From: a virus
IMG/VR virus record: IMGVR_UViG_3300031951_000113
Location: 1-64,000 of that record
Length of the DNA stretch: 64,000 bases
Direction: 5' to 3' (one strand)
The notes beneath the pieces were generated by a model. The model was not told the origin of the DNA, ran no database searches, and worked only from the letters and a program-made list of their open reading frames with translations. How positions within the stretch are numbered: position 1 is the first letter of the stretch; each line of letters opens with the position of its first letter. This document shows positions 1-64,000 of the stretch, piece by piece. The position numbers and the translations under genes are program-made.

Positions 1-126
1 GGTCAGGGTTCGCAGGGCGGTCAGGGTTCGCAGGGCGGTCAGGGTTCGCAGGGCGGTCAGGGTTCGCAGGGCGGTCAGGGTTCGCAGGGCGGTCAGGGTT
101 CGCAGGGCGGTCAGGGTTCGCAGGGC
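1..126 (+). repeat. Seven tandem copies of an 18-bp unit in the collagen gene
   Basis: The unit GGTCAGGGTTCGCAGGGC repeats exactly seven times (1-126) and encodes GQGSQG. The array probably continues upstream of the window. Perfect identity between copies suggests recent expansion by slippage or recombination; each copy changes the protein by two triplets without a frameshift. Confidence 0.95.
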
Positions 127-3100
127 GCTCAAGGATCTCAAGGGCCCGGAAATGGCGCTCAGGGCGCTCAGGGTGGTCAGGGCGCTCAGGGTGGTCAGGG
201 CGGTCAGGGTGGTCAGGGCGGTCAGGGTTTGCAGGGCGGTCAGGGTTTGCAGGGCGCTCAAGGATCTCAAGGGCCCGGGAATGGCGCTCAGGGCGCTCAA
301 GGATCGCAGGGCGGTCAGGGCGGTCAGGGCGGTCAGGGTTCGCAGGGCGCTCAAGGCGCGCAGGGTTCGGGCGGTCAGGGTTTGCAAGGTGCGCAGGGTA
401 CGGGTGGCACGCAGGGTTTCCAAGGTTCGCAGGGTACTCAAGGCGGTCAGGGGGGGCTGGGTGCGCAGGGTGATAGAGGGGCTCCTGGTACAGATGGGGA
501 GCAAGGACCTGGCGGAGCCCAGGGACATCAAGGCGCGGATGGGTCTGGAAATATCGATGCTGTGCAGAACGACTTAAACGACTTTAAACAATCTACAGAC
601 GCCGCTTTCAATAGCTTAACTGCTGTAACTGATGGCATAAGAGTAGACCTAACAGCGCAAGGCAACGAGCTTTTACAACAAGGGTTCACCATAAACCAAG
701 TGGTGTTGGGGTATCAAAACGTAGTTGGCAAGCTGGCCACTATTGAGTTTGACCTTAACAACTTAGGTGACGCCGTATCCTCTATTGAACAGACTGTACA
801 ATCACAAGGAGACGCAATCGCGGATTTAGGCGGGGTGATTGATGCCATCAAAGATCAACTAGATGAGTTGGAAAAACAGCAAGGCCCGCAAGGGTTCCAA
901 GGCGACCAAGGCGCTCAGGGTGGTCAGGGCGGTCAGGGAGCGCAGGGTGGTCAGGGCGGTCAGGGAGCGCAGGGTGGTCAGGGCGGTCAGGGAGCGCAGG
1001 GTGGTCAGGGCGGTCAGGGAGCGCAGGGTGGTCAGGGTGGGGCTGGAGGTCAAGGGCCTCAAGGGGCTCAAGGAGCAGGGAATCAAGGGGCTCAGGGAGC
1101 TCAGGGGGCCGGAGGAGGAGCTCAAGGGGCGCAAGGTCGCCAAGGTGGTCAAGGTGGTCAAGGTGGTCAAGGAGCTCAAGGTGCCCAAGGCTCTGATAGC
1201 GGAGCAGGAGCTTCAGCTGCTGCAGCCGCTCAATCTGAGGCGAATGCTGCGATGTCTGCTTGGTCGGCCAGCCAAGACAGAATGCAGACGTTTACGGATA
1301 AACAAACTGTTGCAGACCTTCTAGCCCAAACTCAAGACGCCGCCGCCGAGGCTACTGGGGTTCTAGCTGAGATTGATGATAGGTATCAGCAGTTTGTAGA
1401 TGAGTCTGGGAATATAATTAGCAGTGCTCAGCAAGCTGCTGACAGTGCTTGGCAAGCTGTGAACACTCCTGGAAGGCAAGGTCTCCAAGGAAGCGTCGGA
1501 GCGCAGGGGTCTATAGGTTTACAAGGGTTGTTTGGGTTACAGGGCTCTGTAGGGTTTCAGGGGTCTATAGGTCTTCAAGGAATTAGTGGGTCTGTGGGGT
1601 TTCAAGGGTCTCAAGGGTCTGTAGGTATCCAAGGGTCTGTAGGACCGCATGGTTTACAAGGGTCTATAGGGACACAGGGAATCGTAGGGGCACAAGGGGC
1701 GTCGGGAGCTCAGGGGTCTATTGGTTGGCAGGGATCTATAGGCGTTCAGGGGCCGCTAGGATTTCAGGGGGGCGTTGGGGTCCAAGGGTCTGTAGGACCG
1801 CATGGTTTACAAGGGTCTGTAGGCTTACAAGGAACTAATGGGTTTCAGGGGTCTCAGGGCTCTATAGGGCTTCAAGGGTCCTACGGGCCCCAAGGGTTTC
1901 AGGGCGCTTTAGGGCTGCAAGGAACATCTGGAAATGGGCTGCAAGGGCTGCAAGGGCTGCAAGGGTGGCAAGGAGAATTTGGTTATCAAGGGCTGCAGGG
2001 AGGCCAAGGGCTGCAGGGAGGCCAAGGGCTGCAGGGAGGCCAAGGGCTGCAGGGAGGCCAAGGTGGCGGGGGGTTTCAAGGTACCCAAGGGTGGCAGGGG
2101 TCTATAGGTTTACAAGGGTTTTTTGGGTTGCAAGGAGCTATTGGGTGGCAAGGATCAATAGGGCCCCAAGGAATTAGTGGGTCTGTGGGGCTTCAAGGGT
2201 CTCAAGGGTCTGTAGGTATCCAAGGGTCTATAGGACCGCATGGTTTACAAGGGTCTATAGGGACACAGGGAATCGTAGGGGCACAAGGCAGCACAGGGCT
2301 TCAAGGTAATACTGGAGATCGAGGGCCTCAAGGCGAAGCAGGGTCGGACGGCATTGACGGCATTGACGGAGCTCAGGGAGCCCAAGGCGCGCCGGGGACG
2401 GCTGATGACGGAAATGATGGAGCTCAGGGGCCTCAAGGCCCAGCAGGCTCTAACGGCGCTCAGGGAGCCCAAGGCTCTAACGGCGCTCAGGGGACTCAAG
2501 GCCCAGCAGGGTCGGACGGGAATGATGGAGCTCAGGGAGCCCAAGGCGCGCCGGGGACGGCTGATGACGGAAATGATGGAGCTCAGGGGCCTCAAGGCCC
2601 AGCAGGCTCTAACGGCTCTAACGGCGCTCAGGGAGCCCAAGGTAGCCGGGGAGCCCAAGGTAGCGCAGGCTCTAACGGCTCTAACGGCTCTAACGGCGCT
2701 CAGGGGCCTCAAGGCCCAGCAGGGTTTGACGGCATTGACGGCATTGACGGCGCTCAGGGAGCCCAAGGCGCGCCGGGGACGGCTGATGACGGAAATGATG
2801 GAGCTCAGGGGCCTCAAGGCCCAGCAGGCTCTAACGGCGCTCAGGGAGCCCAAGGCTCTAACGGCGCTCAGGGAGCCCAAGGTAGCGCAGGCTCTAACGG
2901 CTCTAACGGCTCTAACGGCTCTAACGGCGGTCAGGGGGCGCAAGGAAATCAAGGAAGCCAAGGACTTCCTGGGTCTGACGGGGCTAACAGCGCGGCTCTT
3001 AATGGGCTACAAACTGCTTTTAATACACTAGCCCAGCAGTTAAGCAATGTTGAAACCCAGCTAAGCGCGCTACAATCTTGGGCTGGAAGTCTTGGAGTAA

Positions 3101-3159
3101 GCGCTAGTTGCCAACCTGGAGGATTGGTGCAAGTTAATCTCACTGGCAACACGCTATAA
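1..3159 (+). CDS. Collagen-like G-X-Q repeat fibre protein, 5' end outside window
   Basis: The frame is open from base 1, so the gene starts upstream of the window; 1052 codons are visible. Most of the protein is collagen-type triplets, overwhelmingly Gly-X-Gln rather than Gly-Pro-Pro. They are broken by a non-collagenous, coiled-coil-like segment (about 550-880 nt), an Ala/Gln-rich segment (about 1200-1460 nt) and a short C-terminal coiled-coil-like tail (about 2990-3159 nt) with a Cys near the end. Within the window the segments alternate repeat, helix, repeat, helix, repeat, tail. Such proteins form trimeric fibres; here it is probably a virion tail fibre or head appendage. Exact 18- and 27-bp repeats inside the gene mean its length is likely variable. 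Function is inferred from composition and position before a structural operon. Confidence 0.85.
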   Translation, partial: GQGSQGGQGSQGGQGSQGGQGSQGGQGSQGGQGSQGGQGSQGAQGSQGPGNGAQGAQGGQGAQGGQGGQGGQGGQGLQGGQGLQGAQGSQGPGNGAQGAQGSQGGQGGQGGQGSQGAQGAQGSGGQGLQGAQGTGGTQGFQGSQGTQGGQGGLGAQGDRGAPGTDGEQGPGGAQGHQGADGSGNIDAVQNDLNDFKQSTDAAFNSLTAVTDGIRVDLTAQGNELLQQGFTINQVVLGYQNVVGKLATIEFDLNNLGDAVSSIEQTVQSQGDAIADLGGVIDAIKDQLDELEKQQGPQGFQGDQGAQGGQGGQGAQGGQGGQGAQGGQGGQGAQGGQGGQGAQGGQGGAGGQGPQGAQGAGNQGAQGAQGAGGGAQGAQGRQGGQGGQGGQGAQGAQGSDSGAGASAAAAAQSEANAAMSAWSASQDRMQTFTDKQTVADLLAQTQDAAAEATGVLAEIDDRYQQFVDESGNIISSAQQAADSAWQAVNTPGRQGLQGSVGAQGSIGLQGLFGLQGSVGFQGSIGLQGISGSVGFQGSQGSVGIQGSVGPHGLQGSIGTQGIVGAQGASGAQGSIGWQGSIGVQGPLGFQGGVGVQGSVGPHGLQGSVGLQGTNGFQGSQGSIGLQGSYGPQGFQGALGLQGTSGNGLQGLQGLQGWQGEFGYQGLQGGQGLQGGQGLQGGQGLQGGQGGGGFQGTQGWQGSIGLQGFFGLQGAIGWQGSIGPQGISGSVGLQGSQGSVGIQGSIGPHGLQGSIGTQGIVGAQGSTGLQGNTGDRGPQGEAGSDGIDGIDGAQGAQGAPGTADDGNDGAQGPQGPAGSNGAQGAQGSNGAQGTQGPAGSDGNDGAQGAQGAPGTADDGNDGAQGPQGPAGSNGSNGAQGAQGSRGAQGSAGSNGSNGSNGAQGPQGPAGFDGIDGIDGAQGAQGAPGTADDGNDGAQGPQGPAGSNGAQGAQGSNGAQGAQGSAGSNGSNGSNGSNGGQGAQGNQGSQGLPGSDGANSAALNGLQTAFNTLAQQLSNVETQLSALQSWAGSLGVSASCQPGGLVQVNLTGNTL
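919..1026 (+). repeat. Four tandem copies of a 27-bp unit
   Basis: A 27-bp unit encoding nine residues (Gly-Gly-Gln triplets ending Gly-Ala-Gln) is repeated four times at 919-945, 946-972, 973-999 and 1000-1026, followed by a partial fifth copy. It stays in frame with the collagen-like gene. Confidence 0.9.
1991..2062 (+). repeat. Four tandem copies of an 18-bp unit
   Basis: GGCTGCAGGGAGGCCAAG is repeated four times without change (1991-2008, 2009-2026, 2027-2044, 2045-2062), coding Gly-Leu-Gln-Gly-Gly-Gln. It is a third independent in-frame expansion in the same gene. Confidence 0.9.
2355..2925 (+). repeat. Large imperfect repeats of a collagen block with Asp-rich inserts
   Basis: A block containing the in-frame segment GAPGTADDGNDGAQGPQG occurs three times (near 2390, 2545 and 2775), interspersed with 9-bp TCTAACGGC runs coding Gly-Ser-Asn. 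This part uses Gly-Ala-Pro and Gly-Asp triplets unlike the G-X-Q rest and looks like duplication of a separate module. Confidence 0.85.
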
Positions 3160-3177
3160 AATTAAAAAGTTATCCAC

Positions 3178-3450
3178 ATGGCTGTTTTAGATACTGTAAC
3201 AATTAGTTGTCCTGGTTCTTGTTGCGACGATATATGCGCGGATAATGCGATGTCCAGCACTCCGGCGGGGGCTGGTTATTATTCGTGGTGGGGGGGCAAC
3301 CAGACGGGATGTAATTCTTGCCACCCATTGCAAACCGAAACTATAGAAGGTGTTACATGTTATTGGTGCAATTACTACAATTGTTACGATTGGGTCAGCG
3401 TAGAAGTTGGTTTTGTATGGGTAGGCGGTTGTAACTGGGGATGTGTATAA
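3178..3450 (+). CDS. Small cysteine- and aromatic-rich protein
   Basis: A 90-residue protein with 13 Cys and many Trp/Tyr residues, including CPGSCCDDIC near the N-terminus and CYWCNYYNCYDW in the second half, and ending GGCNWGCV. There is no signal peptide and no recognisable family. The Cys spacing fits a disulphide- or metal-stabilised miniprotein. It starts 19 nt after the collagen-like gene and ends just before the next gene, so it is in the same operon and may cap or cross-link the fibre. That role is speculative. The opposite strand is also open here but gives an implausible protein. Confidence 0.65.
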   Translation: MAVLDTVTISCPGSCCDDICADNAMSSTPAGAGYYSWWGGNQTGCNSCHPLQTETIEGVTCYWCNYYNCYDWVSVEVGFVWVGGCNWGCV

Positions 3451-3453
3451 ATT

Positions 3454-4005
3454 ATGAACGCCCAAGATATTAAAAATTTGATGTACGGATTAACAGTCAT
3501 GGACAGGCCGACAAAAAGGGCTTTTTGGTTAGCCAAAGGGTTTAACAGAATGGGGCCCGAGAGGCTATTGTCTTACTGGGAAAATAGACTAGCAGAAAAC
3601 AACCCGGAAGATACTAGCATGTTTTTAAAAGCTTTAGAAGATTACCGCGTAGCTAACAGGAGGAGAAAGCTTGTGGATGCTACAGTAAGAGAAAACGAGA
3701 TACGTAAAAATAATGTTTTACAAGAGATAAAAGCGAAACGTTCACAAAATTCCAGCTACCCTGGAGCAGCTACTATGGTTAAATCAGCAGTTATAGCTGC
3801 GGCGAAGTGGGCTAACAATGGGTTTAAGTCAGCCTCTGAAACTGCTATTATGTCCAGGACGAAGATTTGTGAGTCTTGCGAATTTTGGTCTCCTGGGGCT
3901 TTGAGGCAGACGGGTAGGTGCAGACGGTGCGGCTGTGCTACTTGGGCTAAAATTAGAATGGCGTCTGAATCGTGCCCTGAACAAAAGTGGGTTGCAGAAG
4001 TATAA
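3454..4005 (+). CDS. Phage protein with C-terminal zinc-knuckle
   Basis: A 183-residue protein. The N-terminal two thirds are helical and charged. The C-terminus has a Cys cluster, CESCEFW, then CRRCGC, then CPEQKW, a pattern common in small phage structural-operon proteins and consistent with one or two Zn sites. The protein at 19182-19781 has a related C-terminal Cys arrangement, so the two may be distant paralogues at opposite ends of this gene block. The stop codon shares one base with the next ATG (TAATG), so expression is coupled to the glycosyltransferase-like gene. Function unknown. Confidence 0.75.
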   Translation: MNAQDIKNLMYGLTVMDRPTKRAFWLAKGFNRMGPERLLSYWENRLAENNPEDTSMFLKALEDYRVANRRRKLVDATVRENEIRKNNVLQEIKAKRSQNSSYPGAATMVKSAVIAAAKWANNGFKSASETAIMSRTKICESCEFWSPGALRQTGRCRRCGCATWAKIRMASESCPEQKWVAEV

Positions 4006-5429
4006 TGAGAATTGTAGTGCCCGTATCAAAGCATGACGCAGGCTTAACTGAAGAGTTTTGCGAGGCTATAAATGTTTTTGGACCTTACAGTAACCATGTA
4101 CTAACTGTAGTAGCTCGTCCGTCTGATTTTGGGGTAGCTGAAAAAGTGCTTCAAAATCTCACTAAGTTTAGCTTAAATTTTAAGTCATCTGAGTTGATAG
4201 TTTTCGAAAAAAATGGCCCTGAAGGGTGGCCTCAGGGGCCCAATTTCTATTGGACTGAAACTATTAAATTTTTAGCGGGGTGCGAAAATGCACTTCCGTG
4301 GTTTTGGATGGAGATGGACACTACTCCAGTAATCTCTGGATGGTTAGACCTGTTGGAGTTGGAGTACCGTGAGTCTAAAGCTGTATGCTTAGGAGTTGTG
4401 CATAAATCGGAGTTTGCTTCGAGCCCCCACTTAGCGGGGGTCGCTGTATACCCACCTAGATTAGACTTAGAGATAGATAGTTGGCGTCACGTAACTAGCA
4501 CTGACACAGCTTTTGATGTGTTTTGCGCTTATGAGATTGTCCCGAAGTCTTTAAACACCGGTTTAATCCAGCACAATTTTAGGACTGGGGGCTACCACTG
4601 CTCTGATCGCGGGCTTAAGGGGTTCGACTTGCAAAAGCACCATATGAACGAAAGTTTTGCGCTACCTGTAAAAGATAGCGCTGTTGTTGTTCACGGGTGC
4701 AACGACGGTTCGCTAGCTAGAGTGGTGTCGGGTAGGTGTAACCCAAAAATTTACACATATTTTGAAGATTTGGGGAGGCCCGAGCAGGAGGCGCTAGTCA
4801 ACGCGTGGGTTTTAAATTGGGGTGCTCACGGGTTCGAGCCTATTGTTCTTGGAGTGGAAGATGCCAAGAAGAGTGATTTTTACGAAGAGTTTATTTCGGC
4901 AATGGAATCTGTTCACATGGCTATTATGGGAGCTCCTTTGGGGGACTATGGCAAATCTTGTTACGCAAGATGGCTGGCTTACTCTACTGTAAAAGGAAAC
5001 TTGAGTTTCTCAGTATCAGATTACGATGTTTTTAACAGAGATTTTTTGGAGATTAGACGGGATAAGTTAACTTTTTTTAATCATAATTGTCCTTGTTTTG
5101 CTTACGGAAGCCCCAGCCAATTTTTAAATTTTTGCAAAATAATGGCATTTGTAGCGGGTCAAAATCTACAGAATAGACTAGAAAAACATGATTTTAGGCA
5201 TTTTAACGATCAAGAGTTTCTTTGTTTGTTTGGTCGAGACTTTCCCGACGCTTTTGAGTGCGTACCGTGGAAAGACAGAATCGTGTCTTTATACGGAGAG
5301 CTTGATAAAAGGGAACTGGTGCACATAGCTCATATAGCTGTGCATGATATGAAAATTAAACACCCTAACATATACGGAGGGGTTAACTCGGACGCACTAA
5401 GAGTCCATTTCTCTAGAGACTTTATTTAA
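4005..5429 (+). CDS. Glycosyltransferase-like (GT-A fold) protein
   Basis: A 474-residue protein beginning MRIVVPVSKHD. The N-terminal half (about residues 1-210) resembles nucleotide-diphospho-sugar transferases: a β-strand start, an acidic WMEMDTTP segment (about residue 105) in the place of a DxD motif, then SGWLD. The second half (about 270-474) is a separate domain with no clear match. The N-terminal half is clearly related to the protein at 50867-51607 (shared FGPYSNH/FGPYQNH, PWFWMEMDTTP/PWLWFGAQATP, SGWLD and EIVP). I chose the ATG at 4005 because it overlaps the preceding stop by one base. It may glycosylate virion or host surface components; the acceptor cannot be read from sequence. 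Confidence 0.6.
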   Translation: MRIVVPVSKHDAGLTEEFCEAINVFGPYSNHVLTVVARPSDFGVAEKVLQNLTKFSLNFKSSELIVFEKNGPEGWPQGPNFYWTETIKFLAGCENALPWFWMEMDTTPVISGWLDLLELEYRESKAVCLGVVHKSEFASSPHLAGVAVYPPRLDLEIDSWRHVTSTDTAFDVFCAYEIVPKSLNTGLIQHNFRTGGYHCSDRGLKGFDLQKHHMNESFALPVKDSAVVVHGCNDGSLARVVSGRCNPKIYTYFEDLGRPEQEALVNAWVLNWGAHGFEPIVLGVEDAKKSDFYEEFISAMESVHMAIMGAPLGDYGKSCYARWLAYSTVKGNLSFSVSDYDVFNRDFLEIRRDKLTFFNHNCPCFAYGSPSQFLNFCKIMAFVAGQNLQNRLEKHDFRHFNDQEFLCLFGRDFPDAFECVPWKDRIVSLYGELDKRELVHIAHIAVHDMKIKHPNIYGGVNSDALRVHFSRDFI

Positions 5430-5437
5430 GTAGAGCT

Positions 5438-6385
5438 ATGGGGGACAAAAAAAATATACCCGTTTTCCTGCACATTCCTAAATGTGCTGGCATATATGTT
5501 AGAAGTTGCCTGTTGTCGTTTTTAAGACGTTACTGCTGGTATAAGTACAGGGAAGTGCCAAAATTTGTATGCGGATACATAGAAGTAGGCCACTTTTATA
5601 GCGCCCCAGTCAAAAAGAAACATCTAGTATCTACAATTGGTGGGGCTCATATTGAGTTTGCGGCATTCCCACCTATTTCTGCTGATTTTATTGCTTACGT
5701 GGTGTTTAAAAGTCAAGTTCCAGAGCAGTTCAGGGTCGATGGATTGCATTTTTCTATGACGCACGACGAATTTTTAAACATGTTGGAGTCTGACGATTTG
5801 GACGTGTTCGCTGCCGTTGTTACGTCTGAAATGCTAGCTAACAATTCGTTTGAGACTTTAGCTGCTGTAAATCAACTTGTGCCGTACAACTTAACCTATT
5901 TTGCTTCAGTAAAAACCCCATTTGAGCGGGCGCTTTCAATGTACTACGTACATAAACAACAAGGGGATTCTATACCCTCTATGATGCTGCTGCCTTTTTA
6001 TGAATACTCTTTTAGCGAGTTTAAGTCTTTCTTATTGTCTAGCGACTCAGAACCTGGGTGGGTTACCAAGTTTTTAGTGGGAGCTTTAGGAGATGACCTG
6101 TCTGCCGTGGATTTTTTAGCCTACCCAATCCAAAGAATAAACGAGCTCCTATTTAGAGTGTTCTCTGATGCGTACGACTTAGAAGTTATCCCAGAAGAGT
6201 TCAAACCTTCCGAAAATGGTATACTGGGGTATCCGAAAGTAAACGAAACTAGCATAAAGTACAAATACAAGTTAGAAGATTTGTCTTTTGAAGAAAATTC
6301 TAGGTATTTGGACTTGCATTCGGAAGATTTAGCTGTAATAGATTTTTTACAAAATGCGCCATGTTGCAAACTGAACCATAACTAA
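5438..6385 (+). CDS. Sulfotransferase-family protein
   Basis: A 315-residue protein with FLHIPKCAG near residue 10, which matches the 5'-phosphosulfate-binding HIPKxAG signature of PAPS-dependent sulfotransferases. VKTPFERALSMYY (about residues 158-170) corresponds to the 3'-phosphate-binding RxPxxRxxS motif, with Lys in place of the first Arg. By family it should transfer sulfate from PAPS to a carbohydrate. It follows the GT-A-like gene by 8 nt, so the pair may build or decorate one glycan. It is unusual in a phage late operon. The family call is fairly secure; activity and acceptor are inference. Confidence 0.75.
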   Translation: MGDKKNIPVFLHIPKCAGIYVRSCLLSFLRRYCWYKYREVPKFVCGYIEVGHFYSAPVKKKHLVSTIGGAHIEFAAFPPISADFIAYVVFKSQVPEQFRVDGLHFSMTHDEFLNMLESDDLDVFAAVVTSEMLANNSFETLAAVNQLVPYNLTYFASVKTPFERALSMYYVHKQQGDSIPSMMLLPFYEYSFSEFKSFLLSSDSEPGWVTKFLVGALGDDLSAVDFLAYPIQRINELLFRVFSDAYDLEVIPEEFKPSENGILGYPKVNETSIKYKYKLEDLSFEENSRYLDLHSEDLAVIDFLQNAPCCKLNHN

Positions 6386-6393
6386 TAAGAATA

Positions 6394-6603
6394 ATGCACA
6401 ATATTAAACTGAGCGACAAGCAAGCGGGACTTCTAAAACTTTTCCTAGGGCGAACTGTTATTCAAGGAAACGAGGTTGTTAAATTTATGGATCTAGCTAA
6501 AGCCATAGGTCAAGCTGAAGTTGTGCCTGACCCTATAGATATTGATGCTTTAGAGGGTGTGAACTCTGAGACTTTAGAGAATGCGGTTTCTCCAGAGGGG
6601 TAG
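6394..6603 (+). CDS. Small hypothetical protein before the adaptor gene
   Basis: A 69-residue acidic protein, MHNIKLSDKQAG..., with no recognised domain. The stop is 2 nt before the head-tail adaptor ATG, placing it in the virion operon. The upstream sequence is A/T-rich (aataagaata-ATG) with no Shine-Dalgarno. Confidence 0.65.
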   Translation: MHNIKLSDKQAGLLKLFLGRTVIQGNEVVKFMDLAKAIGQAEVVPDPIDIDALEGVNSETLENAVSPEG

Positions 6604-6605
6604 CT

Positions 6606-7277
6606 ATGACTGCTTTAGACGCCTACACCTTATTGGCCAAGTATGTGAAGGCTCCGGAGCCTGAAGTAGATCCTATAACTGGAGATTTGCTGCCTGCTGT
6701 GGATTTACCGTTTTCTGACTTTGCGTTAGTTTTAAATGTCGTATTGAATAGATTCTACAACTCAGGTAAATGGAAGGGTCTAACGACAGAGTCTGTTGTA
6801 AACTTAATCGGAGACCAAACGGAGTTTGACTTACCCGCCACGTGTGAATCTATCCTTGGTGCTCAAGTGGGAGGGGTTCCTGTAGTGGTGTTTGGAAGGT
6901 TCCACCAGTTTCAACCTGGCGGGCCCGGGTCTTCAAACTCAGGGGTGCTGAGTATTTCCGACCAGGGGGACCGTAGCTACAAAGTTGTTGGAAAGTACGA
7001 TTCTGATACTGAAGTTAAGCTGTTGTGCAAAAGAAGGTTTATACCTATAACAGATGAGAGCGATCCGGTGCTCCCAGATAACGAAGCTGCTTTGAAAATG
7101 GGGTTGCTGTCTTACTCTTACGAGGATAACAACGATCTAGAGCGGGCAGATCAGTATTTTACCAGAGCTTTAGAAATTCTTAACGGTGAGGCTAGGGAAG
7201 CTCGCGGAGCTGCTCAATACATGCTCCAGCAATCTCCTCACGGATTAAATTTAGGACAGCTTAGAAACTTGTACTAG
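6606..7277 (+). CDS. Head-tail adaptor / tail tubular protein A-like
   Basis: A 223-residue protein with the layout of T7 gp11-like adaptors: an N-terminal helical segment (DFALVLNVVLNRFYNSGKW), a central β-rich insertion, and a C-terminal helical segment beginning EAALKMGLLSYSYED. In podoviruses this protein forms the ring between portal and tail nozzle. The size fits the family. The identification comes from pattern and position and is not certain. No partner of the tail tubular B size is in the window; it may lie in the missing segment. Confidence 0.6.
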   Translation: MTALDAYTLLAKYVKAPEPEVDPITGDLLPAVDLPFSDFALVLNVVLNRFYNSGKWKGLTTESVVNLIGDQTEFDLPATCESILGAQVGGVPVVVFGRFHQFQPGGPGSSNSGVLSISDQGDRSYKVVGKYDSDTEVKLLCKRRFIPITDESDPVLPDNEAALKMGLLSYSYEDNNDLERADQYFTRALEILNGEAREARGAAQYMLQQSPHGLNLGQLRNLY

Positions 7278-7280
7278 CGT

Positions 7281-8222
7281 ATGGACACCATAACTCAAAA
7301 CTATAAATCGAAGCCTCTGTTTGAAGAGTCTGAAGAAGAAAAACGCAGGCGGGAAGCGGCTAAAAACTACCTATCTGCTAGAAGCACTTATGAAAAAGCT
7401 GGAATAGGGGCCGCAAATCCTTACTCAATGTCCAGAGACGCGTACAGGTCGTCTGACCCGGCCGTTGCTAGTAGTTTAACTGGGTCTTTAAAAACCGCTA
7501 CAGAATCGGCTTTAAAAGCTGGTATTGGGGGCCCTGTCATGGCGAACGATGTTTTAAATAAAGGTCAAGCCAGAATTGTTGGGGATACTCTTGTTGGGGC
7601 TGCCGCTGGCATTTCTTCTTCTGAATGGGATAAGCGCGACAAAGCTGTTGCAGCGGGCGGAAAGCCGCCGATGCCTACTCGGGAAATGGTCGAGGTAGCG
7701 CCTGGCGTTAAGATGGGTCTAGATACTGCTAGGAACTACTACGCATCAAGAAACAACACGATTATGCAAGAGAACCAGACGGCCGATCGGCAGAGGAAGG
7801 CTGCTGATACGGTGAATACGTCTATAGCTCAAATGCGCCAAGCCGCAAAAGACAGGGATGCTTTGTCAAAACAAAGATCGGAAAATTTTTTCGCTGGGAT
7901 TGCGCAGCGTAAAAGTGACGAGGCTTTAGCCAACCAAAACTTACGAGATACGAGACGTGCTGCTTCTAATGCAAGGCTCGTAGAAAGCGCAATGAAGGAT
8001 GCCTTGCGCAGATACAGGTTCACTAACGGTAAGGAGGGCGCTTTAGTTACCCCAGACGCTATGGAAAAAGCTTCTAGCTTTCTGGCTGGAAGCTTAAAAG
8101 GTCTTGGACCCTACGACAACGAAGACGCTAGACGCAAATCTTTTGTGAAAGGGGTCCAAAATGAGCGAGAGCGTAAACAGAAAGAGTTGGCTCGCCTCAA
8201 TCCTTACCAAGGTTCGATTTAA
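7281..8222 (+). CDS. Putative internal virion protein
   Basis: A 313-residue, Lys/Arg/Ala-rich, largely helical protein with Gly/Ala-rich stretches (about 90-120) and a long helical segment (about 160-250). It lies between the adaptor and the giant virion protein, where T7-like phages encode ejected core proteins. No sequence family recognised. The stop is nested with the end of the convergent minus-strand gene at 8219. Confidence 0.5.
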   Translation: MDTITQNYKSKPLFEESEEEKRRREAAKNYLSARSTYEKAGIGAANPYSMSRDAYRSSDPAVASSLTGSLKTATESALKAGIGGPVMANDVLNKGQARIVGDTLVGAAAGISSSEWDKRDKAVAAGGKPPMPTREMVEVAPGVKMGLDTARNYYASRNNTIMQENQTADRQRKAADTVNTSIAQMRQAAKDRDALSKQRSENFFAGIAQRKSDEALANQNLRDTRRAASNARLVESAMKDALRRYRFTNGKEGALVTPDAMEKASSFLAGSLKGLGPYDNEDARRKSFVKGVQNERERKQKELARLNPYQGSI

Positions 8223-8524
8223 GGCTCCTCGAAATTAAGGACGTTGTTCTGCTCTAAGATAAGGAGCTGCGAGTCCAGCGTTTCGCTTTGCTTTTTTAAA
8301 ATAGCAACTTCCTCCTGCACCCCGACAGTGTGGCGTTCCCCTTCTCCGCTCAGTTTTGCAGTTATGATAGTAGCATACTCTGATTGAAAGTCCGAATACA
8401 CGTCGTTTTCTCCATTAAAATTGAACGGTTTAGACGGGGACACTAGTAGAGCATCTGATGCTGATTGCGCAAATGCGTCACCTGCGACGTTGGCGATTGC
8501 CAGCAATACGATTAGCTTTTTCAT
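8219..8524 (-). CDS. Small secreted protein with signal peptide, antisense to the late operon
   Basis: A 101-residue protein with a textbook signal peptide (MKKLIVLLAIANVAGDAFA, cleavage likely after AFA) followed by a hydrophilic region and a C-terminal coiled-coil-like helix (about 68-95). It is the only gene on this strand for 10 kb either side except the membrane gene at 18947-19192. There is no lipobox Cys, so it is not an outer-membrane lipoprotein of the Rz1 type. A periplasmic lysis accessory, superinfection-exclusion factor or lysogenic-conversion protein are the options I would consider. The intervening 90 bp to the next gene is A/T-rich and could hold its promoter. Confidence 0.7.
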   Translation of the reverse strand: MKKLIVLLAIANVAGDAFAQSASDALLVSPSKPFNFNGENDVYSDFQSEYATIITAKLSGEGERHTVGVQEEVAILKKQSETLDSQLLILEQNNVLNFEEP

Positions 8525-8614
8525 ATAAGATAGAGTTTATTTGTTGTTTTTGTTTTTGCAACTATATTTTCGCCTTGCGAATGTTTTTTTGTTCGTCCAT
8601 ACTGTTTTGATTTT

Positions 8615-9640
8615 ATGGGATACCTATTTGAAGACACCGCTGCAGATTTTGGGGTAGCCTCTCCAGAAGCCGATTACAACGAGGAGATATACGCCCCTGT
8701 TCAACTTTCTAACACCACTAAACGCATAACCAAGCCAGTAGACTTGGCTCAAGAGCAAGTCGATTACTATTCTATGTCTGGCAAGCTAAACAGAGAGAAG
8801 GAAGACTACGAACGTAAACGGCAAGCCGACTTGTTGCAGATAGATAAGATGCAAGACGAGGCTTACGATAGGCAAATTGAAATGCGCGCTAAAGCGGCTC
8901 AATGGAACGACAAAGTTAAAGCTCAAGAGCATGGGTCGGCTGTATCTGGAGCTTTGACTTCGTTAGACCCCACGGACCCGGAATACCAGTCTAAGGTTGA
9001 CTCTTTGATCTCTCAGTATCCTTTAGCCCCGTTTGACGCTAAAATTAAGAGTGTACTGGATTCTAAAAAAGCTCTTTTTGACAGTGTAAAAACTGAGCGG
9101 GATAAAGTTAGGGACGCTGCGATTGCTAGGTCTAATTCCGACTATAACGCTCAGCGACAATTAGAGGTCAACAAACTTACAACTGACTACTCTAACGAAG
9201 TGAAAACTAGAGATGACGTATCTAAGATGTCAAAAGAAGCTAGATCCGCGTTTAACGAATCTATGTCTGCGGATGGGTCTAACATATATGAAGCTAGAGG
9301 CGCGGCCAATGATGTAGCTTCTACTGAAGTGACATTTAAAGATTACGATACAGCGTTGGAGCGAGTCAACGATTTGGGGCGTACAATTAAAGCGTACCGT
9401 ACTGAAAAAGATAAGCTGGCTACAAATTTGGCCGCTGACCCAGCTACCGTAGAAAAACTTTCTGCGGCGTACGATGCTGACATAGAAGCCATGCAGAAAG
9501 AAATGAGGTCTAAACAGCTGAGGTTTATAGACCCATACGAAAAGAAAAAAGGTGGGGATACACAAGAGCGCCCTGAACCAAGCTCTTCTGCTAAGCCGTC
9601 TCGGATGTCTGTTAAATCACTTTTACCCGGCTCTAAATAA
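8615..9640 (+). CDS. Putative internal virion protein
   Basis: A 341-residue protein, charged and helical almost throughout (two long coiled-coil-like stretches at about 55-100 and 130-290) with a basic, Pro/Ser-rich C-terminal tail. It immediately precedes the giant virion protein (2 nt gap) and may be its partner in the ejected core, as with the T7 gp15/gp16 pair. Assignment is by position only. Confidence 0.5.
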   Translation: MGYLFEDTAADFGVASPEADYNEEIYAPVQLSNTTKRITKPVDLAQEQVDYYSMSGKLNREKEDYERKRQADLLQIDKMQDEAYDRQIEMRAKAAQWNDKVKAQEHGSAVSGALTSLDPTDPEYQSKVDSLISQYPLAPFDAKIKSVLDSKKALFDSVKTERDKVRDAAIARSNSDYNAQRQLEVNKLTTDYSNEVKTRDDVSKMSKEARSAFNESMSADGSNIYEARGAANDVASTEVTFKDYDTALERVNDLGRTIKAYRTEKDKLATNLAADPATVEKLSAAYDADIEAMQKEMRSKQLRFIDPYEKKKGGDTQERPEPSSSAKPSRMSVKSLLPGSK

Positions 9641-9642
9641 AT

Positions 9643-12600
9643 ATGATTATTGAAGATGAGGAGACTAGCGAACTAGAAACTTTGGTGCCTCCAAGTTGGG
9701 ACGAGGTAGAGGCTGACGAAGAGTATAAGGCCTTAAGTCCATGGAAAAAACAGATGGCGCTGGGTAACTGGGTTACAGCTGTAAACAAATACGCTAAGAC
9801 TTCTGGTGAGTATAATGACGACCCTCAGGCAGGGAAAGCAGTGCAAAGCTTTTTCAAAAGCAAATACGACGAGCTGAACAAAGACTTAGACCTTGCGGTA
9901 GAGTCTGGGCAATACGAAGACAATTTGTGGGGCGGGGCTAAGCGCTTACTAGACAGGGCTACACTTGGAGCCTCACAAATCGGCCCTAACGCTATCTCAA
10001 TGGCCAACCGACTCGGGGAATTCGCGGTTGAAGCTCCGGGCGCTATGGGGCAGCTTTTAGATAGTGTGGGCCTTAATAAGCTTTCCCCAAGCGAAAAGGT
10101 GCAGCAGGAAGGGTTTCTTAAAAGCTATCGGGACTTTAGTGCCCCAGTTAGAGAAACTTTCAGACAGACTGCCGATTACTATAAAGGCAAATCTAACGAA
10201 ATGGCGGAAGCTGGAGCCGCGCTTGGCGGCGGGTTTGTGGGAGAAGCCGTGCAAGCAGCAGTGCCTGCGGCTGCTGAGGCGGTTCAAGATATGGCTCTAG
10301 CTGTAGGGTCTGGTGGGGCTTCTATACCTCAAACTTTGGGGCGGCCTATGGCCGCTGCTATGCGGTCTCTAAACGTTAGCACAGTTCTTTCAGGAATTAG
10401 GTCTTCGGTGGCTACTTTAGACGAGGCGGAGTCGCAGTACATGAAAGAAGACCCCTCTCTTACTAGAGAGCAGGCTCGTCTTAAAGCTATGCCGGAGGCT
10501 TTAACTTCCGGGGCGTCTACAGCTCTTATAACTCGCCTTGGTGGTTTTACAGGTATTGAAAGTGTGTTGCTAAAAGGAGGCCCAAAAAGCCTACGCGGTA
10601 AAGTTTGGGAAGTCCTCAAAGAAGCTAGTGGCGAAGGTTTGGAGGAAGCTGCTGACCAATCTCTGCAAGATCTTTCAGAGCGGTTCTATCGAAACCCAGA
10701 AAAAGCTTGGTCGGACACATATAAAGAACTAGCTATGGCGTACTCGTTGGGGGCAGTTCTTGGCGGCGGGTTCTCTGCTGCTAGCCAAACATTAAACTCA
10801 GCTGCTGACAAAGCGAAAGACGCTGGGGCTCCCCAAACAGCCGCCGCTTTGCGAGAACGAGTAGAAAAAGAAGCGGCGATTAAAACTACTCAGCTTTTCG
10901 GAGACTCTGAGTCTTCTTCCGAAGCAGACGCACTCGCCGATGAGCTGCTTGGTGAAATGGAGGGAGAAGACGAAGTTGAAGGCCCGTCAACACAAGACGC
11001 CCAGAACGCCTACGACGAGAAACCCGAGCAAAAGTTCACTCCGATTAACGAGGGTGTAATATCTCAGGACACTACCAAGCAAGATCAGCAGACATCGGAG
11101 CCGACTGTAACGACTCCAGAGCCGACTGTAACGACTCCAGAACCGACTGTAACGACTCCCCCCACTTTGCGTGAGTCGGTAATTGCCTCTGGAATCCCTG
11201 AAGAAGCGGCCGACTCTTACATCTCCAACCTGCAAGCCGAAGGCATATCCGACGAGCAAATTCAAGAGATGGCCGACAATGGTCGCGCCCTTCGAGAAGA
11301 GACTGCTAAAAGAAATGAAGCCGAGGCCCAGGCTAAAAGCGATTTAGCGCGGCGAGCCAGAGCGGGAGACCCAGAAGCGCGAGCTCAATTAGAGCGCGAA
11401 CGCGGCGTTAATGTAACGACTCCCTCCCCTACCCCTGTAGCAGAAACTGCAACACCCCCTACAGTCACAGAAATTTCCCCACAGCAAACTACCCCCCAAA
11501 ACATCGAAGGAGGTGATTCTAATGAGTTGCGGATGCGGAACCAAGAAGAAGGGCAAGGGCGGACGGAAGCACTAAACGCCGATTCTGGAGCTGGAGCCGA
11601 GGGAGCTGTGGCTACACCACTTCCCGCCGAAGCTCCAGCTCCGCTTTCCGAAACTCCGGTTGCAAAACTTCAACAGAAGCGTGCAGAATCAAATCCTGAG
11701 GAGTTTGAAGACCTAGACCCCGAAACCCTGCTATCTGACCTCCCTGCAACGGAGGCGGTCGACTTACTGCGACAAGTTGGTAGCACCTATGAGGCCCCTG
11801 CGGTTGAAGGTGACGAGACTTTTGCGGACTACATTGAGCGAACTGGTGTGTCAGTATACGATTTCGACACGCGTCCGACTGTACTAAACGAGCAAGAACG
11901 GAGGTATGTCCAACAAGGTAAAGACCCATTTGAGGGGCTCAAAGACCTAGCGGCTGGGCGTGCTAAACCTGAGGACTTTTCGCCTGCGGTGCAGGCTGTG
12001 TCGCAGGACACTCCTGAAGAAGCCGAGAGGCAGAAAAAAGCTAAGGAGACCGAGGAGTTTTACGCTAAGGTCGGCCAAGAGTCTGAGCAGAACGAAGCTA
12101 ACGCTGCAGGTAAGCCTATAACGGCAGAACAAATTGTTAAAGCTCCAGTTGAACTCAAAGGCGTTAAGGGGGAGGTAAGCGGAAAAAGTCTGCCTGTTCG
12201 ACAAGTCATCACTGACGAAGTAGACGATCGCGGAGTTGCAATAACAAAAGTTGTCCCTGGTTTTGTCAACGACGCAAACACTATGGCTGAGGTACTGAGC
12301 CAAGATAAAGGCGTCAACCGAGTCTACGTGCCAAAAGAAGACGTAGCTAATATAGACCCAGAAGACATTTTTATTAAGTACGATGAGAGCGGGAATCCGT
12401 ACGTTGTTGCTGCTAGGCATGGAAACTACGGGGTAGTTTATTCCGGCACGGGCCTTACTCAAAATGGGGAATCGCTCGCCGATCTCCACGAGCCTACTCG
12501 ACAAAAGAACAGTCAAGCTCAGATACAGGGTAAAAGGGCTAAAAAGTTAGCTAAGCAAGCGGGGGTTTCAGTAGACGAAGTCGCTATTCCCGAGATGACC

Positions 12601-15600
12601 GACAAGTTTACTGAACGGGTAAACAACGCGCCTATTTCTAAACAAGAAACAGAGAAGCCTGAGGCAGTAGCCAAAACGTTAAAAGCCATACAAGACAAAG
12701 CTATGGCGCTGTCTGGTGAAGCCGTTACAACTGATAACGGTTTAGTTGTAACTATTGATGCCGAACTAGCCGATAAAATCGGAGTTGCAGCTACTAATTT
12801 GTACATGGCCCGTTTGCGTGGGGTGGACCGGAAGGGCAAGTTCAAGGACGCTTCTGGAGTTGTAGCAGACATCAAAAAGAAAGTTGTCGCGAAACTTAAA
12901 AAGCGACCAGGAGCCAGATCTGGCGTTTCGTTAGATCAAAATGTGGGGGACGGTAGTTCTACCGTTGGCGACTTGATGGGCCAGACGGATCAGAACTTAG
13001 ACAATATGGGGTACGCGGACGTGCCGCTAGATACTCAGGTATCGCAAAATGCAGACGCTCCCACTCAGGGCCCTACGACCACTACAAACAATGCACCTGC
13101 AGGAGCGCCAGAGCTTAACGAGTATGATAGTATTGCTGCTAAGGCTATGTCCGAGGCTGAAAAGGAGCTGGGGGATTTAGACTTAAAGAACGGCACAAAG
13201 AATTTGGCGGTCTGGAAAGAAACTCTCGCCATGCTTAATGGCGGTAAGAAGCGGAAAGACCTCACCCCAACACGCGCAAAGATTGTCAAAGAGATGGACG
13301 CACGGATGCGCGAAAGAATGCGCGATCTTATTTCTCAGCAAACGGTAGAAGTTGACACTAAAAAAGCTAAAAGCGTTTTATCTGCGGAGCCTCAAGCCGT
13401 TTTAAATCAGGAAGAGAAGCGCACTCTAATCAAGACAAACGTAGATAAAATTATAGATTGGAACGGCGGTGCTACCCAAGAAAAGTTTGACATTAAACGT
13501 GTGCTTTTGGGGATAGCTGAAGACCCCAAGCAACCTCAACTTGTAAAGATTTTTGCAAAGTTTATCGGGTCTTCAAACGTAGATTTCTCTGGAGTGTCGT
13601 TTGAAACTCTTGCCAGCCTGCAAAAAGACAAGAACTGGGCGGGACTCTATACTAGCGGGGACAGCTCAAGCACTGGTAAAATTCAGGTCAACGTAGGTAG
13701 CTTTCATCGCGGGTCGATAGGGCAGACAATTGTTCACGAAGCCCTACACCATGTAGCTTTCCACAAGCTCCGCCCTTCGTACAACAGAACTGGAGTTGAA
13801 CGCGAAGCGTACCGAGACCTTACAAAGATTCTTACCCACATTCGCCGTCAGGTGCTAGAGCCAGAAAAAGGGCAAACGCTTTCTCAAGCAGCTCGCAAGA
13901 TGTTTAGCCGAGGCGACGACATGTTCTATGGGTTGTCAGACCTTGACGAGTTGTTTACGGAAACGCTTACGAACACGCGCTTTTCGGTATGGATGAGCAC
14001 TCAAGCTCCTTTGCCGGACATCAAGCTTAAAAACACAAACATTTTTAAGAACCTCTACGAGCAAGTAAAGCAGCTGTTTAAAAATCTTATTGGCGGTCAA
14101 AATGTCCGACCCGACAGTTTGCTTAGTCAAGCGATGGACAACATCTTGGCGTTGGCTCAAGACCCTCAAGATGACGCTAAAATTCGCGACTACCAACAAC
14201 GAGCTACGGGAGGCGAGAAAAAAACAGCGGAGTCTAAATCAAAACAGGCTAAACCTGTTAAAAGTCGCTTGGAGACCGAAGCAGAGAAAATTAAAACTGG
14301 GAGAAATTACTGGGTAACTCCCTACGGTAAGGTCATTGATGTTTTTGAAGAAGCCACTTCAAGAGATGATGAAGGGGCTTCTGCGGCTTCGCATGGTCTT
14401 TACATTAAACAATGGGTAGCAGACAGGCTTCGAAATTACACTCCGGATAAAGATGAAAAAGGCATGGCCGTTATTATCGAGTCAAAAGTCAAAGACTTGG
14501 TACGAGAGCAGCCCTCTCTTAAAAACGAAACCACTGATTCCGAAATAGAAGACCAGTTTCAAGAACAGGTGTCTATGGCGGAGGTTTACGGCACGGAGCC
14601 ACCAGATCGTGACGAGTTTTTCTCTCAAGCAAAAAAAGCCGCTGGGCCATCCCCACTGGCGTATGTACAAGCGGCTCAGGAATCAGGGTGGATTCGTATA
14701 ACTTCTGACGCTTCCGTTGCAAAGATTCGTGGTGCGCGAACCGGAGCGGCTTTTGGGGGAAACATCCATGTAGAAACCTACGGTCCTGCCCTTTCTCTCG
14801 ATGGGAAATCGTTTATTTCAGCGCTAACAAAAGCCAAAGATGGAGTTCGTGTCGTTTCGCAAGGAGCGGTTCAGAAAAAACAAGCGGAGCGGCCTACTCA
14901 GATTTTAGCGTTTAGACAAATGTTCGGAAGAGAAGAAGGGTACATGGCTTACAAAGGCAGCTTAAAAGATGTCCAAGACTCTAGAGTAGCTGCTGTAGAA
15001 GAAATGGTTCAAAACGCCATCGGATCTATACGCACTCCGGTAAAATCTGAGAACCTTAACGGGCATCCGGCGCAAGCCAGAATGGGTGAGTCGGGGGAGC
15101 TGGAAATTGTATACGATCCAGAAGCAATAGCTATTGAGACCGAAGGTCTTAACGACGAGGAAGCCGCTAAAACTATATCTAAGCTGCTTGGTCACGAGAA
15201 CCTCCACATCGCCGGAATGATAAATGACTATTCGACTCCTGATAGCAAGGGTCGCATTGGACGTCAAAAAATTGAAGCGTTTCACGACGAAGTGATGACG
15301 GACGAAATGCGACAGGAGACAGCTGACGCTTACGTTCGCAGGTTCGACGGCATGACTGACGCCGAGTACCTAGAAAGAAGGAACAACTTTTTGTCGGATA
15401 AAGTAGCCGTGGCGGGCGAATACAAGCGCATGTTCACAGAGCGTTATCTTACTGGAGAGTCTTACGAAGACTCCCTTAAAACCCTAGAGAATAAAACAGG
15501 GGATAAGTTTTCTGATATAGTTCGCAGCATAGCAGACTATCTTATGGGGCGCATTCGTATGGTGCTGGCTAGATACCAGCTAACCAAAGACCCTAGGCTC

Positions 15601-18600
15601 GCTGCCGTAATTCTTAATGACAGCCAAATGTTACAGCGCCTTAACTCTGCAACAGGGTCGCTGGGCGACAATGTCACAGAGATAAGGTCAGAAACACTCA
15701 ACGCCTCTAAAGTAAACTCCCAGAAATTAGCAGATATTCGGCTCGATGTTAGAGGGAGTAAGCCTCACTATTCTGGGGAACGCGCAGGGCTTTGGTACCC
15801 CAAGATAGTAGACGGGAAGATAACAAATATAGATGCAATTCCGGATGACCCATCTTTGAGATTTGTACACAACGAAGGGATGCTAGGGAGCGATGTGTAT
15901 ACTGCGGGGGAATTTAAAAATTTCTTATATAGCAGAAGTGAAAGCCTTAGATTTTTTAATAGAAACACATACTCAGTCTACAAAGTCGGTGACCCTGTCT
16001 CTCAAGAACTGGCAGACGAGATCGGCATAGACCCGTTGAACGCCTCTAAAGCACAAATCCGCCGAATGAAAAGGAACTCTGCTGGATGGAAAGCTAGCGG
16101 TTGGTTTGGACAGGGGCTTATGGATCAGAAAGTATTTAACAGGATAGCCCAACAGAACGCGGAAATTCGAGGCGCTAATTATAGGGTTCAAGAGACGGCT
16201 AAAAAGTTCCAACGTCTTGTGAAGGAGCACAACCCTAACCCAACAACGCTCCAAGAAGCTCTGGGCAGCACCGACAACGTGTTAACAGACGCTCAATACG
16301 ACAGCTGGAAAAAGATGGTTAAAGCGGCGAAAAGCGAAACAGATCTGGCAAAACGTCAGTCGGCTATAGCGGCTGCGGATAACTACCGGATTAGTCAAGT
16401 GCAAGCCAACAATGTACAAAGGAAAGCCGATAGACTATCTGCTCTAAACCAACTACCACAAGACTTGAGGGATGTGGTAGAAACTATGCGACAGCACATT
16501 GACCAGCTTAGCAAAACAATGATTTCAGAAGGCATAGTAGGCAAGAATCTACAAGCCACTCTTGGGGCTAACATGGAAGTATATTTGAACAGGTCGTACG
16601 AAGTGTTCGATAACCCTGAATGGGCTAACTTTATACTAACTGATAATTCGGAAGATTCGCAAAGGATACGTAACAATGCGGCTACAATGTTTAGGGCTCA
16701 GCTTGTCGCGGAAGAAGCTCGAAAAATTCGCAGAAACGCCCGCATTAACAATCAAACTGTGCCTACAAGACAGCAAGCTCTAGCAGCAGCTCAAGCTACA
16801 GTTGCCGACACCGACGTTCAAAATCTTATGGAAGATTACCTTAGGGTTGGTGACGATAGCGCAGCAGACATGTTTTTAGGAGGCAGGGTGCCAGGAAAAA
16901 AAGACACGTCTATAATCACTTTGCGGGGCCAAGTCCCCAAAGAGCTCCGCGAGCTTATGGGTGAGTACAAAGACGTCGGGGTTAACTACGCCAAGTCTTA
17001 TCTAAAGATGGCGAGCTTTATAGCCCACCATAATTTCCAACAAGATTTTTTAGATATGGGGCTTACTAGAAGCACCCCTTTCCTTTGGAAAGAAGGTGTT
17101 AGCCCGGGTAGACGCCCGCTGGGGTGGGTGAAAGTGTACTCAAGCATGTCTGACTCCCCCAACCCAAATCCTATGGCAGATGTGTACGGGCCTCCTATAA
17201 TTGGAGAGGCTTTTACCGAGCTGAATAAGACGTACGAACAAAAGCCGATAATGCAATGGATTACAGGGCTAACCGGAATTGCAATGGCGTCTAAAACTAT
17301 TTATAACCCGCCACAAACATACGTTAGAAACTTTGCGGGCAACGGACTGTTGATGTTAGCCCAAGGGTACGTAACAAACGACATATCTAAACTAGGTTTC
17401 TTTAAGCGTTTTGGCAACTCAATGTATACTACAGGAGAAAGACTTGTGGGAATGCAGCCTGAGCGTTCTAATCAAGTAGTAGACTATATCGAAAGGCTGG
17501 TAAAGCTGGGCGTTATGGGTGACAACGTTAAAGCCACAGTCATTAAGGATCTTACGTCTGTAATTTTTGACAGGGACCCTAAAAACGCTTTTAACGAAAA
17601 GCTTTCTTCCCTGATGAGCCTTGCAAAAAAAGGTAACGATAGGCTTGTAGACGCCTACTCAGCTGGGGATGATTTTTGGAAGATTTTGGCTTTTGAATCA
17701 GAACGAGCTACCTTTGAAAAAGCTTACCCGAAGGCAACTCCTGAAGCCTTGGACAGAATGGCGGCTGACAGAGTCAGGGCGGTACTTCCGACGTATAGCG
17801 AGATCCCCAAGTTTGTAAAAGACATAGTCAAAGGGCAGCCGTACTTAGCTCCGTATATATCGTGGACTAGCGAAATTATACGTACAAGTCTAAACACACT
17901 TAAGACTGGGTGGGACGATGTCAAAAGCGGTAACCCAGTATTGCAGAAATCTGGGTTAGTGCGTATGGGCTCTATGCTTGTAGCGCAGGGGCTTCTTGTG
18001 GCGGCGGCTGGGACAATCCGTTCATTTGCACAACTGGACGATGATGACGAAGACGCCTTGCGAAGATTCCTGCCTGAATGGCAGGTTAACGCTTTAGTAG
18101 CTCTTACAGGTAAAACAAAAGACGGTAAGGTTTCTTTTTGGGACCTAAGCTACCTTAACCCGTTTGATGTGATACAAGAGCCTTTCACTGCCATGACAAA
18201 CGAGTACAAGCAGGGCGGTTCTGGTTGGGATGTGGCGGCGGCTGGGCTGGACAAGGCTATGGCTCCTTGGACGGGGGAGCAATTGTTCTTTGGGGCCGTT
18301 GCGGACGTTGCGCGTGGATACACTAAAGAAGGGTATCCGCTGTACGAAAAAGCAGATTCAGACTGGAACAACTTTAAAAAAGGGGCTGATAGGATTTGGT
18401 CAGCTGTTAAGCCTGGAGCTGTCAATTTTGCGGAGCGTATAGTCAAAGCTTATAAAGGGGATGTGTCTCCTAGCGGGAAGGTCTACAACATTGAAGACGA
18501 GCTGAAGGGGGCTATCCTGGGCCAGAAACCGAGTGAAGTAGACTTGCTGCAAGTTTTCCAGAACAAAAAACTTGGAGCATTTAACCGAATGCTAGAGTCG

Positions 18601-18960
18601 TCTACAAATCTTGCTACGAAAGAGTACCGTACAAGGGGGACAGCCGACCTAGATAAAATAAAAGATGACTATAGGCAATCTAACGACTCTAGGATGAAAG
18701 CGTTTGTAGAGATTCGCAAAGACGTCGACGCTTTAATTATGATGGGCGTCCCTAAACACAAAGTCTACGGAGCTATGCAGGCTCGCGGGGTTAGCAACGA
18801 CGACATCAATCAAATAGCTGGCGGTAAATACGTGCGCAGGTTTCCTGGGAACGAGGCGTTAGAAAACGCTGTGGGGACCCCTAATTTTAGAGCGAGGATT
18901 CAGGCTTTAAGAGATGCGAAAGACTCTTACCCGCAAGTCCAGTCGATTATTTCGGAATGA
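9643..18960 (+). CDS. Giant 3105-residue internal virion protein (polyvalent type) with two HExxH motifs
   Basis: The largest gene in the window. Visible parts: an N-terminal helical region with Gly/Ala-rich, membrane-active-looking segments (about 100-260); a low-complexity Pro/Thr linker with three PEPTVTT copies (about 485-508); long Glu/Ala-rich linkers; a zincin-type HEALHHVAFH (about 1365); a second HENLH (about 1850); and a C-terminal third with hydrophobic segments near 2545 and 2775. The region around YSEIPKFVKD (about 2716) recalls the large-polyvalent-protein-associated domains (LPD38-like, from memory). Such proteins are injected with the DNA and carry cell-entry or counter-defence domains. 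HExxH motifs suggest peptidase or peptidoglycan-cleaving activity, unproven. Confidence 0.8.
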   Translation: MIIEDEETSELETLVPPSWDEVEADEEYKALSPWKKQMALGNWVTAVNKYAKTSGEYNDDPQAGKAVQSFFKSKYDELNKDLDLAVESGQYEDNLWGGAKRLLDRATLGASQIGPNAISMANRLGEFAVEAPGAMGQLLDSVGLNKLSPSEKVQQEGFLKSYRDFSAPVRETFRQTADYYKGKSNEMAEAGAALGGGFVGEAVQAAVPAAAEAVQDMALAVGSGGASIPQTLGRPMAAAMRSLNVSTVLSGIRSSVATLDEAESQYMKEDPSLTREQARLKAMPEALTSGASTALITRLGGFTGIESVLLKGGPKSLRGKVWEVLKEASGEGLEEAADQSLQDLSERFYRNPEKAWSDTYKELAMAYSLGAVLGGGFSAASQTLNSAADKAKDAGAPQTAAALRERVEKEAAIKTTQLFGDSESSSEADALADELLGEMEGEDEVEGPSTQDAQNAYDEKPEQKFTPINEGVISQDTTKQDQQTSEPTVTTPEPTVTTPEPTVTTPPTLRESVIASGIPEEAADSYISNLQAEGISDEQIQEMADNGRALREETAKRNEAEAQAKSDLARRARAGDPEARAQLERERGVNVTTPSPTPVAETATPPTVTEISPQQTTPQNIEGGDSNELRMRNQEEGQGRTEALNADSGAGAEGAVATPLPAEAPAPLSETPVAKLQQKRAESNPEEFEDLDPETLLSDLPATEAVDLLRQVGSTYEAPAVEGDETFADYIERTGVSVYDFDTRPTVLNEQERRYVQQGKDPFEGLKDLAAGRAKPEDFSPAVQAVSQDTPEEAERQKKAKETEEFYAKVGQESEQNEANAAGKPITAEQIVKAPVELKGVKGEVSGKSLPVRQVITDEVDDRGVAITKVVPGFVNDANTMAEVLSQDKGVNRVYVPKEDVANIDPEDIFIKYDESGNPYVVAARHGNYGVVYSGTGLTQNGESLADLHEPTRQKNSQAQIQGKRAKKLAKQAGVSVDEVAIPEMTDKFTERVNNAPISKQETEKPEAVAKTLKAIQDKAMALSGEAVTTDNGLVVTIDAELADKIGVAATNLYMARLRGVDRKGKFKDASGVVADIKKKVVAKLKKRPGARSGVSLDQNVGDGSSTVGDLMGQTDQNLDNMGYADVPLDTQVSQNADAPTQGPTTTTNNAPAGAPELNEYDSIAAKAMSEAEKELGDLDLKNGTKNLAVWKETLAMLNGGKKRKDLTPTRAKIVKEMDARMRERMRDLISQQTVEVDTKKAKSVLSAEPQAVLNQEEKRTLIKTNVDKIIDWNGGATQEKFDIKRVLLGIAEDPKQPQLVKIFAKFIGSSNVDFSGVSFETLASLQKDKNWAGLYTSGDSSSTGKIQVNVGSFHRGSIGQTIVHEALHHVAFHKLRPSYNRTGVEREAYRDLTKILTHIRRQVLEPEKGQTLSQAARKMFSRGDDMFYGLSDLDELFTETLTNTRFSVWMSTQAPLPDIKLKNTNIFKNLYEQVKQLFKNLIGGQNVRPDSLLSQAMDNILALAQDPQDDAKIRDYQQRATGGEKKTAESKSKQAKPVKSRLETEAEKIKTGRNYWVTPYGKVIDVFEEATSRDDEGASAASHGLYIKQWVADRLRNYTPDKDEKGMAVIIESKVKDLVREQPSLKNETTDSEIEDQFQEQVSMAEVYGTEPPDRDEFFSQAKKAAGPSPLAYVQAAQESGWIRITSDASVAKIRGARTGAAFGGNIHVETYGPALSLDGKSFISALTKAKDGVRVVSQGAVQKKQAERPTQILAFRQMFGREEGYMAYKGSLKDVQDSRVAAVEEMVQNAIGSIRTPVKSENLNGHPAQARMGESGELEIVYDPEAIAIETEGLNDEEAAKTISKLLGHENLHIAGMINDYSTPDSKGRIGRQKIEAFHDEVMTDEMRQETADAYVRRFDGMTDAEYLERRNNFLSDKVAVAGEYKRMFTERYLTGESYEDSLKTLENKTGDKFSDIVRSIADYLMGRIRMVLARYQLTKDPRLAAVILNDSQMLQRLNSATGSLGDNVTEIRSETLNASKVNSQKLADIRLDVRGSKPHYSGERAGLWYPKIVDGKITNIDAIPDDPSLRFVHNEGMLGSDVYTAGEFKNFLYSRSESLRFFNRNTYSVYKVGDPVSQELADEIGIDPLNASKAQIRRMKRNSAGWKASGWFGQGLMDQKVFNRIAQQNAEIRGANYRVQETAKKFQRLVKEHNPNPTTLQEALGSTDNVLTDAQYDSWKKMVKAAKSETDLAKRQSAIAAADNYRISQVQANNVQRKADRLSALNQLPQDLRDVVETMRQHIDQLSKTMISEGIVGKNLQATLGANMEVYLNRSYEVFDNPEWANFILTDNSEDSQRIRNNAATMFRAQLVAEEARKIRRNARINNQTVPTRQQALAAAQATVADTDVQNLMEDYLRVGDDSAADMFLGGRVPGKKDTSIITLRGQVPKELRELMGEYKDVGVNYAKSYLKMASFIAHHNFQQDFLDMGLTRSTPFLWKEGVSPGRRPLGWVKVYSSMSDSPNPNPMADVYGPPIIGEAFTELNKTYEQKPIMQWITGLTGIAMASKTIYNPPQTYVRNFAGNGLLMLAQGYVTNDISKLGFFKRFGNSMYTTGERLVGMQPERSNQVVDYIERLVKLGVMGDNVKATVIKDLTSVIFDRDPKNAFNEKLSSLMSLAKKGNDRLVDAYSAGDDFWKILAFESERATFEKAYPKATPEALDRMAADRVRAVLPTYSEIPKFVKDIVKGQPYLAPYISWTSEIIRTSLNTLKTGWDDVKSGNPVLQKSGLVRMGSMLVAQGLLVAAAGTIRSFAQLDDDDEDALRRFLPEWQVNALVALTGKTKDGKVSFWDLSYLNPFDVIQEPFTAMTNEYKQGGSGWDVAAAGLDKAMAPWTGEQLFFGAVADVARGYTKEGYPLYEKADSDWNNFKKGADRIWSAVKPGAVNFAERIVKAYKGDVSPSGKVYNIEDELKGAILGQKPSEVDLLQVFQNKKLGAFNRMLESSTNLATKEYRTRGTADLDKIKDDYRQSNDSRMKAFVEIRKDVDALIMMGVPKHKVYGAMQARGVSNDDINQIAGGKYVRRFPGNEALENAVGTPNFRARIQALRDAKDSYPQVQSIISE
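11099..11161 (+). repeat. Three tandem copies of a 21-bp unit (PEPTVTT linker)
   Basis: Three nearly identical 21-bp units encode EPTVTTP in the giant protein. This is a flexible interdomain linker; related Thr/Pro-rich sequence recurs near 11410-11500. Confidence 0.8.
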
Positions 18961-19192
18961 CCAAGTCGCCAGTGACCCAGCTAGATAATAAGAACGGCAA
19001 AGGTATGCCTACCGCGACAATCATAATAACCGAGGTCTGTACTACAGGAGCCACTGCAGACTCCAAGTCAAATTTAGTCTTTAAGAACACCCAACCGAAA
19101 GCGAATAAGCAGTACCAGCAAATAAGCAGTTTGAAGTAATAGGCCTCAAAAGCATACGCAACATAGTTTGAATAATATACGATGAACTCCAT
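18947..19192 (-). CDS. Small membrane protein, holin candidate
   Basis: An 81-residue protein from the ATG at 19192. It has one clear hydrophobic segment near residues 25-43 (LLICWYCLFAFGWVFL) and a second near 58-80 (VIMIVAVGIPLPFLLSSW) separated by a short charged loop. Size, two transmembrane segments and charged loop fit a class II holin, but many small membrane proteins look like this. It lies antisense to the late operon and overlaps the giant gene's 3' end by 14 nt and the next plus-strand gene by 11 nt. The plus strand also has a 60-codon frame here (18957-19139) that starts on an ATGA overlap; I judge the membrane frame more protein-like. Confidence 0.5.
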   Translation of the reverse strand: MEFIVYYSNYVAYAFEAYYFKLLICWYCLFAFGWVFLKTKFDLESAVAPVVQTSVIMIVAVGIPLPFLLSSWVTGDLVIPK

Positions 19193-19781
19193 AAGAATGT
19201 ATTTTGTTAATAAATCGTTGGTCCCGTCTGGTGGGTTTAGATACACCGAACCTGCCAGCGGGGTACAGTTTCGGTCTCTTTCGTGGAACGATCTGGCGTC
19301 TTCCGTAAGAAAACACCGTATCGCAAATGGTTACCCTCTGCCTCCTGGTTGGGAGAAGGAGTTGGAAGCAGAGGTTTGCAAACAGTATGAACCTGGCACT
19401 TGTATGTATGTTGATGAGACACCGAATGCCGAGGTTCGTTCAATTACAGTATCAGATGTAAAAAACTTTTTGTTAGTAGCATCTACTTGGATGGCTAAGG
19501 GGGGTAAGTTTGTGGAGCAGTCGGAAGCTGAGCGCCGAGCAAACATATGCGTAAGTTGCTCTAAAAACCAAGAAATTGTGGGATGCTCTGGGTGCAATAA
19601 CTTAGTGTCAACTATTTCAGGGGTGGTGGGCGGCAGGGGCACAGGGCAAGACCCGTTTCTTAAAGGATGCGCTGTTTGTAGTTGCAGTAACAAAGCGCAA
19701 GTGCATCTTCCTTTAGAAATCCTACACAAGGGAGTTACGGATAACATGGAGTTTCCGGAACATTGTTGGAAAAAATTATGA
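19182..19781 (+). CDS. Phage zinc-binding protein
   Basis: A 199-residue protein with Cys pairs CVSC, CSGC, GCAVCSC and a final EHCW, consistent with two or three Zn sites in the C-terminal half. The Cys layout is comparable to that of the 3454-4005 protein. The ATG follows the A/T motif AATAATATACG, which recurs before other plus-strand starts. The gene ends in an ATGA overlap with the HNH gene, suggesting coupled translation. Function unknown. Confidence 0.75.
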   Translation: MNSIRMYFVNKSLVPSGGFRYTEPASGVQFRSLSWNDLASSVRKHRIANGYPLPPGWEKELEAEVCKQYEPGTCMYVDETPNAEVRSITVSDVKNFLLVASTWMAKGGKFVEQSEAERRANICVSCSKNQEIVGCSGCNNLVSTISGVVGGRGTGQDPFLKGCAVCSCSNKAQVHLPLEILHKGVTDNMEFPEHCWKKL

Positions 19782-19996
19782 GAGACTACAAAGAAGAATA
19801 TAAAAACTACCAAGGAACGCCTATGCAAAAAAAACGCAGGGCTAAAAGAAACGCCGCACGACGTCGCATGGTTCGCGAAGGGAGAGCACGAAAAGGAGAT
19901 GGAAAAGACGTTGACCATAAAGACTCTAACCCGATGAACAACTCACCATCAAACCTGCACATGATGTCGGCTAGCGCTAACCGAGCTAAGAAATAA
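19778..19996 (+). CDS. HNH-endonuclease-like small protein
   Basis: 72 residues from the ATG that overlaps the previous stop (ATGA). It has a strongly basic N-terminus (KKRRAKRNAARRR), then DVDHKDSNPMNNSPSNLHMM, which fits the HNH core (DHxD then NxxNL). Stand-alone HNH proteins in phages often assist terminase or act as nicking homing nucleases. It is short but appears complete. A late packaging role is plausible; TerL itself is nearly 29 kb away in these coordinates. Confidence 0.75.
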   Translation: MRDYKEEYKNYQGTPMQKKRRAKRNAARRRMVREGRARKGDGKDVDHKDSNPMNNSPSNLHMMSASANRAKK

Positions 19997-20043
19997 TATG
20001 GCTACTGGGCTTGTACTGATCTTTGGTAAAGGGGTGCAGGGAC

Positions 20044-20062
20044 GGGAGCGCGCTTCCCTTTT
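20044..20062 (+). terminator. Possible Rho-independent terminator ending the late operon
   Basis: A short GC-rich inverted repeat, GGGAGCGCGCTTCCC, is followed by TTTT. It lies between the convergent HNH gene and the minus-strand WcbI-like gene, where a terminator is expected. The stem is only 4-5 bp. The rest of 20000-20195 is GC-richer than its surroundings and contains more small inverted repeats (GGCC-GATAA-GGCC near 20088). Confidence 0.4.
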
Positions 20063-20195
20063 CAGATGTGGGCGTTCGGGAGTCAAGGGCCGATAAGGCC
20101 GCCCAGTCCCACCGAGTAGAACGCTTCTTTGAGAGGCTCTCGGTCGTGTCATCCATCTGCCTGCTGTAATTATCGTAATTGCTAAGCCATGCGTG

Positions 20196-21032
20196 TCAAT
20201 TTTCTAGAGACGACTCAGGCACTATGTCTATAGTGGGGTCTCGAATTAAATCAATGTCACTGGGCAGAGTTATATTAGGGAGCATATCGTTTACAAAACT
20301 AAACTTTTTAATGTTTAAGACTTTGCTTTGAGAAGGGTATCGCAAATATTCTCTATAGGATTCGTCTACAGTCTCTCCGATAGCCGAAAAGAAATTTGCT
20401 ACAAACTTAGCCCAGTAAACCCCAATAGGATGATGGTGGCACCCAAATAATAGATCGCTTTTCCAATTGCTTTCGATAAAAGAGGTCATGTCAATTTTGA
20501 TTGAACTTGAGTGCGCTTTTTCTTGAAGCCTTTTTTTGTTGTCTTCTATGCTAACAGAAGCTTTATCTAAAAGTATTTCACTGAATTTAGGGTCTTTTTC
20601 ATTTACCAAATACTCGAATATGTCTCGCCTATTTTTAGTCACTTCTTTGTATATGTACTTTAATACCGGAGCCAGGGATGCTTCGCATACAGGATAGCCA
20701 AAGAACCTATTGTTTGGGATGCATATTGAAGCCCCCGTAACTATATTTTCAATTAAGTAATTTGTATGCAATGCTTCACACGCAGCTTGCTCTATAGGCT
20801 GATAGATGAAGTAATCTGCTTTTTTAACGCACTCATGCACTTTATCAGCGTAGCTTGTTTGCCTATAAACGCTGTCCACCCATACGGCGAAATTTTTATA
20901 GGTTCCGTGAAAATCTAAAAGCCCCGAACTTTCTGAGTCAATAACTTCATATTTGTCAGAGTAATACGTGTTTACCCACGTGGCTATTGTGGACGCATGG
21001 CAATTCCCATAAAATAGTAGTTTCTTTTTCAT
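20196..21032 (-). CDS. WcbI-like polysaccharide biosynthesis putative acyltransferase
   Basis: 278 residues. The N-terminal LLFYGNCHAS (residues 5-14) is the hallmark of the WcbI family of capsule-biosynthesis putative acetyltransferases, and HHHP near residue 200 may be the distal catalytic His region. It overlaps the start of the upstream GT2-methyltransferase gene (21029-22285) by 4 nt, so the three last genes of this minus-strand unit probably act on one surface glycan. It is the most downstream gene before the convergent late operon. Substrate unknown. Confidence 0.65.
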   Translation of the reverse strand: MKKKLLFYGNCHASTIATWVNTYYSDKYEVIDSESSGLLDFHGTYKNFAVWVDSVYRQTSYADKVHECVKKADYFIYQPIEQAACEALHTNYLIENIVTGASICIPNNRFFGYPVCEASLAPVLKYIYKEVTKNRRDIFEYLVNEKDPKFSEILLDKASVSIEDNKKRLQEKAHSSSIKIDMTSFIESNWKSDLLFGCHHHPIGVYWAKFVANFFSAIGETVDESYREYLRYPSQSKVLNIKKFSFVNDMLPNITLPSDIDLIRDPTIDIVPESSLEN

Positions 21033-22285
21033 ATATCAGTAAGCCCTGGTCTTTTATTGTCTGATTTAATGGCGCACAGCCAACAATGGGTAACCGCAAC
21101 TTGGTTATCCCACCATACCGTTTCGTTTCTAAAAATCTGAAACTTAACTGTAGTGTTTCTTATGTACTTCGCTTTTGACGATTGTGTGTAATACCAAAAG
21201 CTGTTTTCATTCCAAAAGCTTACATGAGTTGGGTCTTGCCAAGCTCCTCTCCCATCTGTGGACGGAACTTCAATCATAGCCCACCCCCCGTCGGCCAAGA
21301 CCCGATGTATCTCGGACATAGTTTTAATAGGATCTCTCAAATGTTCTATGATGTGGCTAGCATTTAACACCCCAACAGAGTTGTCTTTTAGAGGTATCCC
21401 TTCGTTCAAATCGCAAATAATATGAGCGTCTTTTTGGTCTATAGATATGTACCCTGGTTTTGGGTCAATCCCACCTCCTAGATCTACTTTAAGTAAGTTT
21501 TTCAACTCACAATCTCTTTCAGCTAGCCTAAACGCGTATTCTTTAAATATTCTAACCGTCTCTGTCTGAATCTTAGAATTTTTCTCCAACCAAGTGTTGT
21601 CTCCGGTGATACGATAAACATAAAGTGGCTTAGGTATATGAGCCATTTTTGTTTTAAGGTATGTCCTAATCATCAGTTCTTGGTCGTCACAAATTTCGAG
21701 ATTTGGGTTATGCCCCCCAACCTCATTGTAAACAGTTTTTCTCCAAGCACGAACGTGATCAGGAGCGTACCAAATAAATGCTACTGATCGACTGGACGGT
21801 TCGAAACTGTGCATTCTAAAAAGTTCTTTTTCTCGCCATTTAACTTTGTCGTACGTCCACCCATGCTTGGGGTTAAACGGGTAGAACTTATCCTGCATAT
21901 GAAGTTTTAAGTCGTCAGAGTACACAAACCCGACCTCTTCATCTGCAAACGCTTTATTAAGCTCCTCCAAGCAGTTCTCAATAAGAATGTCATCATGGTC
22001 CATTTCTACTAAGACATCTCCCGACCCTCTAGAAAAAGCTTCAAACTTGTGGAAACCAACAAAGTTTGGGCCTTGTGGGGCTTCATAAATCTTTATTTTA
22101 TCTTCGTTTTTTTCGGCAAAACTTAAAATACTATCTGGCAGCCCTGACTTAGTCACAGATCCATTTAACCATAAAACCCACTCCCAGTTCGAATGGGTCT
22201 GGGCAACTATGCTATCAAATAGTTCAAGCAAATATGGGTTTTCTTTATGAGTAGGGGTGATTAAACTAAACTTAAGATTGTTCAT
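21029..22285 (-). CDS. Two-domain GT2 glycosyltransferase / SAM methyltransferase
   Basis: 418 residues. Residues 1-250 are a family 2 glycosyltransferase: KFSLITPTHKENPYLLELFD start, then VEMDHDD (about 95) as the DxD metal/nucleotide site and a QELMIRTYL segment. Residues 270-400 are a class I methyltransferase: VDLGGGIDPKPGYISID (motif I, with GGG), then HIIEHLRDP and VLADGGWAMIEVPS. It should add a sugar and methylate it or a neighbouring residue. It lies between the WcbI-like gene (4-nt overlap) and the 2OG oxygenase-like gene. Such fusions occur in O-antigen and virion glycan pathways. Confidence 0.85.
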   Translation of the reverse strand: MNNLKFSLITPTHKENPYLLELFDSIVAQTHSNWEWVLWLNGSVTKSGLPDSILSFAEKNEDKIKIYEAPQGPNFVGFHKFEAFSRGSGDVLVEMDHDDILIENCLEELNKAFADEEVGFVYSDDLKLHMQDKFYPFNPKHGWTYDKVKWREKELFRMHSFEPSSRSVAFIWYAPDHVRAWRKTVYNEVGGHNPNLEICDDQELMIRTYLKTKMAHIPKPLYVYRITGDNTWLEKNSKIQTETVRIFKEYAFRLAERDCELKNLLKVDLGGGIDPKPGYISIDQKDAHIICDLNEGIPLKDNSVGVLNASHIIEHLRDPIKTMSEIHRVLADGGWAMIEVPSTDGRGAWQDPTHVSFWNENSFWYYTQSSKAKYIRNTTVKFQIFRNETVWWDNQVAVTHCWLCAIKSDNKRPGLTDI

Positions 22286-22291
22286 TTTATG

Positions 22292-22930
22292 TCACTTAAT
22301 ATTAAAAAAGAACAGTTGCACTAAACGCTCCGTCTCTTCTGAGTATTCGCTTGCAGAATGGATTAGTTTTGCGTCCCAAAGAACTAACCTATTGTACACC
22401 GATCCTACCTTGTCTACTAACTCCCAATAAGAGGGATCCAACAAAGAGTCTTTCGTGAACACTACTTCGTTAGAGCTTCGTTGCTCGGAATTCTGGACTT
22501 CCAGGGGGTGCTCAGGAGGTCGCCTACACCCTGTTTTTTTGTGCTTCCACATAGACGTTCCCATAGAAGGGGGCAGGTTTGGGGTTAAGTAGACTGCTCC
22601 AGCGTAGTCTTGGCTATCGGCGTGGAACACCAAAGGGTCTTTCTTAAGGGTCTTCTGAAAAATACCGTTTGCACTTTGGCCCAGCCAATCAGAAATCTCT
22701 ACCCCAAGTAACCTTTCAAACTCTTCTTTTACATAAGGCAAAAGAAGTGTGTCCTGGGACCTTAGCCCTTTGTAAAACTGCAAGTTTTCTCGGAAAGGTT
22801 GTTTTAAAGCGTGCTCTCTAATTTTATCTGGGTTGTCATAAAAGTTATCTACAATTAGAATGCTGGGTTTATTTTTATTAAACACCGTGCGGAAGTTGCT
22901 GTTAATGGACGGTAGCTCGTATTGTATCAT
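22292..22930 (-). CDS. 2-oxoglutarate/Fe(II) oxygenase-like protein
   Basis: 212 residues. It has the double-stranded β-helix iron ligands HxD in VFHADSQDYAG (about residue 102) and a distal His in KLIHSASEYS (about 190), followed by ERLVQLFFF, where the Arg would bind 2-oxoglutarate. The region AVYLTPNLPPSMGTSMW is typical of the DUF6445/prolyl-hydroxylase-like phage oxygenases. It may hydroxylate a glycan, protein or nucleotide. It lies immediately upstream of the GT2-methyltransferase gene in the same transcript. Confidence 0.7.
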   Translation of the reverse strand: MIQYELPSINSNFRTVFNKNKPSILIVDNFYDNPDKIREHALKQPFRENLQFYKGLRSQDTLLLPYVKEEFERLLGVEISDWLGQSANGIFQKTLKKDPLVFHADSQDYAGAVYLTPNLPPSMGTSMWKHKKTGCRRPPEHPLEVQNSEQRSSNEVVFTKDSLLDPSYWELVDKVGSVYNRLVLWDAKLIHSASEYSEETERLVQLFFFNIK

Positions 22931-22931
22931 A

Positions 22932-23126
22932 TTATTTTATAGTTATTTTTTGTTTTGTTTTCTTTTCAAACCACTTGTTAAAATGCCCAAAGTCCCGTGG
23001 TTCTGTGACTTCGGCATTGGTTTCGCAAACGTCGCATTTGCCGTAGTGCCAGCACGAGACGGCCCGCTGCTGGGTGCCGTTTTCCTTGCCGCATGGTAGG
23101 CATGTCCATTTTGGGTAAGGCTTCAT
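22932..23126 (-). CDS. Small zinc-finger protein
   Basis: 64 residues with CLPC, a further Cys, then CDVC: MKPYPKWTCLPCGKENG, KCDVCETNAEV, EPRDFGHF. This is a common phage treble-clef-like zinc protein; the biochemical role is unknown. It ends 1 nt before the 2OG oxygenase-like gene. Confidence 0.75.
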   Translation of the reverse strand: MKPYPKWTCLPCGKENGTQQRAVSCWHYGKCDVCETNAEVTEPRDFGHFNKWFEKKTKQKITIK

Positions 23127-23138
23127 ATTGTGCGACGG

Positions 23139-23387
23139 TCACTTTTTAGACTTTTTAAGTGACAAACAGACTTTATGGAGCACTTGAGCAACCTCATCAG
23201 TAATTGAGGACGGGTTTATCTCTTTTCTACTGTTGCTAATCACATCTCTTACAAGAGGCTCTCCGAAAAAACCTAATAAACGCCGGAACTCCAAGTTCGG
23301 GGCGTACCATTTTCCTTCGTATTTAAATAGCGCTCCACATTCGGAAGCGTCTCCTTCGTATTCTGATGCTGGGTATTGTTGTGTCAT
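23139..23387 (-). CDS. Small hypothetical protein
   Basis: 82 residues from the ATG at 23387 (MTQQYPASEYEG), which sits in an ATGA overlap with the upstream zinc-ribbon gene. A Trp/Tyr-containing N-terminal part and a basic Lys/Ser C-terminus are visible; no family recognised. A longer frame to 23426 exists but the overlap favours 23387. Confidence 0.6.
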   Translation of the reverse strand: MTQQYPASEYEGDASECGALFKYEGKWYAPNLEFRRLLGFFGEPLVRDVISNSRKEINPSSITDEVAQVLHKVCLSLKKSKK

Positions 23388-23542
23388 AAATCGCAATTTT
23401 CGCAGTAGGGGCGCCCGAACCGACACGCCCTAAGCGCGCCTCCGCAATCGGGGCATAGGCCCAATGCAACAACAAACTTTTTCCAATGGAACTGGAGTAG
23501 TTTTTTGATGATAGTGATTTGCGGAGGCGGCTGTTTACTCAT
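23384..23542 (-). CDS. Short zinc-ribbon protein (52 aa)
   Basis: A 52-residue frame, MSKQPPPQITIIKKL..., with CPDCGG and CENCD separated by 14 residues, a minimal zinc ribbon. Both ends sit in ATGA overlaps (start with the gene ending at 23539, stop with the gene starting at 23387), strong evidence that it is a real translated gene in the cascade. It may bind DNA or RNA. Confidence 0.7.
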   Translation of the reverse strand: MSKQPPPQITIIKKLLQFHWKKFVVALGLCPDCGGALRACRFGRPYCENCDL

Positions 23543-23940
23543 TCGATAGGGCGTAATGTAGTTCCGTCGAATCCGAAATGTCGGATTATTGTCTGAACTT
23601 GGGGGTCTTCTATTTCGTCTTCGTGTACTAGTAGAAGCCTTAAGTCCTTTGGACGAAACATAGAGACTACTGGAGGGCTATCTTCTTGATTGTAGACTCG
23701 TATGGAGGGGGTTTCGTCCAGCAAGGACGAAACGCTTAGCATAATGCTGTCTAAATCATCCGAGTCACCAGGGTCTCCGGTTATAGTTTTCTCGATGAGT
23801 GAACAGATATGTTTAGCGGAGTTTCTCTCCCGCATCTTTGGGCTAAGCCCAATCACATAGTCTGTATCTGGGTCAATGTCGTCGTCTGGGTTTGTATTCA
23901 TTGGAGTTTTCTGTTGGTGTGATTGTTTAAAATGTCGCAC
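23539..23940 (-). CDS. Acidic hypothetical protein
   Basis: 133 residues from the first ATG (MRHFKQSHQQ) or 120 from the ATG at 23901 (MNTNPDDDIDPD). The first start overlaps the upstream gene by 14 nt. The N-terminus is very Asp-rich, and the C-terminus ends FGFDGTTLRPIE. No domain recognised. An acidic DNA-mimic character is possible but not demonstrated. Confidence 0.6.
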   Translation of the reverse strand: MRHFKQSHQQKTPMNTNPDDDIDPDTDYVIGLSPKMRERNSAKHICSLIEKTITGDPGDSDDLDSIMLSVSSLLDETPSIRVYNQEDSPPVVSMFRPKDLRLLLVHEDEIEDPQVQTIIRHFGFDGTTLRPIE

Positions 23941-24124
23941 GTTTTATGTGCGACAAAGATTTACCGTCTTCAACGATAGGCAGCACATAAGTCACAGGCG
24001 ATGTAACACCTGAGTCTAAGTAACCTATAAGTCTGTTTAAAAGTAAAGCCGCTGCTGCGCATAGCAAGAGGGCTATAATCATAGCGGTAGCTTTTACAGC
24101 GAGGGACTTTAAGTGATATGTCAT
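23927..24124 (-). CDS. Small single-pass membrane protein
   Basis: 65 residues. It has one strong transmembrane segment, ATAMIIALLLCAAAALLL (about 12-29), preceded by a short N-terminus with Lys and His, and a C-terminal soluble tail. It begins in an ATGA overlap with the upstream 59-aa gene. Confidence 0.65.
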   Translation of the reverse strand: MTYHLKSLAVKATAMIIALLLCAAAALLLNRLIGYLDSGVTSPVTYVLPIVEDGKSLSHIKRATF

Positions 24125-24300
24125 TGTAATGTCTTTCCTTTCGATGGGTGGTTTTTGATTTCTTGAACTACAGCGTTCCTTACAGCTCCCTCAATCCTGG
24201 CAACAAACGATGTGCCAACTCGTTCGAAGGGGTGATGAGGACGTAGTTGTTTGACTTGAGCGAGGATATACTCGCGAACTGCTTTCTGGTTTATTAGCAT
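24121..24300 (-). CDS. Small hypothetical protein (59 aa)
   Basis: A 59-codon frame, MLINQKAVREYILAQ..., ending KGKTLQ. It is basic and helical. The ATG shares its A with the stop of the gene above (TAATG), and its TGA overlaps the next ATG (ATGA). These paired overlaps are the main support. It resembles small phage nucleic-acid-binding or histone-like proteins only in charge. Confidence 0.65.
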   Translation of the reverse strand: MLINQKAVREYILAQVKQLRPHHPFERVGTSFVARIEGAVRNAVVQEIKNHPSKGKTLQ

Positions 24301-24491
24301 TATGGTAAAAGGTTTGCCAAAGTGTATAGCACCTTAGATAAAAGATTGCTGGGTCGCAGGGTTGAAGGCTCGGCCTTTCGGCGGTTCTCCAACCGGATCA
24401 TAAGTTCCGCCATGATTAGCGGATGAATGCAGGGATTGCTCCCGTAATAGTGTTTGCCCATCAATTCGGATCTGTGTCTCAGATGTTCCAT
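24300..24491 (-). CDS. Small hypothetical protein with leaderless start
   Basis: 63 residues, MEHLRHRSELMGKHYYG..., His/Arg-rich. The ATG lies only a few bases after a perfect TATAAT, so the transcript should have no leader. It opens the minus-strand unit that runs down to the glycan enzymes. No family recognised. Confidence 0.6.
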   Translation of the reverse strand: MEHLRHRSELMGKHYYGSNPCIHPLIMAELMIRLENRRKAEPSTLRPSNLLSKVLYTLANLLP

Positions 24492-24492
24492 A

Positions 24493-24503
24493 GATATTAT
24501 ACC
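24493..24503 (-). promoter_or_regulatory. Promoter core GGTATAATATC, leaderless
   Basis: In the minus-strand sense it reads GGTATAATATCTATG. The -10 TATAAT occupies 24501-24496 and the ATG A is at 24491, four bases after the hexamer, so transcription should begin at or inside the start codon. The same 11-bp core occurs upstream of four other minus-strand units. Confidence 0.7.
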
Positions 24504-24512
24504 TTGTCAAAT

Positions 24513-24767
24513 TTAATTGTTTTCGGATAGCTGCTCGAACTGTTTTCGAACGAACGGCTCTGTTGTCTCGTCGTCGTGCTCTACTAATGCGTCGAGTGTT
24601 GTAGTTAGCATACAGGCTAACGGAGCTGCTTTGTCTGCCAGCTTAGCCATCCTACGGATGTCAAGCATAGCAGCTTGGGCGGCTTCGTCGTTGTCTCCAT
24701 GAATTAACTCAAGGAGTGTTGGTGTTATTTCTTCCCATGATGGGGTTTCGTTTGTTGTGTTTTCCAT
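24513..24767 (-). CDS. Small acidic hypothetical protein
   Basis: 84 residues from the ATG at 24767 (MENTTNETPSWEE), chosen over the upstream in-frame start because the extension is basic and overlaps the upstream gene. It is helical and Glu/Asp-rich. The stop is about 10 nt upstream of the next promoter. Confidence 0.6.
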   Translation of the reverse strand: MENTTNETPSWEEITPTLLELIHGDNDEAAQAAMLDIRRMAKLADKAAPLACMLTTTLDALVEHDDETTEPFVRKQFEQLSENN

Positions 24768-24775
24768 AATTTTTT

Positions 24776-24961
24776 TTATTGTTGGTAGGGCCGTAGGGCG
24801 TCTTTTAATTCTTCCATAACTTCGTCTATTGTTTTGTCGCACTCCCAGAAACGTGAGTAGGTGACGTGGGAGTGGCCGATGTTCTCGATTTCTAGTTCGT
24901 GCAGTGCACGTTTACTTGCTTCTAGTAATGTCTCTAGGTCTTCTTCAGTTGGTTTTCTCAT
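24776..24961 (-). CDS. Small hypothetical protein
   Basis: 61 residues, MRKPTEEDLETLLEA..., two predicted helices with a Lys/Glu pattern. It starts in an ATGA overlap with the upstream gene. Confidence 0.6.
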   Translation of the reverse strand: MRKPTEEDLETLLEASKRALHELEIENIGHSHVTYSRFWECDKTIDEVMEELKDALRPYQQ

Positions 24962-25590
24962 ATTAAATCTCCGTGTTCGTCGTAGCGCCAGCCGTTAGCA
25001 TGGCTCAATTCGGCTACGTTTTCTTCGCTTGTTTGGTAGTCATACTCTGCGTTTAAAGCAGAGTATAGGTCTTGAGCTAAATCTTTAGCTTTATGCAGCA
25101 CGGCGTCTAGCAGGCTGTGAGACATCGAGTCTACGAACTCAACTATTGGATCGTGAGATCCTTCTGATACAGGATATACATCTCCGCTAACCCCCATTGT
25201 ATTCTCGTGGCTGTAATGACCGCTCTGCGTTATTTTGCCAATGATCTCCAACTCTGGGTTGGCGTCCTCATCGTCCATCTTTAAGATAACTTTAAGGGCT
25301 ATAAACTTAGCAACGTCTTCTGGCTGCAGCCATTTCAAAGCTGCATCCCCAACGTAATTAAAGTCCGCTGTAAATGAAGCTCCGTCGCCCTGACTGTGGA
25401 ATCCGGAGAAGTTTATGACGGCGTCTGTGAACCCGTGTTCTTTGAGCTTGTCTTCCCACTCTTCTATAATGTGAGAATGCCAATCGCCCCAGACAGACTC
25501 GAAACATCTATCGACTGCGCGGGCTTTGGAAGCATCGCTTAGCTCGTGGAATTCGAATTCTGTTTTAACATCATCTTGTTCAGCAATCAT
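24958..25590 (-). CDS. Conserved phage protein, FSGFxSQGDGASF type
   Basis: 210 residues. The central INFSGFHSQGDGASFTADF is the signature of a phage family often labelled 'antitoxin of toxin-antitoxin stability system', with no proven function. The N-terminus has FEFHELSDASKARA, also typical. It precedes two small genes with an ATGA junction. I keep it as conserved hypothetical. Confidence 0.7.
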   Translation of the reverse strand: MIAEQDDVKTEFEFHELSDASKARAVDRCFESVWGDWHSHIIEEWEDKLKEHGFTDAVINFSGFHSQGDGASFTADFNYVGDAALKWLQPEDVAKFIALKVILKMDDEDANPELEIIGKITQSGHYSHENTMGVSGDVYPVSEGSHDPIVEFVDSMSHSLLDAVLHKAKDLAQDLYSALNAEYDYQTSEENVAELSHANGWRYDEHGDLI

Positions 25591-25593
25591 AAT

Positions 25594-25881
25594 TTATTTG
25601 ATAACTGCGTGTGGCACCCCAGCCACATCGAGGATTTCAATTGTTGTTGCTTTGCCGCTCATCACGCATCGGGGTTGTGACTTGCGATTTCGAGTGGCAA
25701 TCGGAACTTTGCAGCTTAAGCCTTCTACAAAGTGGCACGCGTCTTTGAAGTGGATCGACAGGACATTCCTGCCTTTCTGCATAGAGAGCGGTTTATTGTA
25801 GTGGAAAAAGAAGTTGAACAACTTCCCTGGGACTTTAGCTGTGAAGGAATATGGTCGTTTGAGTGGGCGGGTTACTTTCAT
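25594..25881 (-). CDS. Conserved hypothetical protein linked to the MoxR-VWA module
   Basis: 95 residues. The C-terminal half, SIHFKDACHFVEGLSC followed by NRKSQPRCVMSGK, resembles short proteins I associate with MoxR/VWA islands in phages and plasmids (from memory). It starts in an ATGA overlap with the DUF6915-like gene. Confidence 0.6.
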   Translation of the reverse strand: MKVTRPLKRPYSFTAKVPGKLFNFFFHYNKPLSMQKGRNVLSIHFKDACHFVEGLSCKVPIATRNRKSQPRCVMSGKATTIEILDVAGVPHAVIK

Positions 25882-26282
25882 ATAAGTTTCTTTTTAAGTT
25901 CAATACGTCTTTTAGGTATCACCCCCACTAAAGCCTGCGCCTTGGTCTCGGCGTCGGTATGTTGGGGTGTGCGGTGCATCCATTCTTGGGGTTGGATGCT
26001 AGAGCACCAGTCCTGCAATGAAGGGATGAAGCCCATGTCCTCGCGGACATGTTGCTCACCGATATAGCGAGTAGGCAACGTAGTGCCGTCGCTGTTTGTG
26101 ATTGTTACTCCGAACTTCTCTTCGCAAGCATAGATGCCTTCCGAGTGATGCCGAAGCACACGATGCCGGAAGTCGGCGTAGTGTCGCTTGCTCTCGTCAA
26201 ACCAGTGATGGATAGCGAGGTAGTCTTCAGGCTTGCCGCCGAACTTCTTGGCGGACGATAACGAATGATGATACGGGTGCAT
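25878..26282 (-). CDS. DUF6915-like protein
   Basis: 134 residues. MHPYHHSLSSAKKFGGK, then HHWFDESKRHYADFRHRV, then HHSEGIYACEE and IGEQHVREDMGFIPS give the His-rich pattern of a family I recall as DUF6915. Conserved His/Asp/Glu residues suggest a metal site, but no activity is established. It is coupled by ATGA to the next gene and follows the DUF6878-like gene by 1 nt. Confidence 0.65.
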   Translation of the reverse strand: MHPYHHSLSSAKKFGGKPEDYLAIHHWFDESKRHYADFRHRVLRHHSEGIYACEEKFGVTITNSDGTTLPTRYIGEQHVREDMGFIPSLQDWCSSIQPQEWMHRTPQHTDAETKAQALVGVIPKRRIELKKKLI

Positions 26283-26283
26283 G

Positions 26284-26685
26284 TTATTGGAGCGAGATGG
26301 TTTTGTCGTCGCAATCGTTTTGTACTTGCTCGTAGTAGTAGGAGGTCAGGTGCATTTCCCCTTCCGCAAGGTCTACCGTAAGCGTCCCACCGCCACCGTC
26401 GTTGTTAACCCAGTCGCAGGATGCTTCGTCGTATACTATTTTGTATACAGGGTCGGTGTTGAAATGAGGTTTCATCTCTGGGTTGGGAAGGCCCGGAAGA
26501 TATTCGATATGGTCGATGTCTCCGCTGTCCCCTCCTCCGCTGAATTGAAACTCAATCTTTTCTACGCTTGGGAACTCTTTGACCAACTTGATTAGTTGGT
26601 CTACAAATTCGGGGTATTTTCCCGACATCTTTGATGCTACTAAAGTAGCGATAGTATCTTTGGCTGGCGATTTTTTCTTAGGCAT
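26284..26685 (-). CDS. DUF6878-like protein
   Basis: 133 residues from MPKKKSPAK at 26685; longer in-frame extension upstream overlaps the DUF3150-like gene and is unlikely. FQFSGGGDSGDIDHIEY and DWVNNDGGGGTLTVDL recall a family listed as DUF6878, often near CobS/CobT-like ATPase genes. Function unknown; retained with the MoxR-VWA cluster here. Confidence 0.65.
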   Translation of the reverse strand: MPKKKSPAKDTIATLVASKMSGKYPEFVDQLIKLVKEFPSVEKIEFQFSGGGDSGDIDHIEYLPGLPNPEMKPHFNTDPVYKIVYDEASCDWVNNDGGGGTLTVDLAEGEMHLTSYYYEQVQNDCDDKTISLQ

Positions 26686-26716
26686 AATACTGTAATTTAA
26701 GATAATAAGTTTTAGG

Positions 26717-27589
26717 TTAAGCAGCCATTTGGGTTGGCTGCGTGATGCCCATAGCAGCGAGGATGTCTCCGGCTGTCTTGTGGGCGGTTTTGCGGACAGT
26801 TTCATCCGCACGAATCTGATCTGGCTCAAGGCTGGCAATCTTCTCGGTCTCACCGACAAGGCGCAGGATTGTCTCGTCGCCCATGACGTTGAGCTTGGGG
26901 ATCTGAACGCACAGCTCCCGAAGGTTAGTGATGAGGGTGTTACGGAACACTTTGTCGCTGTCGTCGAGGCGTTCGACAACTCGACCGAGAGCGTCTCCCA
27001 GTCGGGTGTAGAGAGCATCGCTAGCTACCTTGAGTGACTCGGATACTCCGGAGTCAATCTCGGCGCTGAGTTGCTGGCGCACTTCTTCGGGGAGGTCTAC
27101 TCGGAAGTCGGCGCTGTCTGGCAGGGGGAACCATGACACACGGACAGCAAACTTAGAGCGGACAACCTCGACTGGCGGGTAGTCGCTCTCGCTGAACAGC
27201 CCGTTGAGTGCGGCCTTGGCCCTGTTGCGGTGAGCATCGTAGTTGACCAGAAACTCGCCGACAGCCTCGTAGAACTCACGCTTAACCTCGCGCTCTTCGT
27301 TGGCGAAGTCTTCCCACGCAGCGGACGGAAGGATGCGAATGCCTTCGTCGCGCCACGGCAGGGTGTGCTTATAGAACAGAGCGCGCAAAGCGCCCTCGCT
27401 CTTCTTGACTCGGTCGATGGAGCCGTCGGGCAGGAGGTTCTTGATGAACGCGCCAGCCGACGAGGATGCGCCGTGCTTGATCAGAGTCTCAAGCGTGGCT
27501 GTGGTGTCTTTCTTCTTGGGGTTCCACACGCTGATGTTGAGGGTTACGAGCATTGCGCGGGAACGGAGGTCTTGTGTGTTGGCAGTCAT
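26717..27589 (-). CDS. DUF3150-like component of the MoxR-VWA module
   Basis: 290 residues from MTANTQDLRSR at 27589 (an upstream in-frame extension overlaps the neighbouring gene). The features TLPWRDEGIRILPS, FLVNYDAHRN and WFPLPDSADFRVDLP match what I remember of DUF3150, a family that co-occurs with CobS-like AAA+ and CobT-like VWA proteins. The rest is helical. It is probably a dedicated partner or substrate adaptor of the ATPase. Assignment from memory, moderately confident. Confidence 0.65.
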   Translation of the reverse strand: MTANTQDLRSRAMLVTLNISVWNPKKKDTTATLETLIKHGASSSAGAFIKNLLPDGSIDRVKKSEGALRALFYKHTLPWRDEGIRILPSAAWEDFANEEREVKREFYEAVGEFLVNYDAHRNRAKAALNGLFSESDYPPVEVVRSKFAVRVSWFPLPDSADFRVDLPEEVRQQLSAEIDSGVSESLKVASDALYTRLGDALGRVVERLDDSDKVFRNTLITNLRELCVQIPKLNVMGDETILRLVGETEKIASLEPDQIRADETVRKTAHKTAGDILAAMGITQPTQMAA

Positions 27590-27605
27590 ATGTTTGTTGT
27601 TTGGG

Positions 27606-28298
27606 TTAGTTGGTTGCGAATCTGAGTGCAACGAGGTCGGCAGCGATCTCGTCTCGGTTGATTTGTCCAAGGATTTCTTCGGGGGCTGGGGTGGTCCGCT
27701 CCTTCTTAGCCTTGGGTTTATTGTCTTCTTCAAGCCGCTTACGGCGGTCTTCGGGTAAGAAGTTGACCAGCTCTGGCCAAACCTTGACGGCTTGGTTAAG
27801 CGAGCGGCATGTCTGCAGGAACTCTTTTACTTTTTTGCCAGTCTCTTCCCAGCGGGTAGCTACCTCACAACGAGCCTTAAGTTGCTCGAAAACATAGGTA
27901 GGCATTGGGCTTTTGTCAGAGAGAGTTTTATACAAAGTAAGTTTATCGTCCCATTGATTTGTATTTGGCGGGGCTTTATAAGTAAGCCCCTTCGTATCAA
28001 TCGAAAACCTCAATGGGATTTTAGGATACGCTTCGTTTTTAATACGCAGCTCTGAATATCCATAAGAATTTGAAGGGCTGCATTTAATATTGGAGCACCA
28101 CTTGTCCGGCATCTGATCTCTGAGGTTTACTTTGTCGCCCCAATACACTTTATCTGCGAAGTCTTTGTCTTCGTGACAAATGTAAATTGGTATGTGCTCA
28201 TTGCTTGAACCGAACTCGGATTTAATAGCTGTCTTGCATAGTTCTTTGATATGCGCGTTGATGTCTTCGATTAGTTTGTCTGTGATTTGAATAGCCAT
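27606..28298 (-). CDS. Conserved phage protein, possibly Nmad5-like
   Basis: 230 residues. The C-terminal FLQTCRSLNQAVKVWPEL with FLPEDRRKRL resembles a motif seen in T7-like phage proteins classed as nucleotide-modification-associated (Nmad5); the N-terminal part is helix then β-rich. The relationship is weak and I would not assert base modification. It is the first gene after a promoter-like GGGTGTAATATC and precedes the DUF3150-like gene. Confidence 0.5.
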   Translation of the reverse strand: MAIQITDKLIEDINAHIKELCKTAIKSEFGSSNEHIPIYICHEDKDFADKVYWGDKVNLRDQMPDKWCSNIKCSPSNSYGYSELRIKNEAYPKIPLRFSIDTKGLTYKAPPNTNQWDDKLTLYKTLSDKSPMPTYVFEQLKARCEVATRWEETGKKVKEFLQTCRSLNQAVKVWPELVNFLPEDRRKRLEEDNKPKAKKERTTPAPEEILGQINRDEIAADLVALRFATN

Positions 28299-28328
28299 AA
28301 TTTTATTTGGTTGGTTTGTTGTTAGTTA

Positions 28329-28340
28329 GATATTACACCC
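28329..28340 (-). promoter_or_regulatory. Promoter-like element GGGTGTAATATC
   Basis: A variant of the recurrent GGTATAATATC core, about 30 nt upstream of the ATG at 28298. No clear -35 is visible. It lies between the stop of the upstream gene and the next start. Confidence 0.45.
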
Positions 28341-28341
28341 A

Positions 28342-28929
28342 TCACACGGCAACAGCGCCGTTGTGAGCAGTGTAACAGGGGTGAAGGGTTGGTATGGGGG
28401 TTGAAGTTTGGTCAACTTTTTGTTTGAACATCTCTACAACAAGGAAGTCCAAGTATCCTTGTGGCAGGGCTGCAGGGGTGGGCATCTCTACGCTGAATTC
28501 TTCAGCGTATCGCGCAGCCCTGTTAAAATACTCTACCGAGTAGCCCGTCTTGAATGGTCGGTTAGTTCTGGCTTTTTTAGCCTCTTGGAATAAACCGCGA
28601 GCAGCTTTAATACTAAATTCTACCCATTCTTTAGGGCCGCCTTGATCGAGTGTTGGCACAGGTATTACATTGTAAAACAGGCTTCCCAACGCGGAGGCTA
28701 CAAGGTTTCTATGCTTTGCAGTTGATACAGAATATTTTCGCTCAGTTAATAGGATTGTGTTCCCGTCAATTTTCTTGGCGATGCAGAAATGACGACCATA
28801 GGAGTAAATACTCTTATGGTCACACATCATAGTAGATGACTTAAAAAAGTCGCCTTTAGGCGACAATGTCCCTTTTGACCATGCGGTTACAAGGGTATGG
28901 TGAGAACCATATACAGATTTATATCTCAT
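28342..28929 (-). CDS. Paralogue C of a three-member family (DUF8033-like)
   Basis: 195 residues. N-terminal MRYKSVYGSHH then LSPKGDFFKSS; middle SIYSYGRHFCIAKKIDGNT and KYSVSTAKHRN; C-terminal FLVVEMFKQKVDQ and PCYTAHNGA. The same blocks in the same order recur in the proteins at 31599-32243 and 32346-33029. The YSYGxHF / YSxSTxKH pattern recalls DUF8033-type phage and plasmid proteins. Function unknown. It follows the 94-aa gene with an ATGA junction. Confidence 0.65.
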   Translation of the reverse strand: MRYKSVYGSHHTLVTAWSKGTLSPKGDFFKSSTMMCDHKSIYSYGRHFCIAKKIDGNTILLTERKYSVSTAKHRNLVASALGSLFYNVIPVPTLDQGGPKEWVEFSIKAARGLFQEAKKARTNRPFKTGYSVEYFNRAARYAEEFSVEMPTPAALPQGYLDFLVVEMFKQKVDQTSTPIPTLHPCYTAHNGAVAV

Positions 28930-29210
28930 AAGTTGAATTTTTTAATGGTTGCTAGTGCGTTGATTAACTTGTTGAAGTCTTTGTCGGTTAGTGTGAGAGC
29001 GTTGCAGTATTGCTTGGTGACGAATATTCTGTAGCGGGCGCGGCCGCGATTTCGATCCCACCCCCAAGCCCAATGAGAGAAGTGGCACGACCATTTTAGC
29101 TTACGAGCTCTAGTTGTCCGCATGTCGCATGTCGAACGAGCAAAGAACTCAGATGGCTCTGACAATAATTTGGTGAACTCAGATAACGTTTTTTTAGGGT
29201 GCAGCTCCAT
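28926..29210 (-). CDS. Small basic hypothetical protein
   Basis: 94 residues, MELHPKKTLSEF..., Trp/Arg-rich middle (WAWGWDRNRGRARYRIF), possibly nucleic-acid binding. ATGA overlap with paralogue C. The 83 bp between it and the VWA gene holds no gene. Confidence 0.6.
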   Translation of the reverse strand: MELHPKKTLSEFTKLLSEPSEFFARSTCDMRTTRARKLKWSCHFSHWAWGWDRNRGRARYRIFVTKQYCNALTLTDKDFNKLINALATIKKFNL

Positions 29211-29293
29211 AGTCTATGTTGATGTTGCGGCACAGGGGGTCGGACCCAGCGCCTATTAGCACAACTACACAGGAGTAAACTTATTCTTTACAG

Positions 29294-30490
29294 CTAGTCT
29301 TTGACGTGAACCACATCGCCAAAGGGCACATTGTCGCACTCCGACCAGCAAGCCCACAAAACGGGGTAGCCAGGAGAGGCTGTAGGGAAACTGCCATAGA
29401 GGTCAGTCAGATATACTAGGGCCTTGCAGTTGATGCCCTGCTTCTTGACCCAGTCAAAGACTGGAGTGAAGTCTGTTCCGCCGCCGCCCTGCGGAGAAAA
29501 GATGATAGTATCGTCTGGTCCGAACTCTGCAGTGTTGTGAACTGCAGCGTCACAAGCAACGCAGTGCGTTTTGATAGGGCGTATTGTTTCATGGATGGCG
29601 TTAACCTCGGCCATGAACGCAGCGAGCATGTCTTGATCAATAGACCCAGAGGTATCGAAGGCGATAACAATCTCGCCAGCAGCTTCTTCATCGCCGATGT
29701 CGGGGATGTAGATGTCGTCGGGCAAGAAGCGGCGGTCGGGTTTCATCCAGTCGTAGTCGTTCTTGATGATCTCGGTAAGGAAGCGGCGAAGCACGGTGCG
29801 CCAAGGAACCTTGGGGGCAAGGATGCTATCGACGAGACGCTCGACGCCAGCAGGGAGGTTGCCCTGCATACGAGCAGCTTGAGCGGCTTGGGCCAGCTTG
29901 CCTTTCCACTCAGCGGCCATGTCACCGCTGGACTTCTTCTTGCCAGTTTTGGGGTCGGGTGGTGTTGCGCCGTCGAGGACTTCACCGAAGCCGCATTGAC
30001 CACGTCCGCCTCCCCCTGGTGGTGGCGGTGGGGGCGGTGGCAGCTTGGCGTAGATTTCCTCCCAAGCCATACCTGCATACTGAGGGTCGAGTAGACCGCC
30101 AACAGGCATGGAAAGGTTACGACAGCCAGCTTGAATGATGTCGTCGAGGATCTGGTTGATGGCGTAGTCCATAGCCATGTTGGACTTGACATGGTCGCGA
30201 TCTCCCTTGCGCCAAGGGTGACCGAGAGCGCAGTGCATAGCCTCGTGGACATGAGTGAACAGGATGTCAGAGTCTGAGCAGTCTTTGACAAACTGAGGGT
30301 TGATGAAGATGTCTACACCATTGGTAGCCATCGTCTCCACTTCGTCGGTGTAGACGCGGTTGAGGTTGAGGAACAGAGAAGCGAAGAACGGGTGGCACAT
30401 GACCAACTCGACTACTTGTTTCTCTGACCGCTTGATCTGCTCGCTGATCTCGGCTTGAGTCAACGGCTTAGGTTGTGGCATTGGTTGCAT
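29294..30490 (-). CDS. VWA-like metallopeptidase-type protein (DUF2201/CobT-like)
   Basis: 398 residues. The N-terminal domain has THVHEAMHCALGH (about 78-90), a zincin-like HExxH with a further His, then NMAMDYAINQIL. A Pro/Gly-rich linker (seven Pro then GGGG, about 150) leads to a C-terminal von Willebrand A domain with the MIDAS motif FDTSGSID (about 280) and GGGGTDF (about 345). This is the architecture of DUF2201 proteins that pair with MoxR/CobS AAA+ ATPases. It starts 9 nt after the MoxR stop, so the pair is co-expressed and probably forms a complex. Confidence 0.85.
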   Translation of the reverse strand: MQPMPQPKPLTQAEISEQIKRSEKQVVELVMCHPFFASLFLNLNRVYTDEVETMATNGVDIFINPQFVKDCSDSDILFTHVHEAMHCALGHPWRKGDRDHVKSNMAMDYAINQILDDIIQAGCRNLSMPVGGLLDPQYAGMAWEEIYAKLPPPPPPPPGGGGRGQCGFGEVLDGATPPDPKTGKKKSSGDMAAEWKGKLAQAAQAARMQGNLPAGVERLVDSILAPKVPWRTVLRRFLTEIIKNDYDWMKPDRRFLPDDIYIPDIGDEEAAGEIVIAFDTSGSIDQDMLAAFMAEVNAIHETIRPIKTHCVACDAAVHNTAEFGPDDTIIFSPQGGGGTDFTPVFDWVKKQGINCKALVYLTDLYGSFPTASPGYPVLWACWSECDNVPFGDVVHVKD

Positions 30491-30498
30491 AAATTATG

Positions 30499-31545
30499 TT
30501 ACAGCAGGACATCCTTGTGGTCGGTCGCCCATTTGATGAAGTCCTTGGTTGAGGTTACCTCGGAACGCTTGAGCTTGTAAGCGAGGCGCACACCGAAGGT
30601 TGTGAACTCCATTGGCAAGCGGTCAAGGTAGGTGAGGATACGACCGAAGTTCTTACCAGTGACACGCTGACTGAGTGCGGCACACACAGCGTAGCGGGGC
30701 GACGGGGTTTCAGGAACCTCAGCACCGGATGGATCGAGCAGGATAGCGTCGATCGAGGGCAGCTGTTCGTAGGTGTCGAGGAACGCACCGAACTCAGCGG
30801 CAGGGCCAGCGCCGAGGATACCCTCAAGCATTGGCACACGCACCGAAGCGGGCGGGTCTTTCTGTATCAAGCGGGACGCCGCTTCCCAGCTACGGGGAGA
30901 AGCGAAGCCACCCTCGCCGTCCCACTTCTGCGGGTCAAACGAGTGGAGCAAGTCGGGGCGGAAGCGGAGGAAAGCGATGACACGAACATCGACGCCGTTA
31001 TCCAGAGCCCACTCGCACCAGTCGTCGAGGTCAGGCACAAGGTTGATGAACATGACACGATTGGCTAGCGCAGAGGATAGCTTCTCGACATGGCAGCGGT
31101 CACTCTGGCTGTTACCAGACAGGATGATGAAGGTGTTCTCGGGGGCTACCCACTCACCGACGCGGCGTTCCAAGGATACTTGGAGCGCAACGTTCTGACT
31201 CTGCTTGGCGGCATTGGGCAGCTCGTCAAGGTGGAGCGTAGAGTTAGGTTCGCTGGGCAACAGGGCTGGGACGGAGAAGCGCATGACATTCTTCTCGCGG
31301 TCGATGTAGGGGAAGCCGCACAGATCGGTGGGTGCGATCTGACCGAGATACACGGGCTTGTATTTGCTGGGGTCACCGGAGCGCATCATGGAATACTGGC
31401 GACCGATGGACGATTTGCCGAGGCCGGGAGGCGACAGCACGAAGGGAACCAGATTGGCTTGATCGCAATACTTGAGGATCTCGATAAGCTGGCTGGGTTT
31501 GACGGTGGCTTTGGTGGATACTTTAACTGTGTTTGTCTTGGACAT
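30499..31545 (-). CDS. MoxR/CobS-like AAA+ ATPase
   Basis: 348 residues. Walker A PPGLGKSS (about 41-48), Walker B TLHLDELPN (about 100), sensor-1-like ILSGNSQSDRC (about 143) and an arginine-finger region at SPRSWEAASRL. These place it with the MoxR/AAA_5 group, which work as chaperones inserting metal or remodelling partner complexes together with a VWA protein. It lies directly upstream of the VWA gene. A promoter-like GGGTATCATATCC sits about 40 nt before its ATG. Confidence 0.85.
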   Translation of the reverse strand: MSKTNTVKVSTKATVKPSQLIEILKYCDQANLVPFVLSPPGLGKSSIGRQYSMMRSGDPSKYKPVYLGQIAPTDLCGFPYIDREKNVMRFSVPALLPSEPNSTLHLDELPNAAKQSQNVALQVSLERRVGEWVAPENTFIILSGNSQSDRCHVEKLSSALANRVMFINLVPDLDDWCEWALDNGVDVRVIAFLRFRPDLLHSFDPQKWDGEGGFASPRSWEAASRLIQKDPPASVRVPMLEGILGAGPAAEFGAFLDTYEQLPSIDAILLDPSGAEVPETPSPRYAVCAALSQRVTGKNFGRILTYLDRLPMEFTTFGVRLAYKLKRSEVTSTKDFIKWATDHKDVLL

Positions 31546-31581
31546 ATGTGTTGTGTGTTAGTTGTGTGTTTGTGTTGCCTC

Positions 31582-31594
31582 GGATATGATACCC
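31582..31594 (-). promoter_or_regulatory. Promoter-like element GGGTATCATATCC upstream of MoxR
   Basis: A one-base variant of the recurrent core (TATCAT for TATAAT), about 37 nt upstream of the ATPase ATG and beside the stop codon of the upstream paralogue. It would allow the MoxR-VWA pair to be expressed on its own. Confidence 0.5.
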
Positions 31595-31598
31595 AAGG

Positions 31599-32243
31599 TC
31601 AGGCGGCAACGGATTGACTGGGTGAAAGGGTTGAAGTGTAATAGGGCGACAGGGTGTGGTGCTCTCTAACGAACGCCCCGTCTGCCTTTAGCTTGAATGC
31701 TACGATCGCTGGCCATGCTATAAAGTCTTCGGGTATGTCGTTCTTACTAGGCGGCATTAGCTGGAAGACATTAGCAAAGTCTATGCACTCATTGAACAAG
31801 TCTACAGCGCAGTTGTAGTAATACATCTGGTTGTGAACCCTAGCCCGTTTGCTTCGGGCGAATGTCTTGTGAGCGCACAAGAGTTGCTTCTGCAGCATCT
31901 CCTCGTGGGTGTCGAGCGGAGCTAACTGGTAGATGCGCCACATGTAAGGGAGCGTCTTTTTACTAGGCTCACCGACATCGGTCATCACTTTGTAGATGGT
32001 GGTGTAGTAATGAGTGTTTACAGCTTGCCACAAGGGTTGCTGCCCGTCCCCAGCATAGCGGGTCTTGAACAATGTGTTGCCTTCCCACCTAGCTATGAAC
32101 TGAGTAGGAGTGCGAATGGTTGTGTGGGTAGCTGTTGACCCGTGTCTGGATCGGAACAGATCGCCTTTAGGCGAGAATGCTTTAGCGCTGAACGCTTGTC
32201 CCAGAGCTGTTTCGCTCGGGTAAACTGATTTGTATTTGCTCAT
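31599..32243 (-). CDS. Paralogue B of the three-member family
   Basis: 214 residues from MSKYKSVYPSE at 32243, the start that aligns with paralogue C (MRYKSVY). FSPKGDLFRSRHG follows, as do a middle block TQFIARWEGNTLFKTRY and the C-terminal AIVAFKLKADGA and PYYTSTL, which align with the other two. It lies directly upstream of MoxR. Lacks the YSxSTxKH motif of paralogue C, so it has diverged. Function unknown. Confidence 0.65.
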   Translation of the reverse strand: MSKYKSVYPSETALGQAFSAKAFSPKGDLFRSRHGSTATHTTIRTPTQFIARWEGNTLFKTRYAGDGQQPLWQAVNTHYYTTIYKVMTDVGEPSKKTLPYMWRIYQLAPLDTHEEMLQKQLLCAHKTFARSKRARVHNQMYYYNCAVDLFNECIDFANVFQLMPPSKNDIPEDFIAWPAIVAFKLKADGAFVREHHTLSPYYTSTLSPSQSVAA

Positions 32244-32343
32244 TGGTTTCTGTTTCTGTGTCGTTTGGGAGGAAGGGAAACGCTTCCTCCAGTGAATTGT
32301 AGATAGGGAGGACCGTGCCATCCTCGAAGTTTAGTGCGGACAT
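32179..32343 (-). CDS. Possible small overlapping gene (54 aa)
   Basis: A 54-codon frame, MSALNFEDGTVLPIYN..., starts 2 nt after the stop of paralogue A and fills the gap before paralogue B, overlapping it by 65 nt. The first 34 codons look protein-like; the overlapping part may not. Only supported by position and composition. Confidence 0.35.
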
Positions 32344-32345
32344 AA

Positions 32346-33029
32346 CTACGCGGCCTTTAAGAAGGCGGGTGTATAGTAGTTATAGTTGCTTCGCCAATAG
32401 TCGGGCTGGTAACCATCTGCTTTCTGCTTGAACAGCTCAACTGCTAAGGCGTTCTCAATAGCTTCAACACGCAGTTCATCCCTAGTAAGCTGCGGCAAAC
32501 CAATAAACTTGAGCGTGTTGTTCGCGATATTGGTGTGATGCCAGAATTGGGAGCTGATCCAGATCGCACTCTTTCGAGCCAGCCTGTTCTCAATGAGAGA
32601 CTCGTAGTAAAACTGCAGAGATTCTACCCAGTCGGCTCGCCAATCGCTAGGCGTGCTGTTCGGAACGACCCTAGCTACTTCAAGGATCGGGATGCCGTGA
32701 CTGGTATGCAGTATAGGATCAGTCTCAGCCCGTCTATAGAAGTGCTGGTATTTTCGCTCCTGTTCATCAAGATCTCTACGCATGGCGTTGTGCAACGCGG
32801 TAGTCACATACGCAGGTTCATTGGTGTTGTTTCGCACTAGGAAGTAGGGCGAACCATCGAGGGTAATCTTGGCGGCGAATGTGGTATCGAACGCCCAGAA
32901 TCTATCCGGTGTAGCGAGACAGGAGTTACCGACGCTCACGATGCTGGGAGACAGGGTTTCATCGAAGAACGCACGGGCCATGCCCGTGTCGCTGTAATGT
33001 TTCTTAACGCGTTTCTTTTTAGTTTTCAT
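32346..33029 (-). CDS. Paralogue A of the three-member family
   Basis: 227 residues. A basic start (MKTKKKRVKKHYS), then MARAFFDETLSPSIVSVGNS, DTTFAAKITLDGSPYFLVRN, and C-terminal ALAVELFKQKADGY with NYYTPAFLKAA align block by block with the proteins at 28342 and 31599. It is the longest and most divergent member. The ATG overlaps the TGA of a 10-codon minicistron (33026-33058), possibly a translated leader. Confidence 0.6.
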   Translation of the reverse strand: MKTKKKRVKKHYSDTGMARAFFDETLSPSIVSVGNSCLATPDRFWAFDTTFAAKITLDGSPYFLVRNNTNEPAYVTTALHNAMRRDLDEQERKYQHFYRRAETDPILHTSHGIPILEVARVVPNSTPSDWRADWVESLQFYYESLIENRLARKSAIWISSQFWHHTNIANNTLKFIGLPQLTRDELRVEAIENALAVELFKQKADGYQPDYWRSNYNYYTPAFLKAA

Positions 33030-33064
33030 TGGCGGGGTGACTTTCCGTTAGGTGTCATTGCAGG

Positions 33065-33304
33065 TTAAGGGTTATGTTTAACGATTCTTTTCGCCGATAG
33101 TATTAGGTTTCTCGCTTTAAGCATATGGACATACGCTCGTTCCAGCATCTTCGTAGCGGCTTTGTGTTGTTTCTTAGCGTATCTGAACTCGAATTTGACT
33201 TGGTCTCTAGCCAGCTTCCTGTTCTCTGTTAATAAACCGTAGTAATATGCGGCTGTTTGATCTGGCGGAACGCTTGGGTTAGTCGGAAGGTTAAGGTCTG
33301 GCAT
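33065..33304 (-). CDS. Small basic helical hypothetical protein
   Basis: 79 residues, MPDLNLPTNPSVPP..., with a Lys/Arg-rich helical second half (KFEFRYAKKQHKAATKM). No family. It starts 3 nt after the previous stop. Confidence 0.6.
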   Translation of the reverse strand: MPDLNLPTNPSVPPDQTAAYYYGLLTENRKLARDQVKFEFRYAKKQHKAATKMLERAYVHMLKARNLILSAKRIVKHNP

Positions 33305-33307
33305 AGC

Positions 33308-33523
33308 TTATTGCAGGTTAAGGGTTAGCTGTTGGCCTCTTGAAAGGTGGGTTGCTGGGTCGGGGACAAACTCAACCTCAAGACCGAGGTCTTGCAGATG
33401 GCGGACATCGGCGAGGTCAAGGGTCTTTTTCTTGGTGAGTGCGGTTAGTAGCCCCGCTTCGGGGCCGACTGGATAAATGGTCTGGCGACCATAGACATTG
33501 CGTTCGTATACTTGGATTGGCAT
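33308..33523 (-). CDS. Small hypothetical protein
   Basis: 71 residues, MPIQVYERNVYGRQTIYP.... The pattern of a short β region then LADVRHLQDLGLEVEFV resembles small phage proteins of unknown role. In operon with 33065-33304. Confidence 0.6.
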   Translation of the reverse strand: MPIQVYERNVYGRQTIYPVGPEAGLLTALTKKKTLDLADVRHLQDLGLEVEFVPDPATHLSRGQQLTLNLQ

Positions 33524-33555
33524 AAGGTTAATTTTTATAGGGGTTTATTTGTTGG

Positions 33556-33912
33556 TTATGACATTCTGTTTGCGACCATCATGGCGATGGTCTGTTCGTG
33601 GGTTGGGAGACGGTCCATGTTGTCGGCGAGATGGTCTAACATTCTTGCCACGGCACGGAGCCAGTCGGAGTTGTGTGCGGTGTTGTTCTCGTCGCCAAAT
33701 GTTCCGGACAACTTTATGTCGGCGTTTCCTAGAACTGCGCTGTTCCTGTTCTTTCCTCTAATGCACAGCTCTGTGATGGCGCATAAATGCGCCGACATCT
33801 CAACAGTTAGTTTGGCGCTAAGGCTTAGCTCTATAGAGCCGCCCTTACCGGAAGTTGCACATGAGTCTGCCACCTTCAGATTGTATGCGGTGTTGCCTAA
33901 TGATGCGCTCAT
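33556..33912 (-). CDS. Hypothetical protein
   Basis: 118 residues, MSASLGNTAYNLKVADSC..., β-rich N-terminal two thirds and a helical C-terminus (SDWLRAVARMLDHLADNM). It follows the 54-aa membrane gene by 2 nt. Not recognised. Confidence 0.6.
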   Translation of the reverse strand: MSASLGNTAYNLKVADSCATSGKGGSIELSLSAKLTVEMSAHLCAITELCIRGKNRNSAVLGNADIKLSGTFGDENNTAHNSDWLRAVARMLDHLADNMDRLPTHEQTIAMMVANRMS

Positions 33913-33914
33913 GG

Positions 33915-34079
33915 TTAGATGTTGGGGTCAATGAGGACGGCTACCACTCCGAGAATCAGAGCGGCTAGGGCAGAGATAAGCGCGGCGTGTATGCCGAGCG
34001 ACAACAGGGCTGCAGGGACAAACCCGAAGGAAGCGACAGCGAACAGGGCGATTAGCCCTGCGATTTTGTTTCTGGTCAT
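33915..34079 (-). CDS. Small membrane protein (54 aa), first gene of its unit
   Basis: 54 residues, MTRNKIAGLIALFAVASFG..., with two hydrophobic segments (about 6-27 and 31-49) and the tail VLIDPNI. The positively charged N-terminus predicts N-in. It is the first gene after the promoter at 34110-34120. A phage two-TM protein of this size might be a superinfection or stress membrane factor; no evidence beyond topology. Confidence 0.65.
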   Translation of the reverse strand: MTRNKIAGLIALFAVASFGFVPAALLSLGIHAALISALAALILGVVAVLIDPNI

Positions 34080-34100
34080 GGCAGTTTCTTGTTACCAATA

Positions 34101-34129
34101 TGTCTATTGGATATTATACCTCATAGACA
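34101..34129 (-). promoter_or_regulatory. Promoter GGTATAATATC flanked by a TGTCTAT/ATAGACA inverted repeat
   Basis: The core lies at 34110-34120 (minus-strand sense). Perfect 7-bp arms, TGTCTAT at 34101-34107 and ATAGACA at 34123-34129, flank it symmetrically. This looks like an operator overlapping the -10, so a dimeric repressor could shut this unit off. Confidence 0.55.
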
Positions 34130-34147
34130 ATAAGTTTTTTGATTCGT

Positions 34148-34411
34148 TCAAATCTTTCCGTAGCACTCGGTCAAAGTCTTGCCGTCGAACGAGGCATACA
34201 ACAGATCCATAGGCCGCTCGCCTGGACGCCACTCTTCCAGCTTCAGATCAGAGTAGCTCACCCACTCCACAACAAACGGGTATTTGCGGGTGAGTGTTTG
34301 GAGGGACTGCTTGATGTCGTGGCGTGAGCCAGCGAGGTTGATCTGCTCGATGATCGAGTCGGGATCAGAGTTGTCGATGGTGCGGGATGCTGTGTTGTCT
34401 AGCGTTATCAT
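34148..34411 (-). CDS. Small hypothetical protein
   Basis: 87 residues, MITLDNTASRTIDNSDPD.... No family recognised. It ends about 30 nt before the operator-flanked promoter. Between this start and the next gene upstream, 34412-34499 carries a GC-rich segment with the dispersed repeat AGGGCGACAGGGTGAAAGGG (34478-34497). Confidence 0.6.
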   Translation of the reverse strand: MITLDNTASRTIDNSDPDSIIEQINLAGSRHDIKQSLQTLTRKYPFVVEWVSYSDLKLEEWRPGERPMDLLYASFDGKTLTECYGKI

Positions 34412-34499
34412 GGCTTTACTTTCTGTGTAGTTTGCTTCTGGTTTGTTTGGATACCTGCTGCCCTGCAGAAGCGGGACAGGGCGACAGGGTGAAAGGGTT

Positions 34500-34769
34500 T
34501 TATAAAGGGTTTTCCTCTTGCCACATGCGGTAGTTATTGTTTGCTTGGAAAGGGTTAAAAGGTTTCTCAGGTAGGCCTAAGTCCTTGGATGTAGAAGGGG
34601 AAACTCTAATACCAGCCTCCGCAAGTCTCCGAAGAATAGTGTCCAAAGCAGGGCGGTGGTCTTCCCACTCTCCAAGACGGCACAATTCTATGGTGGTCGT
34701 TACATGTTCTACTTTGTGGATGACTAGCATGGCTTTGATTAAAGCCTCTTGCGTTTCTTTTAGGTTCAT
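34500..34769 (-). CDS. Hypothetical protein
   Basis: 89 residues from MNLKETQEALIKAM at 34769; an upstream in-frame extension runs into the divergent terminase-like gene and is unlikely. It has an N-terminal helix and a Pro/Asn-rich C-terminus. It is the first minus-strand gene left of the divergent small-terminase-like gene. Confidence 0.55.
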   Translation of the reverse strand: MNLKETQEALIKAMLVIHKVEHVTTTIELCRLGEWEDHRPALDTILRRLAEAGIRVSPSTSKDLGLPEKPFNPFQANNNYRMWQEENPL

Positions 34770-34794
34770 TGGTTGTTGGTCTGCGGGTTGATGG

Positions 34795-34823
34795 TTGACA
34801 GGGTTGCAGGGTAATGACATACT
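34795..34823 (+). promoter_or_regulatory. σ70-type promoter for the lone plus-strand terminase-like gene
   Basis: TTGACA at 34795-34800, a 17-bp spacer, then CATACT at 34818-34823. The ATG at 34837 is 13 nt after the -10, leaving a leader of only about 5-7 nt. An in-frame TTG inside the -35 would give a longer protein but is unlikely. Confidence 0.6.
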
Positions 34824-34836
34824 CAAGTCGTTACTT

Positions 34837-35364
34837 ATGCCTGCAGCACTTGACCGAAATTGGGATGCTATACGCATCGAATTCTCACATGGGATGTCAA
34901 TCCCTTTACTTGCAGTGAAATACGATGTGCCTGAAGGGACTCTTAAAGCTCGTTCAGCTAGGGAAAAATGGATGGAGATGCGGCCAGAGACCCATATAAC
35001 CGAGGTTGCATCTCATGCAACAAAGGTGCAACCGACCATTTTGGAGACCCAAAAACAGGCCGCAAAGCAGGTCGGAAAGACATGGGCGGAGCGTGGTGAG
35101 GCGTATCGTAGTATGATGTTCGAGAAAACCTCTGAACTTATGCAACAGGCTACGCTCGCTCCTCCCAAGAACTGGAAAGATGCGGATATTGTGGATAAGA
35201 TGGCTCGCAGGGCGGCAGGGTTGGACAATCTCGAAACACAGGTAAATACAATAATAGGCATTGGTAGTCTTGAGGACGGGCCTGTTAAGGCTGATTTCGA
35301 GGGTGATTTTGTCCAGAGTGTGTCATTACTCGACAGCCCTGCAGAGGGTGAGCCTACGGGTTAG
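34837..35364 (+). CDS. Small terminase subunit-like HTH protein
   Basis: 175 residues from MPAALDRNW at 34837. The N-terminal segment WDAIRIEFSHGMSIPLLAVKYDVPEGTLKARSA is a terminase-type helix-turn-helix (family members have 'eye of spring' spacing W-x-E-I-x2-x-Y-x2-G-x-S). A helical middle and acidic C-terminus follow. It is the only plus-strand gene between 20 and 48.8 kb, 14 kb from TerL, and has its own promoter. It could instead be a regulatory HTH protein derived from TerS. The 3' end overlaps the convergent gene by 4 nt. Confidence 0.6.
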   Translation: MPAALDRNWDAIRIEFSHGMSIPLLAVKYDVPEGTLKARSAREKWMEMRPETHITEVASHATKVQPTILETQKQAAKQVGKTWAERGEAYRSMMFEKTSELMQQATLAPPKNWKDADIVDKMARRAAGLDNLETQVNTIIGIGSLEDGPVKADFEGDFVQSVSLLDSPAEGEPTG

Positions 35365-35624
35365 CAACCCGTCAACTGAGGCCAAGTGGACTCTATCTCA
35401 GCGATTCTGGCCACAGCTTTAGCTACCGCTTGTTCGCGGAGCCAGCCAGCTCGTGAGAGATCAGCTTTGAACAAGGCGATCTCCATGCGGAGACGCACCT
35501 CGCTTGGGTCAGGCAGCTTGGACTTTGGGATGTATTCGGCTCGTTCACTGCGATAGAGCCTGCATATCTCTTCAATCTGAGGGTAATTAGAGCGGACAGA
35601 TCCGCTGGGCATATAGGTTTTCAT
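35361..35624 (-). CDS. Small hypothetical protein
   Basis: 87 residues, MKTYMPSGSVRSNYPQIEE..., helical and basic. Its stop overlaps that of the convergent small-terminase-like gene. Unknown. Confidence 0.55.
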   Translation of the reverse strand: MKTYMPSGSVRSNYPQIEEICRLYRSERAEYIPKSKLPDPSEVRLRMEIALFKADLSRAGWLREQAVAKAVARIAEIESTWPQLTGC

Positions 35625-35677
35625 AAGACTACAACCCCTCCCCCGAAGGGGAGAGGCTAGGTGTCTGACGAAATCCG

Positions 35678-36097
35678 TTAGGATTGTGGGGCCACAAGTG
35701 CCTTGAGTTCAGCAAGCTCCGCTTGGAGTGCGGCAATCACGGCATTCTTTTCGGCGACATCCGACGCAGCAATGAATTGCTGTTCAGGGCGGACATAACG
35801 AGTCGTCATAGAAGTGCCTTTGGCACTTGCGTCGGTGTAATCTGGAACGAACCCATTGCTTCTAGCAATAGACACAATCTGCTCGTGCTTAACCCAGCGA
35901 ACATCAGCTTCACCGGAGAGGATTTCATTGACCTTATAGGTCAACTCTTTGCCCTTGAACCCAGATTCCCGAAGGGAAGCACGGATTTCACTTGCGGTTT
36001 GATTGCCATTGTATGCAATCCTTGAGCCGAGGTCTTTGCCTTTAGCAGAAAGACGATTAGTGATGGGGCCGACATTAGCTAGTTCTTTAGTGATCAT
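35678..36097 (-). CDS. Hypothetical protein with C-terminal coiled coil
   Basis: 139 residues, MITKELANVGPITNRL.... The middle (IRASLRESGFKGKELTYKVNEIL) resembles a small DNA-binding unit and the end (NAVIAALQAELAELKALV) is a short leucine-zipper-like coil, so it may be a dimeric DNA- or RNA-binding protein. It is the gene nearest the structured non-coding region and may act on it. Confidence 0.55.
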   Translation of the reverse strand: MITKELANVGPITNRLSAKGKDLGSRIAYNGNQTASEIRASLRESGFKGKELTYKVNEILSGEADVRWVKHEQIVSIARSNGFVPDYTDASAKGTSMTTRYVRPEQQFIAASDVAEKNAVIAALQAELAELKALVAPQS

Positions 36098-36143
36098 AAC
36101 TTTACTCCTGATAATGGAATCCTCCTACTTGACTTGGCTCCAA

Positions 36144-36345
36144 CTCTCCAACGGAGAGCGGTGCATAGGAGAACTCCAGACAGGAGTTGTGCAGGGTGTA
36201 TTGATATTGAGGCAAACTGCCGTAAATACACTTCAGAAAACTTCTTACTGCACAACTCAAGTGATGAGTTTACATTTCCCATACTTTAATCCGGCGTGGG
36301 GTGCTCGCTGATATGTTCCACATATCTTCCGATTTCGGCGAGGCT
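36144..36345. ncRNA. Cluster of perfect short hairpins, candidate structured RNA or leader
   Basis: Four stems are visible. CTCTCC-AAC-GGAGAG (36144-36158). AACTCC-AGACA-GGAGTT (36172-36188). An 11-bp long-range pair GAGTTGTGCAG (36184-36194) with CTGCACAACTC (36248-36258) enclosing a 7-bp GTGTATT/AATACAC pair. GATATGT-TCC-ACATATC (36310-36326) inside CTCGC/GCGAG. The second hairpin and the 11-bp pair share bases and would be alternatives, which suggests a switch. It lies in the leader of the minus-strand gene at 36097. Strand not determined. Confidence 0.5.
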
Positions 36346-36399
36346 TTCTGTTCTGCGAAACATACTTACCCTGATCGCTACGGCATGGTCACGGCTTAA

Positions 36400-36416
36400 T
36401 ATAGATTAAATCTATA
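36400..36416. promoter_or_regulatory. 17-bp palindrome TATAGATT-A-AATCTATA
   Basis: A perfect 8+8 inverted repeat around one base, in the gene-free stretch 36098-37379. Its size and A/T content fit an operator for a dimeric repressor. Further right, AACCC-TTTC-GGGTT (36460-36473) is another small hairpin. I see no other element in 36474-36687. Confidence 0.45.
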
Positions 36417-36687
36417 AAGTCTTTCGACGCTACCAGTCCCATCATTTCCAGAGCGGACTAACCCTTTCGGGTTTCTCTGTTCCTTCGATCCTATCCATTC
36501 TCTTTTCCGACTTTTCGCTTGCAAGGTGCATCAGTTCTTCCATCCACATCATCTACTTCCGTTTGGGATCTATCCTGATGTCTTGCTTCGAGTTTGCCGA
36601 GGCATTCAGACCGATTCGATTGTCGGCAGGGCTTCCATCCTGCACTGCAAAGAGCGATGCCATTCGACCGAACCGATCGACGGCAAA

Positions 36688-36790
36688 CCAACCCCCCAAC
36701 CCTCAGCGAAGCTGAGGGCCTGCGTGCGCGGGCCGCGCTACGCGGCGTGCATCATGCGCGCACACACCACGCGGGTAGGGGGGTGGGGCC
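36688..36790. other. GC-rich, heavily self-complementary block
   Basis: Contains CCTCAGC-GAA-GCTGAGG (36701-36717) and GCCGCG-CTA-CGCGGC (36732-36746), both perfect, with a C-run (ACCCCCCAACCC near 36691) and a near-complementary G-run (GGGTAGGGGGG near 36774) on either side. Together they could close into one large multi-hairpin fold. No protein-coding frame is convincing. It may be an RNA, or an ssDNA fold near the origin. Confidence 0.45.
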
Positions 36791-37017
36791 GTGGCGCAGG
36801 ATCGAGCACTATACATAGATAGGTTGAAAAATTTTTTTCCGAAAAAGCCTGCAACCCCGCTCGGGAACAAATCAAAGCATCCGCGTAAAAATGGAACAAA
36901 ACTTCCCGCTCGGGAGGGCGGCAAAACCAAGTGGTGATGTGGTGAGGGTTGGTGAAGGCATTTTTGAGCAGGCATCACCACACTTAAGTCGTTGATAATT
37001 TTTATACTTATATTTAA

Positions 37018-37158
37018 AATGGTGATGGTGGTGATGGTTTATAATAAAAAGGGGGGTATAATAGAGAAATAGAGAAAGCCCACACGCCTGACGGACGGAA
37101 CAGCGAAAACAGCGCCGGAAGCACGGTATAGCCAAAAACCATCACCACCATCACCATT
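37018..37158. repeat. 23-bp perfect inverted repeat
   Basis: Arms at 37018-37040 and 37136-37158 are exact reverse complements. The core unit GGTGATGGT is itself repeated within each arm. The 95-bp interval holds no gene. Confidence 0.9.
37055..37064 (+). promoter_or_regulatory. Promoter core GGTATAATAG inside the origin-like repeat
   Basis: TATAAT at 37057-37062 matches the phage's recurrent promoter core but points rightward, away from the surrounding minus-strand genes and towards no gene. A primer or regulatory transcript across the loop is the simplest reading. Confidence 0.4.
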
Positions 37159-37379
37159 TGGGGTCATCCCTTTCGCCCTGTTGCCCTTACATTGGTGGGG
37201 GATGGTTTGGTGGGGTGATGGTTGCCCCGCAACCTTGGATACTATGATGCGTTTAAGCGTATATGTCGAGTTTATGCGCTGAACGCTATTCGCGAATGGC
37301 GATTAGTGCCTAGTCTGCTTAGAAACTGGGCTGCAAGTCTAGCGTGACTTGAACTACTAGGCTTTTCCTAACAGTTGCC

Positions 37380-39542
37380 CTACGGCTTGGAGATTATCCA
37401 GAGAGTCTTCCGGGCCCTGCCTTCCCTGCGACCCAGCCACGGGGCTGCATTGCTTTTGTGAACTTGAGCCAACCATACGCCCATTTGCGCTGCACTCGCC
37501 CTGGTAGCAAAGAAGTCCTTGCCGATTCGGAGTAGGTCTCCTGAGGTGCCCTCCCACACCTTCGCCCCATCTATGAACAGGATGCTGTCCTTCAGGTGTC
37601 GCAGGGTGTCAATGTCTTCTCGGAGGTGGGTGGCTGCTGCGAGACTCTGGCTGTGAGCCAGGATTTCTGGGTGGTGGAAGGACTTCACTCCATAGCGGCT
37701 TCGTGATGACGATGCCATGATGCAGGGTGGCGGGGTCCACTGGGAGAGCCACCTTAGAAAGAACGGCAGTTCTGCATTGACCTGTGCCTCGATGACGTGG
37801 TTAGGTGGGAAACTTGGATACCATTCTCCGAGTTTAAACAGCATGAGTTTATCTGTGATTGAATTGTCCGTGGTCGGGACGATCGAGAGAGACTCTTCGT
37901 CCGTGTTACAGGTGACGACTACCCTACCCTGCCACGGAAGCTTCGTAGCATCTTGGAACTTTGGATGGTAAAGGATCTCGGTTTGAGCGACGACCTTTTT
38001 AACGTTAGCTGAGAAAGTCTTTCGGCTAGTCCCGTCGATAGTGGCCATACCGTCGTCAACGCTCCACACTCCGACTTCGACTAGCTCCTTATTGAAGTCC
38101 CCTCCCCCTAGCAGGTATCCGCTCGCATCGCTATGTCCCCCTGAAATCTGGCCCATGATGAACGAGGATAGAAAGGTCTTACCCTGTCCCGCGCCTCCGG
38201 CGATGAACACCATTTGACCCGAAAGCAGCCGTCCCGCTCTGCCCGATTCCCAGAATCTTTTTAACCAAGCTAAGAAGTAGTCTCTTTGGCCGACTCCGTT
38301 TTCATCCACGGCGCTATCCCAGATACCAGGCTCCAGCAAAAACTTCTTGAGCCAGGGGAAATCCCCATCCTCTGCAGCGGGCTCCATCATTTTGCGTTGG
38401 CTGGTGTTTAGGTACTTGGCTCCATTGAAGTCTAGAATTTCGACCGGATTGTAGACGAACGGCGCTACGCACTGCACCCGCTTGGTCTGTTGGATTGCGA
38501 CCATAGCCTTATCTACTTCGCTTGCGGTGTCCTTGTTACCGTTCTTGCTGGAAAGCCTGTACAGGACTTTCAACCGACGGCCCATCTCCTCGCTGACGAG
38601 TCGGCACCATAGGTCGTTGTCTTTGACCCAATAGGCGCGTCCGTCATACCAGAAGTCTGCTGCGGCAGCTCCGGTGCGCTCGGCTTCGTATTCCGAAACA
38701 AACTTTTTACCCAGTATCTCTACCCACGGCACAAAAGACTTACCTGCGCGGTCCGAGAAACATATAACCCCGTGCTCTCCCATGACTGCACCGACACGGT
38801 CAATCCCGTCGTCGATCCAGAACAGCGGCACGCGTAGACCTTCTCTAATGTCGCCCTGCAGCTTTCCTGGGAACTGTTTCTCGATCTCGGCTGCGATGCG
38901 ATCGTATGGGATTGAAGTATTGTTATCCGATACCTTCTTGGCTTTAAGCGCGGATTCGGCCAGCCAATGATGGACCACATTACATGAGATCGGAAGGGAA
39001 CCTGGAATCTGCTCCCAGTCGCTACCGATCTCGAACACCTGGTTTGACTTTAAGGAGGTCTCGTCAAAATGTGGCAGCAGTTTCTTTACACGCAGTTCTT
39101 TTGCTGCGTAAGCCATGAAAGACTCGTAGAGACCCTTGTTGTCCAACATCAGCGGCTCTTCGAACTCCCACACCACACGAATCCCCCCGCTGAATGTTTG
39201 AGAGATTCCTGTGGGCTCCAGCCCAGCCGGGCAGTTGTTAGCGAGGATCTGCTTCGCGTCGGCGATGGGAACTACCGAGTCATAGTCGGCAATAATGCCG
39301 TGTTGGTACTTGACCGGATTTGTTTCCGAAACTCTTAGGGATGGGGTGAGCCCCTCTGCAAAAGTATAGAAGACCCAGTCGGTGTTTGGGTCGGAGCACC
39401 AAACCCGATAAGCTTCTTTAGTCGCCCCCGACTGGAGTCCTGGGCGCGGCGGGATACTGGCTTCCCATGGCTTGCCTCCGATGTCGAAGGCGTCGTTGCT
39501 CCTGAGGTTCTTGATTGCGAGATAGGTCGTCTGTGTTGGCAT
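37380..39542 (-). CDS. Primase-helicase (AEP-like N-terminus, SF3-type helicase)
   Basis: 720 residues. N-terminal GIIADYDSVVP (about 83-93) gives the acidic DxD of archaeo-eukaryotic primase-like domains, followed by SGGIRVVWEFE (about 118), where active members usually have His. The C-terminal helicase has Walker A AGGAGQGKTFLSS (about 447) and Walker B GVWSVDDGM (about 495), then VVVTCNTDE as sensor. It should lay primers and unwind DNA for the family A polymerase. A recurrent promoter (39555-39565) lies 13 nt upstream of the ATG. Confidence 0.8.
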   Translation of the reverse strand: MPTQTTYLAIKNLRSNDAFDIGGKPWEASIPPRPGLQSGATKEAYRVWCSDPNTDWVFYTFAEGLTPSLRVSETNPVKYQHGIIADYDSVVPIADAKQILANNCPAGLEPTGISQTFSGGIRVVWEFEEPLMLDNKGLYESFMAYAAKELRVKKLLPHFDETSLKSNQVFEIGSDWEQIPGSLPISCNVVHHWLAESALKAKKVSDNNTSIPYDRIAAEIEKQFPGKLQGDIREGLRVPLFWIDDGIDRVGAVMGEHGVICFSDRAGKSFVPWVEILGKKFVSEYEAERTGAAAADFWYDGRAYWVKDNDLWCRLVSEEMGRRLKVLYRLSSKNGNKDTASEVDKAMVAIQQTKRVQCVAPFVYNPVEILDFNGAKYLNTSQRKMMEPAAEDGDFPWLKKFLLEPGIWDSAVDENGVGQRDYFLAWLKRFWESGRAGRLLSGQMVFIAGGAGQGKTFLSSFIMGQISGGHSDASGYLLGGGDFNKELVEVGVWSVDDGMATIDGTSRKTFSANVKKVVAQTEILYHPKFQDATKLPWQGRVVVTCNTDEESLSIVPTTDNSITDKLMLFKLGEWYPSFPPNHVIEAQVNAELPFFLRWLSQWTPPPCIMASSSRSRYGVKSFHHPEILAHSQSLAAATHLREDIDTLRHLKDSILFIDGAKVWEGTSGDLLRIGKDFFATRASAAQMGVWLAQVHKSNAAPWLGRREGRARKTLWIISKP

Positions 39543-39554
39543 TTTTGTTACTGT

Positions 39555-39565
39555 GATATTATACC
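39555..39565 (-). promoter_or_regulatory. Promoter core GGTATAATATC for primase-helicase
   Basis: TATAAT spans 39563-39558 and the ATG is at 39542, giving a leader of about 8-9 nt. It sits in the short gap after the 90-aa gene. No convincing -35. Confidence 0.65.
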
Positions 39566-39574
39566 CCTGCTAAA

Positions 39575-39847
39575 TTAAAATGGCGGCTCGTCTGGGTGCG
39601 CGTGGCTATCGCCTTCCATTCTTGCTAAAAGTGACATCATTTCTTCAAAAGCAGCGTCAAATTCAGCATGGATGTCTTCTTCGTGAGCTCCAGCGTCTAT
39701 GGCTTTTCGTATAGGGCTTTCTGCGTCATCTACAGCCCAGTTGAAAAATATCTGCTGCCTATCGTACCTAGACCATAAAGGCTTGTTTCTGTATTCGGCT
39801 TTGTGCTCGACCACAGCCCACTTTGAAGCGTATTGTGCGATTGTCAT
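39575..39847 (-). CDS. Small hypothetical protein downstream of polymerase
   Basis: 90 residues from MTIAQYASKWAVVEHK at 39847, which is in an ATGA overlap with the polymerase stop. Acidic, helical C-terminus (DAAFEEMMSLLARMEGD). Unknown; possibly a polymerase accessory by position only. Confidence 0.6.
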   Translation of the reverse strand: MTIAQYASKWAVVEHKAEYRNKPLWSRYDRQQIFFNWAVDDAESPIRKAIDAGAHEEDIHAEFDAAFEEMMSLLARMEGDSHAHPDEPPF

Positions 39848-41595
39848 TTTCCGTATTTGTCCTCGATACTTCCTTCGGCGGCGAGAGGCAGCCCAGGCAT
39901 CCATTCCGGAGTCTCAGACATTATTTCGACAATATTTTTTAGAGATTGTTCAGCCTCTTCTTCGCGAGTTAGACACACTACCTCATCATGGACGGAAAAC
40001 AAAATCGTGTGTCCGGCAGCCTCTATATTAAGTAGCTTTTCAGCAAATACTTCTCTTGCGGTAGCCTGTGTTAAATTTTCTACAAGCAGCCCATACCAGT
40101 ACTTCGAACGCATCATTTTTCCGTTTCGGCACGTGACGGCGGTGAGCCCTCCCCCTGCGTTGCTGGCCGACCAATAGGTGATCTCTCTTCCGCTCGGAAG
40201 CTCTAAGCTGAAGTCGGCCCCCCGCGAAGCGTGCCGCTTCATCGAGGTCTCCAACGCCTTCCACAGAGCCTTAAGCTTTGGGTTTTTGGTCCTGAACAGC
40301 GTTGTCAGTCGCTCTGCCTCGGCCGCCTCTGTCCCTGAGACCATGCTAAACTTGGATGCCGACATACCGTACCCCAAGCCCAAGTTCAGCTGCTTAATCA
40401 TTAACCTTTTTGCAGGGTTTTTACGTAGCGGGTCCGGCCCTTCGTGCAGGCCCCAAGCTCGCGCCTGAGCGTCATAAAGGTCGTCGCTTTGACGGATATA
40501 GTCTATGAGATTTGCGTCAGAAGACAGGAAAGCAAGACAACGAGGTTCAATCTGGCTTAGATCGACCGCTACAATCTTGGTGCCTTTTGGGGCTTTGATG
40601 AGCCCGCGTAGGTCTACCCCGTATAGCTCTTTCCTATTCAAGTTTTGGAGGTTCAACCCTGCATCCCCGCTCCACCGTCCCGTAGAGCCAGCTCCAAAGT
40701 ATTTTAGGGAAAACGGCATCCACCCATCCGGCTTGGTTCTGTTGATAAAAGTGCATACTTTTTTCAACAACATATTGCAGCGTCTCCAATCTCGCATGGC
40801 TCCGACCCAAGGATAAGTTTCTCCGTATTTGTCCTCCCACCGCTGGCACTCTTCGCTATCCACGGCCAGCGACTTTGGAGGCTCGATCCCTACTTTACGG
40901 CATTCTTCTGCCAGCGCTTTTGGGGATAGAATCTTAGCGTCCTCTTCTTTAGCCCAAGGGATGCTTTGTTCCGCGTTCCAGATAAGCCCCTCTAAATGCT
41001 TTTTGTATTGCTGAGCTTTTTCTATGTCCACAGGAACTCCGCGCATTCCTATCTCCCTTGTTTGCCTAGACAGCTCCCTTTCGTGCCACGGCCATTTGTG
41101 TCCGAACTCCAGCCACAGTTTCAGAGTCATCTCAGCGTCCTTGATGGCGTAGTCGGTGACTTCTTTTTTGAACTCCGCCGACATCGTCTCCCACTGCTTG
41201 CCCTTCATGTTGGCTCGGGTCTTTTTGTCTACCTCGATGCCAAGCAAGCTTTGTGATGCTCCAGCCAGCGACCCTGGACGCCCCATATATCTAGCCATGT
41301 CTAGGACATCGACGACCTCTTTAAACCCGAGATCTTTTGGTATGTTCCCCTTCTCCCCTTCAGCCTCTAGAACTGTGAGGTCGTAGCCCGCGTTGGCCAT
41401 GACTATAGTCTTACCTCTCAGGATGCCCCAATCGAAATCTTTTGGGTTTCCTGCGTACTTAAGCCCATCGGACCCCGAAATTGTGAGCATGTAATTTTCG
41501 GAAGCCCGCGTGTACTTCCACGCTCCCATTGTGGTTATACTGAGTTCTGAATCGTAGTAATTTTCAGTATCAAGGGAGTAGATAACATTTTGCAT
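39844..41595 (-). CDS. Family A DNA polymerase with 3'-5' exonuclease
   Basis: 583 residues. Exonuclease motifs: YSLDTE (D9, E11), ANAGYD (about 68) and YAIKDAE (about 150). Polymerase motif A DLSQIEPR (about 345), motif B KRLMIKQLNLGLGYGMS (about 396-412), motif C VHDEV (about 537). It lacks a 5'-3' nuclease, as in T7. In motif B the residue equivalent to E. coli Phe762 is Leu (K-Q-L-N-L-G). In marine phages Leu762 has been linked to slower replication and temperate life style, which fits the integrase here. It lies between the SSB-like and primase genes. Confidence 0.95.
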   Translation of the reverse strand: MQNVIYSLDTENYYDSELSITTMGAWKYTRASENYMLTISGSDGLKYAGNPKDFDWGILRGKTIVMANAGYDLTVLEAEGEKGNIPKDLGFKEVVDVLDMARYMGRPGSLAGASQSLLGIEVDKKTRANMKGKQWETMSAEFKKEVTDYAIKDAEMTLKLWLEFGHKWPWHERELSRQTREIGMRGVPVDIEKAQQYKKHLEGLIWNAEQSIPWAKEEDAKILSPKALAEECRKVGIEPPKSLAVDSEECQRWEDKYGETYPWVGAMRDWRRCNMLLKKVCTFINRTKPDGWMPFSLKYFGAGSTGRWSGDAGLNLQNLNRKELYGVDLRGLIKAPKGTKIVAVDLSQIEPRCLAFLSSDANLIDYIRQSDDLYDAQARAWGLHEGPDPLRKNPAKRLMIKQLNLGLGYGMSASKFSMVSGTEAAEAERLTTLFRTKNPKLKALWKALETSMKRHASRGADFSLELPSGREITYWSASNAGGGLTAVTCRNGKMMRSKYWYGLLVENLTQATAREVFAEKLLNIEAAGHTILFSVHDEVVCLTREEEAEQSLKNIVEIMSETPEWMPGLPLAAEGSIEDKYGK

Positions 41596-41732
41596 AGGTC
41601 TTTACATCTGTTAGCATTGTATTTTATTACGCATTCCTGCAGCCAAGCCCGTCTGTATTCGGGGTTGTGTATACAAAGCCATCTGTGGCAAGCTCGTTCT
41701 GTAGCTTCTAAAAGCTTTTTATCGGAGGACAT
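41535..41732 (-). CDS. Small hypothetical protein overlapping the polymerase start
   Basis: 65 residues from MSSDKKLLEATERA at 41732, Trp/Cys/His-rich in the first half (CHRWLCIHNPEYRRAW). It overlaps the first 61 nt of the polymerase in another frame. The polymerase start cannot move because its first exonuclease motif is at residue 9, so the overlap is real if this is a gene. Possibly translational coupling. Confidence 0.5.
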   Translation of the reverse strand: MSSDKKLLEATERACHRWLCIHNPEYRRAWLQECVIKYNANRCKDLCKMLSTPLILKITTIQNSV

Positions 41733-41742
41733 TTTAGGGGAG

Positions 41743-41827
41743 TTCGAAGTGGGGTGATCAACAGAGGGAGCCAATGCAGTTAACCCTAGTCGCAGAACAT
41801 CTCTGCGCTCTACGCCCCCACTTCGAA
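41743..41827 (-). ncRNA. Three-way-junction-like structured RNA element in the replication operon
   Basis: A perfect 12-bp closing stem, TTCGAAGTGGGG (41743-41754) with CCCCACTTCGAA (41816-41827), encloses 61 nt. Inside are CGCAGA-ACATC-TCTGCG (41790-41806) and a weaker AGGG/CCCT stem near 41765-41786. It lies just after the SSB-like gene stop and before the ATG at 41732, so it would be in the transcript. It may be a regulatory leader, processing site, attenuator or a small RNA. No known class recognised. Confidence 0.55.
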
Positions 41828-41837
41828 ATTTCTTGTT

Positions 41838-42641
41838 TTAGGAATTCAACTTCAGGATCGAGGCAAAGAACTCAGCCGCTTCCGGAGTGTGCCTACCTGC
41901 AAACGTAGCACGTGGCGCATACCATGAGTTACGCGCGTTCTTCCTGATCTCGCTGCCCACAAGGTAGTGCCCTGTATGCAGACCGTTTCGGAGAGTCATC
42001 GCCGAGTCGCTAATGATTCGTTTCCCAAGGGCCGTGTAACTGGAGCTAGCCACAGTCCACATTGCGACCGCATAAAGAGCGTCCGCGAACTGGTGCGGGA
42101 ACAGGTCTGTAAGTTCGTCCGGAGCTTCGATATTCTCAGGCAGCTTGACCGCAAACGCAATGTGGGCGATCTCCTGAAAGTAGTTCTCGTCACCGTATTG
42201 CAACGAGCCCCCGGCCTCACGGACTTGTTCAGCAGTGTCGTAGACCTCTGGCTGCTCTGTGTTGTCGCCTTCACCCCAAGCGGTCTTTTTCTGGTATTGC
42301 TTCCTGAGTTGCAGCGGAGTCAGGTCCAACGTGTTTTGGGGCTTACCGTCCGACAGCACGAACGTCTTCTCAAACACAATGCTGCCAGGTTGGAAGTTGT
42401 CTGCCAGCGAGCCTACTTTCTGCACCAAGTTGAGTCGTGGAAGCTTGATGTCACGCATAGAGACTTCTCCAACGATGCCTGAAGCCACGGCTGGCCCTTT
42501 AGGCACGGCTACCGCGTTGTTGAATCCCTGGTCTACTACAGCCAGCGAGCTTTCTGTCGTGTCACTAGGATATGATACCTCCTGCGCGACTGTTTCTTGT
42601 TTCTTTGTTGGGGGCTTAGCTGCGAATGATATGGACGCCAT
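41838..42641 (-). CDS. Putative ssDNA-binding or replication accessory protein
   Basis: 267 residues from MASISFAAKPP at 42641 (an upstream in-frame extension overlaps the helicase gene and has low-complexity Asn/Lys composition). The middle, DIKLPRLNLVQKVGSLADNFQPGSIVF, resembles a phage protein family usually found next to DNA polymerase. A role as ssDNA-binding protein is inferred from position between helicase-nuclease and polymerase. Acidic C-terminal tail typical of gp2.5-like SSBs is not present, so I hold this loosely. Confidence 0.5.
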   Translation of the reverse strand: MASISFAAKPPTKKQETVAQEVSYPSDTTESSLAVVDQGFNNAVAVPKGPAVASGIVGEVSMRDIKLPRLNLVQKVGSLADNFQPGSIVFEKTFVLSDGKPQNTLDLTPLQLRKQYQKKTAWGEGDNTEQPEVYDTAEQVREAGGSLQYGDENYFQEIAHIAFAVKLPENIEAPDELTDLFPHQFADALYAVAMWTVASSSYTALGKRIISDSAMTLRNGLHTGHYLVGSEIRKNARNSWYAPRATFAGRHTPEAAEFFASILKLNS

Positions 42642-42678
42642 ATGTTTTGGATGTTTGGATTTTTGGTTGTTTGGGTTG

Positions 42679-45126
42679 TTAGTTTTTCTCTTGCTTGAGG
42701 ACAAATGTGGTGCCCTCTTGCTTGAGACAGCCTGCGTCCGTAAGTCGGTCGACAAGCTGTTGTTTTGCTTGGCCTTTCTTCCCTTTTGGGACCGACTCAG
42801 CAAAATAGTCTTCTAGGTCCGGCACACTTACTTTTGTGCAGGCCGCTAGAAAATCTGTGAGCGACACAGTATCTTTAACTGCGTCGTATGCTTGAATAGC
42901 TGATGTAATTTTTCTTGGGAGCTTTTGCTCTTGCAGACGGAACCCAGGAAGCTCCCACCCCTCGTTAACAGCCCTTTCTCTGGATAGCTCTCTAATCCCT
43001 GCAGCCCAGCTCTCCATTATGGGGGCCAACTTCAAAAGTTGCGCCAGCTCCTCAGAGTCGGCCTTGTCTCCGGTAATATCGTTTGGAACCTCAAAACCTG
43101 TCTCGGGGTATTTATTGGCAATAAGAAGCGCCTTCTTAGCTAGTGCTGGGCACTTGGCTTGGTTTCCGCAGTAGTCGCATACCCCTGCTTGCGGGTTAAA
43201 GATCTTCCCGTCTTTCGCTCTCTTAATAATTGTTTGGAGCCGAAGTTGCATCTCAGGGAGTTGCTCCCGTTTAAATACCGCGTAGCTAACCTCATCACGC
43301 ACCGGCATAAGGAAGTAAAACTCAATAGTGTCTACATCAAACTTTTGAAATGCACCAATTGTGTAAGCCCAGGCTTGGGTGTTTATCTCCGCGTCTTCGA
43401 CAGCTCCGTAACCTGTTTTGTGGTCTACCAATCGCATCAGTTTTTTCGGAAACCCAAGACAAAGATCGACGGTTCCAAAAGTGCTTTCTCCACCACCCAA
43501 ATCTATGTCGAATCGTACCTCTTTGTGTTTAAAAGAGTGGCCTGATTCCAGTTGTGCTACATAGTCGTAGCACTTTTGCGCGATGGCTTGTTCGTCTGGG
43601 TCGACAAGCCTAGAAATATCTTCTGCTTCGAGAGCCTCGTGGATTCTAGTTCCGCGCTCTGCCGCCCAGTTAGTCCCCTCTCTTGGGAGGTATCCTGGGC
43701 AAACTTCAAAATTCTTTAGTGCTGAGGGGCTATGTTCTGCGTGAGCTCGCGAAGCGTGATCTATTTCTGGCATTGGTGATGTTACTGTGTTGTCAGCTGG
43801 GTAATATACCCCAGCTCCGTCTTTAGACAACGAACTTTTAGATCCGTTCAAAATTTCTTGTGCTTTAATTTTTTCTTTTACAGATTTCGCTACTTTCTCT
43901 TCAACGGTGCCCTCGGCGACTAAAATTCTTTGAATGGCTGGGCTTTTTCCCCCCGCTCTATGGATTCTCCCTAGAACTTGCACCATAGATTTTGCGTTAA
44001 AGCTCGGGCTTATAAGTGCGGTTCTCGGCCTTTCTCCGGTTGTGTCGTGTAGAGAGACTCCCACTCCCCCAGCCTCCATGTTGCAAAGTATCACTCTTGA
44101 GGTGTTATTTTGGAACCTCAAGATAGAAACTTCCCTTTCTTTTTCAGACTGTTTCCCGCGTATTACAGAAACTGTGCTTTCTGTTTTTTGCAGTCTATCT
44201 AAAATAGCGTTTATTGTGGCGTCAAAGTTGACAAATACCGCAACATTGCGGTGTTCGTCGTTAACAATCTCCTCAATTGTATTACAAATAAGAGGCACTT
44301 TGTATAACTCCACTGCTTGCCGTGCCCTGAGTTGAGCAACCAAAGCTTTTGCTGCTGGGTTGTCGCTGTCGTCGGCCATCTCTTTTTTCAACCCCTCAAG
44401 CTCAAGCTCCATTTCCTCGTACAGCTCTTTAATTTTACCGTCGTCCGAGAAGTCTAGCGGGTCATCTATAATGAAGTTGTCCGCGAAGTGCCCTTTCATG
44501 TCGTCTACAGTCATTCTGCCGCCCTTATTTGGCATTATTTGGTTGTGGATTTTCTCTAAAGCCCCCGTTTTCCGTCTGTCGAACTCCATTGCGCCCCATG
44601 GATTAGGTCGACACCCGTGCGATCGGCACCAGTTCCAAAATTTAGGCAGCTCGAACAGCCCTAATAAGAACCCAACCCCCCTCAATTCGGTTGGGTCGTC
44701 TGCGATTGTCGCCGAAAGCATCAAGTTGTAGTGGCTTTTTGATGCAATCAGCATTTTTGTGTTTTGAGCGGAGGGGCTTTTGCACCTATGGGCCTCGTCC
44801 CACACTATTAAATGCTCTTCGTTTAGGCCCCACTCCCATTTTTTACTGTTCCATGCGCCTAGACCAGACTTTCCAGTGCGTAACTTTTCGTAATTTATCA
44901 CGGCAGCCGAGGGAACCCCCTGTTCTTCTAGCTCTTTTCTCCAAGCGGGGATAACTGCTTTTGGGCACACTACAACGACTGGTCTACCGAGCTTTTTGGC
45001 GACCATTATTGCGCATAATGTTTTTCCAGTCCCCGTCGCTGAGGCATCTAAAGCCGCCTTGTTCTTTACAAGAGAACTATACAGCAGATTTATGTGCGAC
45101 TGTTGTACTGGGTACGGAGTTTTCAT
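42679..45126 (-). CDS. SNF2-type helicase fused to a PD-(D/E)XK nuclease
   Basis: 815 residues. Residues 1-440 are an SF2/SNF2 helicase: [10 protein letters not shown] (about 29), [21 protein letters not shown] (DEAH, about 110), [20 protein letters not shown] and [11 protein letters not shown]. From residue 452 (M, at 43773) a RecB/DUF2800-like nuclease follows: [35 protein letters not shown] (D-x-K catalytic), and a [13 protein letters not shown] Cys cluster. These are two separate genes in many phages. It lies in the replication operon between the SSB-like and NrdR-like genes. Confidence 0.85.
43799..43812 (-). promoter_or_regulatory. Palindromic promoter-like element at the helicase-nuclease joint
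   Basis: In minus sense it reads GGGGTATATTACCC inside the larger inverted repeat AGCTGGG/CCCAGCT, about 25 nt before the internal ATG that begins the nuclease domain. The bases before that ATG (ACAGTAACA then ATGCC) also match the primase leader. An independent nuclease could be made from here. Confidence 0.5.
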
Positions 45127-45391
45127 TATCTAATTTAGCCATTAGTCGTTGCAGCCAGTTAGATTCGCTTGTCCTAACTTTTTTAGGGCGCGCCTTAGGG
45201 CCGGGTTTTTTCTTTTTTGGCACTTTGTCGGGGCCTGAGTTTCTGTAGGGGTAGAGATCTACGTATTCGTAGGTGGTAAACTTATTTCCGCAGAACTGGC
45301 ATTCTCTTCGACGGCGTTTTCTATCTCCCGTCATCCTGGAGTCCGTAATCTTAGTCGATGTTTTTTTGACGTTGCAGTGAGGGCACGTCAT
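45077..45391 (-). CDS. NrdR-like zinc-ribbon protein
   Basis: 104 residues. [19 protein letters not shown] then [19 protein letters not shown] is the N-terminal zinc ribbon of NrdR, the ribonucleotide reductase repressor, but the ATP-cone that follows in true NrdR is missing; the tail is basic instead. It may regulate nucleotide or phage genes by DNA binding. It overlaps the start of the helicase gene by 50 nt and begins on an ATGA overlap. Confidence 0.7.
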
Positions 45392-45588
45392 AGTTTGTCG
45401 GGCCCAAAATCGTCTTGCGAAAACATCGGCTTTCCGTTTTGATCTAGAAAAGGGAAATGCCTAAGGCACGAGTATGCTTTGTCTTTAAACTCTTGAGAGG
45501 TTTTGGGCCTAGTTTTAGAGACTAGAAGCTCTCTAAGAAACTCTCTAGTTTTTTTAAGCGCGTGGTATTGTTCGTGCCTTAAGCTCAT
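45388..45588 (-). CDS. Small hypothetical protein
   Basis: 66 residues from [17 protein letters not shown] at 45588, chosen because it overlaps the previous stop as ATGA. Basic N-terminal helix, C-terminal [18 protein letters not shown]. Part of the ATGA cascade. Confidence 0.65.
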
Positions 45589-45749
45589 TTTTTTATCCGC
45601 CCGTTTGCGTCCCACCTCCCCAGATCGCTAAGCTCCTCTGTCTTTTCTCTCCACTCTTCTCTAGACATTGTGCCTGCTATGTACATGTCGTTTATGTACC
45701 GCTGTTCTTCAGCTCTGGTTCTGTTTGGGCCCGAATCTTTTTCGTTCAT
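45585..45749 (-). CDS. Short hypothetical protein (54 aa)
   Basis: 54 codons, MNEKDSGPNRTRAEEQRY..., ending GRIKK. Both start and stop lie in ATGA overlaps with neighbours, which argues strongly for translation. Charged helix; unknown. Confidence 0.65.
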   Translation of the reverse strand: MNEKDSGPNRTRAEEQRYINDMYIAGTMSREEWREKTEELSDLGRWDANGRIKK

Positions 45750-46003
45750 AGTTCCCAGCCTGTAGACTTAGTGTAAGTGGTGTTTGTTGTTGGGTTGTAT
45801 AACCAGTCTTTGCGCGGCCTGCCCCTTCTTTTTTTTGCTATCAATTGTGGGGATTTCTCCTCTGGGAAGTACCTAACAGAGTCGTAGATTCCTTTGAGCC
45901 ACATTTTAAATCGCTGCTCTATGGTCTGATGCTTCCAGACTATTTGATATAGATCTGGGGTTTGTTTTTGGGTTTTGTATTTTTTTCTAGTTTGTGTTTT
46001 CAT
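45746..46003 (-). CDS. Small basic protein with AT-hook-like motif
   Basis: 85 residues, MKTQTRKKYKTQKQTPD..., with KKRRGRPRKDW near residues 57-67. RGRPRK matches the minor-groove AT-hook core, so it may bind A/T-rich DNA. ATGA overlap at both ends. Confidence 0.65.
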   Translation of the reverse strand: MKTQTRKKYKTQKQTPDLYQIVWKHQTIEQRFKMWLKGIYDSVRYFPEEKSPQLIAKKRRGRPRKDWLYNPTTNTTYTKSTGWEL

Positions 46004-46467
46004 TTTTTTCTTTCTTGTAAATCTGCATGTCTAAATATTAGAGCTGCATCCGCGTTTGATAGGGTTATTTTTTGTGTCGGGTAGAGCCTTTGAGCTTCTG
46101 ATTTTAGTTTATTTTTCCATTCGGGTTTGCTCATTCCTTTGCTGCTGCCCATTCCTAGTGCTTTTTGCCACGTTTGAGGCGTGACTAACACCAGCTGAAA
46201 CTTCAAAGCCATGAGCATCCCTTTTAGCACTCCCCAGTTTGAGGCGTATGTAGCCATAGCTGAAGACGGCATTGGGTTGCCTGTAAACTTAACTAAGTTT
46301 TCTAGGTAGCATATCCGCTCATCAGCTTCCGACATGCTGATCATTTCTATCAGGCTTAGTAAGTCCCCTTCGGTTTCCGGAAGCGGCCCAGTTAATGTTG
46401 TACCACCGCCAAACCGGACCATGTAACCTCCGTTCGCCCCTGGGTCTATTCCTACGAGAGTTGTCAT
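46000..46467 (-). CDS. RuvC-like Holliday-junction resolvase
   Basis: 155 residues. GIDPGANGGY (residues 6-15) carries the first catalytic Asp, CYLENL (about 54) the Glu, and LSNADAALIFRHA (about 138) the C-terminal Asp of the RNase H-fold RuvC family. It should cut four-way junctions and branched replication intermediates before packaging. A recurrent promoter (46476-46486) sits at its start. Confidence 0.8.
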   Translation of the reverse strand: MTTLVGIDPGANGGYMVRFGGGTTLTGPLPETEGDLLSLIEMISMSEADERICYLENLVKFTGNPMPSSAMATYASNWGVLKGMLMALKFQLVLVTPQTWQKALGMGSSKGMSKPEWKNKLKSEAQRLYPTQKITLSNADAALIFRHADLQERKK

Positions 46468-46471
46468 GTTA

Positions 46472-46804
46472 TTAGGATATTATACCCAAAGCCCTCGTTG
46501 CCGCCCTTCTAGCGGCAACGGAGCATCCTTGGTCGAGCCACCACTTAATGTCCGACTCTCGGAATTTAGGTCTTCCTGCGTTCCTGATGAAAGGTAGCGG
46601 GTTTTTCTTTTGCGACATAAAATTGTCTATGGACCTAATAGTGGTGCCCAGCCTGTTTGCTGCGCCTTTTTTGTCATAAAGGACATCATCCGCCGTTAAC
46701 TCTCCGGTTGCGTCCTCCATGCTAATCTCTACGCGGCCTCCTTGGAGAACTTTTACTCTGAACGATCCGGCGCATTCCACCACTAGCTTTGGTGATATTG
46801 TCAT
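46472..46804 (-). CDS. Excisionase-like HTH protein
   Basis: 110 residues. YDKKGAANRLGTTIRSIDNF then LPFIRNAGRPKFRESDIKWW (about 42-92) is the MerR-like winged helix of excisionase/HTH_17 proteins. Located four genes from the integrase and near attP, it is the best Xis candidate. Its last codons (LGIIS) are encoded by the promoter core of the next gene. ATGA overlap at the start. Confidence 0.65.
   Translation of the reverse strand: MTISPKLVVECAGSFRVKVLQGGRVEISMEDATGELTADDVLYDKKGAANRLGTTIRSIDNFMSQKKNPLPFIRNAGRPKFRESDIKWWLDQGCSVAARRAATRALGIIS
46476..46486 (-). promoter_or_regulatory. Promoter core GGTATAATATC for RuvC, inside the Xis-like gene
   Basis: TATAAT at 46484-46479 and ATG at 46467 give a leader of about 5 nt. 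The element lies in the 3' end of the coding region upstream, so it doubles as codons for Gly-Ile-Ile-Ser. Confidence 0.65.
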
Positions 46805-46986
46805 ATGACTGCGTGGTAGTGCCCTTTTTTGTCGGTTCTGATCTCGTTTAAAAGCCGCCTGAGAGCTTCCTTTGCGATTTGATCGCGAGTCAGCCCTGTT
46901 GTTTCGGAGGCTTCGTCTAATACGGTTTCATGGTGTTGTGGCAGTTCGATTGATACGCTTGTTTGTGTGTAGTGTGGAGTTGACAT
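46801..46986 (-). CDS. Ribbon-helix-helix-like DNA-binding protein
   Basis: 61 residues. VSIELPQHHETVLDEASETTGLTRDQIAKEALRRL has the β-strand-helix-helix of RHH (Arc/MetJ/CopG) repressors. It has a related arrangement to the 71-residue protein at 47111. Possible phage repressor or antirepressor. ATGA with the Xis-like gene. Confidence 0.65.
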   Translation of the reverse strand: MSTPHYTQTSVSIELPQHHETVLDEASETTGLTRDQIAKEALRRLLNEIRTDKKGHYHAVI

Positions 46987-47016
46987 GTTGTGCTAGAACA
47001 GTTGAGTGTTAGGGTG

Positions 47017-47052
47017 CTATTGTCGGCTTGGGTTTGTGTTATCGTGGTTCAT
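47017..47052 (-). CDS. Possible 11-codon leader peptide
   Basis: ATG at 47052 reads MNHDNTNPSRQ then stop, starting about 18 nt after the promoter core. It could be a leader peptide for the RHH gene, but a short frame here could also arise by chance. Confidence 0.25.
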   Translation of the reverse strand: MNHDNTNPSRQ

Positions 47053-47065
47053 TTTTTGTATTTGG

Positions 47066-47076
47066 GATATTATACC
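47066..47076 (-). promoter_or_regulatory. Promoter core GGTATAATATC
   Basis: Perfect copy of the recurrent core, TATAAT at 47074-47069, in the 124-bp gap between the two RHH genes. It drives the RHH-Xis-like unit; the leader to the ATG at 46986 is about 75 nt, the longest of the set. Confidence 0.65.
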
Positions 47077-47110
47077 AAAATCAATAAATAATTTTGGACG
47101 CATTAAATAT

Positions 47111-47326
47111 TTATTTTGTTGTGTGACCTTCATCTGGGCGGGGTTGTCTTTCTAGAATAGTCTTGCCTTCGGTTCTGAGCTCTTTGGCAAGCCGGTATAC
47201 TGCCTCTCGAAGTAGGACTGATGCGGTGAACCCCATCATTTTTGCGTAGTCTTCTAGGTCTTGATAATCTTTGCTGTCGACGATGAAGACCGCTCGCCGA
47301 CGATCATCTGCTAGTTTATTTGGCAT
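47111..47326 (-). CDS. Ribbon-helix-helix-like DNA-binding protein
   Basis: 71 residues. AVFIVDSKDYQDLEDYAKMMGFTASVLLREAVYRLAKEL is an RHH fold pattern (β-strand then two helices). With the other RHH protein it is the best candidate for the lysogeny repressor; no CI- or Cro-like HTH is seen near the integrase. Its own promoter is a TATCAT variant with TTGACA upstream. Confidence 0.65.
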   Translation of the reverse strand: MPNKLADDRRRAVFIVDSKDYQDLEDYAKMMGFTASVLLREAVYRLAKELRTEGKTILERQPRPDEGHTTK

Positions 47327-47357
47327 GTTAGTGTTTGGTTTTCTGGTTTGATACCTG

Positions 47358-47393
47358 AATATGATACCCAGATATTTTTCGTGTCAACAGTTT
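47358..47393 (-). promoter_or_regulatory. Promoter for the RHH gene (TTGACA, TATCAT)
   Basis: In minus sense, TTGACA (about 47391) is followed 15-17 nt later by GGGTATCATATT (47358-47369). The spacing is short for TATCAT but fits a shifted hexamer. Leader about 30 nt. Confidence 0.5.
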
Positions 47394-47414
47394 TTTTTGG
47401 TGTTGACGGTTCTC

Positions 47415-48587
47415 TTATTTTGTACCTTTCTTTTTTGGTTTGATCGCAAACCACTTTTTAGCCTCGCTCTCAAGAGCGTTGGCCTTGTAGTTCGCTTGAA
47501 CTTGTTCGGGAGAGTTTCCGCATTGCTCCGCTACTTTTGCGGCGTCTCGGAGGATTGCCATTTGGTAGGACACATATGAGTGCCGAAGTCCGTTGTGTTT
47601 CCATAGTACCTTTGCATCTTTAGACAACCTGTTCGTCATTTTGTTCGGATTTTTTGAGGGGCATATGGGGCCCTCTTTTTTTCCGCTGTAACTTTTGAGC
47701 CACAAAACGAGGTTGTCCGGCATTTGCGCAACTCTTCGGCGCTTTGTTTTTGTGTGCCTGGCGTCGAGCACAATTACTTTTTCGTCGAACAACACCGACT
47801 CCCACTCTAGTCGAGGAATCTCAGCAGATCGAGGCCCCGCAAACGCGGCGATAGCGATGTATGGCATCCAATCTTCTTCGACAGTGTCGAGAAGTTTTTG
47901 TAGCTCGGAAGGTGTGAAAATTCCTGGGGATCCAGTCGTCTCCGATTTGTATGTGGACGATTTTTCTACGGGGTTCGCCATGTTGGATGGCAACCGTTCT
48001 TTTTCTATCGCCCAGTTGAAAAGCCGCATGATCGAACTTCGATGATTTATGCGCGTTCGATTTGACCAGCTCTCATGCCCCTGAAGATACCTATCAATAT
48101 CAACGGCCCGTATTGACTCCATCGGAACCTTCATGCAGTCGGCGAATTTGTTTAGGTGCCCCCTAAGCGTGGAGATGTCTCGTGGCTGGTTACCAAGTTT
48201 TTTCACGCCCTCCATAAATTCGTCTTTGACTTTCTGGAGGGAAACTCCCGATTTAGTCTCACCGTGCATCCGCATGTAGTAATCTACGGCGTCTAGTAGA
48301 GACACGCCGTTGAGCTTTTGTTCACAGGTCTCGTAGTAGAGAGCCTTGCTGGATGAAATCGCGGTGGCCAACTGCTCTCCTTTTTTGAACTGCTCCTGCA
48401 CGAGTTCGGCGTGATTTAAGGCAGCCATCTCGTCGGAGAAACTGAGACGATGCCTTTTTCTGCCTATTGACCAGGCCACCACATACACTACCCAAGCCCC
48501 CCGGTTGGAGTTTTTATAAATGTGAACCTTCCCGTAGCGAGAAACCAGATGCTTCGGGTATTCGCCGTTTGATTTTTGTTTTGGCAT
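47415..48587 (-). CDS. Tyrosine integrase
   Basis: 390 residues from MPKQKSNGEYPK at 48587; an in-frame ATG at 48623 would add 12 residues. The C-terminal domain has the catalytic pieces AFAGPRSAEIPRLEW (Arg), KTKRRR (Lys), HNGLRHSYVSY (HxxR) and NYKA (Tyr); the second His position is Asn (GNSPEQ). The N-terminus is an AP2-like/SAM-like arm domain. It lies beside attP and catalyses integration into tRNA-Thr. Sequence resembles Verrucomicrobiota-type integrases. Confidence 0.9.
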   Translation of the reverse strand: MPKQKSNGEYPKHLVSRYGKVHIYKNSNRGAWVVYVVAWSIGRKRHRLSFSDEMAALNHAELVQEQFKKGEQLATAISSSKALYYETCEQKLNGVSLLDAVDYYMRMHGETKSGVSLQKVKDEFMEGVKKLGNQPRDISTLRGHLNKFADCMKVPMESIRAVDIDRYLQGHESWSNRTRINHRSSIMRLFNWAIEKERLPSNMANPVEKSSTYKSETTGSPGIFTPSELQKLLDTVEEDWMPYIAIAAFAGPRSAEIPRLEWESVLFDEKVIVLDARHTKTKRRRVAQMPDNLVLWLKSYSGKKEGPICPSKNPNKMTNRLSKDAKVLWKHNGLRHSYVSYQMAILRDAAKVAEQCGNSPEQVQANYKANALESEAKKWFAIKPKKKGTK

Positions 48588-48843
48588 AAAATTTTCTGTG
48601 CTAGTATTGACACCACATGACAAAAAATGTTCAACGGTTTTTTTGACCGCTACCGCGATTAAAACCCCTAGTAACTCGTTGAAAGTATAGACGGACTAAT
48701 GACGCAAAATACCAGAAAATTGGCGAAAAAACGGTACTTTATAACATCCTAGTGACATTCAATAATATACCACTTTTTATTTTAAATGTTTGATTTTGAT
48801 ATTTTTAACTTAGGTGTATTTCTAGGATATTACCCCAGTATAA

Positions 48844-48892
48844 ACGGTTTTGTAAACCGTCGGTCCTCGGTTCGAATCCGAGTGTCGGCTCC
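48844..48892 (+). other. attP core: 3' half of a tRNA-Thr(UGU) gene
   Basis: Starts in the anticodon arm (ACGGT-TTTGTAA-ACCGT, anticodon TGT), continues with variable loop CGGTC, TΨC arm CTCGG-TTCGAAT-CCGAG and the acceptor 3' strand TGTCGGC, then T. The 5' acceptor strand and D arm are absent upstream, so it is not a functional tRNA. This is the usual form of a phage attP that restores the host tRNA after integration. The fragment reads away from the adjacent integrase. Confidence 0.85.
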
Positions 48893-48899
48893 CCTCCCC

Positions 48900-48930
48900 A
48901 ACCCGCATGAATACTGGCTCTGCGGGTTTT
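48900..48930 (+). terminator. Rho-independent terminator after the tRNA fragment
   Basis: AACCCGC (48900-48906) pairs with GCGGGTT (48922-48928) and is followed by TTTT. A second pair, TTGTCGG (48934-48940) with CCGACAA (48951-48957), follows. In the host this would terminate the tRNA transcript and keep it out of the late genes. Confidence 0.65.
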
Positions 48931-48978
48931 TTCTTGTCGGATTTTTTAACCCGACAAAAACACTGACATGACACAATA

Positions 48979-49012
48979 TTGACATGTTTTATTGTTACTT
49001 GGATATTATACC
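48979..49012 (+). promoter_or_regulatory. Late promoter for TerL, leaderless
   Basis: TTGACA at 48979-48984 and GGATATTATACC at 49001-49012, with TATTAT at 49004-49009. The ATG at 49016 is 6 nt after the -10, where transcription should start. The -10 to ATG layout matches the leaderless minus-strand promoter at 24493. Confidence 0.6.
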
Positions 49013-49015
49013 TTT

Positions 49016-50809
49016 ATGAGTTCTATAACCGTAAACCCACCCGCACCCTCTTCAGACGTAGAACTGCAGTGGGGTGTTTGGTGGAAGAAAACTGACAATC
49101 AACTCATGCGGCATTTGAAGGCGTTCCGGTTAGGGCCTTCAGAGATCCCAGGCGGTCTTGGTAGAGCGGGGCATTTCAAAGCCATCTCGGACATGCTTTG
49201 GGGGCCGAACAACAAAAGGAAAAAATTTGTGTGGCACCCGTGGGCGGAACGAATGCTCGAAGAAGCTTGCGAGGCTATGGAAAAACCAAAAAGTTTTTTG
49301 GCGATAGCTGGGGCCGCCAGCACGGGCAAATCTGATTTTGGGGCCGTGTGGGCAATCGTAAATTTTTTATGCTTGCCAAGCAAAACAATGGTGCTCGTGA
49401 CGTCGACATCTTTGAAAGATTCTCGGAAGCGCATTTGGGGAGCTATCCGAGATTATTGGCAGGCGATACCAGGAAGAGCCCCGGGCAAGCTCGTGGACTC
49501 CGTCGGATTGATTCGTTTTGATATGGGGACGAAAGATTCGACTGGTTCAGATCGCAGTGGAATTTCTTTGATCGCTGCCGAAAAAAGTAAGGACAAGGAA
49601 GCCTACGGAAAATTGATCGGGTTTAAGGCCCCTCGCGTTTTGCTGATCGCGGACGAGCTCCCTGAGTTGGGCGAGTCTGTTGTTGGAGCGGCGTATTCCA
49701 ACTTGGCGGTGAATCCTTGGTTTCAGATGGTCGGTCTCGGAAACCCTGCAAGCTACTACGACGCTTTTGGCGTCTTCGCAAAACCTAAAGCTGGCTGGGC
49801 CTCGATAAACTCAGAGAGCGAGGAATGGGAGACTGACCGGGGGAAGTGTTTGAGGTTGGACGGCGAAAAGAGCCCTAACATTTCTGCTGGTTCGACGCTG
49901 TATCCGTGGCTGATCACTGCAGATTTTCTGGAGCAGCAAAGAGAATCTTTGGGTGAAAACTCTAACGCGTATTGGCGAATGATTCGCGGCTACTGGAGCC
50001 CCACTGGTGCGGCTGATGGGATATATTCCGAAGCGGACATTATAAAATTTAAAGCGGATCAACCCGCGATCTGGCTGACCCCTCCGGTTAAGATTGCTGC
50101 TTTAGACCCGGCTTTTACAAATGGCGGCGATCGAACGGCTCTTTATTTTGGGTGGTACGGAGAGAATGGAGACGGGCTGAAAACTTTGTGTTTCGACCGA
50201 GTTGAGTTTTTACGTGAGGACGTAACCAAGACTTCAGTACCTAGATCCTTTCAAATAGTGCAAACTTTTAGAGACCGCTGCATCAGTAATGGTGTGGCTC
50301 CTGAAAATGCTTGTTTTGACGCCAGCGGGGCCGGGAAGCCTTTTGGGGACATTGTGGCTAGAGAGTGGTCTAATAGGGTGGTTCGAATTGATTTCGGCGG
50401 TCAAGCTAGCGAACTCCCAGCTAGTGTTTCTGACCCCACACCTTCAAACGAGCGATACGCTAACAGAGTCACTGAGATCTGGTTCGGCGCTAAAGAACTG
50501 ATGAGGACGGGGCAGATACGCGGAGTTACAGCTACCCTCGCTAGAGAGTTATGCGCTAGGACTTATTCCACTAAAAAAGGGTCTAACATGAGATTGGTAG
50601 CTGAGCCTAAGCCAGATATGAAAATGAGGATTGGGAAATCCCCCGATGAGGCCGACGCTGCGTTAATGTTAGTGGCGTTGTGTCGCGAAAAGTTTGGGTT
50701 TGGGGCGGATAGAAAGTCTGAAACTAAAAACAGTCCAACTGCTCGCAATTTAGGGGGCCTATTTAGCCGATTGAATCGCGCCAACTTGCCTAAAACCTTG
50801 TTAAGATAA
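49016..50809 (+). CDS. Terminase large subunit
   Basis: 597 residues from MSSITVNPPAP at 49016. ATPase: AGAASTGKS (about 96-104, Walker A), VLLIADELPE (about 208, Walker B). RNase H-like nuclease: IAALDPAFTNGGDRT (about 360), NACFDASGAGKPF (about 433) and SPDEADAALML (about 545). It packages DNA into the procapsid through the portal. It opens the late operon right after attP, which is the usual arrangement in temperate podoviruses. Confidence 0.95.
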   Translation: MSSITVNPPAPSSDVELQWGVWWKKTDNQLMRHLKAFRLGPSEIPGGLGRAGHFKAISDMLWGPNNKRKKFVWHPWAERMLEEACEAMEKPKSFLAIAGAASTGKSDFGAVWAIVNFLCLPSKTMVLVTSTSLKDSRKRIWGAIRDYWQAIPGRAPGKLVDSVGLIRFDMGTKDSTGSDRSGISLIAAEKSKDKEAYGKLIGFKAPRVLLIADELPELGESVVGAAYSNLAVNPWFQMVGLGNPASYYDAFGVFAKPKAGWASINSESEEWETDRGKCLRLDGEKSPNISAGSTLYPWLITADFLEQQRESLGENSNAYWRMIRGYWSPTGAADGIYSEADIIKFKADQPAIWLTPPVKIAALDPAFTNGGDRTALYFGWYGENGDGLKTLCFDRVEFLREDVTKTSVPRSFQIVQTFRDRCISNGVAPENACFDASGAGKPFGDIVAREWSNRVVRIDFGGQASELPASVSDPTPSNERYANRVTEIWFGAKELMRTGQIRGVTATLARELCARTYSTKKGSNMRLVAEPKPDMKMRIGKSPDEADAALMLVALCREKFGFGADRKSETKNSPTARNLGGLFSRLNRANLPKTLLR

Positions 50810-50816
50810 AAAAAAT

Positions 50817-50848
50817 TTGACAGTTGCTGAAGTGCAGTTCAATAATAT
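50817..50848 (+). promoter_or_regulatory. Possible promoter between TerL and the GT-like gene
   Basis: TTGACA at 50817-50822 and AATAAT at 50841-50846 (18-bp spacing), close to the ATG at 50867. The AATAATAT block recurs before ATGs at 19182 and 61075 and could also be a translation signal. Confidence 0.4.
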
Positions 50849-50866
50849 CTGTTTAACATACCATCC

Positions 50867-51607
50867 ATGATCATTGTAATTCCCGCATCCAGCGAAGACG
50901 CTGTCACAGAAAAAGGTTTGGAGGCCCTTATCAAATTTGGGCCGTATCAAAACCACGAAGCTGTAGTTGTAGCCAAGCCGTCCGACGAGGCTAACCTTAA
51001 AGTCGTGTTTGACAAGGTCCAGAATCTTTTTTCTAAAGTCTCCGCTTATGTTTTCAGCCAAGACGGCCCTTCCATCCCCCCACTAGACATCAATTTTTGT
51101 TGGTTTAACTCTGCGCATTACTTGAAGTATGTTGCTAATAGCGCGGCCCCCTGGCTTTGGTTTGGAGCTCAGGCTACGCCGTTGAAGTCGGGTTGGCTGG
51201 ACTCTTTAGAGTCCGAGTATAACTTAGCTAAAATGCCTTTCTTGGGGGCGCTTGTGGACACTGAGCTAGTATCTGCTGATGGAGCTACGTATAAGGAAGG
51301 GCAACACTTAGTCAGGTCCGCAGTATACTCTCAAGACTACCTCCCTAACTCTTCTTTGGCGGCACACTCCCCGATGTTCCCCATCAATTATGAGGTATTC
51401 TGCCAAAACGAAATAGTTCCTATGGCTCACAACACTTCTTTAATTCAAGTAGATGGCGATGTTAAACCTTCTTCTGTATTGTACCACGGAGCCTTAAAAG
51501 AATTTGTTCTGGAGCCTACGGAAAGTTCGGTGAAACGTTCGGTGAAACTTTCGGTGAAACGTTCGGTGAAAGCCGAAGAACAACCTGAAAAAGCCGCCGT
51601 AGAGTGA
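50867..51607 (+). CDS. Glycosyltransferase-like protein with basic repeat tail
   Basis: 246 residues. Shares the N-terminal half of the protein at 4005-5429 (VIPASSED start, FGPYQNHEAVVVAKPSDE, PWLWFGAQATPLKSGWLD) but the EMD acidic pocket is replaced by FGAQ, so transferase activity is doubtful. The C-terminus is four copies of a VKRS/VKLS-like repeat (SSVKRSVKLSVKRSVKAEE). It is inserted between TerL and portal, an unusual place, suggesting a head- or packaging-associated or structural role. Confidence 0.55.
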   Translation: MIIVIPASSEDAVTEKGLEALIKFGPYQNHEAVVVAKPSDEANLKVVFDKVQNLFSKVSAYVFSQDGPSIPPLDINFCWFNSAHYLKYVANSAAPWLWFGAQATPLKSGWLDSLESEYNLAKMPFLGALVDTELVSADGATYKEGQHLVRSAVYSQDYLPNSSLAAHSPMFPINYEVFCQNEIVPMAHNTSLIQVDGDVKPSSVLYHGALKEFVLEPTESSVKRSVKLSVKRSVKAEEQPEKAAVE

Positions 51608-51616
51608 TTGGCGTTT

Positions 51617-53854
51617 ATGTCTTCTTCTACAAACGACCTTCTTTTGGAGACGCTTGATGATAGTGGGACTCCCCCTAGAACTCGCATCAAAGATGCAAAG
51701 AGTGCGAGGGAGATCTACCACAGGCTTTTAAAAGCTGACGAGCAGTCTGCTAGAAACAGGGCGGCTATAGATGAAATGTTTGCCGGGGCCCCTCCTTACG
51801 ATGATGCTGAGCTGAGGGCTACTGGACAGGCCGCTAGAGCTAATGTTAACTTTGGGGAAGCTGACGCACTACTGGAGTCTGCTTTGTCTGGGTATGTTGA
51901 TTTGCTTTCCAGTGTCGAGGTTTTGATAAACTTCAAGACCAAGTTTGGCGACCCTCAAGAGAGGTTGGATTACGAAGACACTATTAGTGAAGAGATTACT
52001 CGTATGCTCCGTGGGTGGAACTCGTACACACCTAACTGGTTAAGGCTAGCTACACATTTTGTAGCGCACGGCGTCGGTTTTACGTATTTTGAGTCTGACT
52101 TGGACTGGCGTTGGCGCGTCGGTGGGTGGAGCGATTTTCTGATTCCCCGTAAGACTTTAGCTAGTGAGTCTGAGATAGAGGTAGCGTGTTGTTCTAGAGT
52201 TATGCAGGCTCAGCAGTTGTACCGTTTTATAGAAGACGAGCAGAAGGCTTTAGAGTTAGGGTGGAACGTTAGTGCGGTTAAGAAAGCTATCAAGGACGCT
52301 GTCTCCAACTCCCCTGCTTCTGGCGGGCACTCTACTGACTGGGAGGCTATTGTTAGGGAGATGAAAAGCAACGATCTATATGTTGGCGTGGCTACATCGT
52401 CTGAAATTAAAGTTGTGCATATTTGGAATGTAGAGTTCGACGGGACTGTTACTCATTCTATTATCCTTCGAGATGACGCTACTGATAAAGAAGACTTTTT
52501 GTATCGCAGAGTTGGGAAGTTTTCTCGTATGGAGCAGGCGTTTACAATATTTACATATGGCGTAGGGGTTAACGGCCAGTACCACAGTATACGAGGTTTA
52601 GGCGCTAAGATATTTACTGAAATACAAACCAGTAATAGGCTAAGGTGCCAGATGGTCGACGGAGCGCTTCTTAGCAGCAGCGTCATACTTCAACCAGCCA
52701 ACGAAGACGCTCTCCAGAATTTGCAGTTGTCTTATTTTGGACCGTACAGCATATTGTCTCCTGGGGTTGAGATCCAAGAGCGGTCTATCCCTAACATGTC
52801 TACCAGTGTTCTTCCTGTGTTACAAGACATGTCTAGGTTGATTACGAATCGTACAAGCGGATACCAGGCTTCCGCTACAGAAGTTGACACACGCCAAAAA
52901 ACTAAATACGAAATACAATCTCAACAAAGTGACAGAGCTAGGCTTAGCACTTCCGCGCTTTCTTTATTCTACGACCCTCTAGAGCGATTATTTAGAGAGG
53001 TTGTTCGTCGTGTATGCCGTAGGGATTACTACCCTTCTGAGCCAGGAGGAGACTCTGTTAGAGAGTTTAAAAAGCGCTGTTTTGAGCGAGGGGTGCCTTT
53101 GGAGGCGATATATCAGGTAGATCTGGCTCGTGTAACCGCTGTAAGAGCCATAGGCGCTGGAAGCGAGCAGATGCGTCAGTTAACTTTTGATGAGTTTAGC
53201 CAGATAGCCCCGGCGTTTGACGAGTTTGGCAGACAGAATCTTTTGAGGGATAGGGTGGCGGCTAGGATCGGTTACGCTAACTCCGACAGGTACGTACAGA
53301 AACCTACTTCTGAAAGCCGACCTTTGATGGACGAGAAGTTTGCTAATCTTGAGAATAACACATTGATGGCTGGGACCCAGCTGCCTACCTACCCTAACGA
53401 TAACCACACTGTACATGCTAAGAGCCATATCGCTGCCCTGTCTCAAGGAGTTAACGGTTTGAATGAGGGCGCTTCCGACATAGCCACCGTGATTCCGGGG
53501 TTGGTTGCCTTGCTAGAGCACGCAACTTTACATATCGAAGCCCAATCTGCAGACCCAACAGTAACTGAAGAAGCAGCTGCAAATAGAAAGATTTTGTCTC
53601 AATTAACTGAAGTCGTCACTAATGGCGCTAAGCATGTTCAGAAATTAAATGAGCAGTCGGCTAATGTAGCTTCTGAGCCTGGTAATTCTGACCAGCAATC
53701 GGCTCTAGCTTCTAAGATAGAAGAAAGCAGAGTTAAGCAGAGGCTTATGATGGAAGAAGCGGACACCAAACGCCAGATTCGTATGGCTGATGCGGCTCAA
53801 GAACGGGCTTTTAAAGACGCCGATAAAGCTCAAGAGATTGCGTCTGGGGTGTAA
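51617..53854 (+). CDS. Portal (head-to-tail connector) protein
   Basis: 745 residues from MSSSTNDLLLE at 51617. The region SGYQASATEVDTRQKTKYE and the LSLFYDPLERLFREVVRRV helix resemble the stem/wing of T7-like connectors. A long Gln/Ala-rich coiled-coil C-terminus (about 640-745) ends the protein. It forms the dodecameric ring for DNA entry. Its place between TerL and scaffold supports the call. Confidence 0.85.
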   Translation: MSSSTNDLLLETLDDSGTPPRTRIKDAKSAREIYHRLLKADEQSARNRAAIDEMFAGAPPYDDAELRATGQAARANVNFGEADALLESALSGYVDLLSSVEVLINFKTKFGDPQERLDYEDTISEEITRMLRGWNSYTPNWLRLATHFVAHGVGFTYFESDLDWRWRVGGWSDFLIPRKTLASESEIEVACCSRVMQAQQLYRFIEDEQKALELGWNVSAVKKAIKDAVSNSPASGGHSTDWEAIVREMKSNDLYVGVATSSEIKVVHIWNVEFDGTVTHSIILRDDATDKEDFLYRRVGKFSRMEQAFTIFTYGVGVNGQYHSIRGLGAKIFTEIQTSNRLRCQMVDGALLSSSVILQPANEDALQNLQLSYFGPYSILSPGVEIQERSIPNMSTSVLPVLQDMSRLITNRTSGYQASATEVDTRQKTKYEIQSQQSDRARLSTSALSLFYDPLERLFREVVRRVCRRDYYPSEPGGDSVREFKKRCFERGVPLEAIYQVDLARVTAVRAIGAGSEQMRQLTFDEFSQIAPAFDEFGRQNLLRDRVAARIGYANSDRYVQKPTSESRPLMDEKFANLENNTLMAGTQLPTYPNDNHTVHAKSHIAALSQGVNGLNEGASDIATVIPGLVALLEHATLHIEAQSADPTVTEEAAANRKILSQLTEVVTNGAKHVQKLNEQSANVASEPGNSDQQSALASKIEESRVKQRLMMEEADTKRQIRMADAAQERAFKDADKAQEIASGV

Positions 53855-53866
53855 TATTCAAGTCAC

Positions 53867-54160
53867 ATGACGACAAAAGCAGATTGGGACCGTAATGAGT
53901 CTCTTCGAACTAAATTAGCAGATATTCTTAACGAAGAGCCGCTGAAACAAGCTTTAGAGGTTTGCCTCTCGATGGAGACAGACATACCTAATCACTTTGT
54001 AGGAGCAGTAGACATACTACATCAAGCGGCTCTTAGCGGGTCCGCTAGAGAAGGGTATTTCCGGTTTTACCGGAATTTAAAAGCGCTTACAAAAGAGCCA
54101 ACCAAGCCCCTTGGTTTTTCGGAACCTTGGGGCCACGTTAAACCAACAAACCAAAAATAA
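53867..54160 (+). CDS. Small hypothetical protein between portal and scaffold
   Basis: 97 residues, MTTKADWDRNESLRTKL..., helical N-terminal two thirds. Fits small phage proteins in this slot, function unknown. Coupled to the scaffold gene (3 nt gap). Confidence 0.65.
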   Translation: MTTKADWDRNESLRTKLADILNEEPLKQALEVCLSMETDIPNHFVGAVDILHQAALSGSAREGYFRFYRNLKALTKEPTKPLGFSEPWGHVKPTNQK

Positions 54161-54163
54161 ATC

Positions 54164-55333
54164 ATGCCAGATACAGAACCATCTTCGGATGCACAAACAC
54201 ACCAAGACAGCCAAGCTACAGAAACTCAACAAAACAGTTTGGGGGAAACGACCTCTCCTGAGCCTAACAGTGAGTATGAGCCGTCTTGGTTTGCAGCTTT
54301 AGATAAAGCTTTTGAAGAGGCCGAGGCCTCTGACGATCAAAAGCCTGAAGATAACGCTGAGGAAGAGCCGTCTAGTGAGGAGGATAAAACTGACGAGTCT
54401 ACTGTTAAAGAGGTCGAAGACGAAACTAAGTCTATGACAGCCAACGCTGGGGCTAGGTTTAAAGAGATTAAAGCAGAAGCCAAAGCAGCACGAGCCAGAG
54501 TAGCGGAATTAGAAGCTAAAATCACGCAGCTAGAAAGCGCTAAATCTGAGACTTTGGAGGATCCTGAAAAACTAAAATCTGCGTTGTCCGAAAAAGAGTT
54601 GAAGATCTCTGAGTATGAAAAGGAGTTGGCCATTTCTAGGTTTGAGGCGACGCAGGAGTACAAAGAGTCTGTTGTCGCACCAATGGCGGCTATTCTAGGC
54701 GTTGTGGAAGAACTTTCTAAGGAGTACGACATTTCTGAGAGAGCTATTTTGAACGTGCTTGAAGAGCCAAACCATAAGAAGCAGGGGCAAATGATCTCCG
54801 ATTTGGCCGGTAATTTTTCTGAGCGCGACAGGTTTAGCTTATATCAGTTAGGGGATGACTATGCTGCTGTAATTGAACAGAGAGATACTCTTAGAGCGAG
54901 GGCTTCTGAAGCTTTAGCTGCTAGAGATAAAGCTTTGCAGCTCCAAGAAAGCAAAAAATCCGAAGAGTCGAAAGCTGCGTGGGGGGATTCTGTTAAATCT
55001 GTTTGGGAGACGTTTAAAAGCAAAATACCAATGCCGGAATCTGCAGAGGAGAGGTCTAAGTTTGAATCTGAAGTGGTTTCTCAGGTTTCTAACGTTAATT
55101 TTGACAAGCTTTCTAATGAGCACAAGGCTTTTGCAGCGTACTCCGGCGCGGTACTCCCAGAAGTTATTAAAAAAAACAAAGCTTTATCTTCAGAAGTATC
55201 TGAGCTTAAAAACGCTTTGAAGAAATATCAGAAAGCCACCCCTGGCGCTGGAGTTGGAAGCGACTCTAAACCTAAAGATGTTGATTCTACGTTAAGTTTT
55301 TTGGACTCCATAGAAAAACATTTCGTCATGTAA
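54164..55333 (+). CDS. Scaffold protein
   Basis: 389 residues, very Glu/Lys-rich. An acidic N-terminus (about 40-80), a long coiled coil (about 95-160) and a helical C-terminus are typical of phage scaffolds, which sit immediately before the capsid gene, as here. Assigned by composition and synteny. Confidence 0.8.
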   Translation: MPDTEPSSDAQTHQDSQATETQQNSLGETTSPEPNSEYEPSWFAALDKAFEEAEASDDQKPEDNAEEEPSSEEDKTDESTVKEVEDETKSMTANAGARFKEIKAEAKAARARVAELEAKITQLESAKSETLEDPEKLKSALSEKELKISEYEKELAISRFEATQEYKESVVAPMAAILGVVEELSKEYDISERAILNVLEEPNHKKQGQMISDLAGNFSERDRFSLYQLGDDYAAVIEQRDTLRARASEALAARDKALQLQESKKSEESKAAWGDSVKSVWETFKSKIPMPESAEERSKFESEVVSQVSNVNFDKLSNEHKAFAAYSGAVLPEVIKKNKALSSEVSELKNALKKYQKATPGAGVGSDSKPKDVDSTLSFLDSIEKHFVM

Positions 55334-55341
55334 AAAAAGTA

Positions 55342-55457
55342 TTGACATCATTATGTCTTTACTTATTTTGCTATCGCGGTCTGGATACCGCTAAATATTC
55401 AGGACAATTCAAAGAGCTTAACGCCCCGCAAGGGGCCCTTCCTTGGCTCGGGAAGGG
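55342..55457 (+). promoter_or_regulatory. Promoter and structured leader of the capsid gene
   Basis: TTGACA (55342-55347) with a weak TATTTT at 55364-55369, then three hairpins: GCGGT/ACCGC (55376-55391), GCCCC-GCAA-GGGGC (55423-55436, GNRA loop) and CCCTTCC/GGAAGGG (55436-55457). The last two share one base and could be alternatives. About 40 nt of A-rich sequence leads to the ATG at 55499. High expression of the capsid gene would be served by such a leader. Confidence 0.6.
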
Positions 55458-55498
55458 AAACAACAACCCAACCCAAAATTCAACCAAGAAAGTAATTT

Positions 55499-56689
55499 AT
55501 GCCTTTCGATATTGATCATCTTTTGGTGAATGAGGCTAACCGTATCGGTCCTGACATTTACCATAAATCCCTTAACACGTCACCTTGGCTTAAGCTTTGC
55601 AAAAAAGCTACATGGCCTGATGAGATGGGCACTTCCATTTCCGTGATGACCTATCAGCGTTCGCTTCCTACTGCAGCTCAGGCGTGGTCTGATGTAGGTT
55701 TCAATACTGGCTCGGGCTCTAACTGCGTTCCTTCTGCCACTGTAGTTGAGTTCGCTCAGACCCTTCGTAACTTCAACCTTCAGCAGACTGCTATCGAGTC
55801 TCCGAAGATTTGCGTAAACGACCTTCGCTTCACTATGAAGCGCAAAGAGCAACTCTCCAACATCTTCCGTATCCTCACTGAGAATACAAGCTATGCGTGG
55901 ATTGAGCGTTATCGTAGTGAATACAGCCGCTTGGCTGAAAACAAAGTGCTTCCTGTCACTGTTTCTACGACGGCGCAGTTGGTGTTCGGCACTGGCGGCA
56001 ACTTCCCCAACGTTCCCGTTGGAGCTGCTCCTAGCCGCTTGACTCAGGGCATCCTTGATCGCTTGTATATGCGCCTCATTCGCGATGGTGCTGGCAACAA
56101 TCCTTTCGGCCGCGAGAATGGCCGTCCTCAGTTCGCCATCATCACTAGCTCGGAGCAGAGCAACGGCCTCATTCTTGAGAACACCGCTGTTCGCGAAGAC
56201 TACCGCTACAGCACCAAGGTTAGCGAGCTCCTCGCTCCTCTTGGCGTTGAGCGCGCCTACAAGGGCTTCTACCACCTCATCGACGACTTCGCACCTCGTT
56301 GGAACTGGAGTGGCAGCGCCTGGGTCCGTGTTCCGCATTACGTTCGTAGCACTACTGGCACCTTTAATACTGGTTCCGGCCGTTGGGACATCAATCCTGA
56401 CTACCTTACTGCTACGTACGAAGATACCTTCGTGTTCCACACTGATGTGTTGGAGTGCATGATTCCCGCCCCAATCACCGCTCCTGGCGGCAACACTAAG
56501 TTCGACCCTGTCTCGTACATGGGCGAGTTTAAGTGGCTCAACATCCGTGACACTGCCGACAATCCTGACGGCACCATCGGATATTTCCGCGCTGTTCTTA
56601 GCTCTGGAAGTAAGCCCGTGTTCCCTGAATGGGGCTATGTGATTCGTCACGCACGTTGCGATTCCTCGCTCGGACTCCTCAGCTGCTAA
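55499..56689 (+). CDS. Major capsid protein
   Basis: 396 residues, starting MPFDIDHLLVNEAN. It directly follows the scaffold. Codon use is visibly different from neighbours: C-ending, translationally optimal codons, as expected for the most highly expressed gene. No HK97 motif can be named by eye; assigned from position, size and codon bias. A 390-codon antisense frame is its shadow. Confidence 0.85.
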   Translation: MPFDIDHLLVNEANRIGPDIYHKSLNTSPWLKLCKKATWPDEMGTSISVMTYQRSLPTAAQAWSDVGFNTGSGSNCVPSATVVEFAQTLRNFNLQQTAIESPKICVNDLRFTMKRKEQLSNIFRILTENTSYAWIERYRSEYSRLAENKVLPVTVSTTAQLVFGTGGNFPNVPVGAAPSRLTQGILDRLYMRLIRDGAGNNPFGRENGRPQFAIITSSEQSNGLILENTAVREDYRYSTKVSELLAPLGVERAYKGFYHLIDDFAPRWNWSGSAWVRVPHYVRSTTGTFNTGSGRWDINPDYLTATYEDTFVFHTDVLECMIPAPITAPGGNTKFDPVSYMGEFKWLNIRDTADNPDGTIGYFRAVLSSGSKPVFPEWGYVIRHARCDSSLGLLSC

Positions 56690-56712
56690 TAAGTAGCTGC
56701 TCTGGCATGAAC

Positions 56713-56741
56713 GGCCAGCCTCGTTAAACGCGGGGCTGGCC
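56713..56741 (+). terminator. Strong hairpin after the capsid gene
   Basis: GGCCAGCC (56713-56720) pairs with GGCTGGCC (56734-56741), an 8-bp GC-rich stem. There is no U-tract after it, so it may be a processing or stability hairpin that raises capsid mRNA relative to downstream genes. Confidence 0.65.
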
Positions 56742-56759
56742 AAGCCTAGCATAAATTAT

Positions 56760-57056
56760 ATGAAAAGTTCTATTTCTTTTCCCGCTCCTAATGGTTTTTC
56801 GGCTCCAGAGGACTCTAAACCCGGTCAGCCTTTTGAAGTAATGGCCACTGTTGTAATGGGTGGTGACGGGCTATTGACGCTTAGCGCTGTTGATGGAGTA
56901 CCTGTGGCAAACTCTGAATACGATGAGGAAGCCGAAAACGAAAGCTCAGCTGAGTCTGAAGCCGAAAACCAGACTGAAACTGGTGAGAATGAGATTCCTC
57001 CAGGAGAAGGTTTTTTGATGGCTATCGAAAAGGGGGCTTCTAAAAGCATGAAATAG
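56760..57056 (+). CDS. Small acidic protein after capsid
   Basis: 98 residues, MKSSISFPAPNGFSAPE..., with a highly acidic middle (Glu/Asp/Ser-rich, about 52-78). May be a head-decoration or a minor capsid protein; unproven. Confidence 0.6.
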   Translation: MKSSISFPAPNGFSAPEDSKPGQPFEVMATVVMGGDGLLTLSAVDGVPVANSEYDEEAENESSAESEAENQTETGENEIPPGEGFLMAIEKGASKSMK

Positions 57057-57077
57057 CGGTCGTAACTCCGTAATTTA

Positions 57078-57644
57078 ATGAACTGGGTTTTTGATCTAGA
57101 TGAGCGAACTATTTTGGATGCTGACGAAGGTGGCAAGGTATCTTCTTTCCCTTTGTCGTTTCCGGACAAATACCCAATTAAGATTTCTTTACGTAAGTAC
57201 AATTCCAACTACAGAGTTGACGGGAATCTAGCTATTGCTGTTAAGCAATCTAAGTTGCCTAACTCCGATTATCTTGCTTTAGGGCTAATTCCTATTGTTT
57301 CTGTTGGGAATAGCGAATACTTTGGGGAACTAAACTTAAACACTCAGGAGGTCGACGATCTTTTAGACTCAATTGAGTCTAACGCCAGAGTAAAAACTAA
57401 AGTTATAAACGCTTCTTTAGAGGTGACTTTAGTTAGTGATGAAGAGGAGGTATCTTGTCTCCCTATAAAAGCTTCGATCTCGCGACGTAGTTTCATTTCC
57501 GGAAACCCAGGGCCTACTGTTTCTGTAAGCTCTTTAGCAACTCAATCTGAAGCCGAAGCTGGGGTAAGCAATGTTAATTGGATGTCCCCTCTAAGGACAT
57601 TCCAAGCCATAAGTAATCGGCTTTCTGGCATCGAGTTTATGTAA
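57078..57644 (+). CDS. Tail/fibre-attachment protein
   Basis: 188 residues. The C-terminal segment SSLATQSEAEAGVSNVNWMSPLRTFQAIS matches the A-T-Q-A-E-A-E-A-G tail-fibre signature common in T7-like and lambdoid phages (WMTPLRTAQAI). N-terminal part is β-rich. It is followed by the second collagen-like fibre, and may attach it. Confidence 0.7.
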   Translation: MNWVFDLDERTILDADEGGKVSSFPLSFPDKYPIKISLRKYNSNYRVDGNLAIAVKQSKLPNSDYLALGLIPIVSVGNSEYFGELNLNTQEVDDLLDSIESNARVKTKVINASLEVTLVSDEEEVSCLPIKASISRRSFISGNPGPTVSVSSLATQSEAEAGVSNVNWMSPLRTFQAISNRLSGIEFM

Positions 57645-57646
57645 CT

Positions 57647-59962
57647 ATGCCTGTAAAATCTATACAGTTTGGAGTGCCTAGCACTAGCCCGTCACCCCCA
57701 ACTACAGGAGTGAAGTTGTTTTATGGGGCTGATGGCGTCTTTAAAACTGTAGCGCCTGATGGGTCTGTAGAAGAAATATCTGGAGGAGGCGGTGGCGGCG
57801 GTAACGCAAGTGTAGTTTTTGGCCCCACCGCACCGGAGAACCCGTATCAAGGTCTAAGGTGGGTAAATACAAGTGATGGTAGAATTTACGATTGGGTTGA
57901 TTCTTTTTGGGTGGAGCTAACTGGTGTTGGTGGTGGAGGAGGCGCTCAAGGAGTTCAGGGTTCTCAAGGGCTACAAGGCCCAAGTGGGGGAGCTCAAGGA
58001 GACCAGGGCGTGCCAGGTGTGCCGGGGCCGCAAGGAGCCCAAGGAGATCAGGGTTTTCAAGGAGATCTCGGCGTACAAGGAGCACAGGGAGACCAAGGTT
58101 ACCAAGGCCCCCAAGGAGATCAGGGTTTTCAAGGAGATCTCGGCGTACAAGGAGCACAGGGAGACCAAGGTTACCAAGGCCCCCAGGGAGATCAGGGTTT
58201 TCAAGGAGATCTCGGCGTTCAAGGGGCGCAGGGAAGTCAGGGGGCGCAGGGATTTCAGGGAGACCAAGGATCAGATGGCGTGCAAGGAGACCAAGGTAGT
58301 TTTGGGCAGCAAGGCTACCAAGGCGAAACTGGAGCTGGCTTTCAAGGGTTCCAGGGCCTGCAAGGTTCTGTTGGGCTGCAGGGGCTTGTCGGGACTCAAG
58401 GCATTACTGGAGCTCAGGGCGCTCAAGGACGCCAGGGGAGCCAAGGTGATCAAGGCGGGTCTGGAGCTCAAGGATACCAAGGGCAGGGGTTTCAAGGTTC
58501 TTCGGGCCCTCAAGGACTACAGGGCTCTCAGGGGTTGCAAGGCAGCCAAGGAGCTTCTGGGGTTAACGGAACTAACGGGTTTCAAGGTTTCCAAGGTACG
58601 GCAGGCCCTCAAGGAATTTCTGGTTTGCAAGGTTTTGTAGGCGCGCAGGGTTCCCAAGGAAGCCAAGGACTTCATGGGCCGCAGGGTTTTGTTGGGGTGC
58701 AAGGCCCAGCAGGCAATCAAGGCGGTATAGGTTCACAAGGCTCTCAAGGACGGCAGGGAAACCAAGGCGAACAAGGCAATTTAGGTTTTCAGGGCGCTCA
58801 AGGTAACCAAGGTTTTTCTGGGCCTCAGGGCTCCGTCGGCACGCAAGGTGCCGTAGGCAGTCAGGGCTCCGTTGGAGTGCAAGGTTCTCAAGGAAACCAA
58901 GGGTCTTCTGGGCCTCAGGGCTCCGTTGGCACGCAAGGAGCCGTCGGCAGCCAAGGCGTAGTAGGGGCTCAAGGCAGCACAGGGCTTCAAGGCTCTGTTG
59001 GTCAACAAGGTTCTGTCGGCGTGCAAGGCCCAGCAGGCAATCAAGGCGGTATAGGTTCACAAGGCTCTCAAGGACGGCAGGGAAACCAAGGCGAACAAGG
59101 CAATTTAGGTTTTCAGGGCGCTCAAGGTAACCAAGGTTTTTCTGGGCCTCAGGGCTCCGTCGGCACGCAAGGAGCCGTCGGCAGCCAAGGCGTAGTCGGG
59201 GCTCAAGGCAGCACAGGGCTTCAAGGCTCTGTTGGTCAACAAGGTTCTGTCGGCGTGCAAGGAACTGTAGGTAACCAAGGTGTAGTCGGGGCTCAAGGCA
59301 GCACAGGGCTTCAAGGCTCTGTTGGTCAACAAGGTTCTGTCGGCGTGCAAGGAACTGTAGGTAACCAAGGTGTAGTCGGGGCTCAAGGCTCTCAAGGACG
59401 GCAGGGAAACCAAGGGTTTCAAGGAGATGTAGGCGCTCAAGGAGCCCAAGGCCGCCAAGGTTCTAATGGGTTACAAGGGTCTGTTGGGTCGCAAGGCTCT
59501 ACAGGCAGCCAAGGCAGTACTGGGTCGCAAGGTTCTGTCGGACAGCAGGGTTCTGTAGGCGTGCAGGGCGGAGTTGGAAGCCAAGGCACACAAGGCGTTC
59601 AAGGCTCTCAAGGATCTCAGGGCAAGTCTATTATAGTTTCTAGGTCAAACTCCGTAATATCAGCTGGCGCTTTGAGTTTGGATTTAAGTTCTTCTTCTGT
59701 GTTTGTCTCAACTGTTACTTCCGCTGTAACAGTTTCTTTTGTTAACCCCCCGGCTTCTGGAACTGTTTGTTCTTTTATAGTTCAGCTTAAAGGCAACGGC
59801 ACTCAGTATAGTGTTACCTGGCCTGCTTCTGTACGATGGGACCAAAATATCGTTCCAGTGCTGACTTGGACTGCTAATAGAACTGATAATTTGTCGTTTT
59901 TCACCCATGATGGGGGTGTTACGTATTTTGGTTCTTTGATTGGTCAAAATTACTATCCATGA
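57647..59962 (+). CDS. Collagen-like G-X-Q tail fibre with β-sandwich tip
   Basis: 771 residues. Residues 1-95 form a non-collagenous head containing a GGGGGGG linker and WVNTSDGRIYDW. About 95-660 are G-X-Q triplets. The last ~110 are a β-rich tip (KSIIVSRSNSVISAG... to the end). It encodes the layout head, triple-helix rod, tip. Internal near-duplications of ~78 bp (three copies, 58020-58250) and of longer blocks (58690-59430) show expansion. It is the second fibre of this type; the first is at 1-3159. Confidence 0.85.
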   Translation: MPVKSIQFGVPSTSPSPPTTGVKLFYGADGVFKTVAPDGSVEEISGGGGGGGNASVVFGPTAPENPYQGLRWVNTSDGRIYDWVDSFWVELTGVGGGGGAQGVQGSQGLQGPSGGAQGDQGVPGVPGPQGAQGDQGFQGDLGVQGAQGDQGYQGPQGDQGFQGDLGVQGAQGDQGYQGPQGDQGFQGDLGVQGAQGSQGAQGFQGDQGSDGVQGDQGSFGQQGYQGETGAGFQGFQGLQGSVGLQGLVGTQGITGAQGAQGRQGSQGDQGGSGAQGYQGQGFQGSSGPQGLQGSQGLQGSQGASGVNGTNGFQGFQGTAGPQGISGLQGFVGAQGSQGSQGLHGPQGFVGVQGPAGNQGGIGSQGSQGRQGNQGEQGNLGFQGAQGNQGFSGPQGSVGTQGAVGSQGSVGVQGSQGNQGSSGPQGSVGTQGAVGSQGVVGAQGSTGLQGSVGQQGSVGVQGPAGNQGGIGSQGSQGRQGNQGEQGNLGFQGAQGNQGFSGPQGSVGTQGAVGSQGVVGAQGSTGLQGSVGQQGSVGVQGTVGNQGVVGAQGSTGLQGSVGQQGSVGVQGTVGNQGVVGAQGSQGRQGNQGFQGDVGAQGAQGRQGSNGLQGSVGSQGSTGSQGSTGSQGSVGQQGSVGVQGGVGSQGTQGVQGSQGSQGKSIIVSRSNSVISAGALSLDLSSSSVFVSTVTSAVTVSFVNPPASGTVCSFIVQLKGNGTQYSVTWPASVRWDQNIVPVLTWTANRTDNLSFFTHDGGVTYFGSLIGQNYYP
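58020..59430 (+). repeat. Internal duplications in the second fibre gene
   Basis: Three ~78-bp copies lie at about 58020-58250; a ~340-bp block near 58690 recurs near 59020; shorter AGGCAGCACAGGGCTTCAAG blocks recur at 58970, 59205 and 59300. All are in frame. Confidence 0.85.
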
Positions 59963-60816
59963 GCGCGGGGACCTCCATACACTCTAGAAACAGGTTTAAG
60001 ACTTACCAGAGCTCCCCCAACAACATACCTGGGCTAGTTTTGCTTTTAGACTCGTCTGTGGGGGTCACCGCGTCTGCAGGTGCTGTCTCTAGTTGGGCAG
60101 ATGTGACCACTGGAAGGGGTACTGAACTCATTCAGGGGGTCCCCGAGCTACGCCCTTCTGTCGGCGTGTCGTTAAACGGAAAGCCCACTATACGGTTTAG
60201 TAGAGACTATTTGTACTGCGCTGATTTTACTAAGTTTAATTTAGGCACTAACAGCCTTCTTATGTACGTTGTTTGTAGCTTAGACAGCGGCGGAAGTTCT
60301 GGAAGAGTGTCTTTTATTTCTGGGAAATTTGGTCATTTGAATTACCCTACTGGGACGACCAACGGTGTTGGGCGATATTATATTGGTAAAGACAATAATA
60401 ACTACGTCTATGGGGCTTACTGGACTAATGGTTTATTTAATGGCTATGATACTATAGCTAATTTTTCAACCGCATATAGAATTTATATGCTTAATTTGCA
60501 ACGGGTCTCCACAGGCACTATGACTAACGGTTTGTACGTTCATGGACGAGCTGCCATGACTACCACAGCTACCGACAATAAAGGAAATTGGGTGCCTAAC
60601 ATGCCTTTTTGCGTTGGGGCCCCGTGCAAGCATGACGGAACTTTGTACACATCTTTAAATGACATAGCTGTAAACAGCTCAACGAGAGAGTTCATGGCAG
60701 GGAATGTTGCTGAAGTGGGGCTTTTTCAGCGAGATTTTTTATTTAGGGGGGACGAAATCACTTTAATAAATCAGTACCTTGTTCGAAAATGGGGATTATC
60801 CGCTTTGTCAGCTTAA
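59959..60816 (+). CDS. LamG/concanavalin-like lectin-fold protein
   Basis: 285 residues. IPGLVLLLDSSVGVTA, SWADVT, NGKPTIRFS and GNVAEVGLFQRDFL, ending YLVRKWGLSA, is the pattern of the LamG-like/ConA-like domain used in adhesins. It overlaps the fibre gene stop by 4 nt. It may be a carbohydrate-binding fibre tip or partner of the collagen-like fibre. Confidence 0.7.
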   Translation: MSAGTSIHSRNRFKTYQSSPNNIPGLVLLLDSSVGVTASAGAVSSWADVTTGRGTELIQGVPELRPSVGVSLNGKPTIRFSRDYLYCADFTKFNLGTNSLLMYVVCSLDSGGSSGRVSFISGKFGHLNYPTGTTNGVGRYYIGKDNNNYVYGAYWTNGLFNGYDTIANFSTAYRIYMLNLQRVSTGTMTNGLYVHGRAAMTTTATDNKGNWVPNMPFCVGAPCKHDGTLYTSLNDIAVNSSTREFMAGNVAEVGLFQRDFLFRGDEITLINQYLVRKWGLSALSA

Positions 60817-60839
60817 TTTTTTGTGATACATTTACCATT

Positions 60840-61037
60840 ATGACTATTGACTTTCCAAATAACCCAGTTATGAATCAGTCGTATAGTTTTTCAGGAAAAC
60901 ACTGGAAATGGAACGGGTATGCTTGGGAGTCTATAGCAACGCCTTTTGTTCTACCTCCATTGAGCTCCTCAGACATAGAAGATTTTGTCCCTGCTGTTAA
61001 CGAGGCAATAACCGAAGTTGACGCGGGGGCATTTTAA
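60840..61037 (+). CDS. Small tail-associated protein
   Basis: 65 residues from MTIDFPNNPVMNQSYSF at 60840. The KHWKWNGYAWES segment is common at the start of phage tail and fibre proteins. Acidic C-terminus. Possibly a fibre adaptor. Confidence 0.6.
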   Translation: MTIDFPNNPVMNQSYSFSGKHWKWNGYAWESIATPFVLPPLSSSDIEDFVPAVNEAITEVDAGAF

Positions 61038-61074
61038 ATGAAAACCCTAACCTACTAATAGACAATAATACACC

Positions 61075-62469
61075 ATGGCTAGTCCTCTAATTAAAATAAA
61101 ACGTGGCTCTACAGCCCCAAGCTCAACGCTTTCTGCTGGCGAGTTTGCTATCGATCAAAGCAACCAGAACCTGTATCTAGGTATTGATGACGGAGTATCC
61201 GTTAGCAATGTGATTATCGCTGGTGAAGGCACTTTTGCTACTAAGACTTTTGTAGCGGACGCCATTGAAGCTGTTACAGACACTCTCGGCACAATGTCTA
61301 CTCAAGACGCTGATAGTGTAGCTATTACTGGAGGGACTATTGATGGAACCGCTATTGGGCAGTCTTCGGCTTCGACAGGCATATTTACAGGGATCGAGTC
61401 CACTGACCCTAACTTGACTAACAAGTTTGTGGGTCCGACTGAGTTTACTTGGGGCCTTAAAGGCAACGGCGTAAATCCCGTGTATGTAAGTAGCACGCTT
61501 GATCTTTCGATTGGCTCTGGCATAATTGAACTGGGGACTTCGGGCTACGGCGCGGTTCGCGGCCTTGGCGAGCCCGCTAACGATAACGACGCGGCCCGTA
61601 AAAAATATGTGGACGACAAAGTGGCCGCTTTAGGGAGCGTTTTCCGCTATAAAGGAACTGTAGGCCAGTTTTCAAACGCCCCAGGCAACCGATTGCAAGA
61701 TCTCCCCGATCAAAACGCTGGAGCGTATTATCTGGTAGATTTCGTCCCGTCCCAGAATGGCGAGGCTCTTGCCTTTGAAGATGGGAACGGCGGCTCTTGG
61801 TTTGCCAAAGTTGGAGACGCTTTTGTTATGACGTCTCAGAGCGGTTGGCAAAAACTTGACAACGTTGACGTTGTGGTTAGCGGAACTGATAACGAAGTTA
61901 CCGTAACTGGGGATGAAAACACAGGCTACACTGTTGCGTTGGCGACTGCTTTCAAGTCTAGAGTTTCTAACGTAGAGCTCAAGACGCAAAACATTGACCT
62001 AGCCTCTACATCTGCCGGGGCCACTAAAGTAAACGGTAATGTCGATGTGGCTGGCAGGCTGTCTTCTTGTAACGAGAACTTTGTTGTTAACACCAGCAGA
62101 GTTGATTTTAGCAACCAGGCTGTTTACATCGGCGGTTCTGGGGCAAAGCTTGTAGGCGTTGATGATAGTGGAGCCACCCCCTACATCGAAAACATAAATC
62201 ACCGAGGCGCTTTTAAATTGTCTTCTGCGGGAGTATTCAACTCTCCTGATTTTGAGGTAACCAACGGCGGAGAGGTGCGGTTGAACCAGGCTTGTAATTC
62301 AGCTGCGGTTCAGTCTTACGGGACATTTAATATCTCGTCTGGAGGGGGACAATTCACTGACTCCGGGTCTCCGATTGCTTTAAAGGCAAATGGAAACCTC
62401 GTTGGGGTCAATAATAATTTCGGGGTTCCGTACATCGAAAACTTTATTATTGACGGCGGAAATTATTAA
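61075..62469 (+). CDS. Tail fibre protein
   Basis: 464 residues. The N-terminus (SPLIKIKRGSTAPSSTLSAGEFAID, then LYLGIDD) is the attachment module of phage fibres in the hyaluronidase/tropism-determinant group. The rest is β-rich and repetitive with Asn/Gly turns, ending in FIIDGGNY. ATG preceded by the AATAATACACC motif. Confidence 0.75.
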   Translation: MASPLIKIKRGSTAPSSTLSAGEFAIDQSNQNLYLGIDDGVSVSNVIIAGEGTFATKTFVADAIEAVTDTLGTMSTQDADSVAITGGTIDGTAIGQSSASTGIFTGIESTDPNLTNKFVGPTEFTWGLKGNGVNPVYVSSTLDLSIGSGIIELGTSGYGAVRGLGEPANDNDAARKKYVDDKVAALGSVFRYKGTVGQFSNAPGNRLQDLPDQNAGAYYLVDFVPSQNGEALAFEDGNGGSWFAKVGDAFVMTSQSGWQKLDNVDVVVSGTDNEVTVTGDENTGYTVALATAFKSRVSNVELKTQNIDLASTSAGATKVNGNVDVAGRLSSCNENFVVNTSRVDFSNQAVYIGGSGAKLVGVDDSGATPYIENINHRGAFKLSSAGVFNSPDFEVTNGGEVRLNQACNSAAVQSYGTFNISSGGGQFTDSGSPIALKANGNLVGVNNNFGVPYIENFIIDGGNY

Positions 62470-62482
62470 TGTTCAATATTTA

Positions 62483-62513
62483 CCCGCTTCAGGTATTTAC
62501 TACCTGAGGCGGG
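62483..62513 (+). terminator. Strong hairpin between fibre genes
   Basis: CCCGC-TTCAGGTA pairs with TACCTGA-GGCGGG around a 5-nt loop (12 bp, one mismatch or bulge). Followed by CCATTTCT. It is either a weak terminator or an mRNA-processing hairpin. Confidence 0.65.
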
Positions 62514-62525
62514 CCATTTCTATAA

Positions 62526-63161
62526 ATGGCTTCTACTAAAATAGTACCTAAAAAGTCTGTACAGCAGGGCAAAGTGCCTGAAGCTGGCGATCTATCCTCT
62601 GGAGAGATAGCCATTAATTATACTGATAAGAAACTTTACGGAAAGAACCCTAGTTCTGGACTTGTTGTTGAGATTGGGGGGCTATCTGCCCACTACCACG
62701 ATCAGCTTTTTTCGGTAAACAGAGTTTCTGACTTTGAGGTGTCAGACTCTGGAAGTGTTGTGGTAACTAACGGGTCTGGAGTTTCCACTTCACTTTTACC
62801 CCTTAGTTCAGTCAACAGGGTATTATCACTCCCTGACAAAAATGGCACTTTAGCTACGCTCGACGATGTCCCCGCTTCAAGCACCATCAATGACCTTGAT
62901 GAGATGTTTAACTCTGCCAGAGCCACCTACTACCACGAGGTCGGCTATACGGCGGGCGGGGATGTCTCGGCCATCGAGGTGTATGCCACTAGCGCGAAGG
63001 CCACGCACCTTTACTCACGCGCATTCACTTACAACGCCTCGGGAAATATCACCCAGGTCCTTACCACCGATCGCCAAAATTCCGGCGTCTCTCTTACTAA
63101 AACAATTTCTTACAACGGGTCAGGCGACATCGCCACCATGACTCGCTCTTACTCGCTTTAA
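62526..63161 (+). CDS. Tail fibre protein, probably chimeric
   Basis: 211 residues. The N-terminus (KIVPKKSVQQGKVPEAGDLSSGEIAIN) is a fibre attachment module like that of the preceding gene. From about residue 130 base composition shifts from A/T-rich to GC-rich (near 62900), so the C-terminal receptor-side portion (ATYYHEVGYTAGGDVSAIEV) looks acquired from another genome. Confidence 0.65.
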   Translation: MASTKIVPKKSVQQGKVPEAGDLSSGEIAINYTDKKLYGKNPSSGLVVEIGGLSAHYHDQLFSVNRVSDFEVSDSGSVVVTNGSGVSTSLLPLSSVNRVLSLPDKNGTLATLDDVPASSTINDLDEMFNSARATYYHEVGYTAGGDVSAIEVYATSAKATHLYSRAFTYNASGNITQVLTTDRQNSGVSLTKTISYNGSGDIATMTRSYSL

Positions 63162-63164
63162 TTT

Positions 63165-64000
63165 ATGGCTAATATCTCAGTTACAACGGATACTAATTAC
63201 AGCACGCTTACGATCGCCAATGGCGACACAATTAGCGTGGACTCGCTCGCCACTCTCACGATCGACACAAACACCGTTAATATCGCAGGTATTAGTTTCA
63301 CTGGCACGGGCGGTAAGGTTGTAGTCAATAACCCCTCCACCACCACTCCGATTTTCGTGAATGTCACAGGCTCGATCCCTGTGAGTGTAGACGGCGAGCT
63401 TCGCGCTTTTGGCGCACCTATCCAGATCGGCACGGGGGATGGCAGCACGGCCACCTTTGCGCTGCCCACAGGCGCGGGCGGCTCGAAATACGATAACATC
63501 AGCGTGTGCTGGGTCGCTCGCGGCGACACTTTCCGCGACGGCACATCCTACCTCCGCACCTACGCCGAGGTGGATTCTTTCACAAATCTCGTCACGGCCT
63601 ACCAAGACCATTTCACGCACGACACGGTGGCGAACACGATCACCTTCCGCAGCGCGCCGTCAGCCGGGGCCGCGATCACGATTCCGAATATCCAAATCCG
63701 CGATGCAGGCGGCTCCACAGGGATGACTTTCTCTGGCCCCACGGAGTTCAACTACACCTCGATCGCTCGGTTCGATAGCATGTCGAACAACAGCAACACG
63801 CAGGAACTTACGCTCCGCAACTGCGGGGTGCGCCACGGCGGCGGAAGCGGCACACTGAATTGGCGGCGCGCACCCGGCACCATCACCATGACAGGCACCG
63901 CATTCTTGTGCGAGAACGCTTCGCTCGATTGCTTCGCGTGCGTCAATATCGTTTTCAAAAACTGCATCTTCACAGGCAAAAATACTTCCAGCGTTTTTTC
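63165..64000 (+). CDS. GC-rich tail fibre/receptor-binding protein, runs off window end
   Basis: Open frame from ATG 63165 to the last base (278 codons), starting MANISVTTDTNYSTLTI. β-solenoid-like pattern of short Gly/Thr/Ile strands, Cys at several positions late. GC is much higher than in the first 62.9 kb, consistent with recent acquisition. Being incomplete at its 3' end, the gene's true length is unknown. It is the most likely host-range determinant at this end. Confidence 0.7.
   Translation, partial: MANISVTTDTNYSTLTIANGDTISVDSLATLTIDTNTVNIAGISFTGTGGKVVVNNPSTTTPIFVNVTGSIPVSVDGELRAFGAPIQIGTGDGSTATFALPTGAGGSKYDNISVCWVARGDTFRDGTSYLRTYAEVDSFTNLVTAYQDHFTHDTVANTITFRSAPSAGAAITIPNIQIRDAGGSTGMTFSGPTEFNYTSIARFDSMSNNSNTQELTLRNCGVRHGGGSGTLNWRRAPGTITMTGTAFLCENASLDCFACVNIVFKNCIFTGKNTSSVF

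Follow-up and report, generated by a model that had tools for sequence, protein, structure and literature searches.

Why the composition of a viral genome should change in the middle of a tail fibre gene was considered for a 64,000-base stretch of DNA from an IMG/VR virus record (hereafter, the window). The first-pass annotation had reported that the DNA becomes GC-rich, with different codon use, from about position 62,900, both within a fibre gene and throughout the gene that follows, and had taken this sharp boundary to reflect a recent recombination of receptor-binding modules. As the second of these genes is cut by the end of the window, genes beyond that point were read from the tail of the same record. 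The features considered are listed in the table. The term RBP is used as shorthand for the product of the second gene, a putative receptor-binding protein.

Table. Position and properties of the features considered
Feature	Coordinates	Strand	Comment
Source record			68,914 bases; the window corresponds to bases 1-64,000 and cuts through the gene at its end
Fibre gene	62526-63161	+	211 aa
Resident fibre N-terminal part	62526..62876	+	117 codons; GC3 0.38; codon usage in line with the window backbone; without DNA similarity to G001/G002
Left breakpoint of the outer module	62877..62880	+	At the codons for S-TINDLDEMF; from G001/G002 alignment and change-point
Putatively imported fibre C-terminal 93-codon domain	62880..63161	+	GC3 0.67; proposed to dock the next protein
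Putative receptor-binding protein (RBP) gene	63165-66401	+	1,078 aa; ORF; the window holds 63165..64000 only
Start of the inner exchanged core	63360..64000	+	Core is RBP codons 66-905, 63360 to ~65880 of the record
Small gene	66403-66672 of the record		Directly after the RBP gene
Holin gene, then endolysin gene	After the small gene		GTA_holin_3TM family; CHAP domain

The virus is known only from environmental DNA, and its phage group seems to be without isolates. Many of the proteins searched from this phage matched no Pfam family, and two scans of genome contigs for a host or a prophage found none. The 605-aa protein encoded at 48992-50809, in the packaging or structural region, gave no tblastn match among 50,697 phage records, and the holin matched no protein in 21 backbone relatives. 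A 3,105-aa protein (9643-18960), also without a Pfam match, has 27-31% identity over ~1,000 aa in four backbone relatives. On the minus strand, 21029-22285 encodes a 418-aa protein in which a family 2 glycosyltransferase domain precedes a methyltransferase domain, while 29294-30490 encodes a DUF2201 putative metallopeptidase with a VWA-like domain. Two long collagen-like genes, with triplet repeats rich in Gln-Gly, are found at 1-3159 (1,052 aa, open at the window start) and 57647-59962 (771 aa); two other contigs of the same phage, G008 and G011, end or break in these repeats.

When GC content was plotted in 300-base windows, the rise was present, with values of 0.42-0.45 at 62,300-62,900 followed by 0.48-0.53 at 62,800-63,300 and by 0.57-0.62 in most windows from 63,200; values of 0.53-0.67 were seen up to ~66,300 and of 0.41-0.48 after 66,400. 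Plain GC is, however, a blunt signal, because the gene preceding the fibre gene already reaches 0.53-0.54 at 61,300-61,800. Codon use was likewise altered as first described, with GC3 increasing inside the fibre gene between the first 117 and the last 93 codons. In the RBP gene, GC3 was 0.58 over codons 1-65, 0.76 over codons 66-905 and 0.65 over the rest, and in the small gene that follows, 0.38. Because GC3 is 0.67 and then 0.58 at the start of the island and 0.76 in the core from near 63,350, the shift occurs in two steps. The mid-gene change is thus real, although the single sharp border near 62,900 is better described as a moderate step at 62,880 and a strong one at ~63,350. Similarly, almost all, rather than all, of the next gene is GC-rich, with the island reaching ~66,380, or 2.4 kb past the window.

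A two-border change-point search returned a segment spanning 62,856-66,372, with a log-likelihood ratio of 120 vs. a maximum of 11.7 in 40 shuffles. Borders within 2 log units fell at 62,844-62,931 for the start and at 66,288-66,384 for the end. Inside the island, an inner segment of 63,420-65,913 was obtained (ratio 10.8; shuffles were applied to the outer search alone).

Such a shift could be intrinsic to the gene, reflecting amino-acid content or high expression with no transfer having taken place. GC3 values of 0.57-0.71 were indeed found in nine of the 34 other window genes examined, at 26,717-33,029, 37,380-42,803 and 55,499-56,689, including the putative capsid gene and a replication block, and in the RBP core, GC2 is raised as well, to 0.55. 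Because of these other GC-rich genes, and because a sister phage of the window's phage has a GC content of 58%, composition alone is weak evidence. Yet, the shift is strongest at third positions and starts in mid-gene, at the very place where DNA identity to a second viral contig, G001, goes from none to 99%, making an intrinsic origin very improbable.

This contig was identified when relatives of the fibre protein and of the RBP were sought among viral contigs. The record was compared to G001 (21,608 bases, GC 0.559) and to a second such contig, G002 (28,520 bases, GC 0.598), by blastn, considering matches of at least 80 bases. Matches were limited to 62,880-66,641 of the record in the case of G001 and to 62,882-66,641 in the case of G002, with high identity being confined to the module while the remainder of the genomes differed. 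The composition borders and the DNA homology borders, each computed independently, coincide. As such, the recombined module suggested by the GC boundary is supported, the composition border within the fibre gene also being a sharp homology border. Relatives carrying the gene with uniform composition, named in the first-pass annotation as a refutation, weigh in the opposite direction: the gene suits the GC-rich contigs G001 and G002 that carry it, yet misfits the window's phage.

In a fine alignment, near-identity to G001 extended from 62,880 to 66,379, ~7 codons short of the stop of the long gene, at ~96% DNA identity overall; the small gene beyond this point is homologous at ~70%. At the protein level, the full-length RBP is 96% identical to that of G001 and 92% identical to that of G002, while the fibre C-terminal domain is 97% identical in G001, 83% in G002, 74% in G003 and 60% in G006. 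These comparisons suggest that it is largely right to consider the island as a block of ~3,500 bases swapped with otherwise very different viruses.

Alternatively, the contig may have been assembled from two phages joined at the fibre gene; the data are, after all, metagenomic, and contigs of this phage do break in the nearby collagen-like repeats. However, G008, which has a separate IMG/VR identifier, is 100% identical to the record over 59,059-68,914, through both junctions. In addition, the borders respect the reading frame and gene ends, and analogous borders are seen in G002/L098 and other pairs. A chimeric assembly is hence hardly credible. Outside the module, G011 is 99.97-99.99% identical over 13,288-58,810.

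Within the module, differences from G001 were unevenly distributed, numbering 6 of 480 bases at the left end, 116 of 2,520 in the core and 4 of 499 at the right end (core vs. ends, 116/2,520 vs. 10/979; Fisher p 2e-8). Those in the core were also clustered (dispersion p 6e-6), pointing to further exchange within the core. The G002 alignment provided a second level of structure, with identity being mostly 69-85% at 62,880-63,360, ~97% at 63,360-65,880 and mostly 66-77% thereafter (flanks ~72%). Because the G002 kind shares the core alone at ~97% and the G001 kind shares the whole module, the exchange is nested. The strong GC rise coincides with the ~2.5 kb core that is 97% identical in G002.

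We consider it probable, at roughly 0.8, that the GC island represents an adhesion cassette of recent acquisition, comprising the fibre C-terminal domain and the downstream RBP-type protein, obtained from a GC-rich phage. The backbone of G001 is distantly related to that of the window's phage, with 27-51% amino acid identity for genes other than the fibre and small genes, such as 41% for the 605-aa protein encoded at 48992 and 51% over the 92 aa held by the contig of a 748-aa protein encoded at 51608. G002 and the window have in common only the fibre genes and the small gene, along with two matches that are short and weak. In terms of synonymous codon use, the fibre C-terminal domain and the two ends of the RBP fit the G001 table best, the core fits the G002 table best, and all parts of the island fit the G001/G002 tables better than the table of the window's AT-rich genes. 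This suggests a GC-rich G001-like phage as the source of the module and a G002-like phage as the source of its core.

Transfer is likely to have been into the window's phage. Composition does not fix this direction because the sister phage G012, with backbone proteins up to 86% identical to those of the window, itself has a GC content of 58.5%, vs. 48.6% for the window's phage. In most of the shared genes of G012, GC3 is 0.72-0.81; the phage of the window has retained GC-rich genes at 26,717-33,029 and 37,380-42,803. Changes private to the core of the window consist of 25 GC>AT and 17 AT>GC substitutions, with no clear AT drift. The closest sisters found for the window's own phage are at ~70-86% amino acid identity.

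Sister phages sharing the same backbone but carrying different modules were also seen, namely G002/L098, L110/L140, L111/L122, L155/L160 and G013/G014, with replacement of the core in the first four pairs. L097, which is part of G002, and L098 are 95% identical until 9 bases before the RBP start, at which point unrelated cores begin; similarity resumes at 93%, one base ahead of the codons of a conserved segment (RBP codon ~917) that reads YIANNIDG in the window (residues 918-925). This segment was located by alignment columns, given that a pattern motif search placed it in only 40 of 80 loci. The L110/L140, L111/L122 and L155/L160 pairs present the same kind of core replacement, with right borders elsewhere. 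Conversely, L151/L166, L158/L169 and L110/L119 have the core in common but not the DNA ahead of it. In G013/G014 (96% identical over 10.6 kb), similarity also stops in the fibre region, save for a 121-base stretch at 97.5%, which takes in the opening bases of the 62526-like gene, and a later 246-base stretch at 71%. The small gene that follows the RBP gene encodes a probable membrane segment and has a counterpart in the same position in several of these phages (L097, L098 and L101); its product is identical in L097 and L098, whose RBP cores differ.

Following removal of 13 near-duplicate loci, which left 55, left homology borders were listed. Fifteen of 39 lay no more than 15 bases from the RBP start, as compared to ~1.2 expected if borders were uniform over 1,001 positions, and another 11 lay at -291 to -220, corresponding to the start of the domain that ends the fibre protein. 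These 39 borders are descriptive, having been read from BLAST block ends in overlapping and related, and so not independent, pairs. Right borders differ between pairs. All-against-all sorting of the cores into families chained too loosely for family counts and was not used.

The part of the RBP that lies behind the core is conserved. Its last 242 residues (the ~240-residue C-terminal domain) are 53-54% identical in G003 and G006, where they follow unrelated cores. An alignment scan of viral contigs with this domain yielded 111 relatives, of which the best 80 were kept. Among these best 80, most ORFs measure 600-1,360 aa, with the domain placed close to the C-terminus; 11 of the ORFs are cut at the 5' end, and in 12 that are complete at the 3' end, the domain match is followed by more than 60 residues. 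Although a model of the whole RBP reached a pLDDT of 30 and was not used, the C-terminal domain was modelled from a 69-sequence alignment at a mean pLDDT of 85.8. The model comprises a beta unit (residues 22-101), an alpha/beta unit (residues 110-209) and a low-confidence C-terminal helix. The conserved segment starts at model residue 112, where the two units meet, so that the right border of the G002/L098 exchange would coincide with a predicted domain border.

In searches for named relatives, the RBP matched no Pfam or PHROG family, gp38 included, and no PDB sequence. The C-terminal domain matched no PHROG, and its model found no PDB match at E <= 0.001, the weak hits being mostly FN3-like; nine matches were found in BFVD, the best being an unnamed protein of an uncultured phage. 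Membership in DUF4249 was not accepted, Pfam hits being weak in 20 of the 69 C-terminal domains (best, 3.7e-5) and absent in that of the window. DUF1573 was hit by two of the 69. Among 50,697 phage records, megablast with positions 62,000-64,000 and tblastn with the partial RBP found none. As to the database search proposed in the first-pass annotation for the protein encoded at 63165, tblastn of the full RBP against the same records returned one, Curvibacter phage PCA1, matched in the C-terminal part only (39%). Counting this search, three tblastn searches with different members of the C-terminal domain family each returned this one record of the 50,697. In PCA1, a siphovirus with a long, non-contractile tail (PMC9763317), the gene for the domain directly follows a gene annotated as tail fibre.

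The fibre protein begins with a conserved N-terminal fibre segment, followed by a linker that runs up to the breakpoint. This segment is similar to the N-terminus of T4-type gp37 and of other fibres. In PHROG, residues 3-51 matched distal fibre and baseplate proteins of the gp37 type; the matches to gp37 distal fibre proteins (E 4e-4 to 1e-3, residues 4-51 only) were weak, as were tblastn matches to Edwardsiella phage gp37 (E 9e-3), and concerned the N-terminal segment alone. The C-terminal (partner) domain of the fibre protein was sought with a profile (E < 1e-3) at the 61 distinct loci with enough upstream sequence and was detected at 44 of them, in an ORF upstream of the RBP-like gene. After one profile iteration, the count rose to 47, with 43 of these ending no more than 12 bases from the RBP start and a reversed-sequence control giving 0/703; a recognised partner domain was absent from 14 of the 61 loci. 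The N-termini found in front of the partner domain vary among loci.

The imported 93-codon domain might instead cap the downstream protein or assist its folding as a chaperone, being exchanged together with its client for that reason. The co-exchange seen here suits either role, and a fibre and its cognate chaperone are shared by distant Alteromonas phages (PMC10579305). Still, the domain forms the C-terminal part of a fibre protein and is encoded upstream of the protein that would be its client, and the varied N-termini ahead of it suggest a structural carrier. A chaperone role is judged unlikely.

In the adhesion cassette that we favor, the first half of the fibre protein, being resident, would remain with its own virion. 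The imported C-terminal domain would in turn offer a docking site to the separately encoded RBP. With both contact halves imported in one piece, the pair would stay compatible. Finer exchange would replace only the central RBP core between conserved ends, most simply by recombination at those ends, namely around the RBP start and in the C-terminal domain. Receptor binding by the module is suggested by the order of the genes, by the resemblance of the fibre N-terminus to gp37 and by the pattern of exchange.

The gp37/gp38 distal tail fibre locus of T-even phages, reportedly addressed by Tetart et al. in 1998, offers a known parallel. As in that locus, a fibre protein with a gp37-like N-terminus precedes a separately encoded protein, and the cassette is most likely a plug-in receptor-binding unit that travels together with its docking site, in the manner of this locus. 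According to PMC6027323, gp38 lies at the tip of gp37, binds the receptor and has a variable part flanked by conserved N- and C-terminal regions. By contrast, the downstream protein considered here, at 1,078 aa, is not gp38-like by any search made, and the cassette was therefore not assigned to the gp37/gp38 system. Moreover, its carriers include unrelated, uncultivated phages rather than members of one phage family.

Module exchange between unrelated phages is already in print (PMC10579305; PMC10408124). Alteromonas phages A5, V22 and P24, belonging to distant families with otherwise unrelated genomes, share a host-recognition module of a fibre and a partner (PMC10579305), much as the carriers of the cassette considered here do. 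In the Alteromonas phages, the proteins are mostly 35-67% similar and the transfers are regarded as old, whereas here, DNA identity is 95-99%, breakpoints are sharp and core exchange is nested. In addition, no DUF4376 chaperone was detected among nine proteins scanned here. In E. coli phages, conserved stretches before and after a variable binding domain were proposed as recombination hotspots (PMC10408124). Conserved flanks around a variable part are common to both cases. There, however, the flanks are formed by the last part of an anchor domain and by a non-coding motif lying downstream. In the present cassette, a conserved C-terminal protein domain makes up the right flank, and the C-terminal domain of the preceding gene belongs to the left one.

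No description of this cassette was found in the literature searched by titles and abstract openings, a slight indication that it is undescribed. More broadly, and tentatively, since we place the odds a little short of even, the loci compared here may represent a widespread class of adhesion cassettes that has yet to be described, carried by largely uncultivated phages. Each would consist of a fibre ending in a short shared domain and a large protein with a fully replaceable core before a conserved, as yet unnamed C-terminal domain. Both conserved ends would act as standard connectors, allowing cores that differ in specificity to be plugged into unrelated virions at two levels, i.e., as the core alone or as the core together with its docking domain.

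Exchange of receptor-binding modules is a main route by which phages change hosts, yet is often seen only as old, blurred similarity. Here, exchange was recent enough for borders to be placed at the level of the base and at two nested levels. The two conserved connectors, namely the 93-residue domain that ends the fibre and the ~240-residue C-terminal domain of the RBP, render the idea of interchangeable connectors testable. In this manner, the locus illustrates how viruses of this kind can exchange parts with a probable role in host recognition.
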